This document shows, piece by piece, positions 1 to 60,396 of a stretch of DNA of 60,396 bases. The stretch's first letter is position 1; every line of letters starts with the position of its first letter. This DNA comes from a virus. The translations under genes and the position numbers were made by a program. The notes under the pieces were generated by a model, which saw nothing but the letters and a program-made list of their open reading frames with translations, searched no databases and was not told the origin of the DNA. The DNA is taken from the IMG/VR virus record IMGVR_UViG_3300037848_000009, positions 1 to 60,396 of that record; one strand, written 5' to 3'.

Positions 1-1
1 A

Positions 2-625
2 TACCGCAGGCGACGTAACAAAGCACACCGCAGGCGGGAAGAGTACCTGCGTTGGCGGTACAAGGCAGAAGCCAGCATCCGCGAGAAGATTCTCGACGCA
101 CGCACACCAGAAGAAAAAGAAGAAGCTGTGTGGCAGAAGTTACGCGCCGAAATCATCCGCAGCCTGGGCTACATCGCGGACGCGGACACCAACGGTGGGC
201 CGTTCAACCGCAACGACTTTGTTCACTCGATAGCAGGTATAGTTGAGTGTTTAGCAAAGATCGGCAAAGTATCGCTAGTAGATCGCGCCGTGGACCTGGT
301 AGCTGATTACAACGCCAGCCACAACAAGCCCGCCATCGGTAAACGCCACAAGTTCTGGACATACCCGGACATGGCCCGCGCCGTTGACGCAGCGTGGCAG
401 GCAGCTACTGTAGACGGCGCAGTGATTGCAGAGGGCGAAGGTTGGCGCATCGAGACAGCGCCAGAAGACGACCGCGTGCGCATCTACTTCGACAGTAAGC
501 CGGATGAAACGATCCGTAGCGAGCTTAAAGGCACTGGTTGGAAATGGGCACCCTCGGCGGGCGCGTGGCAGCATAAGCTCACCAACAACGCCATCCTCAG
601 TGCAAAGGTGCTGATGGACTGCTAG
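2..625 (+). CDS. Conserved phage protein, 3' part (paralogue of 59135-60097)
   Basis: The reading frame is open from base 2, so the 5' end lies outside the window. The visible part matches the C-terminal two thirds of the gene at 59135-60097. It has a basic Arg-rich stretch, then a helical region, then a C-terminal module with WRIETAPEDDRVRIYFDSKP and GTGWKWAPSAGAWQHKLT. That last pattern recurs in phage and plasmid proteins as a small C-terminal domain of unknown function. Bases 1-127 are identical to 59473-59599, after which the copies diverge. An ATG-like start at 128 (GTG) would give 165 residues but is only internal to the longer frame. Function unknown. Confidence 0.75.
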   Translation, partial: YRRRRNKAHRRREEYLRWRYKAEASIREKILDARTPEEKEEAVWQKLRAEIIRSLGYIADADTNGGPFNRNDFVHSIAGIVECLAKIGKVSLVDRAVDLVADYNASHNKPAIGKRHKFWTYPDMARAVDAAWQAATVDGAVIAEGEGWRIETAPEDDRVRIYFDSKPDETIRSELKGTGWKWAPSAGAWQHKLTNNAILSAKVLMDC

Positions 626-685
626 GCAACAGGTCTGTACAGTTTTCAGGGGTCGCGCCTGACATAATCAGAAAGGGGAAGCAGG

Positions 686-1336
686 ATGAGTGTGTACGAC
701 ATAGAAGAGGAGTTGCGCGCAATTCTTAAAGCGCACGCACTCTGGCTTGATGATCCGGGCCAGGATGGGGCAAAGCGCGCTATTTTACACGGAGCCAAAC
801 TGGAAAGGGCCGACCTCAGTGGGGCCAACCTCAGCAGGGCCGACTTCAGCGAGGCCATCCTGAACGATGCCATCCTCGTAGGAGCCGAACTGGAAAGAGC
901 CAACCTCAGCGGGGCCTTGTTGTACAAGGTGAATCTGCATGAGGCTATCTTGTGTAAGGCGAATCTGACCGGGGCCGACCTGAAAAGGGTCGACCTCAGC
1001 GGGGCCGACCTCAGCGGGGTAACCGGTATACTTTCGCCATCAGAATGGATGGCTGCAACCTTTGAAGCAACAGACGAGGGCTATGTCGTGTACAAGACCG
1101 AAGAAACGTTTGAAGCGGGCGACTACTTGACAGAAGTGTGCAATCCGGATCGTAGCGCCGTCCATGGCACCGGTGTCAACTTCGCTACCCTGGAATGGTG
1201 TCAAGAAATCTATCTAGGGGCGCAAATTTGGAAGTGCATCATCGAATGGCGTGATCTACCGGGCGTTGTCGTGCCGTTTCATCCGGAAAGGCAGGCACGC
1301 TGTGAAAGATTGAGACTGGTAGAAAGCGTAAGCTAG
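686..1336 (+). CDS. Pentapeptide-repeat protein
   Basis: 216 residues. The N-terminal ~25 residues (EELRAILKAHALWLDDPG) are a short helical cap seen in many phage pentapeptide proteins. Residues ~30-115 are tandem A(D/N)LxX repeats (ADLSGANLSRADFSEAIL and similar), predicted to form a right-handed quadrilateral beta-helix. The C-terminal ~100 residues are not repetitive. An AGAAAGGGGA Shine-Dalgarno site lies ~10 nt before the ATG, itself preceded by a small TCAGG/CCTGA hairpin. A second copy of the gene begins at 60184. Family members range from gyrase-protecting DNA mimics to uncharacterised proteins, so no specific role can be given. Confidence 0.85.
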   Translation: MSVYDIEEELRAILKAHALWLDDPGQDGAKRAILHGAKLERADLSGANLSRADFSEAILNDAILVGAELERANLSGALLYKVNLHEAILCKANLTGADLKRVDLSGADLSGVTGILSPSEWMAATFEATDEGYVVYKTEETFEAGDYLTEVCNPDRSAVHGTGVNFATLEWCQEIYLGAQIWKCIIEWRDLPGVVVPFHPERQARCERLRLVESVS

Positions 1337-1355
1337 GAGAACATATAAGTTTTTC

Positions 1356-1388
1356 AAACCCTCTGGTGATCTGCCAGAGGTTTTTTTT
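1356..1388 (+). terminator. Intrinsic terminator
   Basis: Stem CCTCTGG (1360-1366) / CCAGAGG (1374-1380) with loop TGATCTG, followed at once by eight T residues (1381-1388). It lies 20 nt past the stop of the pentapeptide gene and should end that rightward transcript. Confidence 0.9.
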
Positions 1389-1404
1389 GCGTTCCATCCA
1401 GCGG

Positions 1405-1774
1405 GCTTCGGGTACTTTCGGGTACTTCGATTCGGAAAACCTTCCCAACAGTCCAGGGGTGCCGTACATACGACCAGGTGTTTATGGCTTCCTGGTGCGA
1501 TTTATATTTGTTTTTTTTACTCTTCGTTCGGAGTTTTTGAGACGTTCCATCCAACGGGTACTTCGGGTACTTCGGGTACTTCTGACCACACTTTATAAAC
1601 ACGCTATACGCATGCGCGCGCATGACATGCGAGAATCTGTGTATAAAAGTACCCGAAGTACCCGAAGTACCCGTAAACCATGACAAGCACCGCATTGCAA
1701 TGGGATAAAAACCTTACGGGTACTTTTTTTGAAAAAATCCAAAGTACCCGTAAGTACCCGTACCCCACTGGAAG
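1405..1774. repeat. Cluster of GGGTACTTC direct/inverted repeats
   Basis: This non-coding stretch holds GGGTACTT copies at ~1410 and ~1420, three abutting GGGTACTTC units at 1556-1582, and the inverted form GAAGTACCC repeated at ~1647-1674. It also holds a perfect 14-bp hairpin, CTTACGGGTACTTT (1713-1726) / AAAGTACCCGTAAG (1741-1754). The palindrome CATGCGCGCGCATG sits at 1611-1624, between the direct and inverted arms. The same arrangement (arms, CG-alternating centre, then TGTGTATARAAG before the inverted arm) occurs inside the primase gene at 50670-50790. It could be a replication origin, an operator array or a mobile palindromic element. ORFs on both strands here are repeat-derived and not believable genes. 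Confidence 0.8.
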
Positions 1775-1826
1775 GTCTTTTTTTTTGCCGCAACTGCCCA
1801 TACGTTCAACAACGGGGCTTTCTAAG

Positions 1827-1837
1827 TATGCTATACT
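1827..1837 (+). promoter_or_regulatory. Extended -10 promoter
   Basis: The sequence TATGCTATACT carries an extended -10 (TGC + TATACT, 1832-1837). No good -35 box is seen. It is well placed to start the rightward lysis-type operon at 1914. Confidence 0.5.
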
Positions 1838-1913
1838 AAAAGGGGCGTTATCAGGTAGCCTATGATGCCCGAAGTTCCTGAAATTGTTTTATTCCTGGAG
1901 ACGTTCCGGTTGC

Positions 1914-2465
1914 GTGCTCGAAATCTTACAGATTGTCTTGCCAGTTGTTGGCGCTCTGTTTGCCGCCTGGTTTGCCTACCGAGGGCAACGCGATGTGGCA
2001 AGCCTGCAACGCGAGCAGGCGCGACGCGAGCACGATGCTGCGCAGGTCAACGAGGTATTGACCTGGCAGAAGAATGAACTGGACCGAGTACGAGCGGAAC
2101 TGGAATCGTGCAAGGCCAGTCTGGAGGACATAGCGGCTCTCCAGGCGGCTAAGAAGATTGCGGAGTATCAGTCTTCCAGAATGCAGCGCGAACTGGAGGC
2201 CGCGCACCGGGTTACTGCCGATCAGGAAGTCAAGCTGGCTGAGGCATTGGGAAAACTTGAAGAACGCTACCTGGAGGTCATGGCGTTGCGTGAACAGCTA
2301 CACGGCGTGCAGGCTGAGGTGCAATTGCAAAGCATCAGATATGGCATCAATACAGACCAGATGCAAGCTCGCCTGGACTATTATCGGCATTTGGCAAGGC
2401 GCGACAAAGACGCGACGAAGGAACTTCTACCACCGGAGAGGCTGAATGGACCCGAGACTGATTGA
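1914..2465 (+). CDS. Membrane-anchored coiled-coil protein
   Basis: The best start is the GTG at 1914, with CTGGAG 13 nt upstream; an in-frame TTG at 1884 is a weaker choice. Residues ~2-22 (LEILQIVLPVVGALFAAWFA) form one hydrophobic membrane segment. The rest (~150 residues) is strongly charged, heptad-rich coiled coil. The 3' end overlaps the next gene by 20 nt. It begins a run of membrane genes that ends in the lysin, so a spanin-, holin-accessory- or scaffold-like role is possible, but no family is recognised. Confidence 0.7.
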   Translation: MLEILQIVLPVVGALFAAWFAYRGQRDVASLQREQARREHDAAQVNEVLTWQKNELDRVRAELESCKASLEDIAALQAAKKIAEYQSSRMQRELEAAHRVTADQEVKLAEALGKLEERYLEVMALREQLHGVQAEVQLQSIRYGINTDQMQARLDYYRHLARRDKDATKELLPPERLNGPETD

Positions 2466-2826
2466 AATACTCGGATACCTGACTACGACTGCCGGGGCCG
2501 GGGTTGCTGCGTCGTATTTGTTTGCCTGGCTGCGTCGTGTTGTGTCGTTTCCGGATCAGCGTCCTGATACTGCCTGGCAGTGCACGCTGTGGCGCATCCT
2601 CTACAAAGCACTCTGGTCTGATGCCTGGACCCTCTGGACGGCCCCGTTCCTGGCACTGCTGATCGGAACGGGCGCGTCTCTGTTTTTGGCGCTGGTGCAG
2701 GGCGATGACCTCTGGTATGTATTCTGGGCATTTGCTTCGGCCTGGATAAGCCAGCAGTGGTATCGTCACGGTAAGATGCAGCATTCCGAACTGGAGTGGC
2801 CGGATATACAGGAGGACGAACCGTGA
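2446..2826 (+). CDS. Small membrane protein, holin candidate
   Basis: 126 residues with about three hydrophobic segments (near residues 10-30, 62-85 and 88-105) and a short charged C-terminus. It lies two genes upstream of the endolysin with overlapping ends. Holins typically show this size, multiple membrane spans and a charged tail, so holin is an inference from size, topology and position. No sequence motif proves it. Confidence 0.6.
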   Translation: MDPRLIEILGYLTTTAGAGVAASYLFAWLRRVVSFPDQRPDTAWQCTLWRILYKALWSDAWTLWTAPFLALLIGTGASLFLALVQGDDLWYVFWAFASAWISQQWYRHGKMQHSELEWPDIQEDEP

Positions 2827-3077
2827 CCCATCGTGTTGCCTATGAGATTGTGGAAAAGCTGTATACTGTGCAAAAACACTGCCAGCAGCAGCGACAGCAC
2901 ATTCTGAGCCAGTTGCAGGCTGACAATAAGGAGGCGGTCCGAAAGCTGGTCATAGACATTTATGACACGGTTGAGGCCGATCTCGAACAGGCAATAGCAA
3001 TGACGCGTGCCATCGAAGCCCAGATCGACACGCCACAAAGCAGCGAACGCGGCGACTCGTCGCATGATATGAGGTAA
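2823..3077 (+). CDS. Small helical protein of the lysis operon
   Basis: 84 residues. The start is the GTG at 2823, which overlaps the previous stop (GTGA) and has a GGAGG site 6-7 nt upstream. The protein is hydrophilic and largely helical (VEKLYTVQKHCQQQRQHIL, then IDIYDTVEADLEQAIAMTRA). It lacks a membrane segment or signal peptide. Function unknown; its position between the holin candidate and the amidase suggests co-expression with lysis genes. Confidence 0.65.
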   Translation: MTHRVAYEIVEKLYTVQKHCQQQRQHILSQLQADNKEAVRKLVIDIYDTVEADLEQAIAMTRAIEAQIDTPQSSERGDSSHDMR

Positions 3078-3080
3078 GTA

Positions 3081-3818
3081 ATGCAGATTGAAAATGTCGG
3101 AATGACCCGCCCGCACTACCAAAAAGGCGGCAACCACTGCCGTGCCATCGTCCTCCATGCCACGGCGGGGCGCTACCCTGGCGATTATGACTGGTTGCGA
3201 CAGGGCGGTAGCAGCAGTGCTCCGGTTTCAATCCATTACTATATCCGCAAAAATGGCGACATCTCGCGCATGGTTGACGATGAGGACATCGCCTGGCACG
3301 CGGGGCGGAGCACCTGGGCCATTGACGGCAAGCAGGTGTCTTACGGCATCGGCCTCAACCCATACTCGCTCGGCATCGAACTGGAGAACTGGAATAATGG
3401 GCGCGACCCGTATCCACAGCCCCAATATGACGCCGCCGTGTGGCTGGTCGATACGCTTGTGGGGATATATGATATTCCACAGAGCCAGCTTGTCAGGCAC
3501 CTGGATATTGCGCCGCAGCGCAAGACCGACCCTGCCGGGTTTCCGTGGGAACAGTTTGTATCGGATGTGTACGATACAAAGGTACCCACACCGGAGCCGT
3601 ATCGCGCGCCGCACTGGTATACCGTGGCCCCTGGGGGCACCACCAATATCAGGTATCAGCCACGAGTGACGGCTGACAATATCGCAATGCAACTACAAGC
3701 AGGCCGACTGCACATTGACCAATGGGCTGATAGGGACGATCCTGAATATGGCGGGCGATGGGCAAAACTTAGCGGCGGCTCGTTATATGTGCATAGTAGC
3801 GGGGTAGTAGCTGAGTGA
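3081..3818 (+). CDS. N-acetylmuramoyl-L-alanine amidase (endolysin)
   Basis: 245 residues. Residues ~20-170 fit the amidase_2/PGRP fold: the zinc-ligand motif IVLHATAG (His26), a central HYYIRKNG strand, WHAGRSTW, SLGIELEN, and the second ligand region QLVRHLDIAP near residue 140, followed by KTDPAGFPW. It should cleave the amide bond between MurNAc and L-Ala of peptidoglycan at lysis. The last ~60 residues look like a small SH3-like cell-wall-binding domain. There is no signal peptide, consistent with holin-dependent export. The gene ends in a GTGA overlap with the next. Confidence 0.92.
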   Translation: MQIENVGMTRPHYQKGGNHCRAIVLHATAGRYPGDYDWLRQGGSSSAPVSIHYYIRKNGDISRMVDDEDIAWHAGRSTWAIDGKQVSYGIGLNPYSLGIELENWNNGRDPYPQPQYDAAVWLVDTLVGIYDIPQSQLVRHLDIAPQRKTDPAGFPWEQFVSDVYDTKVPTPEPYRAPHWYTVAPGGTTNIRYQPRVTADNIAMQLQAGRLHIDQWADRDDPEYGGRWAKLSGGSLYVHSSGVVAE

Positions 3819-3982
3819 CAACACACACTAACGTCACCATCGAATACCGCGCTCGGCGATTGTGGGTGTTTCACATCGCCGTCTGGCTTGCCAACTATTT
3901 GCCGTCGCGTGTCGGCTTCGCTCTGGCGCGTATTGTGGCGTGTTTGATCGTGATAATCGAGTTCCGTTATGGGGTGGGGTAG
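3815..3982 (+). CDS. Small membrane protein
   Basis: A 55-residue frame that starts at the GTG overlapping the amidase stop (GTGA at 3815-3818) and ends in a TAGTG overlap with the ParB-methyltransferase start. The sequence contains two hydrophobic stretches (WVFHIAVWLANYL and VGFALARIVACLIVIIEF). Start and stop couplings on both sides support it as a real gene. It may take part in lysis (pinholin- or spanin-like), which is inference from size and place only. Confidence 0.6.
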   Translation: MTTHTNVTIEYRARRLWVFHIAVWLANYLPSRVGFALARIVACLIVIIEFRYGVG

Positions 3983-5133
3983 TGAACGAACCAATTGAAC
4001 AGACACGCAACATTGACACGCTGGTGCCCCATCCGCGCAACTACAACCAGCACCCGCCTGCACAGATTGAGCGGCTTGCTGCCAGCCTGCGCCAGTTCGG
4101 ACAGGTGCGCCCCATTGTGGTGCACGGCGATACCATCGTCGCGGGCCACGGTGTGTATATGGCAGCGCAGCACCTCAACTACCAGGCGTTGCGCGTCACC
4201 CAGCTACCAGACGACTGGACAGACGAGCAAGCAATGGCCTATCTGGTGGCTGACAACGAGACGCGGCGCGGGGCCGAACCCGACGATACCGAACTGGCCG
4301 CGTTGCTTGACGAGTTGCAGCAGCAAGATTTCGACCTGGATAGCCTGGGCTTCGATGAGCAGGAGTATGGCGCGCTGTTGGATGGGTTGACGCCGGAACT
4401 GCCCGAACCCGGCAACGGCGGCGATGAGTTTGAATCCGACGACGCCGCGCCCTGCCGGGTGCAGGCGGGTGACGTGTGGCTCATCGGCGGCGTGCATCGC
4501 CTGATCTGTGGGGACTGCACCGACCCGGCGACAGTTGAGCGGTTGATGCAGGGCGAGCGGGCGTCATTTTCTGAGGTTGATCCGCCATATGAAATGGGTG
4601 TGACCCAACAGGTTGACGCATTAGAACTATGCCAGGGTACTATAACCCTATGGGGCATGGCGTTTGAATTATCTCCGGTATGTTTGGAGTGGCAAAACTG
4701 GCCTGATGTTGATCTGGTGTGGCGATTCCATTTTGGGCGGATGTACAGCGGTCAACGTCCATTTTGCCATCATCGTAATATTTGGATTTTTAATATTGAT
4801 TATTACAACGCCGAATGGCGTGGAGAAAACGGGGCGCCACCGTCAACATTTTTCGAGAGTTCCTATACAAGCGTGCACCACAAACACGAAAAGCCGCTTG
4901 ATGTGCTCGTGTCGCTGCTTCAACAATACAGTTCACCTGAAAGCCTGGTGTATGTGCCTTTTGGGGGTAGCGGTGCTACACTGATTGCAGCACACCGCAC
5001 AGGCCGTATAGCCCGGATGATTGAAATCGATCCAGGATTTTGCGAGATTATCCTACAGCGCTGTGAGTCCGAGGGGCTTACAGCAGAGCGAGTTGCTCAG
5101 TCTTTGCAGGAGCCGAACCGTGATGCTGTGTGA
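3982..5133 (+). CDS. ParB-like domain fused to DNA methyltransferase
   Basis: 383 residues from the GTG at 3982. Residues ~10-100 are a ParB/Srx-like nuclease-type domain (VPHPRNYNQHPP, QFGQVRPIVV, GDTIVAGHG). The second half is an amino-methyltransferase of the beta order: the catalytic DPPY motif (residues 200-203) comes before the SAM-binding FGGSGATLIAAHRTGR near residue 327. Such fusions are common in phages and modify adenine or cytosine N-groups in DNA, probably protecting phage DNA from restriction. The 3' end overlaps the convergent radical-SAM gene by 56 bp. Confidence 0.9.
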   Translation: MNEPIEQTRNIDTLVPHPRNYNQHPPAQIERLAASLRQFGQVRPIVVHGDTIVAGHGVYMAAQHLNYQALRVTQLPDDWTDEQAMAYLVADNETRRGAEPDDTELAALLDELQQQDFDLDSLGFDEQEYGALLDGLTPELPEPGNGGDEFESDDAAPCRVQAGDVWLIGGVHRLICGDCTDPATVERLMQGERASFSEVDPPYEMGVTQQVDALELCQGTITLWGMAFELSPVCLEWQNWPDVDLVWRFHFGRMYSGQRPFCHHRNIWIFNIDYYNAEWRGENGAPPSTFFESSYTSVHHKHEKPLDVLVSLLQQYSSPESLVYVPFGGSGATLIAAHRTGRIARMIEIDPGFCEIILQRCESEGLTAERVAQSLQEPNRDAV

Positions 5134-5920
5134 TATAGCGCGGGTTTTCGTAGCCCACCGGGAGATACCCTTGCAGGTCTTTTTTGATGTAATGCCGCAC
5201 GCCAAGGCGATGGCACAAATCAAGAATGCGATGGGTGTAACTCTCCCAGTCAGTCGTTCCGGTCATCGGCAGATAGTTTGCCCTGCCGATTTTATACAGA
5301 TCAACAAATTCGTGCGTCTGTTCGATAATTTGCAAACTAGCTTCGGTACTCAATGTCGGCTCCAGGCTGACCCACGTGAAGATTCCCGCCTTGTGGAACA
5401 GACGCAACGTATTGATGCGATCATCGGGCACTGCTGCACCGCGTTCCCATTTCTGGCTGAAATCAGCATCCAACGACGTGAGCGTGCTGGCGAACGCATC
5501 ACGCTCTGGTCTGAACAAATCCAAATCACGCAGTGCTCGTTTGCCGCCCTTTGTGAGCGTGCAAATGTCCAGACCGTGGGCTTGCAGTGTTTGCAGCACA
5601 GGACGCGTGAGCGAGTTGTCAAATGGATGGTATGGGTCTGTGGTGAACGACAGCATCACCTGTTCAGTGATACCAAGTTCCTGGTACTTCGCTGCGTCTT
5701 TACGCAACTTGCTAAGAAATTCAGGGCGAGGTTCTGCACCGGCGTCAAATTCGGGGCGCGTCATGCGCAGTACATTGGGCACGTAGCAATAGGCGCACTG
5801 ATGGCCGCAGCCACGATACGGGTTCGTGGCGAGTTTGGAGTACTCGCCAGCTTGTCCGCGTGGGGCATAGATGATCGAGCAGCCTTTGACGCTCCAGCCG
5901 TCGGGGTTCAGTGTTGGCAT
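5078..5920 (-). CDS. Radical SAM protein, SPL-like
   Basis: 280 residues from the ATG at 5920, which has GGAG 6 nt upstream. The [4Fe-4S] cluster motif CGHQCAYC has cysteines at 38, 42 and 45, preceded by NPYRGC. This matches the spore-photoproduct-lyase-like/Rv2578c branch of radical SAM enzymes, also found in phages. Later conserved stretches are LSFTTDPYHPFD and SLEPTLS. The substrate is unknown; DNA repair or modification is the usual guess. It is the only leftward gene in the left third and converges on the methyltransferase. Confidence 0.85.
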   Translation of the reverse strand: MPTLNPDGWSVKGCSIIYAPRGQAGEYSKLATNPYRGCGHQCAYCYVPNVLRMTRPEFDAGAEPRPEFLSKLRKDAAKYQELGITEQVMLSFTTDPYHPFDNSLTRPVLQTLQAHGLDICTLTKGGKRALRDLDLFRPERDAFASTLTSLDADFSQKWERGAAVPDDRINTLRLFHKAGIFTWVSLEPTLSTEASLQIIEQTHEFVDLYKIGRANYLPMTGTTDWESYTHRILDLCHRLGVRHYIKKDLQGYLPVGYENPRYITQHHGSAPAKTEQLALL

Positions 5921-6064
5921 AACAGTCTCCGTTCTGTTTTCTCCGATGATCAACGGGGCTGCCGTTCGGAGTACCCGGCATTGTCACGCGCTGATCAGGC
6001 GCGTCTAGCCCACTTCTATTGTAGCACGGTTTTCGGCATACCAAAGGCAAGAACAGGTTAAGAT

Positions 6065-6544
6065 GTGCTGCCAGAACAGTTACCCAACGAGAGCACCAAA
6101 GCATACGCCGCGTTTGTGGCGTATGCCGAGATGGGCAGCCAGCGCAGCCTGGAGAAACTATCCCAACAGTATGCCAAGAGTATACCAATTCTTAAGCGTT
6201 GGTCTGTACAACACCGTTGGCAGGAGCGGGTACGCCAGTATGACGCGGCGGTACTCGAAGAGCACAACGCCGCGCTACGTGCAAAGCGCAATCAGGAGAT
6301 TGAACGCTTACGACAGGATGCACTACTGGACGCCAAGACGCTCCGCCAGTTGGGGCGCGGCTCATCGGGCAAGCTCGGCGAGGCGATCAAAAATATGCAG
6401 GCAAAGGACATAGAGCCGAAGCACGTTGCATCGCTCCTGCGCACGATTGCACAATCATTAGAGGCCGCAACCAACATAGACGCGGCAGCACTCGGCATAG
6501 ATGAGGCACTGGAACATGCCCGCAACACTGACACAACAGAGTAG
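6065..6544 (+). CDS. Terminase small subunit-like protein
   Basis: 159 residues, GTG start at 6065. The N-terminal ~60 residues resemble the DNA-binding domain of small terminases: ESTKAYAAFVAYAEMGSQRS, a helix-turn-helix stretch SLEKLSQQYAKSIPILKRWS, then HRWQERVRQYD. The rest is helical, as expected for oligomerisation. The gene sits directly before and overlaps the large terminase. It should recognise phage DNA for packaging. Confidence 0.8.
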   Translation: MLPEQLPNESTKAYAAFVAYAEMGSQRSLEKLSQQYAKSIPILKRWSVQHRWQERVRQYDAAVLEEHNAALRAKRNQEIERLRQDALLDAKTLRQLGRGSSGKLGEAIKNMQAKDIEPKHVASLLRTIAQSLEAATNIDAAALGIDEALEHARNTDTTE

Positions 6545-7856
6545 GCGATGGTTGCGCCAGCAATGGCGAGCACCGCTAACGAACAGCACCGCACCACAAG
6601 CCACGAGTGAGCAGGTGCCCGTGTACATCCCGCGCGGCCCCGCTGCGGAACTGCAGGCCAATCATGCCACAGAGATTGTCATAAGCGGCCCGGCTGGCAC
6701 AGGCAAAAGTCGGGCCTGCCTGGAAAAGATGCACGTCTATGCACAACAGCACCCTCGCTTTCGTGGCCTGATCGTGCGCAAGACGCGCGAAAGCTTGAGC
6801 GAAACCGGGCTGTTTACGTATGAACAATATGTCCTCGGACGCGATCACCCGATGATTATTGATGGTAAACCTAAGCGCCGTATTCGGCAGGTCTACCAAT
6901 ACCCCAATGGTGCCGAAATCGTCATTGGCGGTATGGACAAGGCATCGAAAATTATGTCTACTGAGTATGATATAATATTTGTTCAGGAAGCCACCGAGTT
7001 GGAAGAGCAGGATTGGCAGGCGCTCCTTACCCGCCTTCGTAATCATGCACTGCCATTTCAGCAGATGATGGCAGACTGCAACCCATCAGCACCAACCCAC
7101 TGGCTGTATCAGCGATGTATGAGCGGGCGCGCCACGCTCCTGAATAGCCGCCACGAGGACAACCCGCGCCTCTACCAGGATGGTAAGTGGACAGAAGAAG
7201 GGAAAGAATACCTCTCCATTCTGGACAGTCTGACTGGAGCGGAATACCACCGGTTGCGACTCGGCCAATGGGTGCAATCGAGCGGGTTGGTGTATGATGT
7301 GTGGAGTGATGACAATGTCAGCGAGGATGCTGAGCATCAGCCAGGTGCAGGTGAGGTATATTGGGGGGTTGACGATGGCTATAGTGGTCAGATCGACCCG
7401 CGCACCGGGCTCTACACGGTAGACAGTCACCCCCGCGCATTCGTCCTGGCACAGTTACGAAGCAATGGGCGGCTCTGTGTGTTTGCTGAGCACCTGACTG
7501 TCAAAACACTCAGCGACAGTCATCTGCAGCAGGTGATGGCGTTAGGGTATCCCATGCCAGCGTATGCCGCCGTCGATAGTAGCGCAAGCGAGCTAAAACG
7601 CCGCATCTTTGATGTAGGCGTGCCAGTCAAGAGCAAGCCGGTGAATGTGGAGGAAAGTATCAAAGAGACGCGCCGCTGGCTTGCCCCCGATACGAACAAC
7701 TGGCGACGCATCCTGGTGCATCCGCGCTGCAAACATCTGCGCAATGAGATGATAAGCTATGTGCGCAACCCGGCGACCGGCACGCCATACAAGCAGCACG
7801 ATCACTGTCTGGACGCCTTACGGTATCTCACGCATGCATTGCGATACGAGGTGTGA
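6501..7856 (+). CDS. terL: Terminase large subunit
   Basis: 451 residues (an alternative ATG lies at 6516). The ATPase domain has Walker A GPAGTGKS at 63-70 and Walker B DIIFVQEAT near 156-163. The C-terminal RNase H-like nuclease domain has acidic positions in GVDDGYSG (~288), AAVDSSAS (~356) and DHCLDALRY (~434-442). It powers DNA translocation into the prohead and cuts concatemers. It overlaps the small subunit by 44 nt and the portal by 1 nt (TGATG). Confidence 0.95.
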   Translation: MRHWNMPATLTQQSRRWLRQQWRAPLTNSTAPQATSEQVPVYIPRGPAAELQANHATEIVISGPAGTGKSRACLEKMHVYAQQHPRFRGLIVRKTRESLSETGLFTYEQYVLGRDHPMIIDGKPKRRIRQVYQYPNGAEIVIGGMDKASKIMSTEYDIIFVQEATELEEQDWQALLTRLRNHALPFQQMMADCNPSAPTHWLYQRCMSGRATLLNSRHEDNPRLYQDGKWTEEGKEYLSILDSLTGAEYHRLRLGQWVQSSGLVYDVWSDDNVSEDAEHQPGAGEVYWGVDDGYSGQIDPRTGLYTVDSHPRAFVLAQLRSNGRLCVFAEHLTVKTLSDSHLQQVMALGYPMPAYAAVDSSASELKRRIFDVGVPVKSKPVNVEESIKETRRWLAPDTNNWRRILVHPRCKHLRNEMISYVRNPATGTPYKQHDHCLDALRYLTHALRYEV

Positions 7857-9268
7857 TGACTATTGAAGAAATCAAAAAACGCAGCGTCACGAGAGACGAT
7901 GACGACCATGGCGGCGTGTACCATTTCCATCTGCCGTTTGGAAGCTATACTGATAGTGTCAGCTTACCACCCGATCCGCCTGCGTACTGGAGCCGTAGCA
8001 GAGATGCACGATTGCGAGCCACAGTGCATCACGGCACAACCTGGCCGAATGCCGTAAGCATTGCTATCAGCAAAATGGCGTCCCTTGCGTGGGAGGTGTC
8101 TGGGCCGGTGCCGTTGCGGGTACGGCGGGCACAGCACCTACTCCATACCATTGGTGCGGGGAATGGATGGGTGTCGTTCCTCTCGAAGCATTTGCGCGAT
8201 TACTTGACGTGCGACAATGGTGCATTTGTGGAAGTGGTACGCGCAAGCTCCGTGCGAGGAAGCCGTATTCTTGGATTGATGCATCTGGATAGCTTGCGCT
8301 GTGAGCGAACAGAAAACAGTCGCGCCCCGGTCATCTACACCGACAAAAGAGGCAAACGGCACGAACTGCAATACTACCAGGTCATGAATATCACCGACAT
8401 GCCAAATCCTGCCGATGATGATGATTATCCAGGAGTCGGCTTGTGCGCTGCGAGCCGCGCCTATGAAGCCATTGTGAAGGCAGCAGCCATTGATCGGTAT
8501 TTTATTGAGAAGATTACTGGTAACCGCCCAACCGCGCTCCATTTCATCCAAGGCGTGAGCCAAAAACAACTTAATGACGCGTTTCGTACCAGCGATCAAC
8601 ACAGCGCCAGCAAGGGCTATGTCGTGTACAAAGGAGCGGTCATGATCCCGGTCCTCGGAGACACGGCCACGCAACTTATGACCGTACCCATCGCAGAAGT
8701 ACCAGACGGGTTTGACGCGGAGCAGGAGCGCCAGGACGCCGCGCGCCATATGGCCGGTGCCATTGGTATTGACCCGCAAGACCTGGACCCCAACCTGCTC
8801 GCTTCGCGTGCATTAGGCACTGGTGCCCAATCGCTGGTCATTGCCGCAAAGGAGAAAGGTCGGGGGCTGGCGGCCTGGCGACAGGCATGGACACACATGC
8901 TCAATGAGTACGTACTTCCTGCTAGTGTGACATTCGAGTTTGTGGAAGACGATCCGCGTGATGAAGACCTGCGCGCGGATGTCACCAAAAAACGTGGTGG
9001 ATACGTGGTGGACCTCGTGAAAAATGGCGTGATCAGCCCACAGGAGGCCGTGCAGTACCTTGTTGATTGGGATGAACTGCCGAAAGAGTTTCTCTCCAGC
9101 GATGAAACCCCGGACACAAGCCTGGGGGATGATGAGAAGCCAGGTGAGCCCCAACCAGACACCGCACCGATGCCGGATGTAACCGAAAAACAGACGCGCA
9201 ACGCGGCAATGGTTATTGACGAACAATTGCCACAAGCGCGCGCGCTCTTTCTGGAGGTAACCTCATGA
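7856..9268 (+). CDS. Portal protein
   Basis: 470 residues, starting at the ATG in the TGATG overlap with terL. Portal-type features are an N-terminal VSIAISKMASLAWEV region, LLHTIGAGNGWVSFLSKHL, VMNITDMPNPADDDDYPGVG, a central helical domain, and an acidic C-terminus from ~410. Position between terL and the head genes supports the call. It forms the dodecameric ring for DNA entry. The 3' end overlaps the next gene by ATGA. Confidence 0.85.
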   Translation: MTIEEIKKRSVTRDDDDHGGVYHFHLPFGSYTDSVSLPPDPPAYWSRSRDARLRATVHHGTTWPNAVSIAISKMASLAWEVSGPVPLRVRRAQHLLHTIGAGNGWVSFLSKHLRDYLTCDNGAFVEVVRASSVRGSRILGLMHLDSLRCERTENSRAPVIYTDKRGKRHELQYYQVMNITDMPNPADDDDYPGVGLCAASRAYEAIVKAAAIDRYFIEKITGNRPTALHFIQGVSQKQLNDAFRTSDQHSASKGYVVYKGAVMIPVLGDTATQLMTVPIAEVPDGFDAEQERQDAARHMAGAIGIDPQDLDPNLLASRALGTGAQSLVIAAKEKGRGLAAWRQAWTHMLNEYVLPASVTFEFVEDDPRDEDLRADVTKKRGGYVVDLVKNGVISPQEAVQYLVDWDELPKEFLSSDETPDTSLGDDEKPGEPQPDTAPMPDVTEKQTRNAAMVIDEQLPQARALFLEVTS

Positions 9269-9606
9269 CATATACGTATGACAGATGCGATAACGCGCTT
9301 GTGGCAGGCGGTACCGCGACGCCTATTGCGCACGCCAATGGCAAGCTCTACCATTACGCTGTGTCGGTTGGCAGTACCGCCACCGAAATTACATCAGCGA
9401 TCCTGCCACATGCCGAGCGCGTGGATATTGCTATTAAAAATCCATCAGCAGACACGGTTTACATTGGCGATGAAAATGTGACGACTGCGACCGGGTTCCC
9501 ACTGGCCCAGAACGAGAGCATCGTCATAGCCAGTACTGATTGCCCAATCTATGCTATCGGTGCAGATCAAGCCAGTATTGATTTGCGAGTTCTGGAGATC
9601 ATTTGA
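9265..9606 (+). CDS. Small beta-rich virion protein candidate
   Basis: 113 residues, ATGA-coupled to the portal gene. It is rich in beta-strand-type sequence (YHYAVSVGSTATEITSAIL, RVDIAIKNPSADTVYIGDEN, SIVIASTDCPIYAIGAD). Such proteins often decorate heads or act as small adaptor proteins. No family is recognised, so the structural role is inferred from its place. Confidence 0.6.
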   Translation: MTYTYDRCDNALVAGGTATPIAHANGKLYHYAVSVGSTATEITSAILPHAERVDIAIKNPSADTVYIGDENVTTATGFPLAQNESIVIASTDCPIYAIGADQASIDLRVLEII

Positions 9607-10361
9607 TGACCGGCATTCGCATTACTCCTGCGGGCGCGCCATTGTATGTAGGCGCAATTTCGCCGGGCATACAGGTTGCCCAGAGCGGCGGCGCTGCCCC
9701 ATCGCCCCTGCTCACCGACCTCGTGGCCTACTGGAAACTGGACGACCTGACGTGGTCAGACAGCGTTGGCAGCAACGACCTGACCAACAACGGCAGCGTG
9801 ACGGTAGGCACACCAAAAGTCGGCGCAGGGAGTGCATCGTTTGATGCCACGAACTATCTCTCTGTAACCAGTACGAGCTTCCAGACAGGAAACATTGATT
9901 TCACATTGGCGTGTTGGATCTATCCTCGCTCTGTTTCGGGTATCAAAGGCATCCTGAACAAATACGAATCAGTGACAGATCAACGTGAATATCAATTATT
10001 TACGTCTGGTACGTCGGTGCAGTTTGTCGTATCGTCGCAGGGCGTCATAGGATTTAACAGCAATGTTGCAACGCCAACATCTACCATATCGCTGAATACG
10101 TGGTATTTTGTGGTTGCGTGGCACGATGCGACTGCACAGACGATCAATATCCAGGTAGACAATGGCACAACGTATAGTGCATCACACTCAGGTGGCGTAT
10201 TTGTTGGCACCAGCCCATTCCAGGTCGGCACAGCTGTGACAGACACCTTTCTCTGGATTGGACGGATTGATGAAGTGGCGCTCTGGAAACGTCTACTCAC
10301 ATTGAGCGAAATCAGCGACCTGTACAATAGCGGATCAGGGTTAAGTTATCCATTTAGTTAA
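9606..10361 (+). CDS. LamG-like (concanavalin-fold) domain protein
   Basis: 251 residues, ATG in a TGATG overlap with the previous stop. From ~residue 40 it is a LamG/concanavalin A-like domain: LVAYWKLDDLTWSDSVGSND, SFDATNYLSV, FTLACWIYP, LNTWYFVVAWH, FLWIGRIDEVALWKRLLTLSEI. This fold binds glycans or proteins. In a head operon it probably decorates the capsid or aids host adsorption. Confidence 0.8.
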   Translation: MTGIRITPAGAPLYVGAISPGIQVAQSGGAAPSPLLTDLVAYWKLDDLTWSDSVGSNDLTNNGSVTVGTPKVGAGSASFDATNYLSVTSTSFQTGNIDFTLACWIYPRSVSGIKGILNKYESVTDQREYQLFTSGTSVQFVVSSQGVIGFNSNVATPTSTISLNTWYFVVAWHDATAQTINIQVDNGTTYSASHSGGVFVGTSPFQVGTAVTDTFLWIGRIDEVALWKRLLTLSEISDLYNSGSGLSYPFS

Positions 10362-10375
10362 AAAGAGGTGAAAGT

Positions 10376-10645
10376 ATGGCAGTGACGTATATTAAAGTAG
10401 ACGTATCAAAGCGATTGGGCGCGGATTTGCGGCAGACGGTGGTATACGGCGAGCAGTTTGATGAGCGCCTGCACCGATTGAAAGACGTGATGGACACGAT
10501 GATCGACGGGACGGACTACAGCCGCCTGGAAACCGAGTTCGGGTTGGTGACGGGCAAGGGCGAGACAGTCTACAATCTCGTAGCGGGCGCGGCTACGGAC
10601 GTGAGCGGGGTGAATATCACGCAACTTCTCAATCGGCTGGGATAA
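10376..10645 (+). CDS. Small conserved head-region protein
   Basis: 89 residues with AAAGAGGTGAAAG 4-5 nt upstream of the ATG. The sequence is mixed alpha/beta with no recognised motif (LKDVMDTMIDGTDYSRLETEFGL, then GETVYNLVAGAATDV). It lies in the head operon 14 nt after the LamG gene. Function unknown. Confidence 0.6.
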   Translation: MAVTYIKVDVSKRLGADLRQTVVYGEQFDERLHRLKDVMDTMIDGTDYSRLETEFGLVTGKGETVYNLVAGAATDVSGVNITQLLNRLG

Positions 10646-10649
10646 CAGC

Positions 10650-11195
10650 ATGGACGAACTGGACGAACTGATAGCGCGGTTTGAGGCCGAGGTGCGCATC
10701 TTGATGGCGCGTCTTGAGTCAGGCAGCATCACGCCTGAAGCATGGCAGGCAGAGTTTGAAGACCTGCTTGCTCGCTATCACACGGCAGCGTCAATGACGG
10801 GCGTCGGTTCGGATGACCTTCCCCCTGCCGTACGCAGTCAGCTTGTTGCGGGGGTTCAGTCGCAGTTTGCATTCCTGGACGGCTTTCGTATCGAAATCCA
10901 GGGCACTGATGAATATATGGCAGGATGGAATGCCCGTGCGGATATGTATGCGAAGTCTATCAAAACCCCGTATTGGCAGGGACGCACCCGCATGCTGCCG
11001 TTGCCAGCCATGCCAGCAGAGGGGACCCAATGCCTCACCAACTGTGGCTGCAGTTGGGATATTGTCACCATTGATGAGGAGGCCGGGGATTATGATTGCT
11101 TCTGGCGGCGCGGGAAAGACGATAGTTGTCAAACGTGCATTGCCCGCGAGCAAAACTGGTCGCCGTTGCAAGTACGGGGAGGCGCGTTGATTTGA
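10650..11195 (+). CDS. Cys-rich head protein (minor head/morphogenesis-like)
   Basis: 181 residues. The N-terminal half is helical (LDELIARFEAEVRILMARLE, SGSITPEAWQAEFEDLLARYH). The C-terminal third has a probable zinc site: CLTNCGCSW, DYDCFWRR, DSCQTC. The pairing of a helical segment with a C-terminal Cys cluster resembles the ends of Mu F/SPP1 gp7-type minor head proteins, and the place (after the portal) agrees. Weak call on family. Confidence 0.5.
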   Translation: MDELDELIARFEAEVRILMARLESGSITPEAWQAEFEDLLARYHTAASMTGVGSDDLPPAVRSQLVAGVQSQFAFLDGFRIEIQGTDEYMAGWNARADMYAKSIKTPYWQGRTRMLPLPAMPAEGTQCLTNCGCSWDIVTIDEEAGDYDCFWRRGKDDSCQTCIAREQNWSPLQVRGGALI

Positions 11196-11665
11196 AACCG
11201 CAAATCAAGGTTATTGTGCCAAAAGATTTGGCGATTGACCAGAGACGACTGAACCGCGCCATCGAAAATGGATTGAACGCCAGTGCGCAGGCAGCGAAAG
11301 CCGATTTCGATGTCACGACGCAAACATGGAAAACAGATGTGACATTCAGCATCAAAAAGCGAAACAAAGCACGCCGCGTGACAACAAGCAACCGCATCTA
11401 TGGCTATGTAAATGATGGCACTCGACCGCACATCATTCGCCCGAAACGCGCGCGGGCCTTGACGTTTTTGACGCCATATCGAGCAAAGACAAAGCCGCGC
11501 AAAATCAGGAGCGGGCGCGGCGGCGTTGGAAATACAATCGTCTACACAAAAATCGTGCAACATCCAGGCACGACAGCACGCGAATTTGACAAAACAATCC
11601 AGGAGAAATGGAGACGGGCATTCCCAACCACCATGCAACGCGCCATTGACAGCGAGGTGCGCTAA
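11192..11665 (+). CDS. HK97 gp10-like tail completion protein
   Basis: 157 residues from the TTG at 11192 (TTGA overlap with the previous stop; GGGGAGG ~10 nt upstream). An upstream in-frame ATG at 11126 would give 179 residues but lies deep in the previous gene. The pattern GYVNDGTRPHIIRPKRARAL, then VQHPGTTAREF, is characteristic of HK97 gp10-like proteins, which finish the head-tail joint. Strongly basic. Confidence 0.7.
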   Translation: MKPQIKVIVPKDLAIDQRRLNRAIENGLNASAQAAKADFDVTTQTWKTDVTFSIKKRNKARRVTTSNRIYGYVNDGTRPHIIRPKRARALTFLTPYRAKTKPRKIRSGRGGVGNTIVYTKIVQHPGTTAREFDKTIQEKWRRAFPTTMQRAIDSEVR

Positions 11666-12468
11666 TGCCCACGATGATTGACATAGGGATGTTGCCACAT
11701 TTGCCCCAGCCAGAAACCGAGGCAGAGGCGGCGTGGTTCGAGCGTGATGGCCTCCTGCGGGCGTGGATAGCACGGCACGGCTACCGCTCGTTCATCCGGT
11801 GCCCGGTGGTGCGGTCAACGATGTTTGTTGGTAATCAACCGTTTGTGCAGGATGAATATGCGTGGTTGCAGTCGCTCCCTGATTGGCAGGAGCGCTGGTA
11901 TCCTGCCACACGAGAGAGCTGGATTGGCGCCCCGCCTGCCAGCGATCCAGACGTAGGGACCAGTAGTCAGCTTATTCACCACGCGCATACTGCTGCGCAT
12001 TACGAACAATGGCGCGGCATATCAATCGCTGCCTATGATGCAATTGTTGAGGTTGGCGGCGGCTATGGCAGTTTTGCGCGACTGTGTCATAACTTAGGGT
12101 TTCGCGGGGACTATATCCTGTATGACCTTCCGGCGTTTGCCGCGTTGCAATCCTGGTATACAGCGCAAGCTGGGGTGGTAGCTGAGTGCTATTATGATCG
12201 TGAGGCGTGGCAACGTCGTGTCGCCACGATCACCGGGCATACCTTGTTCGTTAGTCTATGGGCGCTCTCGGAAACCAGTGCTCGCCAGCGACAGCCATTA
12301 TTGCAAGCGATACGCAACATCGATGATTTTTGTATTGCGTACCAGGGGCGGTTTCGAGAGATGCACAACGGCCCAGCGTTTCAGGAGTGGACAGCAACAA
12401 TGCCTGAACACACGTGGCGCACCGAGCGGTCATTCTTGTTCGGGAGGAGACGTAATGAAATGGACTAG
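11665..12468 (+). CDS. Putative sugar O-methyltransferase
   Basis: 267 residues, TAATG-coupled to the gp10-like gene. The SAM-binding motif I is AIVEVGGGYGSFARLC (~residues 128-143), followed by GDYILYDLPAFAALQ and LFVSLWALSETS. This matches the 'putative sugar O-methyltransferase' group found in surface-polysaccharide clusters. It could methylate sugars placed by the glycosyltransferases at 17334-20758. An auxiliary gene set within the head module. Confidence 0.75.
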   Translation: MPTMIDIGMLPHLPQPETEAEAAWFERDGLLRAWIARHGYRSFIRCPVVRSTMFVGNQPFVQDEYAWLQSLPDWQERWYPATRESWIGAPPASDPDVGTSSQLIHHAHTAAHYEQWRGISIAAYDAIVEVGGGYGSFARLCHNLGFRGDYILYDLPAFAALQSWYTAQAGVVAECYYDREAWQRRVATITGHTLFVSLWALSETSARQRQPLLQAIRNIDDFCIAYQGRFREMHNGPAFQEWTATMPEHTWRTERSFLFGRRRNEMD

Positions 12469-12688
12469 TATACATGCTGCCTTGCCAGAACCAGGCGAAA
12501 CCGTTCTGGCCTGGGGTGCCGAAGGGTATAGCCTGGCGCGTTGTGTGCGAAAAGGGCCGGGTCCACAAGACTATATCTGGATGGGAGTATCGTTTCTCCT
12601 TGGGGAAGAAGGATGCGCAATGACTAGCGTGCAGGTGTCACACTGGCAACATCTGCCCAGGCCGCCGAAACGGGAACCCCACACATGA
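12455..12688 (+). CDS. DUF551-like small protein
   Basis: 77 residues from the ATG at 12455 with GGAGGAGA just upstream. It begins WTSIHAALPEPGETVLAWG and ends VSHWQHLPRPP, matching the DUF551 pattern common in phages. Function unknown. It overlaps both neighbours. Confidence 0.75.
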   Translation: MKWTSIHAALPEPGETVLAWGAEGYSLARCVRKGPGPQDYIWMGVSFLLGEEGCAMTSVQVSHWQHLPRPPKREPHT

Positions 12689-13257
12689 CTACTGTTGATC
12701 GCATCGTTGAGGCTGTAGACTATAAGCAGCTTGCTCAACAGTTAGAAACGGTGCAATCGTTTTTGCGGCCTGATGAGATGCGGCTGCTCTATGATCTGGC
12801 GCAGCCTGGATACCGATGTGCTGATCTTGGGGTGGGGGCTGGAAAGAGCACCATGCTCATGGCAGCACGCGCGCACGTCGTTGCGGTGTCGCTGTGGCAT
12901 TGGCCTGGCGAGGGCGATTGTGCTGCCTTTCAGGCAACACTCGAAAAGTTTCCGGATTGTGCCGAGCGCATTACTGCAATCTGCGCAGACACGGCCCAGA
13001 CCGGGCGGCAACTTGCACCGTTCGGGCCGCAGTTTGATGTTATCTTTATCGATGCCGGGCACCAGGAGCACGACGTGCAGGCGGATGTTCTTGCGTGGGC
13101 ACCGCTCCTCTCATCTCGTGGCGTGCTGGTGTTTCACGATTACTCGCCCCGATGGGTCGGGGTGCGAACGGTGGTAGATCGGATGTGTGAGAACGGATGG
13201 GAATGTGTGCAGTCTGTGCAGTCGATACGCGTGTTAAAGAAAGGTACTGACCAATGA
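12685..13257 (+). CDS. Class I SAM-dependent methyltransferase
   Basis: 190 residues, ATGA-coupled to the DUF551 gene. Motif I is CADLGVGAGKSTMLMA (residues ~48-63), followed by FDVIFIDAGHQEHDVQADVL and GVLVFHDYSP. This is the Methyltransf_24 type used in glycan and natural-product methylation. It is likely a second tailoring enzyme for virion or host glycans. Confidence 0.8.
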   Translation: MTTVDRIVEAVDYKQLAQQLETVQSFLRPDEMRLLYDLAQPGYRCADLGVGAGKSTMLMAARAHVVAVSLWHWPGEGDCAAFQATLEKFPDCAERITAICADTAQTGRQLAPFGPQFDVIFIDAGHQEHDVQADVLAWAPLLSSRGVLVFHDYSPRWVGVRTVVDRMCENGWECVQSVQSIRVLKKGTDQ

Positions 13258-13568
13258 CCAGGGGCGGCTGCGTTCCATCCGCACAACCAACATCATACAG
13301 TTTAGAACACATCGAGCGTGTGCAGACGTTTATGCGCGACGTAGACGCCACCGCTCGTGAGCACGCCGATACACGCGGCGCGGTAGTAGTGACGATAGAC
13401 GAGCCAGTACATATTGCGTATGTGCCTGTTGAGTGCCTGACTGGTATAGTTCCGCCCGAATTGGCACCGAAGGTACGCGAGTATGATATGGCGAAAGAAT
13501 ACGTAGTAATTGCGGTAGATTTAAACAAGCAGTCGTTGGAATATCGCATTGTGAAACGGGGTGAGTGA
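13254..13568 (+). CDS. Hypothetical protein
   Basis: 104 residues, ATGA-coupled to the methyltransferase. N-terminal helical region (LEHIERVQTFMRDVDATARE), C-terminal beta-strands (YVVIAVDLNKQSLEYRIVKR). No recognised family. Confidence 0.6.
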   Translation: MTRGGCVPSAQPTSYSLEHIERVQTFMRDVDATAREHADTRGAVVVTIDEPVHIAYVPVECLTGIVPPELAPKVREYDMAKEYVVIAVDLNKQSLEYRIVKRGE

Positions 13569-13571
13569 ACA

Positions 13572-13796
13572 ATGACAGCCCATTACCACGACCTCCAACG
13601 CGAACAGACCCGCCGCCGCTATGCGGTGTGCGCGGCGCTGCTTGGCTTGCTAGACGTGGTAGAGTCGGGTGGTCAGGCCGAACGACAGGCACGGGCCCTG
13701 CTCTCGACATTGGAGGCCGAATTGCAGACCCGGCCTAGTGTACCTACACGGGAACAACAAAGGGCAGGCTTGCAGACTATAAAGCGCAAAGACTAG
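13572..13796 (+). CDS. Small helical hypothetical protein
   Basis: 74 residues, charged and helical (LQREQTRRRYAVCAALLGLL, QAERQARALLSTLEAELQTR). Last gene before the promoter/terminator region at 13805-13896. Function unknown. Confidence 0.5.
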   Translation: MTAHYHDLQREQTRRRYAVCAALLGLLDVVESGGQAERQARALLSTLEAELQTRPSVPTREQQRAGLQTIKRKD

Positions 13797-13804
13797 CATC
13801 GGCA

Positions 13805-13813
13805 TGCTATAAT
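13805..13813 (+). promoter_or_regulatory. Extended -10 promoter before capsid genes
   Basis: TGC + TATAAT (-10 at 13808-13813), a consensus extended -10. No clear -35. A transcript from here would begin near 13820 and meet the terminator at 13857-13896. Confidence 0.6.
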
Positions 13814-13856
13814 ACAGACAGAATTATATATATACAACCCAACCCCGAAAGGGCAT

Positions 13857-13896
13857 CGGTGTTTTTCTCTATCAGGAGAAGAGCGCCGTTTTTTTT
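13857..13896 (+). terminator. Intrinsic terminator/attenuator before the protease-capsid genes
   Basis: Arms 13857-13869 (CGGTGTTTTTCTC) and 13876-13888 (GAGAAGAGCGCCG) pair over 13 positions with G-U wobbles, then eight T residues follow. It lies inside the rightward late operon, between the small genes and the protease gene, so it must be read through or regulated. Confidence 0.8.
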
Positions 13897-13903
13897 GTTG
13901 TTT

Positions 13904-15877
13904 ATGCCATACAGTGTTATAAATCGGAATAATATGCATTGTGTTGTAAAGCGGGACGATCCCGATGGGCGCGTGTTCGGTTGCCATCAGGACCCGCAGC
14001 GGGCGTATGCACAGATTGCCGCCATCGAAGCCAGCGAATACAGCACCAAAGCAGACCAGGATGAGATAGACGAAACATTTGCTCAGTATCACGACCTGGT
14101 CAACATGTCCGCATCTGAACTCGAAGCCTGGGCAGACACCGAGGCCAGCACCATGGCGAGCCTGAGCCGCGCGCCGATCAATCGCAACCTGCGACTATTG
14201 CGCACTCCGAAAGATGAATGGGGTAGTGATGAGGTACGCGAGGCAAACCGTACCATCAGCTTTATTAGCCGAATGAGTGCTGCCGAGCAGGGGGAGCCCG
14301 TCATCACGCAGGGCGGGCGCGACTACAGCAAGCGAGATATCTCACTCCTCAATTGGGCACACGACCCAGCAAAGACGAAAGAAACAGATGTACCGGAAGG
14401 CGTGCGTCATCCTGACCTCTGGCAGCAAGCACGCAACACGGTGCGTAATCGGGTACGCACCTGGCCGAGCGCCTATGCCAGTGGGCAGGTTGTCCAGGAA
14501 TACGAACGATTGGGTGGCACGTACACGAATGAAAAAGCTCTTGACGAATGGTTTGCAGAGCGTTGGGTTGACATAAGCCGCCCGAAAGATGGCGGCGGGT
14601 TTGAGCCGTGCGGACGCGATACGGCCAATATGAGTGAGGAAGACTACCGTCGCGCATACCCGAAATGCCTCCCGGCTCGTGAAGCAGCAGCACTCAGCGA
14701 AGCGGAACGTCAACGCCTGATTGACCGCAAACGCGATGCCCCAAACACTCCCGGCAGTCCGAGTTACGTGAGTAGCGATCCTGATCCTCGGCGCGGAAAA
14801 GGCTTGTTCACGGTGTTCAAGCAGGCGAACGGCGACTATCGCTGGGTCGCAATCAGCAGCACTGCCTATCTGGATCGAGACAACGAAATTGTCAGCACAA
14901 AGGCGTTGCAAGGGGTGGTGCAGCGTGGCGATCAGACAGGCGACCGAGGGGTGTTGCGCTGGTGGCATATGCAAGGCTCGGACCTGGGCAGTATTGATTT
15001 TCAGGCGCTCTCATCCAATGATCGGCTCCTGGTGGAGAGCGGGACGTTTGATGACCAGCGCGTTGCGCAATCGGTTGCGGCAAAGCAACACACGTTAGGG
15101 CTATCCATTGGCTTCAGCCATGCCGAAAGCGAGCCAGGGCCAGATGGCGTGTTTGATGATATCAGAAAATTTGAAACAAGCTTGCTACCAAAAGAGATGG
15201 CGAGCAATCGGTTTACCAGCCTGACAACAGTAGAGGAGAAGTCTATGGATACGGAAAAAATCAAGGCACTGAAGGCGCTTTTGGGCGACAGTGACGCATT
15301 CGGCGAGGTACTTGAAAAGATCGAGAAGACCAACAAGGCCGCGCAAGCATCAGGAGTGCGGTACAAAGACGCCGACACCATTGTCACGCCTGATGGGCGA
15401 GAATGGCGATATACGGACGGCAGCTTTGAAGTGGTGCCAGAGCCCGAACCAGTGCAGAGCGAAAAAATGGCAATGCCGATAGGGCGTGACGAACTCGCGT
15501 CGCTGGTGCGTAGCGCGATGATGACTGCAATGGATATGTATGTCAGCAAGATCGAAGACGGCATGGAAGAGAAGATGCGCAAGATGATGGGCGAATACGA
15601 CCGCAAGATGGAAGGCTCTTCGATGAAGGCCACCGATGGAGTAAAGTCAGCACTGGAAACCCTGAAACAGGAGCGCGCCGCATTGGGGGAAGAATTGAAA
15701 GATGTCAATCGTCGCCTTGAGGAATTGGAAGGCGATCAACCTCGTGCGAACGGGTATCGCGCCAGCATCGCAGAGGACACGGTTACAGACAAAGCCGCCC
15801 CACGGCCACCACAGGGCGAGGATGTACTTGGTGAGATTACTAGCGCGCTGTTTGGCATGAATGGAGGGTCACGGTAA
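13904..15877 (+). CDS. Prohead protease-scaffold polyprotein
   Basis: 657 residues from the ATG at 13904 (MPYSV); a start at 13859 would overlap the terminator. Order: an N-terminal CVVKRDDPDGRVFGCHQDP domain; a SKRDISLLNWAHDPAKT region; a DUF5872-like Cys block (WVDISRPKDGGGFEPCGR, YPKCLPAREAA, residues ~220-265); and a herpes/HK97-type protease (RWVAISSTAYLDRDNEIVS, His in RWWHMQGS ~353, Ser in LGLSIGFSH ~400). From ~448 it is coiled-coil scaffold. An internal SD (GAGGAGA) and in-frame ATG at 15245 could make scaffold alone. It precedes the capsid gene with a TAATG overlap. Confidence 0.88.
   Translation: MPYSVINRNNMHCVVKRDDPDGRVFGCHQDPQRAYAQIAAIEASEYSTKADQDEIDETFAQYHDLVNMSASELEAWADTEASTMASLSRAPINRNLRLLRTPKDEWGSDEVREANRTISFISRMSAAEQGEPVITQGGRDYSKRDISLLNWAHDPAKTKETDVPEGVRHPDLWQQARNTVRNRVRTWPSAYASGQVVQEYERLGGTYTNEKALDEWFAERWVDISRPKDGGGFEPCGRDTANMSEEDYRRAYPKCLPAREAAALSEAERQRLIDRKRDAPNTPGSPSYVSSDPDPRRGKGLFTVFKQANGDYRWVAISSTAYLDRDNEIVSTKALQGVVQRGDQTGDRGVLRWWHMQGSDLGSIDFQALSSNDRLLVESGTFDDQRVAQSVAAKQHTLGLSIGFSHAESEPGPDGVFDDIRKFETSLLPKEMASNRFTSLTTVEEKSMDTEKIKALKALLGDSDAFGEVLEKIEKTNKAAQASGVRYKDADTIVTPDGREWRYTDGSFEVVPEPEPVQSEKMAMPIGRDELASLVRSAMMTAMDMYVSKIEDGMEEKMRKMMGEYDRKMEGSSMKATDGVKSALETLKQERAALGEELKDVNRRLEELEGDQPRANGYRASIAEDTVTDKAAPRPPQGEDVLGEITSALFGMNGGSR
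15245..15877 (+). CDS. Nested scaffold protein (internal start)
   Basis: An in-frame ATG at 15245 has GAGGAGA 5 nt upstream, exactly where the protease domain ends and the coiled-coil scaffold begins (MDTEKIKALKALLGDSDAF). The 210-residue product is helical and acidic with a long coiled coil near its end. Nested protease/scaffold genes are established for lambda C/Nu3 and others. Here it is inferred from the ribosome site and domain border. Confidence 0.6.
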   Translation: MDTEKIKALKALLGDSDAFGEVLEKIEKTNKAAQASGVRYKDADTIVTPDGREWRYTDGSFEVVPEPEPVQSEKMAMPIGRDELASLVRSAMMTAMDMYVSKIEDGMEEKMRKMMGEYDRKMEGSSMKATDGVKSALETLKQERAALGEELKDVNRRLEELEGDQPRANGYRASIAEDTVTDKAAPRPPQGEDVLGEITSALFGMNGGSR

Positions 15878-17325
15878 TGCACAACCCGATTGATTACAAG
15901 CAGCTTGCGGCAGCCATGATGGCAGAACAGAGCCGCTACAAGGCTGCTGACACGCCCCCAACAGGCATTCACTCGCATGGCCCCGGGGGACTGTTCTCTG
16001 CACTTGGTCTATCGCGCCCGTTGTTCAGTGCCATGCAACTGCCTATGATGGGGTTGCAGGCACGCCTCCCGGTCATGCCCAGCCAGGATACCAACCCGCT
16101 GTATGGTATTATCACTGGCCAGACGGCAACATCCGGTGACGAACCGACGGCACAATGTGATGACCCGCCCACCGCCGGGACACTGAAGCTCTGCACACAA
16201 TCGCTGCCGTTCGGGTTGCAGGCGCGGCAAACACCGTCATACGACCTGCGGGAATTTGGGCAGCGTGTCAACCGTGGCGAGTTTATGGATTTCCAGATTT
16301 TTGGCAATCCGGCTGATATGTTTGAAACGGGCGTAGCTCCAACCATCCCGAACGCCAGCCCCGCCATGGCCGCGCAACGAGATACTGCCAAGCTCCTGGC
16401 AGAACTGGCGGTGTCGTGGAGTCGTGACTTCGCACGGGAGCTTTATAATGGCAACCCGGCGAGCAATACTGCCGGTCGACAGTATTTCAATGGGTTGGAC
16501 ATTTTGATCAATAACGGACGGGTGGATGCTGTAACCAATACCAGATGCGGGGCAGCCGACAGCTTGATCTACTCGTTTGGCGATAACGCGGTCAACACGA
16601 ATGGCGACGGGGCGGTGCGGAGCATCACAACAATATATCGCATTCTGCAGCATACTGCTGCGCATGCGAACCTGAACCCCGTGCGCTGGGTGTTGGCTAT
16701 GCCATTTGGTTTGTTCTACGCATTGACAGACGTCTGGCCTTGCTCGTACATGACATTCAGGTGCGCAAACAACACCAGCAACACCAATGCCTCGGTCGAC
16801 ATTGACACAGCAGAGGCTAATCGCATGCGTGATGGCATGCGCGGCGATCTTTACAGCTACACCGGGCAATACCTTCTCATTGATGGGCAGCAGGTGCCGG
16901 TCATTATTGACGATGCCATTCCTTACAGCACGAATGCAGGCGGCATTCACGAAAGCGACATCTATTTTATTCCGATGACCGTCAAAGGGGCAACGCGTGT
17001 CACGTATCTGGAGTATTTTAACTTTGACGTGCCAGGCGGCGCGATGCAGGCGGCAGGCATTATGGCAGGCCGTGATCAGTTCTACACCAGCGACGGCGGG
17101 CGCTTCCTCTGGGCGGTCAAGCCAAATACGAATTATTGTGTACAGTTACTCGCCAGTGCCAAGCCGCGTCTGGTGCTTCTTACGCCACAAATCGCGGCCC
17201 GCATGACCAATGTTGGATGGACGAGCCTGATTATGGAGCGTGATTGGGACCCGACCGGCACCTACTTCTACGATGGCGGCGTGACCACGTTTGCAGCACC
17301 ATCATACTTTGACCCGACTGGCTAG
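15877..17325 (+). CDS. Major capsid protein
   Basis: 482 residues, ATG in a TAATG overlap with the scaffold and GGAGGG upstream. It follows the protease-scaffold gene, as HK97-fold capsid genes do. The N-terminal ~100 residues are a probable scaffolding/delta-type or flexible segment (MHNPIDYKQLAAAMMAEQSR). Later parts are strand-rich (RWVLAMPFGLFYALTDVWP, QQVPVIIDDAIPYST, SDIYFIPMTVKG). Several Cys pairs (e.g. 'PCSYMTFRC') are unusual. Called mainly from length and position. Confidence 0.8.
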   Translation: MHNPIDYKQLAAAMMAEQSRYKAADTPPTGIHSHGPGGLFSALGLSRPLFSAMQLPMMGLQARLPVMPSQDTNPLYGIITGQTATSGDEPTAQCDDPPTAGTLKLCTQSLPFGLQARQTPSYDLREFGQRVNRGEFMDFQIFGNPADMFETGVAPTIPNASPAMAAQRDTAKLLAELAVSWSRDFARELYNGNPASNTAGRQYFNGLDILINNGRVDAVTNTRCGAADSLIYSFGDNAVNTNGDGAVRSITTIYRILQHTAAHANLNPVRWVLAMPFGLFYALTDVWPCSYMTFRCANNTSNTNASVDIDTAEANRMRDGMRGDLYSYTGQYLLIDGQQVPVIIDDAIPYSTNAGGIHESDIYFIPMTVKGATRVTYLEYFNFDVPGGAMQAAGIMAGRDQFYTSDGGRFLWAVKPNTNYCVQLLASAKPRLVLLTPQIAARMTNVGWTSLIMERDWDPTGTYFYDGGVTTFAAPSYFDPTG

Positions 17326-17333
17326 GAGTGGCG

Positions 17334-17987
17334 ATGTATGCCGCGCTCATCATCACCTATAATCGCGCAAGCACGCTGGCCGAGACGCTGGCGTGCTTGC
17401 GGCGCAACCTCACACCCCAGCCAGATATCTGGATTGTGGCAGACGATGGGAGTACCGATAATACCCGCGAAGTTGTACACCAGTTTGGTGCCGACCTGGT
17501 GGTGACACAGCGCGGCGGGATGGGGAAAAATACAAACGCAGGACTCAGGGCGGCGTGGCAACAGACGCCGCTCGTGTTGCAAGTCCAGGATGATCGGCAA
17601 TTGCAAAAGCCGCTTAATCTCTCTGATATGCTCTTACGATTGGGGGAGCTAACATCGTCCTGGATACGGCTTGATACGCTCTTCAAAGGGCGTGCCATCA
17701 CCGCCACCATGGAGCGCGGGTATTGGCGAATGAACTGGAGTGACGAGTATCTGTATATAGCAAGCGATGCCCCACATATCAAGCACCGCAGATTTCATGA
17801 CGTTGCTGGGATGTATCCAGAGGATAAAAAAATAGGACACACGGAAAATGCCTGGTGTGCCCGGTGCCGGTCGTTCGGTCTCGATGGTGTATTGGCCGCG
17901 CCGCTTATTCCGGCATTCGGGCTACCTGATCATCTGTGGAAAAACGCCGGGCCGGATGTGGGGAGTTGGCAGGAGAAAGGCTTATGA
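17334..17987 (+). CDS. GT2-family glycosyltransferase
   Basis: 217 residues from the ATG at 17334 with AGGAG 5-6 nt upstream. It begins MYAALIITYNRASTLAETLA and has VADDGSTDNTREV near residue 38, the nucleotide-sugar binding loop of GT-A, family 2 enzymes. QVQDDRQL is the likely DXD equivalent. It follows the capsid gene and overlaps the larger glycosyltransferase (ATGA). Likely glycosylates virion proteins or host surface glycans. Confidence 0.85.
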   Translation: MYAALIITYNRASTLAETLACLRRNLTPQPDIWIVADDGSTDNTREVVHQFGADLVVTQRGGMGKNTNAGLRAAWQQTPLVLQVQDDRQLQKPLNLSDMLLRLGELTSSWIRLDTLFKGRAITATMERGYWRMNWSDEYLYIASDAPHIKHRRFHDVAGMYPEDKKIGHTENAWCARCRSFGLDGVLAAPLIPAFGLPDHLWKNAGPDVGSWQEKGL

Positions 17988-20758
17988 AGCGCGTCTGGTT
18001 GCCATCGGCTGATAATAATGCAGTGGGTGGTGTTGGACAGGTCATTGCGGCGCAACGTCGTCACCTGCCGGGGCTTGGCTGGCAGGTGGTTGACGATCCG
18101 AACACAGTAGACATTATCGCAGTGCATATCACGGCTCAGCGAGACGTGCCGCGCATAGACGTGCATCATTTGCACGGCCTGCATTATGATAGCGATACCC
18201 CTGGCGACCGTGCCATCAACCGCAAACTTATCCACACGATTCGGGAGGCGCGCGCGCATACACTGCCATCGGAGTGGAGTGCAATGGCGTTGCGGCGCGA
18301 TTTACGCTTACACCCTGACATTATCCCCAACGGGATTGAGGTGGCGAACTGGCAGCCGGGCAACACCCAATCGTATGCCCTCTGGAATAAGACACGCAGC
18401 AGTCGTATTTGCGACCCACGCCCCGCCTATGAACTGGCATCTCAGGGTGTGCCAGTGGTCTCAACATTTTTACCAGACAATGTGGCACGCCCTGACAATG
18501 CGCGTGTGATTGGTCGTCAATCGTTTCAAGATATGCGGCAAACCATCCAGGATGCCGGGGTCTATATTGCAACCACACGCGAGGTCATGGCGGTCGGGGT
18601 GCTTGAAGCAATGGCTGCCGGGGTGCCCATCCTTGGATACACTGGCAGTGGAACGGAAGAGGTCGTCACGCATAAGGTCACGGGATGGCTGGTTGAAGAA
18701 GGCGACATTGCCGGTCTGGTTGCGGGCTATTACTGGCTGATGGAACACCGCTCCGAAATAAGCCGCGCCTGTAGAGATGCTGCACAGGCATACGATTGGG
18801 CGCGTATCATACCGCGTTATGCAGCACTTTACGAACGCGTATTGCACCAGCGCGAACACGAGCCGACAGGAGTCAGTATTGTCATTCCCTGCTATAACTA
18901 TGGGCGGTTTCTTGGTGATGCCATTCAGAGTTGTCTCAAGCAGACAGAAAAGCCAGCAGAAATTATTGTCGTTGACGATGGGAGCACCGACAATACCCGC
19001 GAGATTGCTCAACGTTATCCCGTGACATATATCTATCAGGAGAATGCAGGGCCAGGAGCCGCCCGCAATCGCGGCATTGCCCACGCCACACAGCCGTATA
19101 TTGTCTGTCTGGACGCTGACGACTGGCTTGATCGCGCGTATGTTGCCACGTTGCGCCCGGCATTGCACGCCAATCGTCAGTTGGGCGTTGTCTATAGCGG
19201 TATTACCTGGGAGCGCCCGGACGGGGCGCGGCGGTCACCAGGTGCTTCGTTTTCCTGGGAGCGTGAGGTCAAGGGCAATGCCATTACGTGCGCTGCAATG
19301 TTTCGACGAGAAATGTGGGAGCGCGCAGGGGGAGAAACCTTTACCTACAAACGTGCTGAGGATTACGAGTTCTGGTTGCGTGGTCTATCAGTTGGCTATG
19401 ACGCGCAACGTGTCACAACTGATGGCCTGTTCCACTACCGGAGCCATCCTGACCACAAAAGCTTGAAGCACAAATATACTGGCGTGTATGACTGGCTGCC
19501 GTGGGCATACGATGGCGACTACCCAGCAGGCGCGCCCGCCAGTGAGCAACCGCGTGTGCGTTCCTATCGCAAACCGCAGGTAAGTATCATTATTCCAGTC
19601 GGGCCGGGGCATGCCACCGATCTGCCGACCGCTTTAGAAAGTCTGCTCGGCCAATCGTTCCGCAATTGGGAAGCTATTGTCATAGATGACACCCATGACG
19701 GTATTCCTGCCTACCTGTTACGTCCGTATCCATTTGCTCGCGTCTTGCGTACCAGCGGTGCAACGGGAGCCGGGGCCGCGCGTAATGTCGGAATTGACGC
19801 CGCGCGTGCATCGTTGTGCCTGTTCCTGGATGCCGATGACTACCTGATACCTGCTGCCCTGCAGGCGTTTTTTGAGGGCTACCACAACAGCGATGCATGT
19901 TATGTCTATAGCGATTGGTTCACCTGGCATCATGGCAAGATTGCACCGCAGCAGTGCAAAGCATATTCACAGATAGGATGGCTTGAGCACGGCTGGCACG
20001 CGGTCACGGTGCTGATGCACATTGACCATGCTCGCACCATCCGGTTTGATGAGGATTTGCCATCCTGGGAGGATTGGGATTTCTTTGCGCGCTGCGCTAT
20101 CAATGGCATCTGCGGCGAGCGTATTGCGCTGCCGTTGCTGGGGTATCAGCCGAGCAAAGGCGCTCGTCGCCAATATGCGGTCAGGCACCAGGCCGAATTA
20201 AAATCGCTCCTGGAAGAGCGCTACAAACCGTATATGTCAGGAGGGAAAGAGATTATGCCGTGTTGTGGGGGAAAGGGCAAGCAGCCGACACCGCAGACAG
20301 TCAAAGAAGGGGCCACAACCGTGAGCAATGACAATAAGACAACCTACGTGCGTATGGAATACACAGGCAAAAACACGGGAGCCGTCACATTTTCAGGCAC
20401 AAATGGGCGCTCGTATCGCGGCGGGGCCAACCCGACCAACCGTTTTGCCAATGTCCACAAAGACGATGTGGAACGAATGGCCAATACGGGGAAGTGGAAG
20501 GTCGTTAAACGCCCTCAGTCAAGCGTTCATCGTGGGGCGCAACCAGTTCCGCCGCCACAGCCTGCGCTCGTTGCGGAGCCTGATGAGGAACATACAACAG
20601 AAGACGAAAATTTGCCGCACGACATGGAACAGTATTTTGCCGTCATGCTAGATGATGACGTACCCACAACAGAAGGCGAGCCAGACGAACCAGAAGAACC
20701 AGAAGAAACCGCACCAGCATCGCGCCGCAGGAGGAGGCCGAAACGTGTCCGAGAGTAA
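17984..20758 (+). CDS. Three-domain glycosyltransferase with phage C-terminal module
   Basis: 924 residues; ATG at 17984 with AGGAGAAAGG. Residues 1-290 are GT-B type (NGIEVANWQPG ~115, GVPILGYTGSGTEEVVTHK ~214-232). Residues ~295-520 form a GT2 domain (VSIVIPCYNYGRF, IVVDDGSTDNTREI, CLDADDWLDRAY). Residues ~535-750 form a second GT2 domain (VSIIIPVGPGH, GAARNVGIDAAR, LFLDADDYLIP). The last ~165 residues start MPCCGGKGKQ and continue MEYTGKNTGAVTFSGTNGRS, RFANVHKDDVERM, a small module I have the impression occurs alone in phage head operons, then an acidic and basic tail. Fusion of a structural-type module to glycosyltransferases suggests targeting to the virion. Confidence 0.85.
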   Translation: MKRVWLPSADNNAVGGVGQVIAAQRRHLPGLGWQVVDDPNTVDIIAVHITAQRDVPRIDVHHLHGLHYDSDTPGDRAINRKLIHTIREARAHTLPSEWSAMALRRDLRLHPDIIPNGIEVANWQPGNTQSYALWNKTRSSRICDPRPAYELASQGVPVVSTFLPDNVARPDNARVIGRQSFQDMRQTIQDAGVYIATTREVMAVGVLEAMAAGVPILGYTGSGTEEVVTHKVTGWLVEEGDIAGLVAGYYWLMEHRSEISRACRDAAQAYDWARIIPRYAALYERVLHQREHEPTGVSIVIPCYNYGRFLGDAIQSCLKQTEKPAEIIVVDDGSTDNTREIAQRYPVTYIYQENAGPGAARNRGIAHATQPYIVCLDADDWLDRAYVATLRPALHANRQLGVVYSGITWERPDGARRSPGASFSWEREVKGNAITCAAMFRREMWERAGGETFTYKRAEDYEFWLRGLSVGYDAQRVTTDGLFHYRSHPDHKSLKHKYTGVYDWLPWAYDGDYPAGAPASEQPRVRSYRKPQVSIIIPVGPGHATDLPTALESLLGQSFRNWEAIVIDDTHDGIPAYLLRPYPFARVLRTSGATGAGAARNVGIDAARASLCLFLDADDYLIPAALQAFFEGYHNSDACYVYSDWFTWHHGKIAPQQCKAYSQIGWLEHGWHAVTVLMHIDHARTIRFDEDLPSWEDWDFFARCAINGICGERIALPLLGYQPSKGARRQYAVRHQAELKSLLEERYKPYMSGGKEIMPCCGGKGKQPTPQTVKEGATTVSNDNKTTYVRMEYTGKNTGAVTFSGTNGRSYRGGANPTNRFANVHKDDVERMANTGKWKVVKRPQSSVHRGAQPVPPPQPALVAEPDEEHTTEDENLPHDMEQYFAVMLDDDVPTTEGEPDEPEEPEETAPASRRRRRPKRVRE

Positions 20759-21020
20759 ACAATTACTCCTTGCTATGCTGGCGTCCTATCGTGTAGCGCA
20801 TATGATTGCAAACGAGGATGGACCAGGGTTCGTGTTTTTGCGTCTCCGAGCGTGGACTATGCGCTGGCCGTGGCTTGAGGCGGGCATCAGTTGCCCATTG
20901 TGTCTGTCATTCTGGGTCGCATTGCCAATGCTGTTTGTCCCACGCCGCATCCTGGAATGGCTTGGGGTTGCGGGCGGGGTGCTCATTGTTCATCGCTGGC
21001 TGGAAGGGGCCTGTGATTAA
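20745..21020 (+). CDS. DUF1360-like membrane protein
   Basis: 91 residues from the GTG at 20745 (GGAGGAGG upstream). Two hydrophobic helices flank the motif ISCPLCLSFWVALPM, and the N-terminus is LLLAMLASYRVAHMIANEDGP. These features match DUF1360, found widely in phages and bacteria. Function unknown. It overlaps the end of the glycosyltransferase by 14 nt. Confidence 0.8.
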   Translation: MSESKQLLLAMLASYRVAHMIANEDGPGFVFLRLRAWTMRWPWLEAGISCPLCLSFWVALPMLFVPRRILEWLGVAGGVLIVHRWLEGACD

Positions 21021-21029
21021 GGTCGTATT

Positions 21030-22271
21030 ATGAGTAACTTACTGGCACTCGAAACATTTCGTGCCTATCTCGGCTACCACCCATACCACTTCTGGGGGTT
21101 GGCGGGCAGCAAGGCGCCTATCCAGTCGAGTTGCAACCCTGTGGTGACCGAGTATGCGTGGCAGGCTGCCGACGCTGCCGGGCGCGATGACATTCGCGAG
21201 TCGATTGTGCGAGCCGAGGAGCGACTGCGCACGTATCTGCATTATAGCGTTGCGCCGCGTTATGGCAGTATCACCCTGCCATATCCTGACTACCTCAACC
21301 CCAACCTCTGGCGAGGATCATATGGCAGCCCGCGGGGGAAGTGGAATGCTATCCAATTGCCTGATGTGGGGTTTGTGCAGGCGCTTGGTACGGAACGCCT
21401 GACGCTGATTGATACACCTACCGTCACCTATAGCGATAGCGACGGGGATGGGCTCGACGATAGATTTACCGTCACCGTGAGCACAACGATTACTGACCCT
21501 GACCAGATACAACCCTATTTCGCAGAGGCGGATCGATTGGATGATGAGGGGGCAAACGAACGCTGGCGCATTCGCCCGGTGTCGGTGTCTATTAGTGGCG
21601 GTACTGCAACCATACGCGGGCGGGCGTGGCAACTGGTCAAGCCCATTCGGTATGAAGGGGTGAGCCCGGCTGAATTGGATGCGGCTGTTGCCGCCAACTA
21701 TGTTGACACGATTGACGTGTATCAGCGCACCACAGACGGCGATCAGCAGGCAACGCTGACATGGGAAACGACACCGTACCCACCATGGGCGTACACGGCA
21801 AAGACTGTGAGCACCGACCCGGCAGCCATCGCGACGGCAACAGCGCGTGTGGGTATTCGCGACGCGCGAACAGGACTGGTGACACCTGCCGAAGCGGTCT
21901 ATAACGCTGATACGGATAGCTGGTCTAGTCCGGAGTCGTGCCTGTATGGTAGCCGACTACCAGATCGGGTGACTATTAACTACTATGCAGGCTACCCACT
22001 CGAAAACCGAAAGATGGCCGCGTGGCTTATTCCTGTGGTGGCTCGCTTTGCTATGGCCGAATTGGCGCGCCGCATTTGCACGTGCGATTATGCCAATCGC
22101 GAACTCTGGCGTTGGCAGTTTGACCGCGCCTCAACGTCTGGCAATAATGATGAAACGTATCAGATCAGCATCGAAGACCTGAACAATCCATTCGGCACGC
22201 GGTTGGGGCATATTGACGCATGGAAGCGCGTGCAAGGTGAGCGAATTATGGCAGGGGTTATTCCATTCTAA
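21030..22271 (+). CDS. Head-tail connector-type structural protein
   Basis: 413 residues. The N-terminal ~80 residues (IRESIVRAEERLRTYLHYSVAP) and C-terminal helices (MAAWLIPVVARFAMAELARR) resemble head-tail connector proteins. The middle is an inserted beta-rich domain with a calcium-binding-like loop (DSDGDGLDDRF). It lies between the capsid block and the tail block, as connectors do. Family assignment is by arrangement, not by a clear motif. Confidence 0.6.
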   Translation: MSNLLALETFRAYLGYHPYHFWGLAGSKAPIQSSCNPVVTEYAWQAADAAGRDDIRESIVRAEERLRTYLHYSVAPRYGSITLPYPDYLNPNLWRGSYGSPRGKWNAIQLPDVGFVQALGTERLTLIDTPTVTYSDSDGDGLDDRFTVTVSTTITDPDQIQPYFAEADRLDDEGANERWRIRPVSVSISGGTATIRGRAWQLVKPIRYEGVSPAELDAAVAANYVDTIDVYQRTTDGDQQATLTWETTPYPPWAYTAKTVSTDPAAIATATARVGIRDARTGLVTPAEAVYNADTDSWSSPESCLYGSRLPDRVTINYYAGYPLENRKMAAWLIPVVARFAMAELARRICTCDYANRELWRWQFDRASTSGNNDETYQISIEDLNNPFGTRLGHIDAWKRVQGERIMAGVIPF

Positions 22272-22282
22272 AGGAGTGAGAA

Positions 22283-23812
22283 ATGTCTCAACTTACAAAA
22301 GATCAGATTGTAACACATCAGCATGCGCGGCTCTTCCGGCAAGATGGCGGCGCGCGCCCTACAAACCGAATGACTTATAGCGGTGTCGATGACCAGAAGA
22401 TGGCCTTAACTGGTGTGTCAGCGCCGGTGTCAGGCGGTATCAACCCGATCCAGATTGGGGACCCGCGCCGCCGCAAAGCGTACATTAATGTCGGGCGCAC
22501 GGTGGACCCGCCCGATTTTGATAGTGCCACATTGTCCATGTACGAAGACCACGGTCAGCTACCATGGCAATTGATTCAAGGGGAATGCCCCTTCAACTTG
22601 TACCGCACGGTGGGCACCTGCAAAGACCCGTCGTCATTTTTGGATGGCGTCACGGATTATCTCGAAATCTATAGCGATTGTGAGGTAACAGATCGGAGTC
22701 TGGGTGATCGGGTTGCGTTTGACACTGATGATGCAGTAACCGATGAATTAAGCCTGACCGTGACTGGTGGTATTTATCCGGTCGGGGCGTTGGGGTTTGG
22801 GGAAAAGGCCGCAACACAGGTGACCGTTGAAGTCATTGATATTACATATGGAGACCGTTTCCAATGCGCTGATTGTGGCGTGCCCAATGATGGCACCGAA
22901 TGGATTTATGCCGCCGCCAAGTATAACACGCCTTCGGCGAGCAATGGCGAGGTCATCTATAGCACCGACGGCGGCGCAACCTGGACAGAGACTGCCGTGA
23001 CCGCAGAGGACCCGGTTGCTATTGGCATCGCAGGCGATAAACTGGTGGTCATTACTGGCACCAGTTTGTATTGGGCGGATATTAATGAGAAAACGGGCGT
23101 GCCTGGCACATTCACCACGGTGACGCCGTCCTCGTGGGCTGCGAATAATGCCACCGATGCCTACTTCGGTGGGCCTCGCGAGGTGTACGTGTGTGGGCAA
23201 AACGGCTATATCTGGCTCTTTACCGACGTGACGACAGCACCAGACATTCTGGATGCCGGAAGCGCCACGAGCAACAACCTGGCGCGCATCGATGGCACCG
23301 ATAATGTCATTGTTGCCAGTGGGGCGAGTGGTACCGTCATCATCAGCACCAACAATGGCGAAACGTTTGCTGCCACGAGTGCCACACCGTCTGCGGATAA
23401 TCAGCAAGCACTGGCGGTGTTTGACCAGAATTATATCTGGACAGGCACCGACGGCGGCGAAATCTATTACACCATCGATGGGGGCGAGACCTGGACAGAG
23501 AAAACATTCGGCGGCTCAGGTAGCGGCAATGTGTACGATATTGTGGCGGCCACGAGTGAGGTCATCTATTTCAGTTATGCCACCACCGATCCGACAGCAC
23601 AAATCTACTGGTCAGTGAACGGCGGACGCGATATTACCCGTTCTGGCTGGCGTATCCTGAACCTGCCCACATTTGACTACGGATTTCGCATTGCCGTGCC
23701 GCAAGCAGCTATCCCTGGAGTAGCAGCGAACAATATTGCTATTGCAGGGCTCGCTGGTGACGGGGCCGATGGCATTATCGTGCAGGGCATTGCCGCAGTG
23801 CGTGGAGGGTAA
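22283..23812 (+). CDS. Major tail protein candidate fused to BNR-type beta-propeller
   Basis: 509 residues. The first ~190 residues resemble a tail-tube protein in place and composition. From ~200 on there are Asp-box/BNR-like repeats: STDGGATWTET, STNNGETFAAT, YTIDGGETWTEKT and SVNGGRDIT, which build sialidase or YCF48-like propellers. It comes just before the tail chaperone genes, the usual place of the major tail protein. Propellers on a tail tube would be displayed on the outside and may bind glycans. Confidence 0.65.
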   Translation: MSQLTKDQIVTHQHARLFRQDGGARPTNRMTYSGVDDQKMALTGVSAPVSGGINPIQIGDPRRRKAYINVGRTVDPPDFDSATLSMYEDHGQLPWQLIQGECPFNLYRTVGTCKDPSSFLDGVTDYLEIYSDCEVTDRSLGDRVAFDTDDAVTDELSLTVTGGIYPVGALGFGEKAATQVTVEVIDITYGDRFQCADCGVPNDGTEWIYAAAKYNTPSASNGEVIYSTDGGATWTETAVTAEDPVAIGIAGDKLVVITGTSLYWADINEKTGVPGTFTTVTPSSWAANNATDAYFGGPREVYVCGQNGYIWLFTDVTTAPDILDAGSATSNNLARIDGTDNVIVASGASGTVIISTNNGETFAATSATPSADNQQALAVFDQNYIWTGTDGGEIYYTIDGGETWTEKTFGGSGSGNVYDIVAATSEVIYFSYATTDPTAQIYWSVNGGRDITRSGWRILNLPTFDYGFRIAVPQAAIPGVAANNIAIAGLAGDGADGIIVQGIAAVRGG

Positions 23813-23814
23813 CA

Positions 23815-24300
23815 ATGAGCGACAATGGGCATATCCAATTCACGTTTAGTACGGGCGTGGTGGCAACACTGCGTCCCGTGTCGCCATTTATCCGGCAGGC
23901 TGTGGAGCGTGCATTTCCGCCGCCACAGCCGCCTATTGTTGACGTGGATTATGGCGACACAATACAGCAGGAGCCCAACCCGAACGATCCCGACTATCTG
24001 AAGGCACTAGAAATACACGAAACACAGGTGAGCATCCGGTTACGCGACATGATGCTCTTGCATGGCATTGATGTAGAGATAGAGCCGGAGCGCAAACAGC
24101 AGGCTCTAGAACTCTTGCAATCGGTGGGGCTTGACTGGCCTACTGATGAGCCGGAAAAGCTGACATACATCAAATATTGTTGCATCGGCACGGATGACGA
24201 GGCCAATCGCGTCATTATGAGTATCCGTCGCAACCGCGAGGTATCGGAGGAGGACGTAGCAGCAGCTACCAGGATGTTTCGCGGCAACATACAAAAATAG
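23815..24300 (+). CDS. Tail assembly chaperone (gpG-like)
   Basis: 161 residues. Position immediately before the tape measure, acidic helical C-terminus and following out-of-frame ORF fit the gpG/gpGT chaperone pair. The gene ends ATA CAA AAA TAG; the next frame is open across this stop. It should coat and shape the tape measure during tail assembly. Confidence 0.7.
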   Translation: MSDNGHIQFTFSTGVVATLRPVSPFIRQAVERAFPPPQPPIVDVDYGDTIQQEPNPNDPDYLKALEIHETQVSIRLRDMMLLHGIDVEIEPERKQQALELLQSVGLDWPTDEPEKLTYIKYCCIGTDDEANRVIMSIRRNREVSEEDVAAATRMFRGNIQK

Positions 24301-24556
24301 AGACATTTTCAAGTATCGCACGCCTCGCAGTGCTGTGCGATATTCGCTGGAATACGAACTGATGGAAGTTGCCCGTTGGAAAGGCTATGCGGACGAAGAG
24401 GAGCTTTTCCAAAAACCCCCAGACGTGCAGGCGCGCGCAATTGCGCACTATCGCATCTATCATCAAATACAGGCAGTGCTTGCTCACGAGCAAGCCACAG
24501 AGGCAAAACGGCAGCGAAACGCAACACGAAACACAGGAAGGCGAAAGAAGCGTTAA
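24290..24556 (+). CDS. Tail chaperone extension (gpT-like), probably made by frameshift
   Basis: This frame is open from 24260 and codes plausible protein from ~24299 (RDIFKYRTPRSAVRYSLEY, then EVARWKGYADEEELFQK). Its first start codon (GTG 24335) has no Shine-Dalgarno site and falls after clearly protein-like sequence. The frame is +1 (equally -2) to the gpG-like gene, and AAAAATAG at 24293-24300 offers a slip site at the stop. The product would be a gpG-T fusion of ~245 residues. The exact slip point is not determined. Confidence 0.6.
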   Translation, partial: YKNRDIFKYRTPRSAVRYSLEYELMEVARWKGYADEEELFQKPPDVQARAIAHYRIYHQIQAVLAHEQATEAKRQRNATRNTGRRKKR

Positions 24557-27466
24557 ATGGCAGTGCAGGAAGTTGGTATTCGGCTCGTTGCGCTCGATTC
24601 GCGCCGGTTCAACCGGGCGGTTAAGTCTGCCGATGATGTGGTTGCAGACCTGCGAAGCGAACTCAATGCAACCGCACGCACGGCCAGGCGGAGCGGTGGC
24701 GATATTGATGGCCTATCGGCAACCATGGCCGCGATACCGACAGGCGCCGTCGTTGCTGGCACAACAGCCATTGCCGCAGGCATAGGTGCCATCGGCGTCG
24801 CATCGGTCAGTGCTGCTGCTGATTTTGAGCAATCTATGGCGCGCGTCGGGGCCGTGTCTGGGGCAACAACCGAAGAGTTAGAAGAGCTTGAAGCTGTTGC
24901 CAAGGAGATGGGGAGCACCACTGTGTTCAGTGCCCGCCAGGCAGCAGATGGCATGTCATTTCTGGCAATGGCCGGATTTGACGTGAATGAAACGATTGAC
25001 GCCATGCCTGGCGTGTTAAACCTCGCTGCTGCTGGCCAGATGGAACTGGCGCGCACCTCTGATATTGCCTCCAATGTCCTGTCAGGCTTTCGTCTGAACG
25101 CTGACCAGATGACCCGCGTCTCGGACGTGATGGCCGCCACGATGACCAGCGCCAATACCAATATTGAGCAGCTTGGCTTCGCAATGAGTTATGCCGCGCC
25201 GATTGCGGCAGATATGGGTATCAGCATTGAGGAGACTGCCGCCGCGATTGGTCGCCTGAGTGACGCGGGCATCCAGGGCGAGCGGGCTGGCACAGCCCTA
25301 CGCGGCATTATGCTTACGTTGTCAGCACCCACGGCAAGTACCCGCAATGCCATGGAAGACCTGAACATTGCGGTAACCGACGCGCAAGGCGAATTCCTGC
25401 CGCTCGCTGATATTGTTGGGCAGTTTGAAGAGCGACTGGACGGGATGACCGACGCCCAGCGTAGCGCGGCCCTCGGCACGGTCTTTACCACCGAGCAGAT
25501 CGGCGCGTTTAATGTGTTGTTGGGGGTGGGCAGCGATGAACTAGCCAGCTACACCGATGAACTCGAAGCAAGTGGCGGGGCTGCCGAGTCACTTGCCGGG
25601 CAACAGATGGCGACATTCCAGGGGGCCATGACCGAACTCCAGAGCGCCGTGGAAGGTGTGGCGATTGAGGTCGGCCAGGAACTGCTGCCGGTGATGACCG
25701 AACTCACGCGGGATGTGTTGATCCCGTTTGTGCGCACCTATGGCCCGGAGTTGGTTAACCAGACGGCTGCGTTTGCGCAAGAAGTTACAGACCTGTATGC
25801 TATCCTCAAGCCCCTGCTTGATCTAATGAACAATGAGTCAGGCCCCGAATCAGTACGGGCCGCACTGGCAGTGTATCGCGGTGAGTATGCCGAGGCGACC
25901 GGGACGGTGATCGATGCCGTCGGCGCGGCTAATCGCTCAGCAGCAGACTTTGCCACCGTGCAGGCCACAGCCTTGCAGGATGTTGTTACGGAAATGCAAA
26001 ATCTCGATCCTGCTGCCGAAGACGCCGCTGGTGCCGTTGATGCATTCGGAAATGCGGTCAGCGTGGCAAATGAAGAACTGGAGAGCATGCGCGAAGCCGC
26101 GCGTGATGCTGGCCTGCGCGCATTCCGTGATGCGGTGCAGACCGAGGTAGACTTCCTTGCCGAGCGAGAAGATGCACATCGCAGCCACAGGGAACGAATG
26201 GTCGATATCACTGCAGATGGCGAGGAGCGCCGCATCCGTGTGCAACAAGACCTGGCCGAGTCAGAGGAGCGCTTCCAACGCGACACCGCTGAGAACCAGG
26301 CGCGCATGGCCGAGGAACTGGCCGAGGCCGAAACCCAGGCCGAGCGTCAAGCAGCCTACGACCGACACAACGAGCGCCAGGCGGCAATAGATGAGCGAAT
26401 TATCCAGGCACGTGAGGCAAACACCGAAGAATTGCAAAACCTGGAAACCGCAAATGCTGAAAAAGCAGCAGCGGAAGCGGAGGCGTTTGCAGAACAGGAG
26501 CGTATTGCCGCTGAGGCATATGCCCGCCAGCAGGCAGAGCAGATGGCCCACCTTGGGCAAATGCTCATAGACTATGCGACTGCACAGGCCGAGATGAACG
26601 GTGTGAGTGCTGATGCTCTTGCTGAAATGACTTCGCAAATTGCAGATGAATACGGCGTCCAACAATCACTCACCGAGCGATCCTTTGGGGATATGACCCG
26701 TGTGATCGACCAGTGGGCAACTAGCGGTGGAAATGACGCTAATCGCTATATTGGCAGCATGCGCGACGTGCAAAGCGCGGCAACCGCAACTCAACAGCAA
26801 GTGAATGCCAGAATTGAACAACTGACACGGCAAGCAACGGAGGCATTCCAACGCGGTGAGTTAGGACCAGAGCAATACGCGCAACGATTGCAGCAGATAC
26901 CTGGCGAAGCACGCGCGTCAGTCGAGGGCACCAACAATGCACTCAGGCAACTTACCACTGAAATGATAACCGCACACAGTCTGGATAGCACGGCAGCGCA
27001 GGATGTGTCCCGTATACAGTCTGATATTAATGAAATCCCGCGTGAAGTGACCACAATCCACCGGATCAAGCAGCAAGCAGAAGCACAGAAGCGGACGGCT
27101 ACTGCAAGCGGCGGTGGCGGGGCTGCTGTCGCAGGTGCCCGCGCGCGTGGGGGTCCTGTCGGGGCATCGGCATTGTACGAGGTTACCGAGCCGGGGGTCG
27201 GGCCGGAACTGCTCACGTTTGGCGGGCGGCAGTACCTTATGACGCCACCCACCGGGACTGGCGAGGTATCGCCATTAGACAGCCCTCGTGTTGCGATGCC
27301 GAATACCAGCACAACGAGCACCAGCACATTTGCACCAGTCGTGAACCTGAATATCACCACATCGGGAGACATGGGCGCAACCACACAGCAGATTGCAGCA
27401 GCCATTGAGGACACGGTTATCAATAGCCTATTGTCTGGTTGGAACAGAGCAGAAAGTAGTCGATAA
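24557..27466 (+). CDS. Tail tape measure protein (TP901 type)
   Basis: 969 residues. The N-terminal part has the TP901 core: SAAADFEQSMARVGAVSGAT, ELEAVAKEMGSTTVFSARQA, FLAMAGFDVNETIDAMPGVL. A small membrane-like stretch lies at ~55-80 (GAVVAGTTAIAAGIGAIGVA). Residues ~520-650 are a long charged coiled coil. The length predicts a tail of roughly 145 nm at about 0.15 nm per residue, typical of a siphovirus. The start ATG is 1 nt after the gpT-like stop. Confidence 0.95.
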   Translation: MAVQEVGIRLVALDSRRFNRAVKSADDVVADLRSELNATARTARRSGGDIDGLSATMAAIPTGAVVAGTTAIAAGIGAIGVASVSAAADFEQSMARVGAVSGATTEELEELEAVAKEMGSTTVFSARQAADGMSFLAMAGFDVNETIDAMPGVLNLAAAGQMELARTSDIASNVLSGFRLNADQMTRVSDVMAATMTSANTNIEQLGFAMSYAAPIAADMGISIEETAAAIGRLSDAGIQGERAGTALRGIMLTLSAPTASTRNAMEDLNIAVTDAQGEFLPLADIVGQFEERLDGMTDAQRSAALGTVFTTEQIGAFNVLLGVGSDELASYTDELEASGGAAESLAGQQMATFQGAMTELQSAVEGVAIEVGQELLPVMTELTRDVLIPFVRTYGPELVNQTAAFAQEVTDLYAILKPLLDLMNNESGPESVRAALAVYRGEYAEATGTVIDAVGAANRSAADFATVQATALQDVVTEMQNLDPAAEDAAGAVDAFGNAVSVANEELESMREAARDAGLRAFRDAVQTEVDFLAEREDAHRSHRERMVDITADGEERRIRVQQDLAESEERFQRDTAENQARMAEELAEAETQAERQAAYDRHNERQAAIDERIIQAREANTEELQNLETANAEKAAAEAEAFAEQERIAAEAYARQQAEQMAHLGQMLIDYATAQAEMNGVSADALAEMTSQIADEYGVQQSLTERSFGDMTRVIDQWATSGGNDANRYIGSMRDVQSAATATQQQVNARIEQLTRQATEAFQRGELGPEQYAQRLQQIPGEARASVEGTNNALRQLTTEMITAHSLDSTAAQDVSRIQSDINEIPREVTTIHRIKQQAEAQKRTATASGGGGAAVAGARARGGPVGASALYEVTEPGVGPELLTFGGRQYLMTPPTGTGEVSPLDSPRVAMPNTSTTSTSTFAPVVNLNITTSGDMGATTQQIAAAIEDTVINSLLSGWNRAESSR

Positions 27467-27864
27467 TGCGCAACCGTTTCAATTTTGGCACCATTCGCTT
27501 CAGCTATGAAAGCCTGAGCGGAGACGGCTCTACTGTTCGGGCGTATTATGGCGAGCGCGCTGCGGAGGACCGTGCCGAATGGGAAAATGAAGAACAGTGG
27601 GAACTACTACGATTCATCGGCACAACTGAGGCGAGCGCCCATGCGTACCAGATACAATACATTCTCACTCAGCAAGTGGAAATCAAAGGCCAGTCGAATT
27701 ATGACAACCTGCGAACTGCAGCCGTGCGCAAAAGACCTGGCACGTGGGATAACAGCCTTGAAAGTTACACCAGTGTCATTATTGACACATTCGGTGTGCC
27801 GCGCCGTGTGGATTGTGATGGAATATGGCGCGGCTCAATTACGTGGCGAAGGTTGCGGGGGTAA
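27466..27864 (+). CDS. Small tail-tip protein
   Basis: 132 residues, TAATG-coupled to the tape measure. Residues are mixed alpha/beta (FNFGTIRFSYESLSGDG, YQIQYILTQQVEIKGQ, ESYTSVIIDTFGVPRRV). Position suggests a distal-tail or tail-tip component. No family recognised. Confidence 0.6.
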   Translation: MRNRFNFGTIRFSYESLSGDGSTVRAYYGERAAEDRAEWENEEQWELLRFIGTTEASAHAYQIQYILTQQVEIKGQSNYDNLRTAAVRKRPGTWDNSLESYTSVIIDTFGVPRRVDCDGIWRGSITWRRLRG

Positions 27865-27870
27865 GTTTTT

Positions 27871-30800
27871 ATGACCTGGCCTACCAATAATGACACCTAT
27901 GAATATCGGCTGCGCTGTTGGATTGCGGGCGTCCCTTACAAGCTGGCAGCGTTTCCGGCGCGGCGCATTGAATTAGGCCAGCGCACCACCTGTCCCGTTG
28001 AACTTGATCGGGCTGTGCCTGTCTCGAACAATCCACAGACGGCGCGCATTGATGTGGGGGTCTTTGTTGACGGGGGTATTCTTTGGAAACGCTTTGTCAC
28101 GGGCTATTTTTTGCATGACCAGACCGCAGGCGGGCCGCAATTGTACCGGGGCACCATCATTGATTGCCTCTGGAAAATGGACACTGCATTACAATCAGAT
28201 ATTGTCTGGAGTAACACGACGGTGGTAGACGCGCTGACAGACAGCACTGATGGGTTGTTTGCGCGCGCGGGGCTGGATGCCAGCGAGCAGGGGTTTGTGT
28301 TTGATCCCGGCACCGTCTGGAACCTGGGTAATGTCGCAGATATCACCATTGAGCAGGGCACCACCATTCGCGACGTGTTTGATCGTATCCTTGAGCACGC
28401 CGGATTGACGTATTTTGTCAATGCAGGCGGTGCCGTCTGCGTTGTACCAGATGTCAGTATTCCTAATCAGAACGGGGCCCCAACGTTTTCGAGCGGTATT
28501 GATAACGATTTCAGCTTACCAGATGGCACACTAGGGCTGAACAGACCAGAACGGCTCTGGACCGATTGGCAGGCAGTCATCATCTCGTACACGGCAACCG
28601 GGCCAGAGATTGACGGGGCCACCCCGAACGCCACCGTGAGTACATCATTCTTCAGTGTTGGCAAAGAGGACGGTAGCAATTTTCCGTATTATCAAACAAC
28701 TGAGGTGTGTGAGGCAAAAGCGCGTCAAATTGTGCGCAGGTCGTGTGCGCGAACCCAATCAGCGTCGTTTCGCGCTAATCTCAATCCTGAGATTTTCTCG
28801 TGGCAAAGCATCAAACTCTTTTGTCCAGAAATCGGAATTGATAGCGTTGAGTCGGTCATTGTGCGAAGTACCGCCAATACGGGCGGTATCACCACGTTTA
28901 TTATTGATTTCGGACCATCGCTGGTTGCCACAGACACCACCGTCGAGCCGCCTCCTGATGACAATGGCGACGGTGGTATACTGGAACCGATTGGTCTGAT
29001 TTCCGGGGTCGATCCTATCGCATCGATCACGTATATCATTGATTACGAGCGCGATAATGCTGGCAACGCCATCTATTATGTATCTGCAGACGGCACCGGG
29101 TCGCTTTCCAATTCAGGTGCAGGCGTGACATACTCCTGGGATGCGACAACCGGCAGCACCAACGGCAGTCCCACCAGCAGCACCGAGGCCAGCGATATAT
29201 TTACCTATAGTAGCCTGACCGATGCACAACTCACATTAACCGTCGCTGATGCCAGCGATGCAACCCTGACCGATACAATCACCGTGTTTTTTGACGACCC
29301 ATCCATCGATGTGTTTACACGCGTGCTCACGTACGAGTTAGACGATGCCTGGTATGTTGATTACAACCCCGATATTGCAGCGGCGGTATTTGCCCCGGCA
29401 GGCGAAACGTGTGTGGCTGTCCCTCGCTACAACGAAGAGGGATTTCTATGGGCGATTTTCACCACCGGGGGCAACACGAAAGTATATCGGCGTGATCCTG
29501 AAAACTACCTGTCTGCGCCTGAAGAAATCGTCACCCTGGCCGGGTCGGGGGTCGATATTTTCGTGGGGGAGCCATTCGTTAGTGAACAATTGCTCAACAC
29601 GGTACTCGTTGCTATTGACCAGTCTATTGCCTATACACGCAACGCAACCGGTGACGAACCAACATGGCAAACAACAACGGCAACGGGCGAAACCCTGACA
29701 AGCGTGCTGGTGAGTGCCTACAACGATCAAGAGTTTTTTGCAACCGGCGGGAACAAACTCTTTCGCAGCACAGACAGCGGAGCAACCTGGAACACAATCA
29801 TCACCAGTGCTGACGCCGGGGCAATAGCTGAGGATTTTGCTATTGCCCCCTGGGGGACCGCGGCGGTCTTTTCGGGCGCGTCAACTGATGCGCGGCGCAT
29901 CTCTTTTGCCCAACCGGCACTCACCGTCGCCTATACAGACACGCCAGCAGGCGGCGAGGAATTCCAAACCATTACGCCGTTGCTTTTGCGCAATGGATAC
30001 AAAATCGGCAGTAGTGCAGGTGATGTTTACCTGCTGCTGCAAAACAGCGTAACACCCACCCAATTTGATGTTACGCGCCTGGTGAGCAGCGGCCCGGCAG
30101 ATATTCAGCGCGCCGTCCGTGATGGCGAATTGCCACTGGCGTTTTTTGCTGATGACAATGGCGTATACAAGCAGGCGGCAGACGAGGCAACACTCACACT
30201 GATTGACAGTGGGGTTTCGCGTCGCGTCGGGTTCGGTCCGTTGCGGGCGGCCATTGTGTCCTCCGAGACGGTACTCATCCCCACCGTCGGGCTATCCGGC
30301 GGCGGCGTGTACGAATACACTGGCGGCTCGTGGGCGCTGCGTAACAATGGCCTGCCCGCTACCACGCTGTATGGGCAGGGAGTGATGGCAGAGCCGAATA
30401 ACCCTGACATCTGGTATGCGGTGTTCACTACCAACAGTGCCGGTGATGTGCAGGTGTCAGGCGGCGAGCTTGTCGGCTCGGACGGCAGCACCGGCATATT
30501 CTGGCGATGGGATGGGAGCACCTGGGCAAATGTGCCGATATCAGCTGCAAGCGTCCCGGCAAACTCGCTCTTCTTTGAATTCACGGTCAGGGGCGCAGAG
30601 TGGGCAATCAGTGTGAACGATGTCTCTACATTCAGTGTGAGCATGAGCTACGTTTTTCGTGGTGTTGGGGCTACACAGGGCACGACAGCAAGTATTGCGA
30701 ACGTGGCAATTGGTGGCGTCGTCTTTATGGCTGATCGCACGATTGCCGCAACGTCGATATTTAGTCCCAGCCTGGCGACTGATGACAGTCTGTATTATGT

Positions 30801-31302
30801 CAGTGGCTCAGGATTAATCCTGTCCGGAGGTGTTGGCACGACATTTGACTCCGATCCGCGCTATCCGGCATCGTATCCTACAGGTGATCGCCTGGTCGTG
30901 TGTGGATATGACACGAATAGCGGCAGACCGGGGCGGGTGTATGCCACCCCGGACTACCGAAACAACCAGATCACTGAGCGGCTTGGAAATAACACGGCCT
31001 GGAGTGTTGTTGTCACGACAGATGAGCGCGTCTATGTCGGCGGCGGCGGTGGCAATACACGCACGGGTATTGCGGAGATTACCGATCTCTTTGGCACGCC
31101 ATCGGTGTCGGTGGTGGCTGCTTCTGGTGTGGCAGTCGGGCGCATCGGCATAGATCAGCAGACACGCTCGCTCGTGGCTGCGCTTAACAGTGCAAAAGAT
31201 ACGGTGTATCTCTGGGATGGCACGACGGAAACAACCATCGACGCAAGCAGCCTGACAGCGGCAAACCTGTCGGATTTTATAGAAGTTATCAGGAGGTCAT
31301 AA
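27871..31302 (+). CDS. Baseplate/tail-tip protein with PKD-like and propeller domains
   Basis: 1143 residues. Residues 1-370 resemble a baseplate hub (RRIELGQRTTCPVELDRAVP, FVTGYFLHDQTAGGPQLYRG, EQGTTIRDVFDRILEHAGLT). Residues ~390-475 form an Ig/PKD-like domain (NAGNAIYYVSADGTGSLSNS to LTDTITVFFDD). The remainder contains BNR-like strands (KLFRSTDSGATWNTIITSAD). It likely forms the tail tip and carries host-binding modules. It ends 1 nt before the next gene. Confidence 0.75.
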   Translation: MTWPTNNDTYEYRLRCWIAGVPYKLAAFPARRIELGQRTTCPVELDRAVPVSNNPQTARIDVGVFVDGGILWKRFVTGYFLHDQTAGGPQLYRGTIIDCLWKMDTALQSDIVWSNTTVVDALTDSTDGLFARAGLDASEQGFVFDPGTVWNLGNVADITIEQGTTIRDVFDRILEHAGLTYFVNAGGAVCVVPDVSIPNQNGAPTFSSGIDNDFSLPDGTLGLNRPERLWTDWQAVIISYTATGPEIDGATPNATVSTSFFSVGKEDGSNFPYYQTTEVCEAKARQIVRRSCARTQSASFRANLNPEIFSWQSIKLFCPEIGIDSVESVIVRSTANTGGITTFIIDFGPSLVATDTTVEPPPDDNGDGGILEPIGLISGVDPIASITYIIDYERDNAGNAIYYVSADGTGSLSNSGAGVTYSWDATTGSTNGSPTSSTEASDIFTYSSLTDAQLTLTVADASDATLTDTITVFFDDPSIDVFTRVLTYELDDAWYVDYNPDIAAAVFAPAGETCVAVPRYNEEGFLWAIFTTGGNTKVYRRDPENYLSAPEEIVTLAGSGVDIFVGEPFVSEQLLNTVLVAIDQSIAYTRNATGDEPTWQTTTATGETLTSVLVSAYNDQEFFATGGNKLFRSTDSGATWNTIITSADAGAIAEDFAIAPWGTAAVFSGASTDARRISFAQPALTVAYTDTPAGGEEFQTITPLLLRNGYKIGSSAGDVYLLLQNSVTPTQFDVTRLVSSGPADIQRAVRDGELPLAFFADDNGVYKQAADEATLTLIDSGVSRRVGFGPLRAAIVSSETVLIPTVGLSGGGVYEYTGGSWALRNNGLPATTLYGQGVMAEPNNPDIWYAVFTTNSAGDVQVSGGELVGSDGSTGIFWRWDGSTWANVPISAASVPANSLFFEFTVRGAEWAISVNDVSTFSVSMSYVFRGVGATQGTTASIANVAIGGVVFMADRTIAATSIFSPSLATDDSLYYVSGSGLILSGGVGTTFDSDPRYPASYPTGDRLVVCGYDTNSGRPGRVYATPDYRNNQITERLGNNTAWSVVVTTDERVYVGGGGGNTRTGIAEITDLFGTPSVSVVAASGVAVGRIGIDQQTRSLVAALNSAKDTVYLWDGTTETTIDASSLTAANLSDFIEVIRRS

Positions 31303-32649
31303 ATGCCGGACCAGACCCGAACCGATTATCTCATGGGACGCATCCTGGGGCGTTCTATCCAGATTGGTGACAATGCCGTGCGTTTAGCGCGCCAGGATGC
31401 GCAGTCCATTGCGAATAACATTGCAAATGACATAGTGGAGGATGCTTTGGGTGATTTTCAATTCGACTTCGCAGGCCAATTAGAGGTTGTCGAGCCGGTT
31501 ATTCTGTTTGATATCTCGCACGAATACGACAAGCAGCCGCTCTTGATAGAGGAAACAACTGTCGGCGGCGGGAATACTGCAACGTTTGACAACAACGAAC
31601 GCCTTGTCAAAATGACATTAGGCGGGACGAATACCGGCAGCGTAACCCGTCAGAGCCGTCAATACATCCGCTATCAGCCAGGCCGTACGGCCTCTGCGCA
31701 GTTCACGGGCGTGATGGGCGCAGCAACTGAAAATGTGACACAGCGCATCGGTTTGTTTGACGATGACAATGGGATGTTCTTTGAGCAGACTTTCACCGAA
31801 AAGCGGGTTGTTATTCGCAATAGTAGTAGTGGTGCAACTATTGACGATCCTGTTGCCCAGGCTGATTGGAACGTTGACAAACTGGACGGCACCGGCAAAA
31901 GCGGTATCACCATTGACTGGACCAAAAATCAAGTATTCGTGATTGACTATTTGTGGCTTGGCACGGCGGGGGCCAATTTCGGGTTCATCCTGGATGGCGA
32001 TATTGTGTGGTGCCACAAAGCGCCCCAATCAAACGTCAATACCACCAGTTTTACACAAACGGGGGTGCTGCCGGTCAGGTATCAGATCGTCAACGATACA
32101 TCCGCCGCCGCCGCCGAGATGAAAATGATCTGCGCCGCCGTAAAAAGCAAGGGCGGCGTCCAGAACGAAAGGGCGCTGCCGTTCAGCGCTACGACGGGTA
32201 CCGCGGGGCGCTCTATTGGGGGGACACTTGATCCGGTCATTGGTATTCGGCAGAAAAACACCTTCAACACTATCACCAATCGAGGCATTACGATCCCGTA
32301 TGGTGTCAATATCACGACAGAGGATCAGGGCATACGCTGGGCGGTGCTATACGATCCAACGTCGGTCACCGGGGCCTCGTGGGTATCGGCGGACGCTGAC
32401 AGTCATATGGAGTATGACATATCAGCGACAGCCATATCAGGCGGCATTAAGATTATTAGCGGCTTTCTGCTGGTCGGCAATGGCAATAACGACATCGGCA
32501 ACCTGTCAAACGTCATCAATAGCCGCCTGCCGCTGGGGCTCAATGCAGCAGGCGCGTCTGGCAGTGGCATTGCGCTCTATCTGGTGGCGGAGTCGTTTAC
32601 GGGCACCGCCACTGTGCGAGCTGCGATGGAATGGGGCGAGCTACGGTAG
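31303..32649 (+). CDS. Tail fibre/receptor-binding candidate
   Basis: 448 residues. The N-terminal ~60 residues are helical (LARQDAQSIANNIANDIVED), possibly for attachment or trimerisation. The rest is strand-rich with Gly/Thr/Asn bias (TVGGGNTATFDNNERLVKMT, SARYQ-like strands, RLPLGLNAAGASGSGIALYL). It is the last gene of the tail operon, the usual place of the host-specificity protein. No enzymatic motif seen. Confidence 0.65.
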   Translation: MPDQTRTDYLMGRILGRSIQIGDNAVRLARQDAQSIANNIANDIVEDALGDFQFDFAGQLEVVEPVILFDISHEYDKQPLLIEETTVGGGNTATFDNNERLVKMTLGGTNTGSVTRQSRQYIRYQPGRTASAQFTGVMGAATENVTQRIGLFDDDNGMFFEQTFTEKRVVIRNSSSGATIDDPVAQADWNVDKLDGTGKSGITIDWTKNQVFVIDYLWLGTAGANFGFILDGDIVWCHKAPQSNVNTTSFTQTGVLPVRYQIVNDTSAAAAEMKMICAAVKSKGGVQNERALPFSATTGTAGRSIGGTLDPVIGIRQKNTFNTITNRGITIPYGVNITTEDQGIRWAVLYDPTSVTGASWVSADADSHMEYDISATAISGGIKIISGFLLVGNGNNDIGNLSNVINSRLPLGLNAAGASGSGIALYLVAESFTGTATVRAAMEWGELR

Positions 32650-32889
32650 GGAGCCCCTTCCTTTCTTCCTCCTATACTGCTGTCGTTCGCTCAACTCATC
32701 AAACAGCTTCCGCTGTCGCTGACCACGCTCGGCAGCATAGCGTTCCACACTGGCGCGGGTAACGCGCCCCTGGTTGCCGATGGTAGGTACAACTTCCAGT
32801 TTGCCGCGCTGTACCATCTTGCGCTCGGCAGCATTGCATACGACTAGCAGCGCGGCAGCTTCGCGGTAGGTGAGGGTATCATCTGGCAT
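32641..32889 (-). CDS. MerR-like HTH (excisionase-type) protein
   Basis: 82 residues. LTYREAAALLVVCNAAERKMVQRGKL resembles the helix-turn-helix of excisionase/MerR-like small DNA-binding proteins, followed by TRASVERYAAERG and a basic tail. It overlaps the end of the fibre gene by 9 bp on the opposite strand. May regulate transcription. No integrase is visible in this window. Confidence 0.65.
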   Translation of the reverse strand: MPDDTLTYREAAALLVVCNAAERKMVQRGKLEVVPTIGNQGRVTRASVERYAAERGQRQRKLFDELSERQQYRRKKGRGSLP

Positions 32890-32890
32890 T

Positions 32891-33112
32891 CTATACCTGG
32901 CTTTCCAGATATTGCAACACCTTTACCACATCATACCCGTCGGCAACGACCAAGTCATACAGGTTTTTGTGCATGAAAGCTTCATAAACTGTGCTGAACT
33001 CTTGCGCTGTATCTACAATCGACAGCGCGTCGGGCGTGTGTACTGTAATGCGTATGATGCGGTCTGCTGTCTGGCGTACGATTGCCTCTTGTGCTGGTTG
33101 TGGTTTGTTCAT
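32891..33112 (-). CDS. Hypothetical protein
   Basis: 73 residues from the ATG at 33112 with GGAG about 10 nt upstream. An upstream in-frame start at 33190 would run into the non-coding RNA region and is not preferred. Short alpha/beta protein (ADRIIRITVHTPDALSIVDT). No family recognised. Confidence 0.5.
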   Translation of the reverse strand: MNKPQPAQEAIVRQTADRIIRITVHTPDALSIVDTAQEFSTVYEAFMHKNLYDLVVADGYDVVKVLQYLESQV

Positions 33113-33224
33113 CGCGCTGTCTCCTGTGTTGCTATGGGCGGCTTGCGCCGCCCGTGTATAAGTTTGATTCCGACTAATAGTCTGTGCCAAGCAAGTGGTG
33201 GTATCACTAGGGGTTTGTATGGTT

Positions 33225-33384
33225 GGAAACTGGCAGGAGTCGAACCTGCACCTCCAGACATCTACACCCTCGTGATAGTCATTGCCTCTGTCAAGACTTT
33301 GAACTATCCGTAAAGTGGAACACAGACACCCGTGACAGCGGATACCTGTGTACCTGGCGTCCTGCCGTTAAGACGACAGTTTCC
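33225..33384 (-). ncRNA. tRNA-like, pseudoknotted RNA candidate
   Basis: Reading the minus strand, GGAAACTG (33384-33377) pairs with CAGTTTCC (33232-33225), and AACCA follows. The 3' end has a perfect T-arm, GCAGG-TTCGACT-CCTGC (33249-33233). The 5' end has a D-arm-like CGTC/GACG. CCAGG TACAC (33357-33348) pairs with GTGTA (33267-33263), a GATG bulge, and TCTGG (33258-33254), in the place of an anticodon stem or of tmRNA helix P2. Inside, TATCCG/CGGATA and CTGTC/GACAG interleave as a pseudoknot. It fills the gap between two leftward genes. At 160 nt it is too long for a plain tRNA. Confidence 0.5.
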
Positions 33385-33427
33385 ACGTGGTTGCCGTTAC
33401 AATGCCACGGACACGGGCGCAAATCTA

Positions 33428-33697
33428 TCAGTCATTATTGTTGTAATCGCACACCGCTTTTGCAGCCCTCGCATAATCATCATACGTATGCGGTTTGCCG
33501 TCAATGACTGCGCGGGTTTCACATCCAAAAGGGCCGTACCCGTGAGTAATCTCGACGTGTTGTACCCCGTTTTCAATCGCCTGAACAAGAAATGCTATTT
33601 CCCGTTCGTTGGGGAAGAACTCCCCGAAGTCGTTGTATAGGTCGGGGTTTTCTTTAGCAATTGCCAAAGCCTTTTCACGTGCTGTTGTGTTTGTCAT
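33428..33697 (-). CDS. Hypothetical protein
   Basis: 89 residues, ATG at 33697 with AAGGAGA upstream. It contains REIAFLVQAIENGVQHVEIT and GYGPFGCETRAVIDGKPHTY, an alpha/beta arrangement without a known family. First gene upstream of the tRNA-like RNA. Confidence 0.55.
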   Translation of the reverse strand: MTNTTAREKALAIAKENPDLYNDFGEFFPNEREIAFLVQAIENGVQHVEITHGYGPFGCETRAVIDGKPHTYDDYARAAKAVCDYNNND

Positions 33698-33785
33698 CTG
33701 TCTCGTCTCCTTGTCTGTGTTCGTTGTCTCTCAACTGACAATAGGGGATATGATAGAAGATTGCTACGAAACCGCTATCTGCGCA

Positions 33786-34187
33786 TTACGATCCTGTATC
33801 AAATCGCTTGACATACGACAGGATATCAACCTCATCAGCCGTTGCAAGCCATTTCAAACCGTTTGTGCCTTGCAGCGTCACCAGCCTATAGTCGTCAAAC
33901 GGGGCGAGTGCTGCCCAATACTTACAAAGCTTAGGCGATGAAAGTACGCGCTGCTCTGCAAGATGTTGCCATGCTTCCAGGTCGCCATTTTCGCGGTAGT
34001 CGGCCTTGCGTACCTTGGGATGGCGCGCGCCAATGGTGTCACGATAGCCCGGTGCGCTCATCTCAGGCGGGCCAGCCGCTACCCAGGCGTCACGCAATCG
34101 GCGCGATGTAAATCTCAGCACCCGATCCGCTCGCTGTCCATTGTTAACGACGTTACCACCATAAGCGTGTTCGATTGCGTAAAACAT
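33786..34187 (-). CDS. Hypothetical protein
   Basis: 133 residues, mixed composition (FTSRRLRDAWVAAGPPEMSA, YRENGDLEAWQHLAEQRVLS). No motif recognised. A GGCCCCGGC/GCCAGGGGCC hairpin lies between this gene and the next upstream one (34206-34230) and may limit readthrough or mark a leader. Confidence 0.5.
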   Translation of the reverse strand: MFYAIEHAYGGNVVNNGQRADRVLRFTSRRLRDAWVAAGPPEMSAPGYRDTIGARHPKVRKADYRENGDLEAWQHLAEQRVLSSPKLCKYWAALAPFDDYRLVTLQGTNGLKWLATADEVDILSYVKRFDTGS

Positions 34188-34243
34188 AGATTTTCCTCTT
34201 CCGGCAAGGCCCCGGCATCGCGCCAGGGGCCTTTGTGTTGGGA

Positions 34244-34597
34244 TTACAGATAGTCAGAGGCTTCTAGCTCCTGCCATGCCGCCTCAATCGCCCATTGCTT
34301 ATAAGATGAACGATTGAATAGCTCGTCGTCTGGATTGTCGCCATAGGAAACGACGAGTTCATTCACAAGCTTTTCCCGCTTCCCTTCCCAGTCACACCTA
34401 AGGTCGTCTGCGTATTCTTGCGCCGCCGCTTGTGTGTCGAAGATGCGCTGGCCTTCCATATCCGCCGACCATAGGGCAGTGCCACTTTTAATCTCATACA
34501 CTGATTTCGGAAGCATACCGTAATAGATATACGTCGATACCGTCCATTTACCCCTCCAGTTTTCTTCGTTCTGATACTTCGGGTTTGGTCCTCCCAT
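34244..34597 (-). CDS. Hypothetical protein
   Basis: 117 residues. The leader has the recurring module of this phage: a GCCCG/CGGGC hairpin directly before AGAAAGGA, then the ATG. The protein contains FDTQAAAQEYADDLRCDWEG, a short helical pattern typical of small phage accessory proteins. Function unknown. Confidence 0.55.
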   Translation of the reverse strand: MGGPNPKYQNEENWRGKWTVSTYIYYGMLPKSVYEIKSGTALWSADMEGQRIFDTQAAAQEYADDLRCDWEGKREKLVNELVVSYGDNPDDELFNRSSYKQWAIEAAWQELEASDYL

Positions 34598-34652
34598 GGT
34601 GTGTTCCTTTCTGCCCGATACGATGCCTCGGAGCCGGGCTGCTTATTTTTAC

Positions 34653-34952
34653 TTAGACCACTTCAAACGCCATATCGAAATTCTGATGCATTTGCTCGAT
34701 AGCATTCTCATAGAATGCAGGCACATTATCATCACCCATATCATCATCACTCAGCGCGGGCACTGGAACAATAATGCCAGGGCTATCATACAGATTGCCG
34801 ATGTTATTGTTCCACAGCAGCCGATATGTGCCGTCTATGAACAGTTCTACACTGTAACCGCTGCCGCCAAACGATGCCTGTGTGCTCTTGTCGATAGCAA
34901 TCTCGATCTCTTCCTGGAATGCTGCGTATGCTGACTGAAATTGTTCCTTCAT
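34653..34952 (-). CDS. Hypothetical acidic protein
   Basis: 99 residues with an acidic patch (LSDDDMGDDN) and helical ends. AGAAGGGA precedes the ATG. No family recognised. DNA-mimic behaviour is conceivable for so acidic a small phage protein, but this is only a guess. Confidence 0.5.
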   Translation of the reverse strand: MKEQFQSAYAAFQEEIEIAIDKSTQASFGGSGYSVELFIDGTYRLLWNNNIGNLYDSPGIIVPVPALSDDDMGDDNVPAFYENAIEQMHQNFDMAFEVV

Positions 34953-34996
34953 CGTTGTTTCCCTTCTGTATCGCTCATATCGTTTTCTATGTCCCT

Positions 34997-35067
34997 ATTA
35001 TAGCGCGAACAGGGGTAGAGTTGTATGATAAATTCCTGATAGACACCTGATAAATACCTGATAAAAG
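34997..35067 (-). promoter_or_regulatory. Leftward promoter with 11-bp spaced operator repeats
   Basis: A leftward -10 TATAAT lies at 35002-34997. Upstream of it CCTGATA occurs three times at exact 11-bp spacing (35035-35041, 35046-35052, 35057-35063), one helical turn apart. That is the usual geometry of an operator array or activator sites. No good -35 box is visible, which fits activator dependence. It would drive the genes at 34952 and below. Confidence 0.55.
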
Positions 35068-35103
35068 TGACAGGGGTATCTTGCGCGTACAAAATCCAGA
35101 CAA

Positions 35104-35141
35104 CACAAAACCCCGCCTTTCTGGGGTAAAACTGGCGGGGC
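35104..35141 (-). terminator. Leftward intrinsic terminator
   Basis: On the minus strand, CCCCGCC (35141-35135) pairs with GGCGGGG (35118-35112), followed by TTTTGTGTTG. It should end the FtsK-like operon. Bases 34953-35197 hold no gene, only this terminator and the promoter/repeats at 34997-35067. Confidence 0.7.
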
Positions 35142-35197
35142 CTGTGCTATGCACGTACTTGATTTATGCCGCCCGTCTTTCGGACGACCTGGTGCTA

Positions 35198-35356
35198 TTA
35201 TAGCATAGCAGCAACAATAGTCGCTGCAATAACTGCCGAGGCAAACGCGATGCCCCGCTGGTGAGCACGTGAGCCATTGCGCTGCGCATACCACACGATA
35301 GCAAATACAAGCAATGCAACAACGATGAGGCGCGCCAGGTAGATCAGGTGGTGCAT
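35198..35356 (-). CDS. Small membrane protein
   Basis: 52 residues; the ATG at 35356 overlaps the previous stop (TGATG). One hydrophobic helix (YLARLIVVALLVFAIVWYAQ) and a second near the C-terminus (GIAFASAVIAATIVAAML). Function unknown; co-translated with the ATPase genes. Confidence 0.6.
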   Translation of the reverse strand: MHHLIYLARLIVVALLVFAIVWYAQRNGSRAHQRGIAFASAVIAATIVAAML

Positions 35357-35520
35357 CACTCCCGCTCGCGTGTCGCAATGCCACGCATCGCCCCGCTCAC
35401 CCGGCTCGCGGCATCGTTCACACCCTGCGTGTAGCCGCGTCCGTAGCCAATGTTCCAGCCAGCAACCAGACCAGCGATCAGGACGATGATCAGCACGATG
35501 ATGTAAGGGTCCAGATTCAC
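35356..35520 (-). CDS. Small membrane protein
   Basis: 54 residues; the GTG at 35520 overlaps the FtsK-like stop (GTGA). It has one N-terminal hydrophobic helix (IIVLIIVLIAGLVAGW) and a Gly/Tyr-rich then basic tail. Couplings on both sides make it a probable real gene. Likely a partner of the membrane ATPase. Confidence 0.6.
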   Translation of the reverse strand: MNLDPYIIVLIIVLIAGLVAGWNIGYGRGYTQGVNDAASRVSGAMRGIATRERE

Positions 35521-36995
35521 GCGCCCACCTTTCTTTCTTGCAGCGCACCACGCACCACGGCCTGCACCTGCTCGCTGGCTTCCGTGTAGCGCCTTCCGTT
35601 CTTTGCTCCGCTGATTTCACGTGCAATTTCTGCCATACTTGCCCCGTTTGCGAACATATCCAGAATACGGCGTTCTGCTGCAGTATACTCTTTTGCCGTG
35701 GGGTTGCCAGTGCCTTGCCGAGGTAGCGCCGGTTCCAGGGTTTCAGCTTGACTGTGCAGGTCATCTGGCAATAGCCTGGCAATACCCTGGTTGCTTGCGA
35801 GCGGGACCCTGGCAAGGGTGGTCTGTGGCCTTGCGGCGCTGCGCAAGAGTACCACGCCCTGCCCAAGTTGGCGCTCATAGGTGGCAATATCCTTTTTGCT
35901 CATATCGAGTAACTGGACCGCGCTATGCCCGGCGCCGCCAGAATAGTATGCGGTGCGCAGGTTCTCACGGATTTCGCCGCCGGTTTGTAAGGTTTTGGTG
36001 AGCAGGTCTTGCGAACTGGTCACGAGATACAGTCGCACCTTGCGACCCTCCCTGAGTAGGCTTCCCAGCGTGTCCATAGCACCAGGGACGTTGGCAACAA
36101 TGGCTGGCAATTCGTCCACATACGCCACGAGCGGCGCGCCAGGGCGCTGGCCTGCGTTGCGCAGGTCGTAGCGCCGCGTCATTTCATCAGCGAGCCAGCG
36201 AAACAGGTCCTCTATCTGGCCTGCCTTGACTGCCGGTGTCAGGTGCAACCGCTGCGCTATGGCGCGCCAATCTTCCCCGCTCTCGGCATCGTATGCAGCG
36301 AAGTGGGGGTCTGCTATCACACACTGCACATTGCACGCCAATAGCTGAGAGAGCAGCAAGCGGCCCGTGTTACTCTTGCCGCCGCCGGTGGCTCCTACCA
36401 GCCCGGTGTGCATCAGATTTTTGGCGCTGACCGTGATGGGCTGCCCATCGTCTCCAATGGCAAGCAGGATGCTGTGGGGCGTCGGGGTATGGCTGATGCT
36501 TGCCAGGTCAACAGGGCCGGGTAAGGTCGGGGATTGCGCCACATCACCCGGCAATACAGATGCCGCCTCATGCTTCGCGTGCTGTGTATAACTGAGGCTG
36601 TGCGGGACGTGGGGGTGCCGGTTATTGGCATCAGCCACGAGTACCTGTGCTTGCAACCCAAGCTGGCGCATTGCGTAGCGCCGATCCCACTGCACGCCCT
36701 GTGCTGCGTTGATAGCGGCCAGCACCAGACTGTAGCCGACACCTGCCAGGAACAGAAACACGAGCATACCGAATGCCACGCTGCCATAGGTCTGGGCAGC
36801 AGACACAAGCGGCTCGTGTTGTTGCTGCAAAGCATCCCAGCGCTGCGCTTGTTGTAGCCGTAGCTCTGCGTGACCTTGCTCATAGGGTAGCATCGCACTG
36901 CGAGCGGCTACGGCGTCGGGGCTGGTGTAGGTAACGATGCCCCACGCGACCAGGGCAAAAGCAGCGATAGTAATGATAAAGGGGGCAAACTTCAT
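35517..36995 (-). CDS. Membrane-anchored FtsK/HerA-like ATPase
   Basis: 492 residues. Two membrane helices at ~5-22 and ~72-94 flank a charged loop. Walker A is GATGGGKSN (201-208) and Walker B is LVAYVDELP (Asp293-Glu294). It also has ADPHFAAYDAESGEDW and VTSSQDLLTKTL, typical of FtsK/TraD/HerA pumps. A C-terminal winged-helix-like region follows (EYTAAERRILDMFANGASMA). Such ATPases move DNA in division, conjugation or plasmid maintenance and are unusual in a siphovirus. It has its own leader and is co-translated with two tiny membrane proteins. Confidence 0.85.
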   Translation of the reverse strand: MKFAPFIITIAAFALVAWGIVTYTSPDAVAARSAMLPYEQGHAELRLQQAQRWDALQQQHEPLVSAAQTYGSVAFGMLVFLFLAGVGYSLVLAAINAAQGVQWDRRYAMRQLGLQAQVLVADANNRHPHVPHSLSYTQHAKHEAASVLPGDVAQSPTLPGPVDLASISHTPTPHSILLAIGDDGQPITVSAKNLMHTGLVGATGGGKSNTGRLLLSQLLACNVQCVIADPHFAAYDAESGEDWRAIAQRLHLTPAVKAGQIEDLFRWLADEMTRRYDLRNAGQRPGAPLVAYVDELPAIVANVPGAMDTLGSLLREGRKVRLYLVTSSQDLLTKTLQTGGEIRENLRTAYYSGGAGHSAVQLLDMSKKDIATYERQLGQGVVLLRSAARPQTTLARVPLASNQGIARLLPDDLHSQAETLEPALPRQGTGNPTAKEYTAAERRILDMFANGASMAEIAREISGAKNGRRYTEASEQVQAVVRGALQERKVGA

Positions 36996-37023
36996 ATGTC
37001 AGACCTCCATATGATAAGATAGA

Positions 37024-37088
37024 GTTGGCAGGCCAGCGGGGGACAGACCCCCTCGTTATGCCCTGCGTCACCAGGGCGGCCTGCCAAC
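37024..37088. other. Three-way-junction inverted repeat in the ATPase leader
   Basis: Outer arms GTTGGCAGGCC (37024-37034) and GGCCTGCCAAC (37078-37088) match over 11 bp. Inside are two perfect hairpins: GGGGG/CCCCC (37038-37042, 37048-37052) and GCCCTG/CAGGGC (37060-37065, 37072-37077). A leftward extended -10, TGC + TATACT (37094-37089), abuts the outer arm, so it may act as DNA (operator or cruciform) or partly as mRNA leader. No T run follows. Confidence 0.7.
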
Positions 37089-37126
37089 AGTATAGCACAT
37101 TCGGCCTGAGAGTACTATTCTTCCTT

Positions 37127-37765
37127 TTACAGTAAACATTTTGCCTGGTGCTCTGGCAACCAGTAGGGCGGGCGGATACCCATCAGGATGCCTGTTTCAT
37201 CCGGCAATGCTCGCATCTGTTTACCATCGTCGTCATATTCGCTCCAATCTGCGTGCCACGGCTCAATAAGCCAATCCACGCGCCCCCATCCCTGGCTGGT
37301 CTTTTTGCCGATAAACAGCATTGTTCTGAGGAGCGCCGCAATGCGATCCGCATCTCCCACCGCGTACCAGGAGACGAACAGAGCGTGCCGGTAGAACACA
37401 GGCATATGATACGATTTATAGCGCCCCGCCTCAACAAGCACTTTACCACGCCTGTTCTTAAAGTCCACAAGCCCACTGTGTTGATCAAAGCGTTTGTTCC
37501 AATGGTCGGTCCCCTCTGTTACCGTGCCGTGCCAGTGCGCAAAAGAGCACGCATAGTACCAGTGTTCGCCTATACCACGCCGATCAAGTGGCAGATCGAC
37601 CAGGGGCACGTCAAGTAACGCGCCCGAAACCGTGACATCTTGCGGGCCGTATGTTTCACGCATTGCCTGATACAGCAAGATGCCATCCAGGGGCAACGTC
37701 GCATCACTCAATACAGGTGTGCGCAATTTAGCTGTGATGCGAAGCGGCTCTAATCCTCCAGACAT
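37127..37765 (-). CDS. csf3: Type IV CRISPR Csf3 (Cas5-like RAMP)
   Basis: 212 residues from the ATG at 37765 inside the end of the cas6-like gene. It begins GGLEPLRITAKLRTPVLSDA and LPLDGILLYQAM, the Cas5-type first strand and helix. The Gly-rich segment FIGKKTSQGWGRVDW near residue 160 matches the Csf3/RAMP pattern. Csf3 caps the 5' handle end of the guide RNA in type IV complexes. It is the last gene of the leftward cas operon. Confidence 0.8.
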   Translation of the reverse strand: MSGGLEPLRITAKLRTPVLSDATLPLDGILLYQAMRETYGPQDVTVSGALLDVPLVDLPLDRRGIGEHWYYACSFAHWHGTVTEGTDHWNKRFDQHSGLVDFKNRRGKVLVEAGRYKSYHMPVFYRHALFVSWYAVGDADRIAALLRTMLFIGKKTSQGWGRVDWLIEPWHADWSEYDDDGKQMRALPDETGILMGIRPPYWLPEHQAKCLL

Positions 37766-38397
37766 ATATGTCCCCATCCTTGCGTCGTGTGGCTCCCCAC
37801 GCCGCTATATTCGGCAAAACGTGCCAGTATTGCTATCCATCGTTGCGGTGCCTGCATACGATAGCGAACACGCCCGACAAAACCGTTTAACCAGTGATGG
37901 CGATAGCGTACCCGGCGCGTCTCGCCTGCCAACTCTGTGATTTTGATGTGGTCATACTGGATTTCTGGCACAGCTATATCGGTAATCACCAGCCACCGCC
38001 GCAACACGGCACCAAAAACCACGTTCGGCGCTGGCGAGACGTGACATACACTCTTGCTGCGCACAAAAAAAGGCGACAAAAAGCGTAGCGTTATGTATTG
38101 CTGTGGCTCTGTTGTGTCGATAAGTGATTGATACGACACAGGCGCGCTGCTACGTTGGACTAATGACGATTGATTAAGCGCAGCGCATAGTTCCCCCGTC
38201 AAGGCAGACAGCCAGAGCAATGAGCATCCATCGAGATATGCAGCATAGGGCGGTAGTCCAGTATTATCATGTAGACGTGTTGCCAGGTCGGGCGCGGTCT
38301 GACGAAGGACATGCAACGCTGCATAAAGCGCACCTTCATATTCCGTACATGCTTCCTGGTGGCGCCAGGGCGTGACGTAATGAGCGAGATTACACAT
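37750..38397 (-). CDS. cas6: Cas6-like pre-crRNA endonuclease (Csf5-like)
   Basis: 215 residues from the ATG at 38397, overlapping the cysH-like stop by 8 nt. The C-terminal half follows the Cas6 pattern: ITLRFLSPFFVRSK, PAPNVVFGAVLRRWLVI, then the Gly-rich loop YSGVGSHTTQGWGHI near the end. Cas6 cuts CRISPR precursor RNA within repeats. The catalytic residue cannot be assigned by eye. IV-A loci have such a protein; IV-B loci typically do not, so its place beside a cysH gene is odd. Confidence 0.75.
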   Translation of the reverse strand: MCNLAHYVTPWRHQEACTEYEGALYAALHVLRQTAPDLATRLHDNTGLPPYAAYLDGCSLLWLSALTGELCAALNQSSLVQRSSAPVSYQSLIDTTEPQQYITLRFLSPFFVRSKSVCHVSPAPNVVFGAVLRRWLVITDIAVPEIQYDHIKITELAGETRRVRYRHHWLNGFVGRVRYRMQAPQRWIAILARFAEYSGVGSHTTQGWGHICLED

Positions 38398-39136
38398 ACT
38401 GGCGCACCTCCGGTATTTCGGCAGCAAGTTTATTCCACAGTTCAGGGTAATTTCGCTTCAGCCAGGCATAACGTCCCCACCGGCGTTTCGTCTCGCCTGC
38501 CCAATACGAGACACGCTGGTCATCCTCTGGCATATCCCACATCTTGTCATATGTGCCAGCATACGGCACATTATTACTCACGATATAGGCCCACACATCA
38601 TCATATGTCCAGTGCCCTAATGGTTGGCATTGCCACACGCCGTACTGCCGCGAAAAAAACAGCGCGCCATTGTAGCGCACGCTCTGGCGGCGCCCGTAGC
38701 TCTCTGCTGCCCGGATGCCATACACACAACCGTCATAGCCATATTCGGTAATGAGTGCCCTCACTGGCTGATAGACTGTGCTTTTCATCGTCTGTCGGTC
38801 CAGATCAGCGCCGCCTTCAAGGCCAAATCGTTTCAGTGTTTCAAGAAACGGCTCAGATGTGGGGTAGCGCAAACAATTCGGCGTATTGCCTATCAGGTCC
38901 GATACCTCTGGAAAACAGTTGTCCGCATCCAGGTAAACAGCAGGCACAGCAGGCGCTTGCTCACGCACCAGGTGGAGTACACACACACTATCTTTGCCGC
39001 CGCTGAATGCGATGTAGGGTCGCTCGCAATGTGACAACCAGTTATCAATAATGCCGCGGCTGTATTGGACGCGCTGGCGAAAACCCTTTAAGCGGCTGTG
39101 AGTTTCAAAACGCAGCCGCACAACGTCTGGCATCAT
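38390..39136 (-). CDS. cysH: CysH-like ATP pyrophosphatase of the type IV locus
   Basis: 248 residues; ATG at 39136 overlaps the csf2 stop. The PP-loop YIAFSGGKDS (45-50 = SGGKDS) binds ATP, followed by VYLDADNCFPEV and MKSTVYQPVRALI. PAPS-reductase-family proteins of this kind are a hallmark partner of type IV-B CRISPR loci, where their exact job is unsettled. A second, different CysH-family gene lies at 49378-50286. Confidence 0.88.
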   Translation of the reverse strand: MMPDVVRLRFETHSRLKGFRQRVQYSRGIIDNWLSHCERPYIAFSGGKDSVCVLHLVREQAPAVPAVYLDADNCFPEVSDLIGNTPNCLRYPTSEPFLETLKRFGLEGGADLDRQTMKSTVYQPVRALITEYGYDGCVYGIRAAESYGRRQSVRYNGALFFSRQYGVWQCQPLGHWTYDDVWAYIVSNNVPYAGTYDKMWDMPEDDQRVSYWAGETKRRWGRYAWLKRNYPELWNKLAAEIPEVRQYV

Positions 39137-40104
39137 TGCATTGCCCCCAGGAACGCACGAATATCATTGCCGTGCTGCTGTAAATGCTGCTGATATTGCG
39201 CACCCAACGGTAGCGATAAAGCATCCCCCTGCACTTCGGTGCGGCTGTCAATGCGCAGCCAGTTGTCGAACTTGACCGCCACTTTGCCTAACCCGACAGC
39301 ACTTTTGCCGCCAATATAGGGGCGCTTGCTGAACTCAACCAGGGTCGTCGCAAACGCCTCAAATTCGACCTCGGACACATCATTCAGTGCAAGTTCCCAA
39401 TAGAAGCGCGTGCCCGCCGCCAGTGTTTCTACGTAGTACATCATCTGCTGATGCTGGCCTGTATCGCGTTGCGGCTCTGTTAACGCGGTCGCCTCCGCCT
39501 TCTCGCGGCGTGTATCATCAAGCAGCTTGCGCGTCTCGCCAGTGAGCAACGGCTGATAATGTTCGTTTTTGGCATCATCTTTGCGCGTGTACATCTCCTC
39601 CTGCAGATACTCCCAGATGGATGTCGTGGCGTGTAACTGATACGCCTCCGGCAACAGGTGGGTAGTCTCCTCGCAGATAGGGATCAGTTTGCCTGTGATT
39701 AACTTCCCCGGCATAATCTGATTGCCCATCCCGCCACCAAAAACGCCCACCAGCGGGATAAGCGAACGCACGCGGCGAGCGGCGTCCACGTCCAAACCGT
39801 GCCCACCACTTTTACTCAGCGAGCCGCCAGAAAACAGGAAATAAAACGCGCTGAGGGGCATGCCAGATACTGTACTATCCTGCTCCACGCCGTAGCCAAG
39901 CTGGCGACACATATGCAGCATGCCAATATCGCGCAACAGGCCGCGCAACCCATTACCGCTAATGACTGGCACATCCTCAACGCTGCCGTTGGGTTGGACG
40001 ATCTTCTCACGGCGTAGCTTCTGGTTGATACCAAACGACTCGCCGCCATTGTGTGTGATACTACTTAGGGCAGTGACCACACCCTCAAAATAATATGTCT
40101 GCAT
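39133..40104 (-). CDS. csf2: Type IV CRISPR Csf2 (Cas7-like backbone)
   Basis: 323 residues, ATG in a TAATG overlap with the small-subunit gene. RAMP features: VPVISGNGLRGLLRD (~45-59), GGGMGNQIMPGKLITGKLIP, and a C-terminal glycine loop GGKSAVGLGKVAVKF (~265-279). Cas7 subunits polymerise along the guide RNA. The order around it (csf1, small subunit, csf2, csf3 region) confirms a type IV effector operon. Confidence 0.88.
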   Translation of the reverse strand: MQTYYFEGVVTALSSITHNGGESFGINQKLRREKIVQPNGSVEDVPVISGNGLRGLLRDIGMLHMCRQLGYGVEQDSTVSGMPLSAFYFLFSGGSLSKSGGHGLDVDAARRVRSLIPLVGVFGGGMGNQIMPGKLITGKLIPICEETTHLLPEAYQLHATTSIWEYLQEEMYTRKDDAKNEHYQPLLTGETRKLLDDTRREKAEATALTEPQRDTGQHQQMMYYVETLAAGTRFYWELALNDVSEVEFEAFATTLVEFSKRPYIGGKSAVGLGKVAVKFDNWLRIDSRTEVQGDALSLPLGAQYQQHLQQHGNDIRAFLGAMQ

Positions 40105-40472
40105 TAAAAAAGCTCCTCTCCTGTCCGCGCCACTGGCTGTTCAGCTTCTATTGCGTCGCGCCGTTCTTCGTTCATCACGCGCACCAGTAGCACCAGGAGT
40201 GCTGTTTCGTCGCGTAAGGTTTTGAGGATGGCGCGGTCCTGACCACTTGTAAGCACGGTCTGAACGGTTTGCGTGCCGTCTTTGCGTAGCCGAATATCAA
40301 GCCGCCTGCACAGCACATCAAAAAAAGTCGAAAGTTTGCTGGTGTAGGCTGCGCTCTTGATCTGATTCTGAAACTGTTCCCAGATGTTCCTCGCATACTT
40401 GCTCTTGTAACCGTCCGCTATCCCCCGCCACAGGGGATAGAGTAGCTTCTCCGCTATCTCCTGATGCTCCAT
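40104..40472 (-). CDS. Type IV small subunit (Cas11-like)
   Basis: 122 residues, all helical (RNIWEQFQNQIKSAAYTSKL, RAILKTLRDETALLVLLVRV), of the size and place of the IV-B Cas11 protein between csf1 and csf2. Its start lies 155 nt inside the csf1 frame in a different frame. Cas11 proteins line the inner side of the Cas7 filament. Called by position, size and helical content. Confidence 0.65.
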   Translation of the reverse strand: MEHQEIAEKLLYPLWRGIADGYKSKYARNIWEQFQNQIKSAAYTSKLSTFFDVLCRRLDIRLRKDGTQTVQTVLTSGQDRAILKTLRDETALLVLLVRVMNEERRDAIEAEQPVARTGEELF

Positions 40473-41112
40473 AGTCTTCCTCCTTCTGTGCCAGAAATAT
40501 GGCGAGTTGGAGCAGTAGCGAGCCGCGCAACGGACTGACCTGCTGCTCTAATGTGTGCCAGCGCTCGATTCCAAACTGGCGTATACGATGCTGCCCATAG
40601 CGCCCCGTTTCGATTTCGGATTTCGTGAAGCCCAAATAGAGGGCGTCTACAAGTTCTTGCGTGGCCTGCCAATGGGGCACATCAGGGCGTGTTGCTTGCT
40701 CTTCAATCTGCCACCAGCCAGGCTGGGCACGAAATATGATATGCTTCTGCCCCGATGTGGCAATGATTGCCACGTCGGCAGTTGGCAGCAATGCTCGCAT
40801 TTGCCGCTTGTCGCCTTTGCTGAGCGGGTGCCAGACGCCTGCCACAACAAAATGGCTATAGTTGCGCATGCGTTGCGGCTTGTCTTTGCCAGTGCGAGCC
40901 TGGAGCAGTTCGGAGGCGTCGTGCACACAGAACTGGCACGCGTGGCACAGGATGGTGCCGGGTCGCAGCTTGTCATGATCGGTGAATGTGTCTTTGACCC
41001 ACCGGGCAAATTCAATGCCCACACCCGGTTGCCCACACATTCGACACACGCCCGATTGCGCGCCTGTCATTGACGGCTCACTGGCAGCCTGATAGATAAG
41101 ATGTGTGCTCAT
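40318..41112 (-). CDS. csf1: Type IV CRISPR Csf1 (large-subunit-like)
   Basis: 264 residues; ATGA overlap with the membrane-HTH gene. N-terminal zinc-finger ligands Cys23/Cys26 (VCRMCGQPG) and Cys56/Cys59 (ILCHACQFC, with Cys62). Further Csf1-type features are FTDHDKLRPG, WHPLSKGDKRQMRALL and ATSGQKHIIFRA. Csf1 is the signature protein of type IV systems. Its last ~50 residues overlap the small-subunit gene and are low in complexity, so the true C-terminus is probably variable. No HD nuclease motif is visible. Confidence 0.88.
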   Translation of the reverse strand: MSTHLIYQAASEPSMTGAQSGVCRMCGQPGVGIEFARWVKDTFTDHDKLRPGTILCHACQFCVHDASELLQARTGKDKPQRMRNYSHFVVAGVWHPLSKGDKRQMRALLPTADVAIIATSGQKHIIFRAQPGWWQIEEQATRPDVPHWQATQELVDALYLGFTKSEIETGRYGQHRIRQFGIERWHTLEQQVSPLRGSLLLQLAIFLAQKEEDYGASGDSGEATLSPVAGDSGRLQEQVCEEHLGTVSESDQERSLHQQTFDFF

Positions 41113-41756
41113 AGTCTTTTCGCTCGATTGTACAATGTCTGCCGTTGAACGCCCAATGCCCGCGCGGCGGCTGTCAAATTGCCGTATTCTGCCGTCAAAC
41201 TGTCCAGATAGGCGCGCCCTGGATCGTCTACCGTGTCCATATGCGGCGTGTCATCTGTCAATGCTGGGGTTGACAGGCGTTCAATATGACTTGACATCGC
41301 CTGCATTTGCCGTGCCATCTCCTGCTGCTGCTCTGCGATGTCACGCACAATAATGTACGGGTCGTTGACAACCTGTGTTGTGTCTCGATTGCTGTGCAAA
41401 ACGAGCATCGAAACGAAAAACAGCAGGACCGTAAACGGCGCGCCGTGGAGCAGGGCCAGGGCAATGATGGCCCACGTGGGCAGCGGCATGGCGAACCAGT
41501 CTGGTGAGAGCCGCGCCAGTCCTGCCAGCGTGCCGTAGACCATTTCGATACCCATTGCCAGGGCCGAAATACCAATAGCTAGCTTATGGCGTTCCTGCGG
41601 AATAGGTACCCATCCCAGGCCAATATAGACCCCAACCAGCGACCCGGCAGACAGCAACGCCACCCACCAGGGGAAGATATGCAACGAAAAGTCATAGACC
41701 AAAAACATCGCAACAATAGCCAGCAAGACCATTGCAGAGCGGATGATGAATTGCAT
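41109..41756 (-). CDS. Four-TM membrane protein with C-terminal Fis-type HTH
   Basis: 215 residues with about four membrane helices in residues 5-120 (MVLLAIVAMFLVYDF, WWVALLSAGSLVGVYIGLGW, LPTWAIIALALLHGAPFTVL). A helical linker (IAEQQQEMARQMQAMSSHIE) leads to a C-terminal Fis-type helix-turn-helix (YGNLTAAARALGVQRQTLYN). It is coupled to csf1 by ATGA overlap. A membrane-tethered DNA-binding protein at the head of a cas operon suggests regulation or membrane placement of the complex. The mRNA leader has 15 pentamers. Confidence 0.75.
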   Translation of the reverse strand: MQFIIRSAMVLLAIVAMFLVYDFSLHIFPWWVALLSAGSLVGVYIGLGWVPIPQERHKLAIGISALAMGIEMVYGTLAGLARLSPDWFAMPLPTWAIIALALLHGAPFTVLLFFVSMLVLHSNRDTTQVVNDPYIIVRDIAEQQQEMARQMQAMSSHIERLSTPALTDDTPHMDTVDDPGRAYLDSLTAEYGNLTAAARALGVQRQTLYNRAKRL

Positions 41757-41775
41757 AGTGCTATCCTTTCTGTAA

Positions 41776-41850
41776 ACCCTGCCTTGCCTTGCCCAGCCGA
41801 GCCCAGCCTAGCCCAACCCGGCCCTACCAAGCCTTGCCCAGCCGAGCCCT
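41776..41850. repeat. Pentanucleotide array, 15 units
   Basis: On the plus strand, ACCCT GCCTT GCCTT GCCCA and so on, exact period 5 (mostly GCCNN) for 15 units. In the leftward mRNA this is NNGGC repeated, with GG every 5 nt, just before ACAGAAAGGA and the ATG at 41756. It is the only content of the gap 41757-41860. Confidence 0.9.
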
Positions 41851-41860
41851 GAAATGGCGA

Positions 41861-42370
41861 CTATTCGCCGTCCGGTAATTCGCGGCGGCGCATATCCAGA
41901 CGAAACTGCATATCCATTGCCTTGGTCAGTGTGTCCATATGTTGCCGTCGCTCTTCGGTAGTAAGTTGGCTCATATCAACGTGCTGAATGCGCGCCAGTC
42001 CTTTGCCGACTTCATTCTTGATACGTCGGTTCATGTCGCGTAATGCGCGTGCTGCCTGCTCTGAAGGCCGAATGACGAAGTAACTACCGCGTTGATCGGA
42101 TATTAAATCCATTTGCTCTTGCTGCAGCAATGCCTCTTTGAATGCCGTCATATTTTGCAAGAGTGCCAGGTCGTAATCCTGGAGTTCCTTGTGTGTGTAG
42201 CGGCGGCTTTCATCAGGCGGAGTCAATCCAAACGCCTCCGCAAACCATTCACGAGGGATCAAATCGCCATAGGTGAACCCGGCACGCACGAAGGTGCGCA
42301 ACGCCTCTTTCCATGGCGGGTATAATTCCAAATCTTCTATCATATCTTCATGCTCGTGGTTGTCACTCAT
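41861..42370 (-). CDS. Conserved phage early protein
   Basis: 169 residues from the ATG at 42370 (ATGA overlap with the upstream gene). N-terminus acidic (MSDNHEHEDMIEDLE), then WKEALRTFVRAGFTYGDLIP, REWFAEAFGLTPPDESRRYT and a helical C-terminus. The sequence looks like a DNA-regulator-type fold but no family can be named. Paired with the RAMP-like gene as a two-gene unit. Confidence 0.6.
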   Translation of the reverse strand: MSDNHEHEDMIEDLELYPPWKEALRTFVRAGFTYGDLIPREWFAEAFGLTPPDESRRYTHKELQDYDLALLQNMTAFKEALLQQEQMDLISDQRGSYFVIRPSEQAARALRDMNRRIKNEVGKGLARIQHVDMSQLTTEERRQHMDTLTKAMDMQFRLDMRRRELPDGE

Positions 42371-42975
42371 GCGATACTCCATTCTGCTACACGAAACTTG
42401 CCGAATGTACCGCCGGATTTGCCGGGTCGATAATCCCCGATGCCAACCAGTTGCCCCGCAATCTCAGCGCATTGCCTCAGGTCGTTCGCATTGATCTGTT
42501 CGGGGAAGTATTCCAGTGTAAAGGTCAGCGACCAGGGCGGCGCAAACACCGGACGAGTGCGAAGGACGCGCCCGCCGGTTGCGGTTGGCTTGACCATCCG
42601 CACATCAACAAACGGTTCTTGTTCAAACAGCTTTGCAGGCTCACGAGGGCCATTATAGACCAGCGAAACAGCTTCTTCGGAGACAGTTACCGCAGTCTCA
42701 ATCGCCTTGCCTTTCTTGATCTTGCGCCCACCTTCCACAATCGATTTGCGGACGTTGCGACCCGGCATATAAACGCCCGTGTCCTTGCTGTAATAAATAC
42801 CGCCCAGGAATTCAATCTTGCTCATTTCCTGGATATCGGCATCGGTTTTGGTGCGCTTGCTGCTGATCTCTTTCAGCATACGCGCATACTCGTTCATCGG
42901 GTTTGCCAATCGATCATTGTGCATCATCAGTGGCGTTGCACCGCTGATCGTGACGTGAATGTACTTGAGTTCCAT
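42367..42975 (-). CDS. Conserved phage protein with RAMP-like C-terminal glycine motif
   Basis: 202 residues from the ATG at 42975 (AGAAAGGA upstream). The pattern ISGATPLMMHNDRLANPMNE, GVYMPGRNVRKSIVEGGRKI, RTRPVFAPPWSL and GIGDYRPGKSGGTFGKF belongs to a widespread phage protein without a settled name. The C-terminal Gly-rich segment recalls Cas7/RAMP proteins, which is suggestive beside a cas operon but not proof. First gene of the leftward transcript from 43226. Confidence 0.65.
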   Translation of the reverse strand: MELKYIHVTISGATPLMMHNDRLANPMNEYARMLKEISSKRTKTDADIQEMSKIEFLGGIYYSKDTGVYMPGRNVRKSIVEGGRKIKKGKAIETAVTVSEEAVSLVYNGPREPAKLFEQEPFVDVRMVKPTATGGRVLRTRPVFAPPWSLTFTLEYFPEQINANDLRQCAEIAGQLVGIGDYRPGKSGGTFGKFRVAEWSIA

Positions 42976-42995
42976 GAGTGTTCCTTTCTGTAAAA

Positions 42996-43214
42996 ACCTC
43001 GCCTTGCCGCGCCACGCCCCGCCATGCCCTGCTGTACCTCGCCTTGCCCTGCCTAGCCCAACCACACCACGCCGTGCATCGCCATGCCGAGCCTTGCCCT
43101 GGAATGGTCGCCACTATGGGCGTCGTGTGGGCAGTTTGCGAACATGCCCAGGTTCCCAAGCCCTGCCGCGCCCTGCCGCACCTAGTCCTGCCCTGCCGCG
43201 CCCCGCCTTGCCTT
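42996..43214. repeat. Pentanucleotide arrays, 21 and 11 units
   Basis: Two arrays of GCCNN with exact period 5: 42996-43100 (21 units) and 43160-43214 (11 units), separated by a 59-bp spacer. In the leftward mRNA they read NNGGC and fill the leader from 5 nt after the expected start to the Shine-Dalgarno site. A short post-array sequence (near GGAATGGTCGCC at 43101) resembles GAAATGGCGAC after the other array (41851). Confidence 0.9.
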
Positions 43215-43225
43215 GAAGTGTCGTT

Positions 43226-43254
43226 ATTATAGCACACCTTCACACGCAATACAA
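43226..43254 (-). promoter_or_regulatory. Leftward sigma70-type promoter
   Basis: On the minus strand: TTGTAT (43254-43249), 17-bp spacer, TATAAT (43231-43226), with an extended TGC before the -10. Start expected near 43219, at the edge of the pentamer array. It likely drives the RAMP-like, membrane-HTH and cas genes. Confidence 0.8.
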
Positions 43255-43296
43255 CAGTCGTGTAATAAAGGTAAACAAAATTACCCCACAGACCCC

Positions 43297-43334
43297 TTGA
43301 CATGTCACCTTGAATAGTGTATACTGTATTCAAG
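43297..43334 (+). promoter_or_regulatory. Rightward promoter with overlapping palindromic operator
   Basis: TTGACA (43297-43302), 17-bp spacer, TATACT (43320-43325). Arms CTTGAATA (43309-43316) and TATTCAAG (43327-43334) form a perfect 8-bp inverted repeat over the -10, so a dimeric repressor would block RNA polymerase. Together with the leftward promoter this fills the 392-nt gap 42976-43367. Confidence 0.85.
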
Positions 43335-43367
43335 TTAAGGGAACGCATTACTGAAAGGACACACACG

Positions 43368-43550
43368 ATGATTGAGACACGCGAAGAACTACAGACATGG
43401 CTGGCGGACAATCGGGGAAATCTGGACGTGTACGAATACAGTGACAAAAAAGGCGTGTACGAACTCGACAAAGGGCCAGCCCTCAGCTTTCGCGTACTTG
43501 GCACGACCTGGGAGGAAGTAGCCGACGCGATTGGGGCAAACGACGAATAG
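43368..43550 (+). CDS. Small early protein
   Basis: 60 residues from the ATG at 43368 (GAAAGGA upstream). Sequence IETREELQTWLADNRGNLDV, then YELDKGPALSFRVLGTTWEE. First gene of the rightward early transcript. No family recognised. Confidence 0.6.
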   Translation: MIETREELQTWLADNRGNLDVYEYSDKKGVYELDKGPALSFRVLGTTWEEVADAIGANDE

Positions 43551-43554
43551 AACG

Positions 43555-43947
43555 ATGGCAAACAAGCACGGGGGCCGCCGCCCAGGTAGCGGCCCCAAGC
43601 CCAAAAACACACCCTGGTTGCGAACTGTGAGCGGTAAGTTCACGCCAGAGGAGATTGAACGCATTGACAAGCAACGCCAGCCAAACGAGAGCCGCGCCGC
43701 GTGCGTGCGGCGGCTGGTGATGGAGATCGTTAGAATAATGGAGCAAACCATGAACAGGCAAATAGTCGTGAACGAAGAAGTGCTGGAGGAGTTAATCCGC
43801 CGCTGGACAGGCGCGGAGATCAATCTTGCGCATGAGTTTTCAGGCGACATCGAGGCTTCTCACAGGGAGCTTGACGAAGAAGAGAAGGGTTTGCGGGAAC
43901 GGCTGATTGTGGGCGTCCTGACAAGCGGATCAATGGCAAAGGAGTAA
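43555..43947 (+). CDS. Ribbon-helix-helix-like DNA-binding protein
   Basis: 130 residues from the ATG at 43555. Basic N-terminus (NKHGGRRPGSGPKPKN), then a strand-helix-helix stretch (LRTVSGKFTPEEIERIDKQR, SRAACVRRLVMEIVRIM) as in RHH/CopG-like regulators, then an acidic helical C-terminus. It could bind the nearby palindromic operator, which is inference. Confidence 0.6.
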   Translation: MANKHGGRRPGSGPKPKNTPWLRTVSGKFTPEEIERIDKQRQPNESRAACVRRLVMEIVRIMEQTMNRQIVVNEEVLEELIRRWTGAEINLAHEFSGDIEASHRELDEEEKGLRERLIVGVLTSGSMAKE

Positions 43948-43952
43948 TAGGC

Positions 43953-44180
43953 ATGAAATTCGATATCGACCAGATCAAGCAGTTGCAGCAGGCAATGGAT
44001 GGGATGGGGTTACGGGATGCGTTTTTATGGTTGCGTGAAAACGCACCGGACATCTATGAAACGCCCATCGGAGAGGCGATTGTCACTGGGTTATACGATC
44101 CCGTGGCATGGGCACGGGAATACAACGCCATCGCTGGAGACAAGGCAATGGAATACGCAAGTGGAAAGGTAGAACTGTGA
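43953..44180 (+). CDS. Hypothetical protein
   Basis: 75 residues (FDIDQIKQLQQAMDGMGLRD, APDIYETPIGEAIVTGLYDP). Overlaps the next gene by GTGA. Function unknown. Confidence 0.6.
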   Translation: MKFDIDQIKQLQQAMDGMGLRDAFLWLRENAPDIYETPIGEAIVTGLYDPVAWAREYNAIAGDKAMEYASGKVEL

Positions 44181-45043
44181 AGACGATCATCACACACACA
44201 TCACCGGATTGGGACGCCATTGGGGCTGCGTGGCTCGTGCAGCGGTTCTTATTGCCAGATGCGCAAATCATCTGCGCAGATCGTGAGACTATTGAGAAGT
44301 GCATGAGCGATAGAGAATGCGCGGTCGTGGATTGTGGGGGACAATACGCCCCGCCCTTGCACCACTTCGACCACCACCACCTGCCGGGCGACGCAGCGAA
44401 CCAGACCTGCGCCACTCAACAAGTGTTTGAATGGGCGGCGCGAACCCAACCAATTGCGTATCTTACCCCCATCGTTGATCTGATATGGGCAGGCGACACA
44501 GGGCGCGCCCTGTACGGTGCGGACACAAGCCGCGAGGTCGGTTTACACGCGCTGTTGGCTGGTCGCAAGGTCCTAGGTTGGACAGACGACGCGCTGATGG
44601 AATGGGGATGCCAGGAGCTTGATCTGCTGGCAGCACGGCTGAAGCGCCAGTCAGAAGCCGCTGCCGAGCTTGCGGAGAAATGTGTATGGCAATCGGATGA
44701 TGGAAAGATTGTAGGTATCGAGCACGGGGAGCCGCGCCACAGCCAGGCCGCGTTCGCCACCGGGGCAACGCTTGTCGTGTTTCGTAGCGACATCCCCACT
44801 ACTGATGGGGTGACGCACGCCATTGGTATTCAGCGCAATCAAACGGCTGAATTTCCGCATGTCGGGGAACTGTTGGGCGCGTCCGAGATTGATTTCGAAA
44901 CAGAGGCCGATGGGTGGGTGCGGCTTGAGGCGGGGTTTTTCGCTGGGCGCGGCACCCCCAAAGGTCCGCGCTTTGACCCGGTGCCTGATGGCCTGACTGC
45001 TGAGAGCGTAGCCCGCGCCGTTGACGCGGCTTGGAGGCGATAG
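44177..45043 (+). CDS. DHH-family phosphoesterase-like protein
   Basis: 288 residues from the GTG at 44177. THTSPDWDAIGAAWLVQRFL is the first metal motif of the DHH superfamily (DxDA type), and HHFDHHHLPGDA is the DHH signature. Further Asp in LTPIVDLIWAGDTG. Members cleave nanoRNA, cyclic dinucleotides or polyphosphates. Here it might degrade short RNAs or signalling nucleotides during infection; substrate not inferable. It is followed by a terminator. Confidence 0.75.
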   Translation: MKTIITHTSPDWDAIGAAWLVQRFLLPDAQIICADRETIEKCMSDRECAVVDCGGQYAPPLHHFDHHHLPGDAANQTCATQQVFEWAARTQPIAYLTPIVDLIWAGDTGRALYGADTSREVGLHALLAGRKVLGWTDDALMEWGCQELDLLAARLKRQSEAAAELAEKCVWQSDDGKIVGIEHGEPRHSQAAFATGATLVVFRSDIPTTDGVTHAIGIQRNQTAEFPHVGELLGASEIDFETEADGWVRLEAGFFAGRGTPKGPRFDPVPDGLTAESVARAVDAAWRR

Positions 45044-45067
45044 TTTAAGTAGATATGAGGTAAGATA

Positions 45068-45102
45068 AAGCCCCTGGTGAAATGCCAGGGGCCTTGTTTT
45101 AT
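45068..45102. terminator. Bidirectional intrinsic terminator
   Basis: Stem GCCCCTGG (45070-45077) / CCAGGGGC (45085-45092) with T-rich sequence on both sides, between two convergent genes. Confidence 0.8.
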
Positions 45103-45105
45103 TCA

Positions 45106-45732
45106 TCAGGCAGCGCGCCGCCCGCGCCGGTCGTGCTGGCTCGCGTCAAAATTGTCGAGCGCCTCCTGCGGAATGTAGCGCCGCCGTCCAAGCTGGATAT
45201 GCGACAATATCCCCCGATAGCACCACGAGCCTATGGTGTGCCGTGTGACACACATCCGCGCGGCGGCCTCGTCCATCGTGTGCAGGCGATGCACGGCGCG
45301 GGCATCTTCGACCACTTCGCGCCAGTCCGGGTCAGTTACGCGGGCCGGGTCAACAAGCACGCTGTAGATCGGGTCGCTCAAAAAATCTTCTAGCGTTTCA
45401 TCGGTCACAATATAGTGACCGTTTGGTTGTGGGCTGCAGCGCGTTTTACCTGCTCGCGTTCGCTGTGCTTTCAGCCACCCGCGCCGATACCAGAGATAAA
45501 TAGTGCTCTGGCACACGCCGAGCAATGGTGCCAGCCCGTGCAGGGTATGCGATTGGATAGCGCCGCTGGTGCGCAGCGACCGGACGCTATAACCACGGTA
45601 GTTCAACATCGCATACAGAGCATTATCCGATGTGTGATAGTAGTGGGCAATGTTCCGCACGCTCTCACCGTGGCTGATCCTCGTTAAAACGTCCTGCAAC
45701 TCGTTTTCTTTCCAGGTACGCGGTGGCCTCAT
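45106..45732 (-). CDS. Regulator with several helix-turn-helix segments
   Basis: 208 residues. Three HTH-like parts: VLTRISHGESVRNIAHYYHT (~15-34), LAPLLGVCQSTIYLWYRRGW (~68-87), and MDEAAARMCVTRHTIGSWCY followed by the wing IQLGRRRYIPQEALDNF (~150-200). The latter two resemble MerR/excisionase-type domains. Likely a phage transcription regulator or DNA-bridging protein. Faces the rightward early operon across a terminator. Confidence 0.7.
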   Translation of the reverse strand: MRPPRTWKENELQDVLTRISHGESVRNIAHYYHTSDNALYAMLNYRGYSVRSLRTSGAIQSHTLHGLAPLLGVCQSTIYLWYRRGWLKAQRTRAGKTRCSPQPNGHYIVTDETLEDFLSDPIYSVLVDPARVTDPDWREVVEDARAVHRLHTMDEAAARMCVTRHTIGSWCYRGILSHIQLGRRRYIPQEALDNFDASQHDRRGRRAA

Positions 45733-45754
45733 TGGTGTGTCTCCGTGGTCATTA

Positions 45755-46357
45755 TTACATCCTCGATTCAGTTACATCCTTTTGCCCCTGGTACTTGCCT
45801 TTCTTGTCCGCATATGACACCTCACACATCACAGCAGCCCGCCAGAACTGCACCTGTGCAATACCCTCACCAATGTGGATAACTGACGCCAGTGGCGCGG
45901 TATTGCTAATTTCGATGGTAACGTGACCTTCCCATTCGGGTTCGAGCGGAGTCACGTTAACAATGGTGCCATTGCGGGCATACGTGCTCTTCCCCAACAC
46001 TGTGCATGTTACATCACGCGGGATGCGGAAACGCTCTACAGAGCGCCCCAGCACAAACGAATATGGTGGCATAACTAAGAAAATCGGCTTCTCATTTGCC
46101 TGGTAGACATACGGGTCTGTAATATATGGGAGGTCCTGATCATATACCTGCACGTCAACCCATTGTGCCAATTCGGGCCGTTTTGGGTCGAGTGCCATTC
46201 CTCGCTGGGGATAACGAAATATAGAGTCAATCCGCATATCATAGCCATAGGACGTAAGTCCATATGATACAGCCGGAGTTCCTACAGATTCGCTACACGG
46301 CGTTATCATGCCGCCACGGGCGAGTGCTCGAATTTGATGATCTGCTAGTGGTGTCAT
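45755..46357 (-). CDS. dcd: dCTP deaminase
   Basis: 200 residues. Dcd signature segments: TSYGYDMRIDS (~32-42), RDVTCTVLGKSTYARNG (~113-129) and PEWEGHVTIEISNTAPL (~137-153), with the catalytic Glu in the last. It deaminates dCTP to dUTP (or to dUMP if bifunctional) to feed dTTP synthesis. Placed among replication and modification genes, as expected for a phage nucleotide enzyme. Confidence 0.92.
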   Translation of the reverse strand: MTPLADHQIRALARGGMITPCSESVGTPAVSYGLTSYGYDMRIDSIFRYPQRGMALDPKRPELAQWVDVQVYDQDLPYITDPYVYQANEKPIFLVMPPYSFVLGRSVERFRIPRDVTCTVLGKSTYARNGTIVNVTPLEPEWEGHVTIEISNTAPLASVIHIGEGIAQVQFWRAAVMCEVSYADKKGKYQGQKDVTESRM

Positions 46358-46400
46358 ATTCCCCTCTCTTTTCTGATGGCGTTATTCCCCAGGATCACGG

Positions 46401-46694
46401 TTACCCCTCCACATTCTTCAAAAATGCCCGTATATCCGCCAGGGTGTCCATATCAAGTGCAAAGCCGCCCTCCCAGCCAGTGACCACGCGCCCCAACAAA
46501 TCCAGCGCATACTCGAGGTTGTCGTTGCTGCTATAATGCCCCTGCAGCGCTCTTTGCACATCCCCGCGCAGGTGTGGGTGGGCATTGGTCCACCCGTCAA
46601 TGTCTTGCACGCTGGCAAGTTCTGCCAGCAGGTCTTGCAGCGCGGCCCGCTCCGCTCGTGGCTCAATCGTGTTCAGTTCTTCCTCAGTCAACAT
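46401..46694 (-). CDS. Hypothetical protein
   Basis: 97 residues beginning LTEEELNTIEPRAERAALQD. The opening is shared with the next gene upstream (SEEELNAIEARVNAATSGPW), so a partial duplication is likely. Overlaps that gene by 11 nt. Function unknown. Confidence 0.55.
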   Translation of the reverse strand: MLTEEELNTIEPRAERAALQDLLAELASVQDIDGWTNAHPHLRGDVQRALQGHYSSNDNLEYALDLLGRVVTGWEGGFALDMDTLADIRAFLKNVEG

Positions 46695-47049
46695 CTCGAA
46701 ACATCTCCAATTCTTCCATCAGATCACTCGGTAGGCGGTACATATCAGTCAGTTTCATCTCATTGGCGACACGATACACCAGCGACTGCAGACGGGTATT
46801 CTCTTGCTGCAATTCGCGGATATGCGCCAGCAACGCGGGCACGTCTCGACGAGCGTGCGCGATGAATGCTGCGTTGTTCTGGCTGTTCTTGCCACCCTGG
46901 ATAGGATAGGCCAGCAATTCTTGTGTGACAGGGTTCCCGATAGGGTACAGCAACATTGTTTTGGGGTGATACTCTGCCATTGCCCACGGCCCTGACGTTG
47001 CTGCGTTCACTCGTGCCTCTATCGCGTTCAGTTCTTCTTCACTCATCAA
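46684..47049 (-). CDS. Ead/Ea22-like phage protein
   Basis: 121 residues. NNAAFIAHARRDVPALLAHI with an N-terminal SEEELNAIEARVNAATSGPW is a pattern seen in many phage early proteins of unknown function (Ead/Ea22-like). A coiled-coil C-terminus follows. Confidence 0.6.
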   Translation of the reverse strand: MMSEEELNAIEARVNAATSGPWAMAEYHPKTMLLYPIGNPVTQELLAYPIQGGKNSQNNAAFIAHARRDVPALLAHIRELQQENTRLQSLVYRVANEMKLTDMYRLPSDLMEELEMFRDVD

Positions 47050-47341
47050 TCGCTCCTATTACTCGTAATGCATCATCTTCTGATAGCACGACGTGATACC
47101 CCACGCCGTGACGAGCAAGCGCGGCCTGTTGCTCTTGCTCATTCGGTGTCAATTGGCGTTCGGATGGCGGTTTGCTACCGTCCTTGACCTCTATAATATA
47201 TATTTTCCCACGATAGGCCACGAGCAGATCAAATCCCAATGTGGGGGCCGCTGCTGCGTCTATAACATGCGCACCAACCTGGCGCAAAAGGCGCGCAATC
47301 ACGGCGTGGTTGGCATCCTTACGGTTAGCGCGGCGTGCCAT
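47039..47341 (-). CDS. PD-(D/E)XK nuclease-like protein (VRR-NUC type)
   Basis: 100 residues. Catalytic pattern: GFDLLVAYRGKIYIIEVKDG supplies Asp and the E-x-K triad, with LTPNEQEQQAALARHGVGYH after it. VRR-NUC-like enzymes are often encoded by phages beside replication genes and may act on branched DNA. Overlaps both neighbours. Confidence 0.75.
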   Translation of the reverse strand: MARRANRKDANHAVIARLLRQVGAHVIDAAAAPTLGFDLLVAYRGKIYIIEVKDGSKPPSERQLTPNEQEQQAALARHGVGYHVVLSEDDALRVIGAIDE

Positions 47342-47528
47342 GGCGAAGCTCCTTTACTATGCGCTCATTTTGCTCCTGCTCCTGCTCCTGCTTCCATTTT
47401 TGATACTCCTGAAAATCGCGTGGACCTGGTTCGAACGGTCCCAACAGATATTTGCCCAGCGCCAGGAAAAACACCATTTGGGTGACGGGCGACAGGTCGG
47501 CTTCGGGTTTCATGTTGAATTTACTCAT
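47325..47528 (-). CDS. Hypothetical protein
   Basis: 67 residues with one hydrophobic segment (VTQMVFFLALGKYLLGPFEP) and a Gln/Glu-rich tail (KWKQEQEQEQNERIVKEL). Its start overlaps the methyltransferase remnant stop. Function unknown. Confidence 0.5.
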   Translation of the reverse strand: MSKFNMKPEADLSPVTQMVFFLALGKYLLGPFEPGPRDFQEYQKWKQEQEQEQNERIVKELRHGTPR

Positions 47529-47745
47529 TGGGCCTCCATTACCCGCCGCATCAACAGCGGCGGAACTGCATTACCACATCCTGCACAGGCGCTATGAGCA
47601 TCTGTGTATCAGGCAGGTTGCGTGTGTGCCATTCCGCTATGGCGGCGTCATATTCGACCGCCCATAGCGGCGTATAGCCTGCCTGAAGCGCGCCAATGTC
47701 CGCACCGCCGCCGCCGCTAAAAAGTGAGGCAAAAGTAGGCATCAC
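47525..47745 (-). pseudogene. C5-cytosine methyltransferase collapsed by internal deletion
   Basis: The intact frame codes 64 residues, starting PTFASLFSGGGGADIGALQA, which is motif I of Dcm-type enzymes, and ends near PVQDV. Shifting frame at this point reads CGNAVPPLLMRRVMEAQ to a stop at 47525, which is the C-terminal motif X (GNAVPP). The catalytic PCQ motif and target-recognition domain are missing. So the N- and C-terminal ends were joined by a deletion with a frame change. Confidence 0.8.
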
Positions 47746-48785
47746 GCGGACTCTTCTCCAAACATCGGCAACATCTGTTGTGCGAGCCTGCCCACAATCG
47801 TCTCGCAGTATCCTGCGTCCATTTCGACACCGATAGACCGCCGCCCCAGGTCACGAGCAGCAACCAGGGTTGTGCCGGAGCCTGCGAAACAATCCAGGAT
47901 TACCGCGCCGGGGCGCGTGCTTGTCTCGATAATATCCATCATCATTGCAAGTGGCTTTTGTGTCGGGTGCTTGCCTGGATACGGTGCAACTGTGTGATAA
48001 TGCCACATGTCCTCACGATGGCGGGGCATCGCCTGAAACGGGCGGCGGAGGTCCTCGTACTCGCGGCGGAGGTCCTCGTACTCGCGGCGGAGGTAGTCGC
48101 CTGGTCTGTTTTGGTTCAGTAACTCGCGCAACCGTTGGTATGTTTCGGCTGTTGGTAAACTGCTACCCTCTTCCCACCGATAACACAACGCGGTGCCTTG
48201 TGTTGGGTCTTTGCTTGATACAAAACCTAATGCCACTTCAACTTCGCGGCGGGTCAATCCGGCGCGCTCGCGTTCTTGTTTAATATACGCACCAACAACA
48301 TTGCCATACACTTGTTTGTGTAGTTCGCGGCATTGACTACCATAACCTGCCCATTCATCGGCCACACTATCGCTCCCGTACTGCTCAGCAAAAATACACG
48401 CCTCCCAGGGTGACAGGTACGACCGCAGTGCATCGGTTTGCGCTTTCTGGTGCCACCCATCGCGCTTGTACCATCTGATGTTATTTAGTACGGCAAAATA
48501 CTCAGCAATCAGCAACTCAATGTGTGTGGACATATCCGGCGATGCAAAACAGTATACGCAACCGTTTGGCACCAACACCCGCCGCCACTCTGCGACAATT
48601 GTGCGCAACCAGTCCAGATAATGCGCCCGCTTTGCCCACTGCCTATCCCAGTCGTCATCTTTAACTTTATAGTACGGCGGGTCGGTCACTACCGCATGCA
48701 CACTTGCATCGGGCAACGTGCGCAATACGTCCAGTGCATCGCCGTGGTAGAGCGTGATGTGATTGTCAGTGTGGTATGGTTTCAT
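47742..48785 (-). CDS. DNA amino-methyltransferase with internal HTH
   Basis: 347 residues. TDPPYY (34-39) is the catalytic motif; LDCFAGSGTTLVAARDLGRR (~305) binds SAM, giving the beta order. Between them, residues ~165-225 look like an XRE-type HTH (IKQERERAGLTRREVEVALG, YRWEEGSSLPTAETY), and LRREYED is repeated (21-bp DNA repeat at ~48042-48095). Likely N6-adenine or N4-cytosine methylation of phage DNA. ATGA overlap with the remnant. Confidence 0.9.
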   Translation of the reverse strand: MKPYHTDNHITLYHGDALDVLRTLPDASVHAVVTDPPYYKVKDDDWDRQWAKRAHYLDWLRTIVAEWRRVLVPNGCVYCFASPDMSTHIELLIAEYFAVLNNIRWYKRDGWHQKAQTDALRSYLSPWEACIFAEQYGSDSVADEWAGYGSQCRELHKQVYGNVVGAYIKQERERAGLTRREVEVALGFVSSKDPTQGTALCYRWEEGSSLPTAETYQRLRELLNQNRPGDYLRREYEDLRREYEDLRRPFQAMPRHREDMWHYHTVAPYPGKHPTQKPLAMMMDIIETSTRPGAVILDCFAGSGTTLVAARDLGRRSIGVEMDAGYCETIVGRLAQQMLPMFGEESA

Positions 48786-49381
48786 AGTGTGTCCTCCACT
48801 TGGGCCACAGCGTCAAACAGGGGCATCTGCCCATCGGGGCGGCGATGAATGGTCACGAACGTCAACGGCGATCCGATACTCAACCCGAACGTGTACCAGC
48901 AAGTTGGAAACTGCGCACCGTTGCCACTCCAGCCCGCGTTGGGCATCTTGAAGTTGATACGCTTGTCGGGCATCAGGATTTCGATACCGTACTGCCTGAA
49001 CAGGCGTTGCGCGGTGCTGGCGGCGATCATCTCGACGGGCATCAACAGCGCAAAGGGCTTGCCAAGCGCGTAACAGCGTGCCAACCAGTCGTATTTGATG
49101 CTGTAGGGTGGGTTGGTGACGATCACTGTCCAGTCTATCGGCGGCTCGTAGTGGAAAAAGTTCTGCCCGGTCAGGATGTCCGACTGCGCCACCGCGTAGC
49201 CGTGGTCGTAGAGCGCCGAGGACAGGTACGCCTCGCCTGCGGCTGGCTCCCAGATGACCGTCTGCTCATCTGGCGGTGGCAGGTAGGGCAGCAGGGGGTC
49301 GAGCGCATATGTCGGAGTCTGGCAGCGGTCAATCAGACTGCTCTTATCGGGCGTGCCTGTGTGGTTGCGTTTGGGTTTCAT
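48782..49381 (-). CDS. NPPY-type DNA methyltransferase-like protein
   Basis: 199 residues. WEPAAGEAYLSSALYDHGY (~44-62) is motif I, and VTNPPYSIKYDWL (90-94 NPPYS) is the catalytic motif of N6-adenine enzymes. It ends with VEDTL like the next gene, because the junction GTGGAGGACACACTATG is repeated at both gene borders. Acts on DNA, probably as an orphan modification enzyme. Confidence 0.8.
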   Translation of the reverse strand: MKPKRNHTGTPDKSSLIDRCQTPTYALDPLLPYLPPPDEQTVIWEPAAGEAYLSSALYDHGYAVAQSDILTGQNFFHYEPPIDWTVIVTNPPYSIKYDWLARCYALGKPFALLMPVEMIAASTAQRLFRQYGIEILMPDKRINFKMPNAGWSGNGAQFPTCWYTFGLSIGSPLTFVTIHRRPDGQMPLFDAVAQVEDTL

Positions 49382-50286
49382 AGTGTGTCCTCCACGCCTA
49401 TCATCAGCAGCGGATTGTGCTCTGCATCCTCTGCTGCCTGATCAGTGCAGTCAGAGCAAAACGCAAACATATCCATCTGCTCACTGGCAACGCGAAGTTG
49501 CTTCTTGCAGCCGCCCCAGGTAGCGCACAGGCCGCGCCGTGCGCATTCGGCAGCCAGCGCGTCAATGCGTGCAGCGAAGTCGGGATAATGATGGCGTATC
49601 TGCTCAAGGCGCGCCGCGCCACCATTGCCCGCGCCGCACTCGCATTCGCCAGAATGTCCCAGGAGCACCGACACGGGGTTGCGTTCGATACCGTGCTGCT
49701 CGAAATACGACAGCAGATCGGCGTGCGTCCAGTGGATGACGGGGTTGGCCCATGTCATGGTGCCTCTGCGTTCATACTCTGGCCTGTTTTTTCGTTTGCG
49801 GCTCTCAGCGCGCCGCATGCCTGTCGCCAGTAAAACATGTAGCCCTCCCCATTGTTCACGCTTGTACCGTTGGAAACTGTATTGCTTCAGGTCGGTATAG
49901 ACGATGCCATGCCCCTGGCCAGACACAAAGCCGCGCCATATACCTAACACTAGGGCTTCGTATATCTTCGGATTTGGCGTGCCATCCTCATACGTGTTCT
50001 CTGCTGCACGATAGATATACAGCGGAAAGCCGTGCTCCTGACAATGCCTGACCACATACTCTTGCGTGTCTGGTATGCCGATGCCGGTATCGAGGTGCAG
50101 TACCTCGAACCGATAACCGTGTTCACGGGCAAACCGGGCCGCAATGTGCAATGTTGCAAGGCTATCATCGCCGCCGGAGAATGCAGCAGTGATGACCTCT
50201 GGTTGCCGCTCGGCACACGCTGCTGCCAGTATCTCATCTGGCGTTCGTTGTGGGTTGCCGTTCAGGTCAAGTTGTGTGTAGCTCAT
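49378..50286 (-). CDS. CysH/DndC-family ATP pyrophosphatase
   Basis: 302 residues from the ATG at 50286 (TGATG overlap). The PP-loop is FSGGDDS (37-42), followed by HLDTGIGIPDTQEYV. Later, ATGMRRAESRKRKNR and Cys clusters (CECGAG, CATWGGCKK, CSDC) could bind metal. PAPS-reductase relatives in phages may activate sulphur or alter nucleotides or RNA. It differs clearly from the CysH in the cas operon and lies among DNA-modification genes. Confidence 0.82.
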   Translation of the reverse strand: MSYTQLDLNGNPQRTPDEILAAACAERQPEVITAAFSGGDDSLATLHIAARFAREHGYRFEVLHLDTGIGIPDTQEYVVRHCQEHGFPLYIYRAAENTYEDGTPNPKIYEALVLGIWRGFVSGQGHGIVYTDLKQYSFQRYKREQWGGLHVLLATGMRRAESRKRKNRPEYERRGTMTWANPVIHWTHADLLSYFEQHGIERNPVSVLLGHSGECECGAGNGGAARLEQIRHHYPDFAARIDALAAECARRGLCATWGGCKKQLRVASEQMDMFAFCSDCTDQAAEDAEHNPLLMIGVEDTL

Positions 50287-50516
50287 CACTCACTCCCCTC
50301 CACTTGCTCCCGTAGTTGTTCCACAGCACGCGGCAAGCTATACCACGGCGGGACATCATCATTGTCTAGCGTCCAGTATGGTGCCGTAGGCGTCTTGATA
50401 CCGAGTGTAGCAGCAAGGTGCTGCAATTCGACGTACAAGGCGCGACGCTGCTCGGCCCGCGCTGCCAGTTCGGGCTGGTCGGGGTAGTAGCGTTGTGGAA
50501 GTCTGCGGCGTGCCAT
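50286..50516 (-). CDS. Hypothetical protein
   Basis: 76 residues, basic N-terminus and helical middle (LAARAEQRRALYVELQHLAA), then PTAPYWTLDNDDVPPWYSLP. Directly follows the primase gene. Function unknown. Confidence 0.55.
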   Translation of the reverse strand: MARRRLPQRYYPDQPELAARAEQRRALYVELQHLAATLGIKTPTAPYWTLDNDDVPPWYSLPRAVEQLREQVEGSE

Positions 50517-50517
50517 C

Positions 50518-53121
50518 TCACTCTCCTTGCTGCCGTTTCAATGCGGCGTTACGTGCATCTTCTTCAGTCGCGTAGGCAATGCCATCGATGTAGGTCATCT
50601 GCCCATCTGCGCTTTGCTCACAGACATACCAACCCTCGCTGTCATTCCCGTAGATCACCATCGGTGGGGTTACGGGTACTTCTGGTACTTCGGGTACTTT
50701 CAAGGACACTTCACTTTCACTCTGTACATGCGCGCGCGCGTACATGCGCGCGTTACTGTGTATAGAAGCACCCGAAGTACCCGTAATATCGACGGGAATA
50801 AGGCGATACATATTGCCTTTTGTGGCTGTGTTTTTTGCCTTCTCGATGCGGTATTGTGTGCCTTCAATGGTATACACTGCATCAACCTGGCTGTTGAGCA
50901 AGTACCCGAGAGACTGAAGGCGCTTACGCTCGGTGTCGCCCTTGACCGGCAGGTCTATGTCGCGTATTGCTTCACAGACCTGCCCGGCAGACACCCATGC
51001 ATTACCGAACTCCTCATGCCAGAGTGTAAAAAATGCCCGCCACATATTAATGCGCTCGTTGTCACTTTCAATCCTCTGGATCGCATTTTCTAGAAATGTG
51101 TCAATACCGCACGATGCAAGGATTTTGCTCATCACTGCGCAGTATTTCGTGAATGAACCAAGTCGGGGAGTTGTTGCACGAACGGTACTGGATAGGCTAT
51201 ACTGAATAATGGTCAGGCATGCCTGGATTAATTGCACACGATGGTCATATACCCACTGCACAATGTCGAAGTGTCGAAAATTGTTCCGCAGCGCTGGTTG
51301 TTCACAATCTGCTACCAGACGAATAGGCACAACACGGCGCGGCATATCACCGGATACAGATACATTATTCCCGGTTGCAATCCAGATGGTATACACTGGT
51401 ACATCCGCAATACGCCCGGTGCCTATCACGCGATCTGACCAGTGCTGTGCTGTGATGGCCTTTTCGAGTTGCGCAGAATTGATATAACGTACGTTGTCAT
51501 AGGTGATCGAGAGCGGCATATGCTCAAGCGCGCTGGTCAAGCTTTTGCGTACCTCCTCATCATTATCAGCTAATGAGGACAACGGGGCGGGCGCGTTTGT
51601 CCAGATAATATGAAACAGGTCGTTCAGTAGTCCTTTGCCTGTACCCTCGCGGGCCGCTTCAATCAGATGTAATGGCGTCGCGCCACGAATAGCGCCGCGC
51701 ACAAACGGCAGGAGTAGCAGCGCCAGCGCGTTAGCATAGTCGGCATGTGTTTTAAATGGGAAATCAACGAGCATATCATCAATCAGCCTCATCGCCTCAC
51801 TCACGTGCTGATCGGAGCATTCCCCAGGAATATCGATATCAATTTCGGGCTTATAATAATAGCCGCTTTGTTGATCGTAGCCCGGTATTTTGACAATATG
51901 CCCCTGCGGCGCAACCACAGGAATAGCAATAATCCGCTCTATGGCAGGCAGATCGGGCATACCATAGCGCATACTGTCAACGATAGACGCAGGCGGCGCA
52001 ACAAAGCGGATTTTTGTATTCTTTCCCGTGCCCACGTCCTTCGGAAACAACGCGACATTGCCCAGCAGATACCGCATATTCCTACGGTCAATCGACTCGA
52101 TCTTGTTGTCAACAATGCGATAGAGCTCACTCCCCATTGTGTATAGTTGCGGGCCGTATTCGCTCCCGATCAGCGCGCTCCACGCCGCTGGCACCAGTTC
52201 TGCTATATCCTCATTGGTAACATCAATAACCGGCCTGTCGTCGCCCTGATCGCCATTGCTATGGCTGTTGTCGTCGCCCTGCGGTTCGTCGCGTGCCTGT
52301 TCGGGCACGCGGTATCTGCTGTGGTTATCCTCTGGTAACCCGGCATACTCAGGCGTGCCACCGCTGCGAGCGCTGGCGATGGTGCCGGAAATCTCCTTTT
52401 CGGGCAGTCCTTTTTGTCGCGCCATTGTTTCGATTTCAGTAAAAACGCTCTCGGGTAATCGGCCTGCCAAAACAAATTCATTCACGCGCCGCGCAACCTT
52501 GAATAATGTGGCGTTGCGCGTGCCGTTCTGGCAGCGCGCCAGTTCTGTCAGTTCTGCATTGAGCGCCGTTTCTGCGTATAAATCTTCAGTATTGGCACTG
52601 CCTTTCCTCCGGGGCGCAGGTTGCTTCTGTCGCTCTCGTTCTGGCTTGCGCGTCACCCACGCGGGCAGCGGTGCCAGGTCGATATCATTCTCCCAGGCAT
52701 ACACGACGCCAGAGGGATGCACCGATGGCGCAGCGACAATATAGCCGCCATCCCCGCGTACATCCAACCCTGTTATGCCGCGTATTGCAGCGCGATTGCG
52801 TATCTCGCCGCCAGGGTGCTGATACACTCGGTGCTTGCCGTGCGCGGTGGCCTGGGTCAGCGTGGGTGCGTCGCCTTGCAGGGTGACATATTCTTCGGCC
52901 TCTGGATTATCGGTATCAACAACCACAATGCCGGATACTGCGCCAGTTGCAATGCCGATGTTATAACGCGGATTGCGCTCCCACCAGGCGCGTATCTGGT
53001 CGGGGTCGGCGGTGGCGTCTTTGAAGCCCTGTCCTGTGGCAGGTATTTTGCCGCGTGGCTTCAGAGGAAAAACACGCCATCCACGCGCGGCGTAGGCGAG
53101 TGCTGAGTCTAGGAAAGTCAT
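50518..53121 (-). CDS. Prim-pol primase fused to helicase-type ATPase
   Basis: 867 residues. N-terminal ~170 residues are a bifunctional primase-polymerase: LDSALAYAARGWRVFPLKPR, the DxD motif GIVVVDTDN (Asp69, Asp71) and the His motif HGKHRVYQHPGG. The middle has an ATPase with Walker A REGTGKGLLND (~509) and SITYDNV as a Walker B-like strand. The last ~110 residues include TGTSGASIH and VPEVPEVPV, coded by a palindromic element shared with 1405-1774. It should prime and unwind phage DNA. Confidence 0.88.
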   Translation of the reverse strand: MTFLDSALAYAARGWRVFPLKPRGKIPATGQGFKDATADPDQIRAWWERNPRYNIGIATGAVSGIVVVDTDNPEAEEYVTLQGDAPTLTQATAHGKHRVYQHPGGEIRNRAAIRGITGLDVRGDGGYIVAAPSVHPSGVVYAWENDIDLAPLPAWVTRKPERERQKQPAPRRKGSANTEDLYAETALNAELTELARCQNGTRNATLFKVARRVNEFVLAGRLPESVFTEIETMARQKGLPEKEISGTIASARSGGTPEYAGLPEDNHSRYRVPEQARDEPQGDDNSHSNGDQGDDRPVIDVTNEDIAELVPAAWSALIGSEYGPQLYTMGSELYRIVDNKIESIDRRNMRYLLGNVALFPKDVGTGKNTKIRFVAPPASIVDSMRYGMPDLPAIERIIAIPVVAPQGHIVKIPGYDQQSGYYYKPEIDIDIPGECSDQHVSEAMRLIDDMLVDFPFKTHADYANALALLLLPFVRGAIRGATPLHLIEAAREGTGKGLLNDLFHIIWTNAPAPLSSLADNDEEVRKSLTSALEHMPLSITYDNVRYINSAQLEKAITAQHWSDRVIGTGRIADVPVYTIWIATGNNVSVSGDMPRRVVPIRLVADCEQPALRNNFRHFDIVQWVYDHRVQLIQACLTIIQYSLSSTVRATTPRLGSFTKYCAVMSKILASCGIDTFLENAIQRIESDNERINMWRAFFTLWHEEFGNAWVSAGQVCEAIRDIDLPVKGDTERKRLQSLGYLLNSQVDAVYTIEGTQYRIEKAKNTATKGNMYRLIPVDITGTSGASIHSNARMYARAHVQSESEVSLKVPEVPEVPVTPPMVIYGNDSEGWYVCEQSADGQMTYIDGIAYATEEDARNAALKRQQGE
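50670..50790. repeat. Palindromic GGGTACTTC element inside the primase gene
   Basis: Arms GGGTACTTC-like at ~50674-50700 and inverted CCCGAAGTACCCG at ~50771-50783, with an alternating CG centre (ACATGCGCGCGCGCG near 50726). The flank TGTGTATAGAAG before the inverted arm matches TGTGTATAAAAG at ~1637. It is kept in frame with the primase. Confidence 0.7.
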
Positions 53122-53129
53122 AGGTGCTC

Positions 53130-55304
53130 CTATGCAATATCAGGACTGCTCAATGCTATCAGGCGCTCTGCAAGTGCCGTTCGGCGGCTATCCTCTCTGA
53201 TATTGTTCACTGCCTTTTGCACTGCTGCTCTCTCGCCGATGATAATACCTAACTGCTTCCCCCTGGTAACAGCGGTATAAAGTAATCGCCGCGTAAGCAT
53301 AAACTGATGCACGCTATGCGCTACCACAATTGCGCAGGGGTACTCGCTGCCTTGCGCTTTGTGAACGGTCACAGCATAGCCGTGCGTAGCCGTCAATTCA
53401 TCTAGTGGTATGCCGGTTGACACATCGAGATCAATAAGTGTTTTCCTGTTATCCTGGTAAATGCTCTCAACGCGGCATTCCTCGCCATTAACCAGGCCAC
53501 GATCCAGGTTGTTGGCAGTCCAGATCAATTTATCGCCTTCACGCAAGATTCTATCAAACCAGCGCACTTCATTCTTATCGAATGATTGTTCGTTTAACAC
53601 TGCCTGAAGTTCAACGTTTAACGCCTCGATACCACAGGCGTGCTTGTATTGCGGCGCAATCACCGTGATCTCACCAGGCTCTATACTGTATTTCTCAGGT
53701 ATCGCGTTGGTGATAAGTCGCAATATATGCTCTGCTACTTTCTCAGGCTGTGTTACCTCAAAGAGAAACATATCACTATCAGGATCGTTATCCAGGTCGG
53801 GCATCGTACCATCATTGATACTATGGCTTGTCGATATGATCTTACTTTCGCCAGCCTGCCGTAGCACTTGCGTGAGCCGCGCCATGGGCACATCGGCACT
53901 GATCAGATCAAACAGGACGCGCCCCGGCCCTACCGATGGCAACTGGTTGTCATCGCCAACAAAGATCAGATGGCACTGATCGGGCAATGCATTGACCAGC
54001 CACTCTGCAACCTGGGTATCAAGCATCGATGCCTCATCAACAATGACCACATCAGGATCAGGGTCATTTTTCATCAACCAATTGACCAGACGATGTACTG
54101 TTGTGGCCTGCATACCGCTCGTTTCACTCAGTCGCTTTGCTGCCTTGCCCGTAGGAGCGCAGAGGTCAATACGTTTTACACCTGCACGATGCAGCGCGTC
54201 AAGCACCAGGCGTTGTACTGTCGATTTGCCAACACCGGCACCTCCAGCGAGTACACTTACCTTATTCTCCAGGAGAAACCGCACTGCCTCTTGCTGCTCA
54301 TCAGTCGGCTTGAATGTGGCATTATCAAAGATGGCTTGCCAGTCGAGCGTTTTGATATTACTGGCAATGTGGCTATGACCTGTCATTAGGCGATGCAGAC
54401 CATGCGCAAGTTGCTGTTCTGTTCGTAGCATCTCAGGGGTATAGCAGCGCTGCTGCTCATCGATCACGAGCAACGCATTACTAGCGCGCTCCTGGTTCAT
54501 CAGGGCATCCATGATCTTATGGCTCGGCAATCCGAGCATATCACTTGCCGCTGCCAGTACAGTATCTTTGCCCGTCCATGTATGCCCGTTGCTTTCCTCT
54601 TTGCTGGCAATATGCTTACACGCAGCTTCGAGCCGTCGCGGGTCATCTGCCGCAACACCCATGGCCTCTGCTATGGCGTCGGCTGTTTTCCAGCCAACGC
54701 GCGGCGCATTCATCAGGTAATAGGGGTCGTCGTTTGCAATTTGCCCCAGCGTTGCGCCCTGGCCTCTCGCCCATTCATTGAGGCGAGCGATCATCTTTGT
54801 GCCAACACCTGCAACGCCAATCAGCAACCGCTCAGTATCCTTCTCTGCTACGCTGCATTGCCACTCAGTAAGAAATTGCGCTGCTGTGGATTGGTCAATG
54901 CCGATTGCAGTCAACTGCTCGGGCGTGGCAGTATCCAACACGCCACGCAATTCCGGGCCGTATTGAGTGACGATCTTGTTTGCGTCTTCGAACTCCAGTG
55001 CATAGGTATCAGTAAGATACCGGAGCACTCCCAGGCGATCACGCGGCATCGTTTCTACCACGCCAGAGAGTTCGTAGCTATCGCCATAGCGAGGGTGCGT
55101 CTTAAGGGCGCCGTAGGCTTCATAGCTGCGCCCTAGATCGCAATTTGGAAAGGTGCCCTTAAAATCAATAATACGATTGGTTAGATCGCCTTCCTCTACC
55201 CGTGCCCTGCCGATCACAAAACCATCGCGCTCGAACTTGATTGAGGTAACAGAGAACACTTTCAGATGCACCTGCTGCTGTTGCTGTGTCTTTGTGGTTG
55301 CCAT
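53130..55304 (-). CDS. RecD2-like SF1B helicase
   Basis: 724 residues from the ATG at 55304 (GGGG upstream); an ATG 63 nt earlier lies in the inverted repeat and is less likely. N-terminal OB-like and helix-hairpin-helix parts (GRSYEAYGALKTHPRYGDSY, LIGVAGVGTKMIARLNEWA). Motor: Walker A VLAGGAGVGKST, LCAPTGKAAKRL, VVIVDEASMLD, IFVGDDNQLPSVGPG, and ATHGYAVTVHKAQGSEYP, YTAVTRGKQ. This is the RecD2 (5'-3') type. It likely serves phage replication. Type IV-D loci use a RecD helicase, so a link to the cas operon is possible but unproven. Confidence 0.92.
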   Translation of the reverse strand: MATTKTQQQQQVHLKVFSVTSIKFERDGFVIGRARVEEGDLTNRIIDFKGTFPNCDLGRSYEAYGALKTHPRYGDSYELSGVVETMPRDRLGVLRYLTDTYALEFEDANKIVTQYGPELRGVLDTATPEQLTAIGIDQSTAAQFLTEWQCSVAEKDTERLLIGVAGVGTKMIARLNEWARGQGATLGQIANDDPYYLMNAPRVGWKTADAIAEAMGVAADDPRRLEAACKHIASKEESNGHTWTGKDTVLAAASDMLGLPSHKIMDALMNQERASNALLVIDEQQRCYTPEMLRTEQQLAHGLHRLMTGHSHIASNIKTLDWQAIFDNATFKPTDEQQEAVRFLLENKVSVLAGGAGVGKSTVQRLVLDALHRAGVKRIDLCAPTGKAAKRLSETSGMQATTVHRLVNWLMKNDPDPDVVIVDEASMLDTQVAEWLVNALPDQCHLIFVGDDNQLPSVGPGRVLFDLISADVPMARLTQVLRQAGESKIISTSHSINDGTMPDLDNDPDSDMFLFEVTQPEKVAEHILRLITNAIPEKYSIEPGEITVIAPQYKHACGIEALNVELQAVLNEQSFDKNEVRWFDRILREGDKLIWTANNLDRGLVNGEECRVESIYQDNRKTLIDLDVSTGIPLDELTATHGYAVTVHKAQGSEYPCAIVVAHSVHQFMLTRRLLYTAVTRGKQLGIIIGERAAVQKAVNNIREDSRRTALAERLIALSSPDIA

Positions 55305-55324
55305 AGTTGCCCCATGCAATACAA

Positions 55325-55361
55325 GTGCCTGCAATAAATACAATATGTTTATTGCAGGCAC
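55325..55361. promoter_or_regulatory. Perfect 14-bp inverted repeat upstream of the helicase
   Basis: GTGCCTGCAATAAA (55325-55338) and TTTATTGCAGGCAC (55348-55361) around a 9-nt loop, between the SSB-like stop (55375) and the helicase start. No T run follows on the leftward strand, so an operator or translational control hairpin is more likely than a terminator. Confidence 0.75.
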
Positions 55362-55374
55362 ATACACTTAAAAC

Positions 55375-56514
55375 TTAAAACGGGATTTTGCCTTCTGTCT
55401 GCTCAACTCCGAACTTTGCCGCGTCATACGGCTCGAAGCGCTTGACGACCAGCTTATCATCTTCGTAATACCCCACTACCAGAAGGCTATCGCCTTCAGT
55501 GATTTCTGCCAGAGCCTTCTGTACCACGCCTTTAAAAAAGATGGTACAGAATTGCTCTTGTTCGTCTGGGGTATAGAGCTTGAAGCCCATCCAGGTTTTT
55601 TTATCATTCACTTTCTGGTCGGTGACAATGCCGATCAGCGCTACTTCTTCTTTGCCGTTGCCGCCTGTGGCTTGCTGTGCGGGCTTCTGCGCGCCGCCTC
55701 CCTCGCTACTGCCACCACTGCCGGCATTCTCGCTCTCAGCGGGGCCCTCAGTTCCGTTATTGAAGGCGTTTGCCCACTTCTGGATGGCAGAAAAATCAAC
55801 CTCGGCCTTGCGCTTGATATCCTCGTTGGTGAGGTAGTTTGCCTTAATGTAACTGGCATCTGGCTGTGCAGGATGCATCGAGACAATAGGCACGACCAGA
55901 GAGGTGCTTTCTTTGCCGAAAGCCGTCTGCTCGCCTGGGCCAAGCCTCCAGACGATTTCATGCAACTCGACAGGGTCGGGGTGCTTTTCCCGATCTACAA
56001 TGCTGTCAGCAAACTGGCACACCCTCGTGTGATCTGCCAGTGCTTTGAGGATATAATCCACCATCAAACTGCGAGCGCCAATCTTGAACGGCTGCATGTA
56101 GCCGCGCTCGGCCAGCAGCTTGACATAGCCGATAACACCAACAAGCGCACGTTCGCCCTGGGGCCAGCGGATACCGATCCCTGCTTGCGCTGCTTTGTCT
56201 TTCATGCGGAGTAACGCGCTTGTTGCTGTTGCGGGTGTACCCATCGTGACCGGTAGGAAATCCAGGTTTTCGCCCAGGTTCCAGTGCTTTTTGATAATCG
56301 GCTCTGTACCTTGCCGGGGGTGTTGGGCTTCGATAGTCAAGTAACCCGCTTCTTCCATTGCCTTGTCGAGTGCGTGATCTTCGCCTGCTGTGACGAAAAA
56401 CCCCACGTACTCACTAAAGCGTTCCTTTGAGCTCTTGCGCGCCCGCATCAAGCCGTTGCCCCATCCGATGGCGGGGTAATCTGTCTGCACATTATCAATT
56501 CGTCCGATTCCCAT
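55375..56514 (-). CDS. SSB-like single-stranded DNA-binding protein
   Basis: 379 residues. The C-terminus ends EQTEGKIPF, like the acidic DDIPF tail by which SSB recruits partners. Residues ~300-370 look like an OB-fold (VALIGIVTDQKVNDKKTWMG, GDSLLVVGYYEDDKLVVKRF). A Gly/Ser/Gln-rich linker (~255-290) joins it to a large N-terminal domain (~250 residues) without a clear family. Position next to the helicase supports a replication role. Confidence 0.65.
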   Translation of the reverse strand: MGIGRIDNVQTDYPAIGWGNGLMRARKSSKERFSEYVGFFVTAGEDHALDKAMEEAGYLTIEAQHPRQGTEPIIKKHWNLGENLDFLPVTMGTPATATSALLRMKDKAAQAGIGIRWPQGERALVGVIGYVKLLAERGYMQPFKIGARSLMVDYILKALADHTRVCQFADSIVDREKHPDPVELHEIVWRLGPGEQTAFGKESTSLVVPIVSMHPAQPDASYIKANYLTNEDIKRKAEVDFSAIQKWANAFNNGTEGPAESENAGSGGSSEGGGAQKPAQQATGGNGKEEVALIGIVTDQKVNDKKTWMGFKLYTPDEQEQFCTIFFKGVVQKALAEITEGDSLLVVGYYEDDKLVVKRFEPYDAAKFGVEQTEGKIPF

Positions 56515-56533
56515 CGTTTTTGCTCCTTTGTAA

Positions 56534-56833
56534 TCAGTTACTCGCTTTTGCGATTGTTTCGTTGTTCGCTTCCGGCTCGTTGTTTTCGTAGATCACCACG
56601 CCGCGCACGGTGTGTCCATCAACACCATGAGTTATGTTGAGTAGATAACCTAGTATCCGCCAATCGCTCATGCCTGCTATGAACGCGTCCAGACGCTCAT
56701 ACACGTCGTCAAGTGCGTCCCGCTGGTGAGGGCGCGTGATGCTTACATGGTACACATCGCTGTGTCTTGACCACCGGGGCGCTTGACGCGCCAATGGTGA
56801 GGTTATTGCGTGGTAATGTCCTTCCTCGCTCAT
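56534..56833 (-). CDS. Hypothetical protein
   Basis: 99 residues from the ATG at 56833 (GGAGA upstream). Contains YHVSITRPHQRDALDDVYER and DWRILGYLLNITHGVDGHTV. No family recognised. Confidence 0.55.
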   Translation of the reverse strand: MSEEGHYHAITSPLARQAPRWSRHSDVYHVSITRPHQRDALDDVYERLDAFIAGMSDWRILGYLLNITHGVDGHTVRGVVIYENNEPEANNETIAKASN

Positions 56834-56852
56834 CCTGTCTCCTTTCCTATTG

Positions 56853-57074
56853 TCATAGTGGTACCTCTTCTTCATCTACACCTTGCGGCGCTTCGGGTTC
56901 AGGCTCTCGGATAATCATGTGGCACTTTGGACAAAACACCACATCATCATAATCGATTTCTGGCACAATCATTGCGGCGCAATGCGGGCACTCCTCTTCT
57001 TCGGAATAGTCGCCTTCACAGGCGTCATACACTCCAAGCCATTGGTATACTTGAACGTGGTCAAACTTGTTCAC
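56853..57074 (-). CDS. Zinc-ribbon protein
   Basis: 73 residues from the GTG at 57074 (GTGA overlap). Two CPxC knuckles, EECPHCAAMIVPEI and VVFCPKCHMIIREP, form a zinc ribbon, with an acidic tail. Such small phage proteins may bind nucleic acids or RNA polymerase. Specific role unknown. Confidence 0.7.
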   Translation of the reverse strand: MNKFDHVQVYQWLGVYDACEGDYSEEEECPHCAAMIVPEIDYDDVVFCPKCHMIIREPEPEAPQGVDEEEVPL

Positions 57075-57343
57075 GCCGCCACCTTCCGTATTGTGCGCTC
57101 TATTTCCCGTGCCAGCGCACTTGCGGCCTCTCGCGTATGCCGTGACCCGCGTATGCCGTGACAGGGATTGCAATTTTTGTATGTACCATCATCCTGGCGC
57201 TGATACACGTAGTACAACGTGCGGTGTTTTTGGACGAAAAACCGATAATCGTCCGTAATAACGAATGGGCGATACCCAGCAAGCATCAGGTCAGTGCGTA
57301 CCTTTTGATCGGCTTGTTCTATTCTTATAAGAAAAACGTTCAC
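57071..57343 (-). CDS. Hypothetical protein
   Basis: 90 residues from the GTG at 57343. Alpha/beta with VFLIRIEQADQKVRTDLMLA and CNPCHGIRGSRHTREAASAL. A 15-codon ORF (ATG at 57387) ends in a GTGA overlap with this start and has GAGG upstream, so it may couple translation from the HTH gene. Confidence 0.55.
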   Translation of the reverse strand: MNVFLIRIEQADQKVRTDLMLAGYRPFVITDDYRFFVQKHRTLYYVYQRQDDGTYKNCNPCHGIRGSRHTREAASALAREIERTIRKVAA

Positions 57344-57373
57344 GCCGCCACCCCCTCTTCGTCGTACTGACTG

Positions 57374-57622
57374 TTATTCTCGTTCATCACGCATCCTCGC
57401 TTTCATCTCTCTTCGCAACTGCTCTACTTCTGCTCGTCGTTGTGCGAAACTTTGTATAACGCTTTCCGGAACGAGTATACGATCCCGGTTCCGTCCAACG
57501 GATACATAATCAAGCTGCCCCTCTTTTATCCACTGGTAAACAGCTTGACTTGATACCTCTAACTCTTTCGCCACCTCTGTGACTGTCCAGAGGTTATCAT
57601 CTTCATACATGTGTTGTTTCAC
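57374..57622 (-). CDS. Excisionase/MerR-type HTH regulator
   Basis: 82 residues from the GTG at 57622, six bases after AGGAGG; an ATG at 57658 lies upstream of the promoter -10 and cannot be the start. LWTVTEVAKELEVSSQAVYQ, WIKEGQLDYVSVGRNRDRIL is a clear HTH with wing, followed by a C-terminal coiled coil (AEVEQLRREMKARM). Probably regulates the divergent promoters immediately upstream, including its own. Confidence 0.8.
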   Translation of the reverse strand: MKQHMYEDDNLWTVTEVAKELEVSSQAVYQWIKEGQLDYVSVGRNRDRILVPESVIQSFAQRRAEVEQLRREMKARMRDERE

Positions 57623-57649
57623 ATCCCTCCTCCTCTCTTTCATAGAGAC

Positions 57650-57678
57650 AGTATACATTATAAATAGATACCTGTCAA
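57650..57678 (-). promoter_or_regulatory. Leftward sigma70 promoter
   Basis: Minus strand TTGACA (57678-57673), 17-bp spacer, TATACT (57655-57650). It faces the HTH gene and shares an inverted repeat with the rightward promoter. Confidence 0.88.
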
Positions 57679-57700
57679 TCCTGAATTAGAGCTTGACAGG
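57671..57700. promoter_or_regulatory. Symmetric operator between divergent promoters
   Basis: CCTGTCAA and TTGACAGG form a perfect inverted repeat whose arms include both -35 boxes, separated by 14 nt. A dimer bound here would control both directions together. Confidence 0.75.
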
Positions 57701-57721
57701 TGTAAAGCACCATGCTATACT
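57693..57721 (+). promoter_or_regulatory. Rightward sigma70 promoter
   Basis: TTGACA (57693-57698), 17-bp spacer, TATACT (57716-57721) with an extended TGC. Drives the genes from 57760 rightward. Confidence 0.9.
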
Positions 57722-57759
57722 AGCATCAGTGAACGAAACAACAGCAGGGAGATAGGCAG

Positions 57760-58278
57760 ATGTACACCGCAATGAATAAAGACATCACGGTACACAAACT
57801 GGAAGATGGAAGCGGCATAGAGTTTGAAGCGACGCTGGACGGCGAACTCATCGGGTACTTTGGCACTCGCATCGAGGCCGAGGCGGCGCTCGACGATGCC
57901 GCATACCGCAGGTTGCAGCAGCAGCCACTGGCTGCTGAGGAAATAACGACGGATTATAATCCCTCAATCGACGCGCTTGAAGCCGCCTATGAACACGCCA
58001 GCCGGCAGGATATGCCGCAGGCGTGGCGTAACGCCCTTGAGAAAGCCTATGATTTGCTGCTGGCAAGTGGCGGTATCACTGTTATTTATGCCGCCGATGA
58101 TAGCATCGGCCTGGCATACATCCCTTCACAGAGTGAACCGGGCAAGACCTATCTGGTCAATGGACACTGCACCTGCCAGGCTGGGCAGCACGGCAAACCG
58201 TGTGCACATCGGGCAGCCAAGCGCCTGCTCAATATCGCGACTAAAAAGCAGACTGCATGGGCAAAACCCGCGGCTTGA
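57760..58278 (+). CDS. SWIM zinc-finger protein
   Basis: 172 residues, AGGGAGA upstream. The C-terminal motif HCTCQAGQHGKPCAHRAA (~143-160) is a SWIM zinc finger (CxC...CxH), which binds DNA or proteins. N-terminal part: EDGSGIEFEATLDGELIGYF, a strand-rich region. First gene of the right early operon. Function otherwise unknown. Confidence 0.75.
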   Translation: MYTAMNKDITVHKLEDGSGIEFEATLDGELIGYFGTRIEAEAALDDAAYRRLQQQPLAAEEITTDYNPSIDALEAAYEHASRQDMPQAWRNALEKAYDLLLASGGITVIYAADDSIGLAYIPSQSEPGKTYLVNGHCTCQAGQHGKPCAHRAAKRLLNIATKKQTAWAKPAA

Positions 58279-58342
58279 TGAGGGATAGAGGCAGCAGCAG
58301 CGGGTCGGCGCGGTGCTGGCCCGCCAGAAAGGAGCAGAAACC

Positions 58343-58654
58343 ATGATCCTGGAAACCATAATCAACGTACTGGAAGAGGAGAAGCGAAGTCTGGAGCGCG
58401 GTCGGGCGGTTGTTCCGGCAGATGACACAGCAGATGCCACAGCGGAAATAGACGAAGTGAAGGCGGCACTCCAGGATGCACGCCGAACGCTTCGCGATGA
58501 CACACAACTTTATGCGCTGTATCGCCAGATCGCAGCGGTGCAGGCGCGCATCAGAGAGCGTGAGGCCAAACTAGCACAGGAGTTGTTGGCACGCCACGAA
58601 ATGACAATCGGCGGCGCGACTATCTATTATGCAATACAGGAGACACAGGCGTGA
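58343..58654 (+). CDS. Coiled-coil early protein
   Basis: 103 residues from the ATG at 58343; a GCGGGTC/GGCCCGC hairpin directly precedes CCAGAAAGGA. Highly charged coiled coil (INVLEEEKRSLERGR, IDEVKAALQDARRTL, VQARIREREAKLAQELLARH). Function unknown. Confidence 0.6.
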   Translation: MILETIINVLEEEKRSLERGRAVVPADDTADATAEIDEVKAALQDARRTLRDDTQLYALYRQIAAVQARIREREAKLAQELLARHEMTIGGATIYYAIQETQA

Positions 58655-58731
58655 TCCGCGAGCAGTCAATGCGCGAGATAGCAGCAGCAGCGCCGGGTTC
58701 CGGCCCGGCCTGCCAGAAAGGACACACGACA

Positions 58732-59079
58732 ATGCTAGACGGAAACACCGCCGCCCTGCGCCAGCAAGAAGACCTGTGGGACGAACAGTTTGATTCGGAT
58801 GTTTCGGCTTTGGCAGCAGAGATTTTTTATACGAACGTTCAACTGCACGGCGTGCCAGTAGATGACCGCAACGCCCAGGTTGCCGCCCTGAGACAAGCCC
58901 ACGGACAGCACGCCGAATTACTTGCCTTCGCAGTGCAATGGGATGCACAGGTAGCAGCAGACTGGATCTGTCCTCGCTTCAGCCCGGCCACCTGCAGCAG
59001 CGAAGAAGCAATCAACATCGTGCTTCGGCCTGCTACCTGTGCCTGGATACGCGAGCAAATCAGGCAGGAGTTTGACTGA
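58732..59079 (+). CDS. Hypothetical early protein
   Basis: 115 residues from the ATG at 58732 behind the leader GCCGGG/CCCGGC hairpin plus CAGAAAGGA. An upstream GTG at 58651 (GTGA overlap) gives 142 residues, but would translate the leader. Helical (LRQQEDLWDEQFDSDVSALA), with Cys at the C-terminus. No family. Confidence 0.55.
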   Translation: MLDGNTAALRQQEDLWDEQFDSDVSALAAEIFYTNVQLHGVPVDDRNAQVAALRQAHGQHAELLAFAVQWDAQVAADWICPRFSPATCSSEEAINIVLRPATCAWIREQIRQEFD

Positions 59080-59134
59080 TTAACAGGAAGTGAGCAGGTC
59101 GGCAATGGGTCGGCCTGCCAGAAAGGAACCAGCG

Positions 59135-60097
59135 ATGACCAAAGCCCCGATTATCGCGCACGAAGATGATCTGAGCTTTGAATTGGCACTGGCGGCGTGG
59201 CGTAGCAACAGACACACGCGCGAGCGCGAAACGACCGCCCGCAGTGAACAGAGCGGATACGTTGCCAGCGTGCAGGCAGTATACGAACAGATGCTCGCCA
59301 TTTGCACAAACGACCAGCAGCGCGATCTGCTGGCGGACGAAATGGAACGCTTCCGGCAGAACTACCTGAAGCACTACACGGCGCTGTTGAGTGCAATAGG
59401 CCGCTTCAACAGCGTGTTTTTTGACTGGTACGAACTGCCGGAGCACAACCAGAAGCGGCTTAACAAAAAAGTATACCGCAGGCGACGTAACAAAGCACAC
59501 CGCAGGCGGGAAGAGTACCTGCGTTGGCGGTACAAGGCAGAAGCCAGCATCCGCGAGAAGATTCTCGACGCACGCACACCAGAAGAAAAAGAAGAAGCTA
59601 CGTGGGAGGCATTGCGCGCCGAAATCGTCCGCAGGCTTCATGTTATCACAGCTGTAGATACCAATAATGCACCGTATCGCCGCAACGACTTTGTTCACTC
59701 GATAGCGTTTATAGTTGAGCGACTGGCGAAGATCGGCAAAGTATCGCTAGTAGATCGCGCCGTGGCCCTGGTAGCTGATTACAACGCCAGCCACAACAAG
59801 CCCGCCATCAGTAAACGCCACAAGTTCTGGACATACCCGGACGTGGCCCGCGCCGTTGACGCAGCGTGGCAGGCAGCTACTGTAGACGGCGCAGTGATTG
59901 CAGAAGGCGACGGTTGGCGCATCGAGACAGCGCCAGAGGATGACCGCGTGCGCATCTATTTTGACAGCAAGCCCGATGAAACGATCCGTAGCGAGCTCAA
60001 AGGCACTGGTTGGAAATGGGCACCATCGGCGGGCGCGTGGCAGCATAAGCTCACCAACAAAGCGATCGCCAGTGCGAAGGTGTTGATGGACTGCTAA
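59135..60097 (+). CDS. Conserved phage protein (full copy of the left-end gene)
   Basis: 320 residues from the ATG at 59135 after a GCAGG/CCTGC hairpin and CAGAAAGGA. N-terminal helical region, Arg-rich stretch (YRRRRNKAHRRREEYLRWRY), and the C-terminal module WRIETAPEDDRVRIYFDSKP with KGTGWKWAPSAGAWQHKLT. The C-terminal two thirds duplicate 2-625 at high identity. The C-terminal module occurs in large phage and plasmid polyvalent proteins. Function unknown. Confidence 0.75.
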   Translation: MTKAPIIAHEDDLSFELALAAWRSNRHTRERETTARSEQSGYVASVQAVYEQMLAICTNDQQRDLLADEMERFRQNYLKHYTALLSAIGRFNSVFFDWYELPEHNQKRLNKKVYRRRRNKAHRRREEYLRWRYKAEASIREKILDARTPEEKEEATWEALRAEIVRRLHVITAVDTNNAPYRRNDFVHSIAFIVERLAKIGKVSLVDRAVALVADYNASHNKPAISKRHKFWTYPDVARAVDAAWQAATVDGAVIAEGDGWRIETAPEDDRVRIYFDSKPDETIRSELKGTGWKWAPSAGAWQHKLTNKAIASAKVLMDC

Positions 60098-60183
60098 GAT
60101 ACGCCGGGGCGCGGCTCTGCCTGTGTTACAGGTCCGTACAGTTTCAGGGGCCGCGCCTGACATAATCAGAAAGGGGAAGCAGA

Positions 60184-60396
60184 ATGAGTGTGTACGACAC
60201 AGAACAGCAGTTGCGTGAAATCCTTAAAGCGCACAAGCTCTGGCTCGATGATCCGGACCAGGCTGGGGCAGCCCGTGCCAACCTGCGTGGAGCCGACCTG
60301 AGTCGGGCTGACTTGAGCGGGAATGACTTGAGCGGGGCTGATTTGCGTGGAGCCGACCTGAGCTTAGCCAACCTGCGTGGAGCCGACCTGAGCTTA
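60184..60396 (+). CDS. Pentapeptide-repeat protein, 5' part
   Basis: The frame is open to the window end (71 codons). The N-terminal cap (STRQ-like [20 protein letters not shown]) parallels the gene at 686, then [20 protein letters not shown] repeats begin. The repeat DNA itself (GGAGCCGACCTGAGC units) probably stopped assembly. Role unknown. Confidence 0.8.

Follow-up and report, generated by a model that had tools for sequence, protein, structure and literature searches.

A putative non-decoding tRNA-like RNA, apparently mobile between phages, with two hairpins in place of its anticodon loop

On its minus strand, the 60,396-nt stretch of viral DNA analysed here (the window; positions 1 to 60,396 of IMG/VR record IMGVR_UViG_3300037848_000009) carries a gene for a tRNA-like RNA of 166 nt in its predicted mature form (33385-33220), in which a cloverleaf shell encloses a two-hairpin insert where the anticodon loop of a tRNA would be. 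The reading we favour, with a probability of about 0.5, is that of a mobile, non-decoding, tRNA-derived phage RNA that acts as a binding decoy or scaffold, the shell serving as its handle. That the locus encodes a real, non-decoding tRNA-like RNA is probable; the decoy or scaffold mechanism, granted such an RNA, is more tentative. The usual explanations for the tRNA genes of phages are decoding needs and the replacement of cleaved host tRNAs. A conserved, transferable and non-decoding tRNA-shaped RNA would point to other phage uses of the tRNA fold, either a scaffold for processing and stability or a decoy that draws in tRNA-binding enzymes and defence nucleases.

Structure of the tRNA-like shell

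Position i of the RNA corresponds to window position 33386 - i. The molecule opens with the acceptor strand UGGAAACUG (33377-33385), followed by a U, the D-arm CGUCUUAACGGCAGGACG (CGUCUU-AACGGC-AGGACG, 33358-33375), the 5ʹ strand of the anticodon-position stem, CCAGG (33353-33357), and the insert (33259-33352). After the insert come the partner strand UCUGG (33254-33258), AGGU, the T-arm (GCAGG-UUCGACU-CCUGC, 33233-33249, carrying GGTTCGACTCC), the acceptor strand CAGUUUCCA (33224-33232) and, beyond the acceptor stem, a discriminator-position A and a genome-encoded CCA (33220-33223, the CCA being 33222-33220), which are the same in a second copy described below. Pairing is perfect throughout the acceptor, D, T and anticodon-position stems, and the elbow nucleotides (GG in the D-loop, UUCGA in the T-loop) are intact, as is the CCA. 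Folding without constraint returns the cloverleaf shell and its two inner hairpins as the minimum-energy structure, near-optimal alternatives have the same topology, and the acceptor, D and T arms of a cloverleaf are found both in the unconstrained fold and by ARAGORN -i.

A preliminary description of this DNA had named acceptor-like ends, a perfect T-arm and a D-arm-like hairpin, all of which are present on the minus strand. Its dimensions need revision: the acceptor stem given as 8 bp has nine perfect pairs, being extended by U33385:A33224, and the insertion given as about 85 nt measures 94 nt between the anticodon-position strands. The stacked acceptor and T stems thereby amount to 9 + 5 bp, 14 bp compared with the 12 bp of a tRNA. 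The C that had been taken for a His-type C73 lies paired inside the 9-bp stem, which ends in a U-A pair followed by A-CCA; tRNA-His, whose unpaired 3ʹ end would follow a G-1:C73 pair, was therefore rejected. A decoding role is likewise not indicated, since 94 nt stand in place of a 7-nt anticodon loop with U33 and a purine at position 37.

The shell resembles phage tRNA-Gln. The D-arm and the bases next to it (TCGTCT-AA-GGCAGGACGCC) are nearly identical to those of tRNA-Gln, whose D-arm reads TCGTCTAATGGCAGGACGCC in locus L007; the pairs U1-A72, G2-C71 and G3-C70 are kept, the T-arm is similar, and a covariance model of both RNA copies (R1) detects the L007 tRNA-Gln at 29.9 bits. Unlike tRNA-Gln, the RNA has no anticodon, carries the 94-nt insert, has an acceptor that is two pairs longer, and bears A rather than G at the discriminator position.

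The two-hairpin insert

In the minimum-energy and near-minimum-energy structures, hairpin 1 (33320-33351, 13 bp, predicted) begins one nucleotide past the anticodon-position stem and exposes the loop CUGUCA at 33333-33338, while the predicted hairpin 2 (33265-33317, about 20 bp) carries the apical loop UGACAG at 33288-33293. With its edges, the insert folds at -35.7, about 3.4 sd below its shuffles, which average -24.5 (sd 3.2); none of 500 was as stable. For a 160-nt span of the RNA, z was -3.0 relative to dinucleotide shuffles, 2 of 200 of which were as stable.

The 6-nt loops of the two hairpins are exactly complementary, and a kissing contact between them is possible on this model, a possibility conserved in both copies. 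It is unproven, because the change G57C in the second copy breaks a U-G pair of hairpin 1 and the fold of that copy that exposes CUGUCA is 5.8 kcal/mol less stable than its best fold. Hairpin 1 of the second copy also has one C-G pair changed to U-G, and both changes in hairpin 2 retain pairing; at 96% identity, conservation of the loops says little. The preliminary description had instead drawn a 10-bp helix (CCAGG+UACAC with GUGUA+UCUGG, with a 4-nt bulge) and an H-type pseudoknot. Both the helix and the pseudoknot (UAUCCG/CGGAUA with CUGUCA/UGACAG) are feasible on paper, yet folding without constraint favours the two hairpins. Forcing UAUCCG/CGGAUA raises the fold from -63.5 to -48.7 kcal/mol, a nested-energy cost of about 15 kcal/mol that leaves the second pseudoknot stem out of account. 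The kissing-loop model is for this reason preferred, though not proven, and of the two pseudoknot pairings only CUGUCA/UGACAG is retained, as a loop-loop contact that may form. With the conserved leader attached, an alternative fold at -79.0 beats the tRNA-like one (-71.7) by about 7 kcal/mol, and the tRNA-like form may therefore depend on 5ʹ processing for its release.

Detection by standard tools

Neither ARAGORN at default settings nor Rfam at the gathering threshold detects the RNA. A relaxed Rfam search gave a tRNA (RF00005) match of 19.8 bits in a different register, below the threshold of 29, and no tmRNA match. When introns are allowed, ARAGORN reports a single gene in the window, which is the present RNA; the 60-kb window, shuffled 300 times, gave 7 hits. 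That the RNA is no product of chance is settled by the 96% identical copy in another phage. Apart from ordinary tRNAs that match in the T-arm, Blast searches of the RNA and of its insert against phages and plasmids yielded only short matches at chance level. Among viral contigs, the exact D-arm 17-mer and patterns joining D-arm, gap and T-arm gave nothing, or tandem tRNA genes, and an acceptor/T-arm pattern in bacterial and archaeal genomes gave three matches that lack correctly placed tRNA arms, judged to be chance. Because standard annotation by default ARAGORN and Rfam misses this RNA, others of its kind may be common and unseen.

A second copy in a distantly related phage

Searching IMG/VR for the acceptor combined with the T-arm gave one match, locus L015 in a 75-kb record, and a second pattern, made from the T-arm with its A-CCA end, recovered it as well. 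This homologue (899-1064) is identical to the window RNA at 160 of 166 positions and lies in a 227-bp block common to both phages (window 33196-33422, 96.5% identical), at whose edges similarity ends sharply. The block includes a 5ʹ leader with the hairpin CGUGG...CCACG (33386-33422; 36 of 37 positions identical) and a 3ʹ trailer (33196-33219; 23 of 24), beyond which the L015 copy has an intrinsic terminator. It is the most similar DNA of the two phages, which otherwise appear largely unrelated; their DNA methyltransferase genes (window 47739-49380) share only 86-93% DNA identity.

The window has the RNA behind its tail genes, among small minus-strand genes, and L015 has it just before the portal gene. 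Phages more closely related to that of the window, L002 (91% identical in a tail protein) and L005 (57% in the ATPase), do not have it and carry other small genes at the site. From these different genome positions and from its absence in closer relatives, the 227-bp unit is judged to move between phages, and its absence from relatives also indicates that the RNA is dispensable. Across the two copies, pairing is kept in 127 of 128 pair cells and through four of the five changes at paired positions. The covariation that had been suggested as a check is not seen, as no two-sided compensatory change separates copies that are too similar to show one.

The phage with the second copy also bears a CRISPR mini-array at 20592-21125 of record G005 (whose positions 1-20000 and 20001-40000 are L042 and L043), with 37-nt repeats CTTGCACCCTGCTCAACCGCGCATTGACCATTGCAAC and spacers of 34-38 nt; these spacers matched the window phage and its relatives over no more than 13 nt.

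Transcription context and proposed mechanism

In the second phage, the order of elements is that of an operon: a sigma-70 promoter (12/12, with TG; 1968-1940), two ORFs, the RNA (1064-899) as the last element, and an intrinsic terminator at 856-833, CCACCCTTCGCAGGGTGG-TTTTTT (CCACCCTTCGCAGGGTGGTTTTTT). There the RNA begins 39 nt past the stop of the second ORF; the corresponding distance in the window is 42 nt, counted from the stop codon of an 89-aa ORF on the same strand (33428-33697), right behind which the shared block starts. For this ORF, no PHROG or Pfam match and no viral relative was found, and the upstream genes of the two phages are unrelated. No convincing promoter or terminator was found close to the RNA in the window, so that its transcription there would depend on read-through. 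Good sigma-70 promoters occur in the same region in L005 and L002, which argues for a bacterial host. The TTGACA-17-TACACT promoter of these two relatives is missing from the window's minus strand at 33741-33788 and upstream, where flanking sequence is shared, and a local promoter may thus have disappeared from the window operon.

The shell, the two-hairpin insert and the location after an upstream stop codon are established from sequence and predicted folding. In the mechanism we propose, the RNA would be transcribed within the operon of the upstream gene and released from that transcript by host RNase P and 3ʹ-end processing. The tRNA shell would then stabilise and protect it, acting as a handle for both processing and stability. 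The 9-bp acceptor and the missing anticodon would exclude it from decoding, and the two-hairpin domain would be the effector that binds a protein or another RNA.

Elsewhere on the minus strand of the window (37127-41112) lies a phage type IV CRISPR-Cas effector module with genes for Csf1/Cas8, Cas11, Csf2/Cas7, a CysH-like PAPS reductase, Cas6 and Csf3/Cas5. The CysH-like reductase is a mark of type IV-B, and Cas6 alongside it is unusual; the window showed no CRISPR array. A search for Csf2 in the four phage records that are related or share the RNA detected none, and a link between the RNA and this module is unsupported, given that the second RNA-bearing phage is without Cas7/Csf2. The window also contains short-period C-rich repeats (41781-43219, period about 10 nt) and, at its end (60269-60393), a repeat of 15-nt period that resembles a pentapeptide-repeat gene.

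Alternative readings

The position of the RNA behind a same-strand stop codon in both phages, followed in L015 by a terminator, would also suit operon punctuation, in which the tRNA-like fold is cut by RNase P and serves the upstream mRNA as a processing or 3ʹ-end-protection element with no further job; other candidate tRNA-like RNAs, at L022, L031 and L037, likewise sit directly behind same-strand genes. This reading is unlikely, since a strongly structured insert kept at about 95% identity exceeds what punctuation needs, and the two phages' upstream genes are unrelated. Less likely still is a tRNA-Gln pseudogene broken by insertion, or a tRNA 3ʹ end retained for integration. The likeness of the shell to tRNA-Gln and an excisionase-like HTH gene about 330 bp from the RNA would fit such a relic, but decay would not keep perfect stems or an insert far more stable than its shuffles. 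The shell retains its two halves in perfect form, and no integrase or resolvase, including tyrosine and serine recombinases, was found in the records of the two phages, each of which may be a fragment; an attachment-site relic was rejected on these grounds.

The two remaining alternatives had been raised in the preliminary description, of whose three readings only the third, a new tRNA-like regulator, survives. It is very improbable that 87-94 nt are excised as an intron to leave a decoding tRNA, even though ARAGORN calls a tRNA-Ser(aga) with an 87-nt intron. No excision that leaves a 7-nt loop yields a functional anticodon: the sole loop that keeps U33 has A34 and U37 and reads AGA, which calls for a Ser-type variable arm that this RNA lacks. 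Furthermore, the acceptor has 9 bp, the minimum-energy and near-minimum-energy folds contain no bulge-helix-bulge at the exon junctions, as an archaeal-type intron would require, the inserted length falls short of a group I intron, and the sigma-70 promoters of the relatives speak for a bacterial host. A miniature tmRNA with a 7-codon tag has the smallest probability of all. The T-loop UUCGACU is typical of tmRNA, which also shares tRNA-like ends and a long structured insert with the window RNA, and a helix and pseudoknot can be drawn ahead of a short frame. This frame, GCA ATG ACT ATC ACG AGG GTG TAG (AMTITRV*, 33262-33285), does exist, but it lies paired in hairpin 2 and runs into the spacer that follows, and as a tag it finds no support in comparison, the alanine resume codon GCA being GTA in L015. 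Unlike tmRNA (SsrA), moreover, the RNA has no G:U identity pair, acceptor pair 3 being G-C when counted from U1 and A-U when counted from the 5ʹ end proposed earlier rather than G3:U70. It matches no tmRNA model of ARAGORN or Rfam and, at under half the usual tmRNA length, is too short for the known architecture.

Comparison with known tRNA-like RNAs

In the bacterial Y RNA YrlA, a tRNA-mimicking module is fused to another RNA domain, and the ends of the RNA form a Ro-binding stem. The window RNA likewise joins a tRNA-mimicking module to another domain; unlike those of YrlA, its ends form an acceptor, and it has no Rfam match. Its nearest precedent is RNAC (species 1 RNA) of phage T4, a stable RNA seen on Northern blots whose role is unknown (PMC9697503, PMC3014915). 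At 139 nt, RNAC shares with the window RNA a perfect tRNA T-arm near the 3ʹ end, acceptor-like ends and the lack of a recognisable anticodon arm. It differs in having no sequence similarity, another central fold, a place within a tRNA cluster, an imperfect acceptor pairing and no encoded CCA, and model R1 does not detect it, with no hit in L013 up to E = 10.

Candidate tRNA-like RNAs at other viral loci

A pattern of T-arm, 9 nt and CCAACCA was found at 23 viral loci. At six of these (five independent), a perfect 9-nt acceptor partner lies 75-178 nt upstream, where 0.04 would be expected at the same loci. Besides L015 (166 nt, 9-bp acceptor and A-CCA), the candidates comprise L018 (4712-4786, 75 nt), with almost no anticodon arm, L022 (/L028; 1586-1763, 178 nt), L032 (2228-2356, 129 nt) and L037 (3320-3456, 137 nt), all with perfect acceptor partners, and L027 (3600-3722, 123 nt), with a D-arm like that of tRNA-Gln and an acceptor partner that includes G:U pairs. 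In L018, L022, L027, L032 and L037, the anticodon arm is missing or expanded. These five were missed by default ARAGORN and fall below Rfam gathering thresholds, and an Rfam scan of the other candidate loci found only one ordinary tRNA. The loci are unrelated in sequence and come from a sample biased by the search pattern, so they are leads rather than proven members. An undescribed, recurrent kind of phage RNA, in which tRNA shells with 9-bp acceptors and encoded A-CCA ends stand behind phage genes with the anticodon arm deleted or replaced by structured domains, may exist, although we hold this with less confidence than our main reading. If it does, phages would exploit the tRNA-processing machinery of their hosts to produce effector RNAs that are stable and do not decode. 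The window RNA itself would lend the riddle of T4 RNAC a comparative footing.

A tRNA-Arg(tcg)-like gene that is absent from the gene table of Rhizobium sp. CB3060 plasmid pCB3060_3 (L011, 339-438) has a 19-nt hairpin insert in its anticodon loop, and 24 nt of its T-arm are common to the window RNA.
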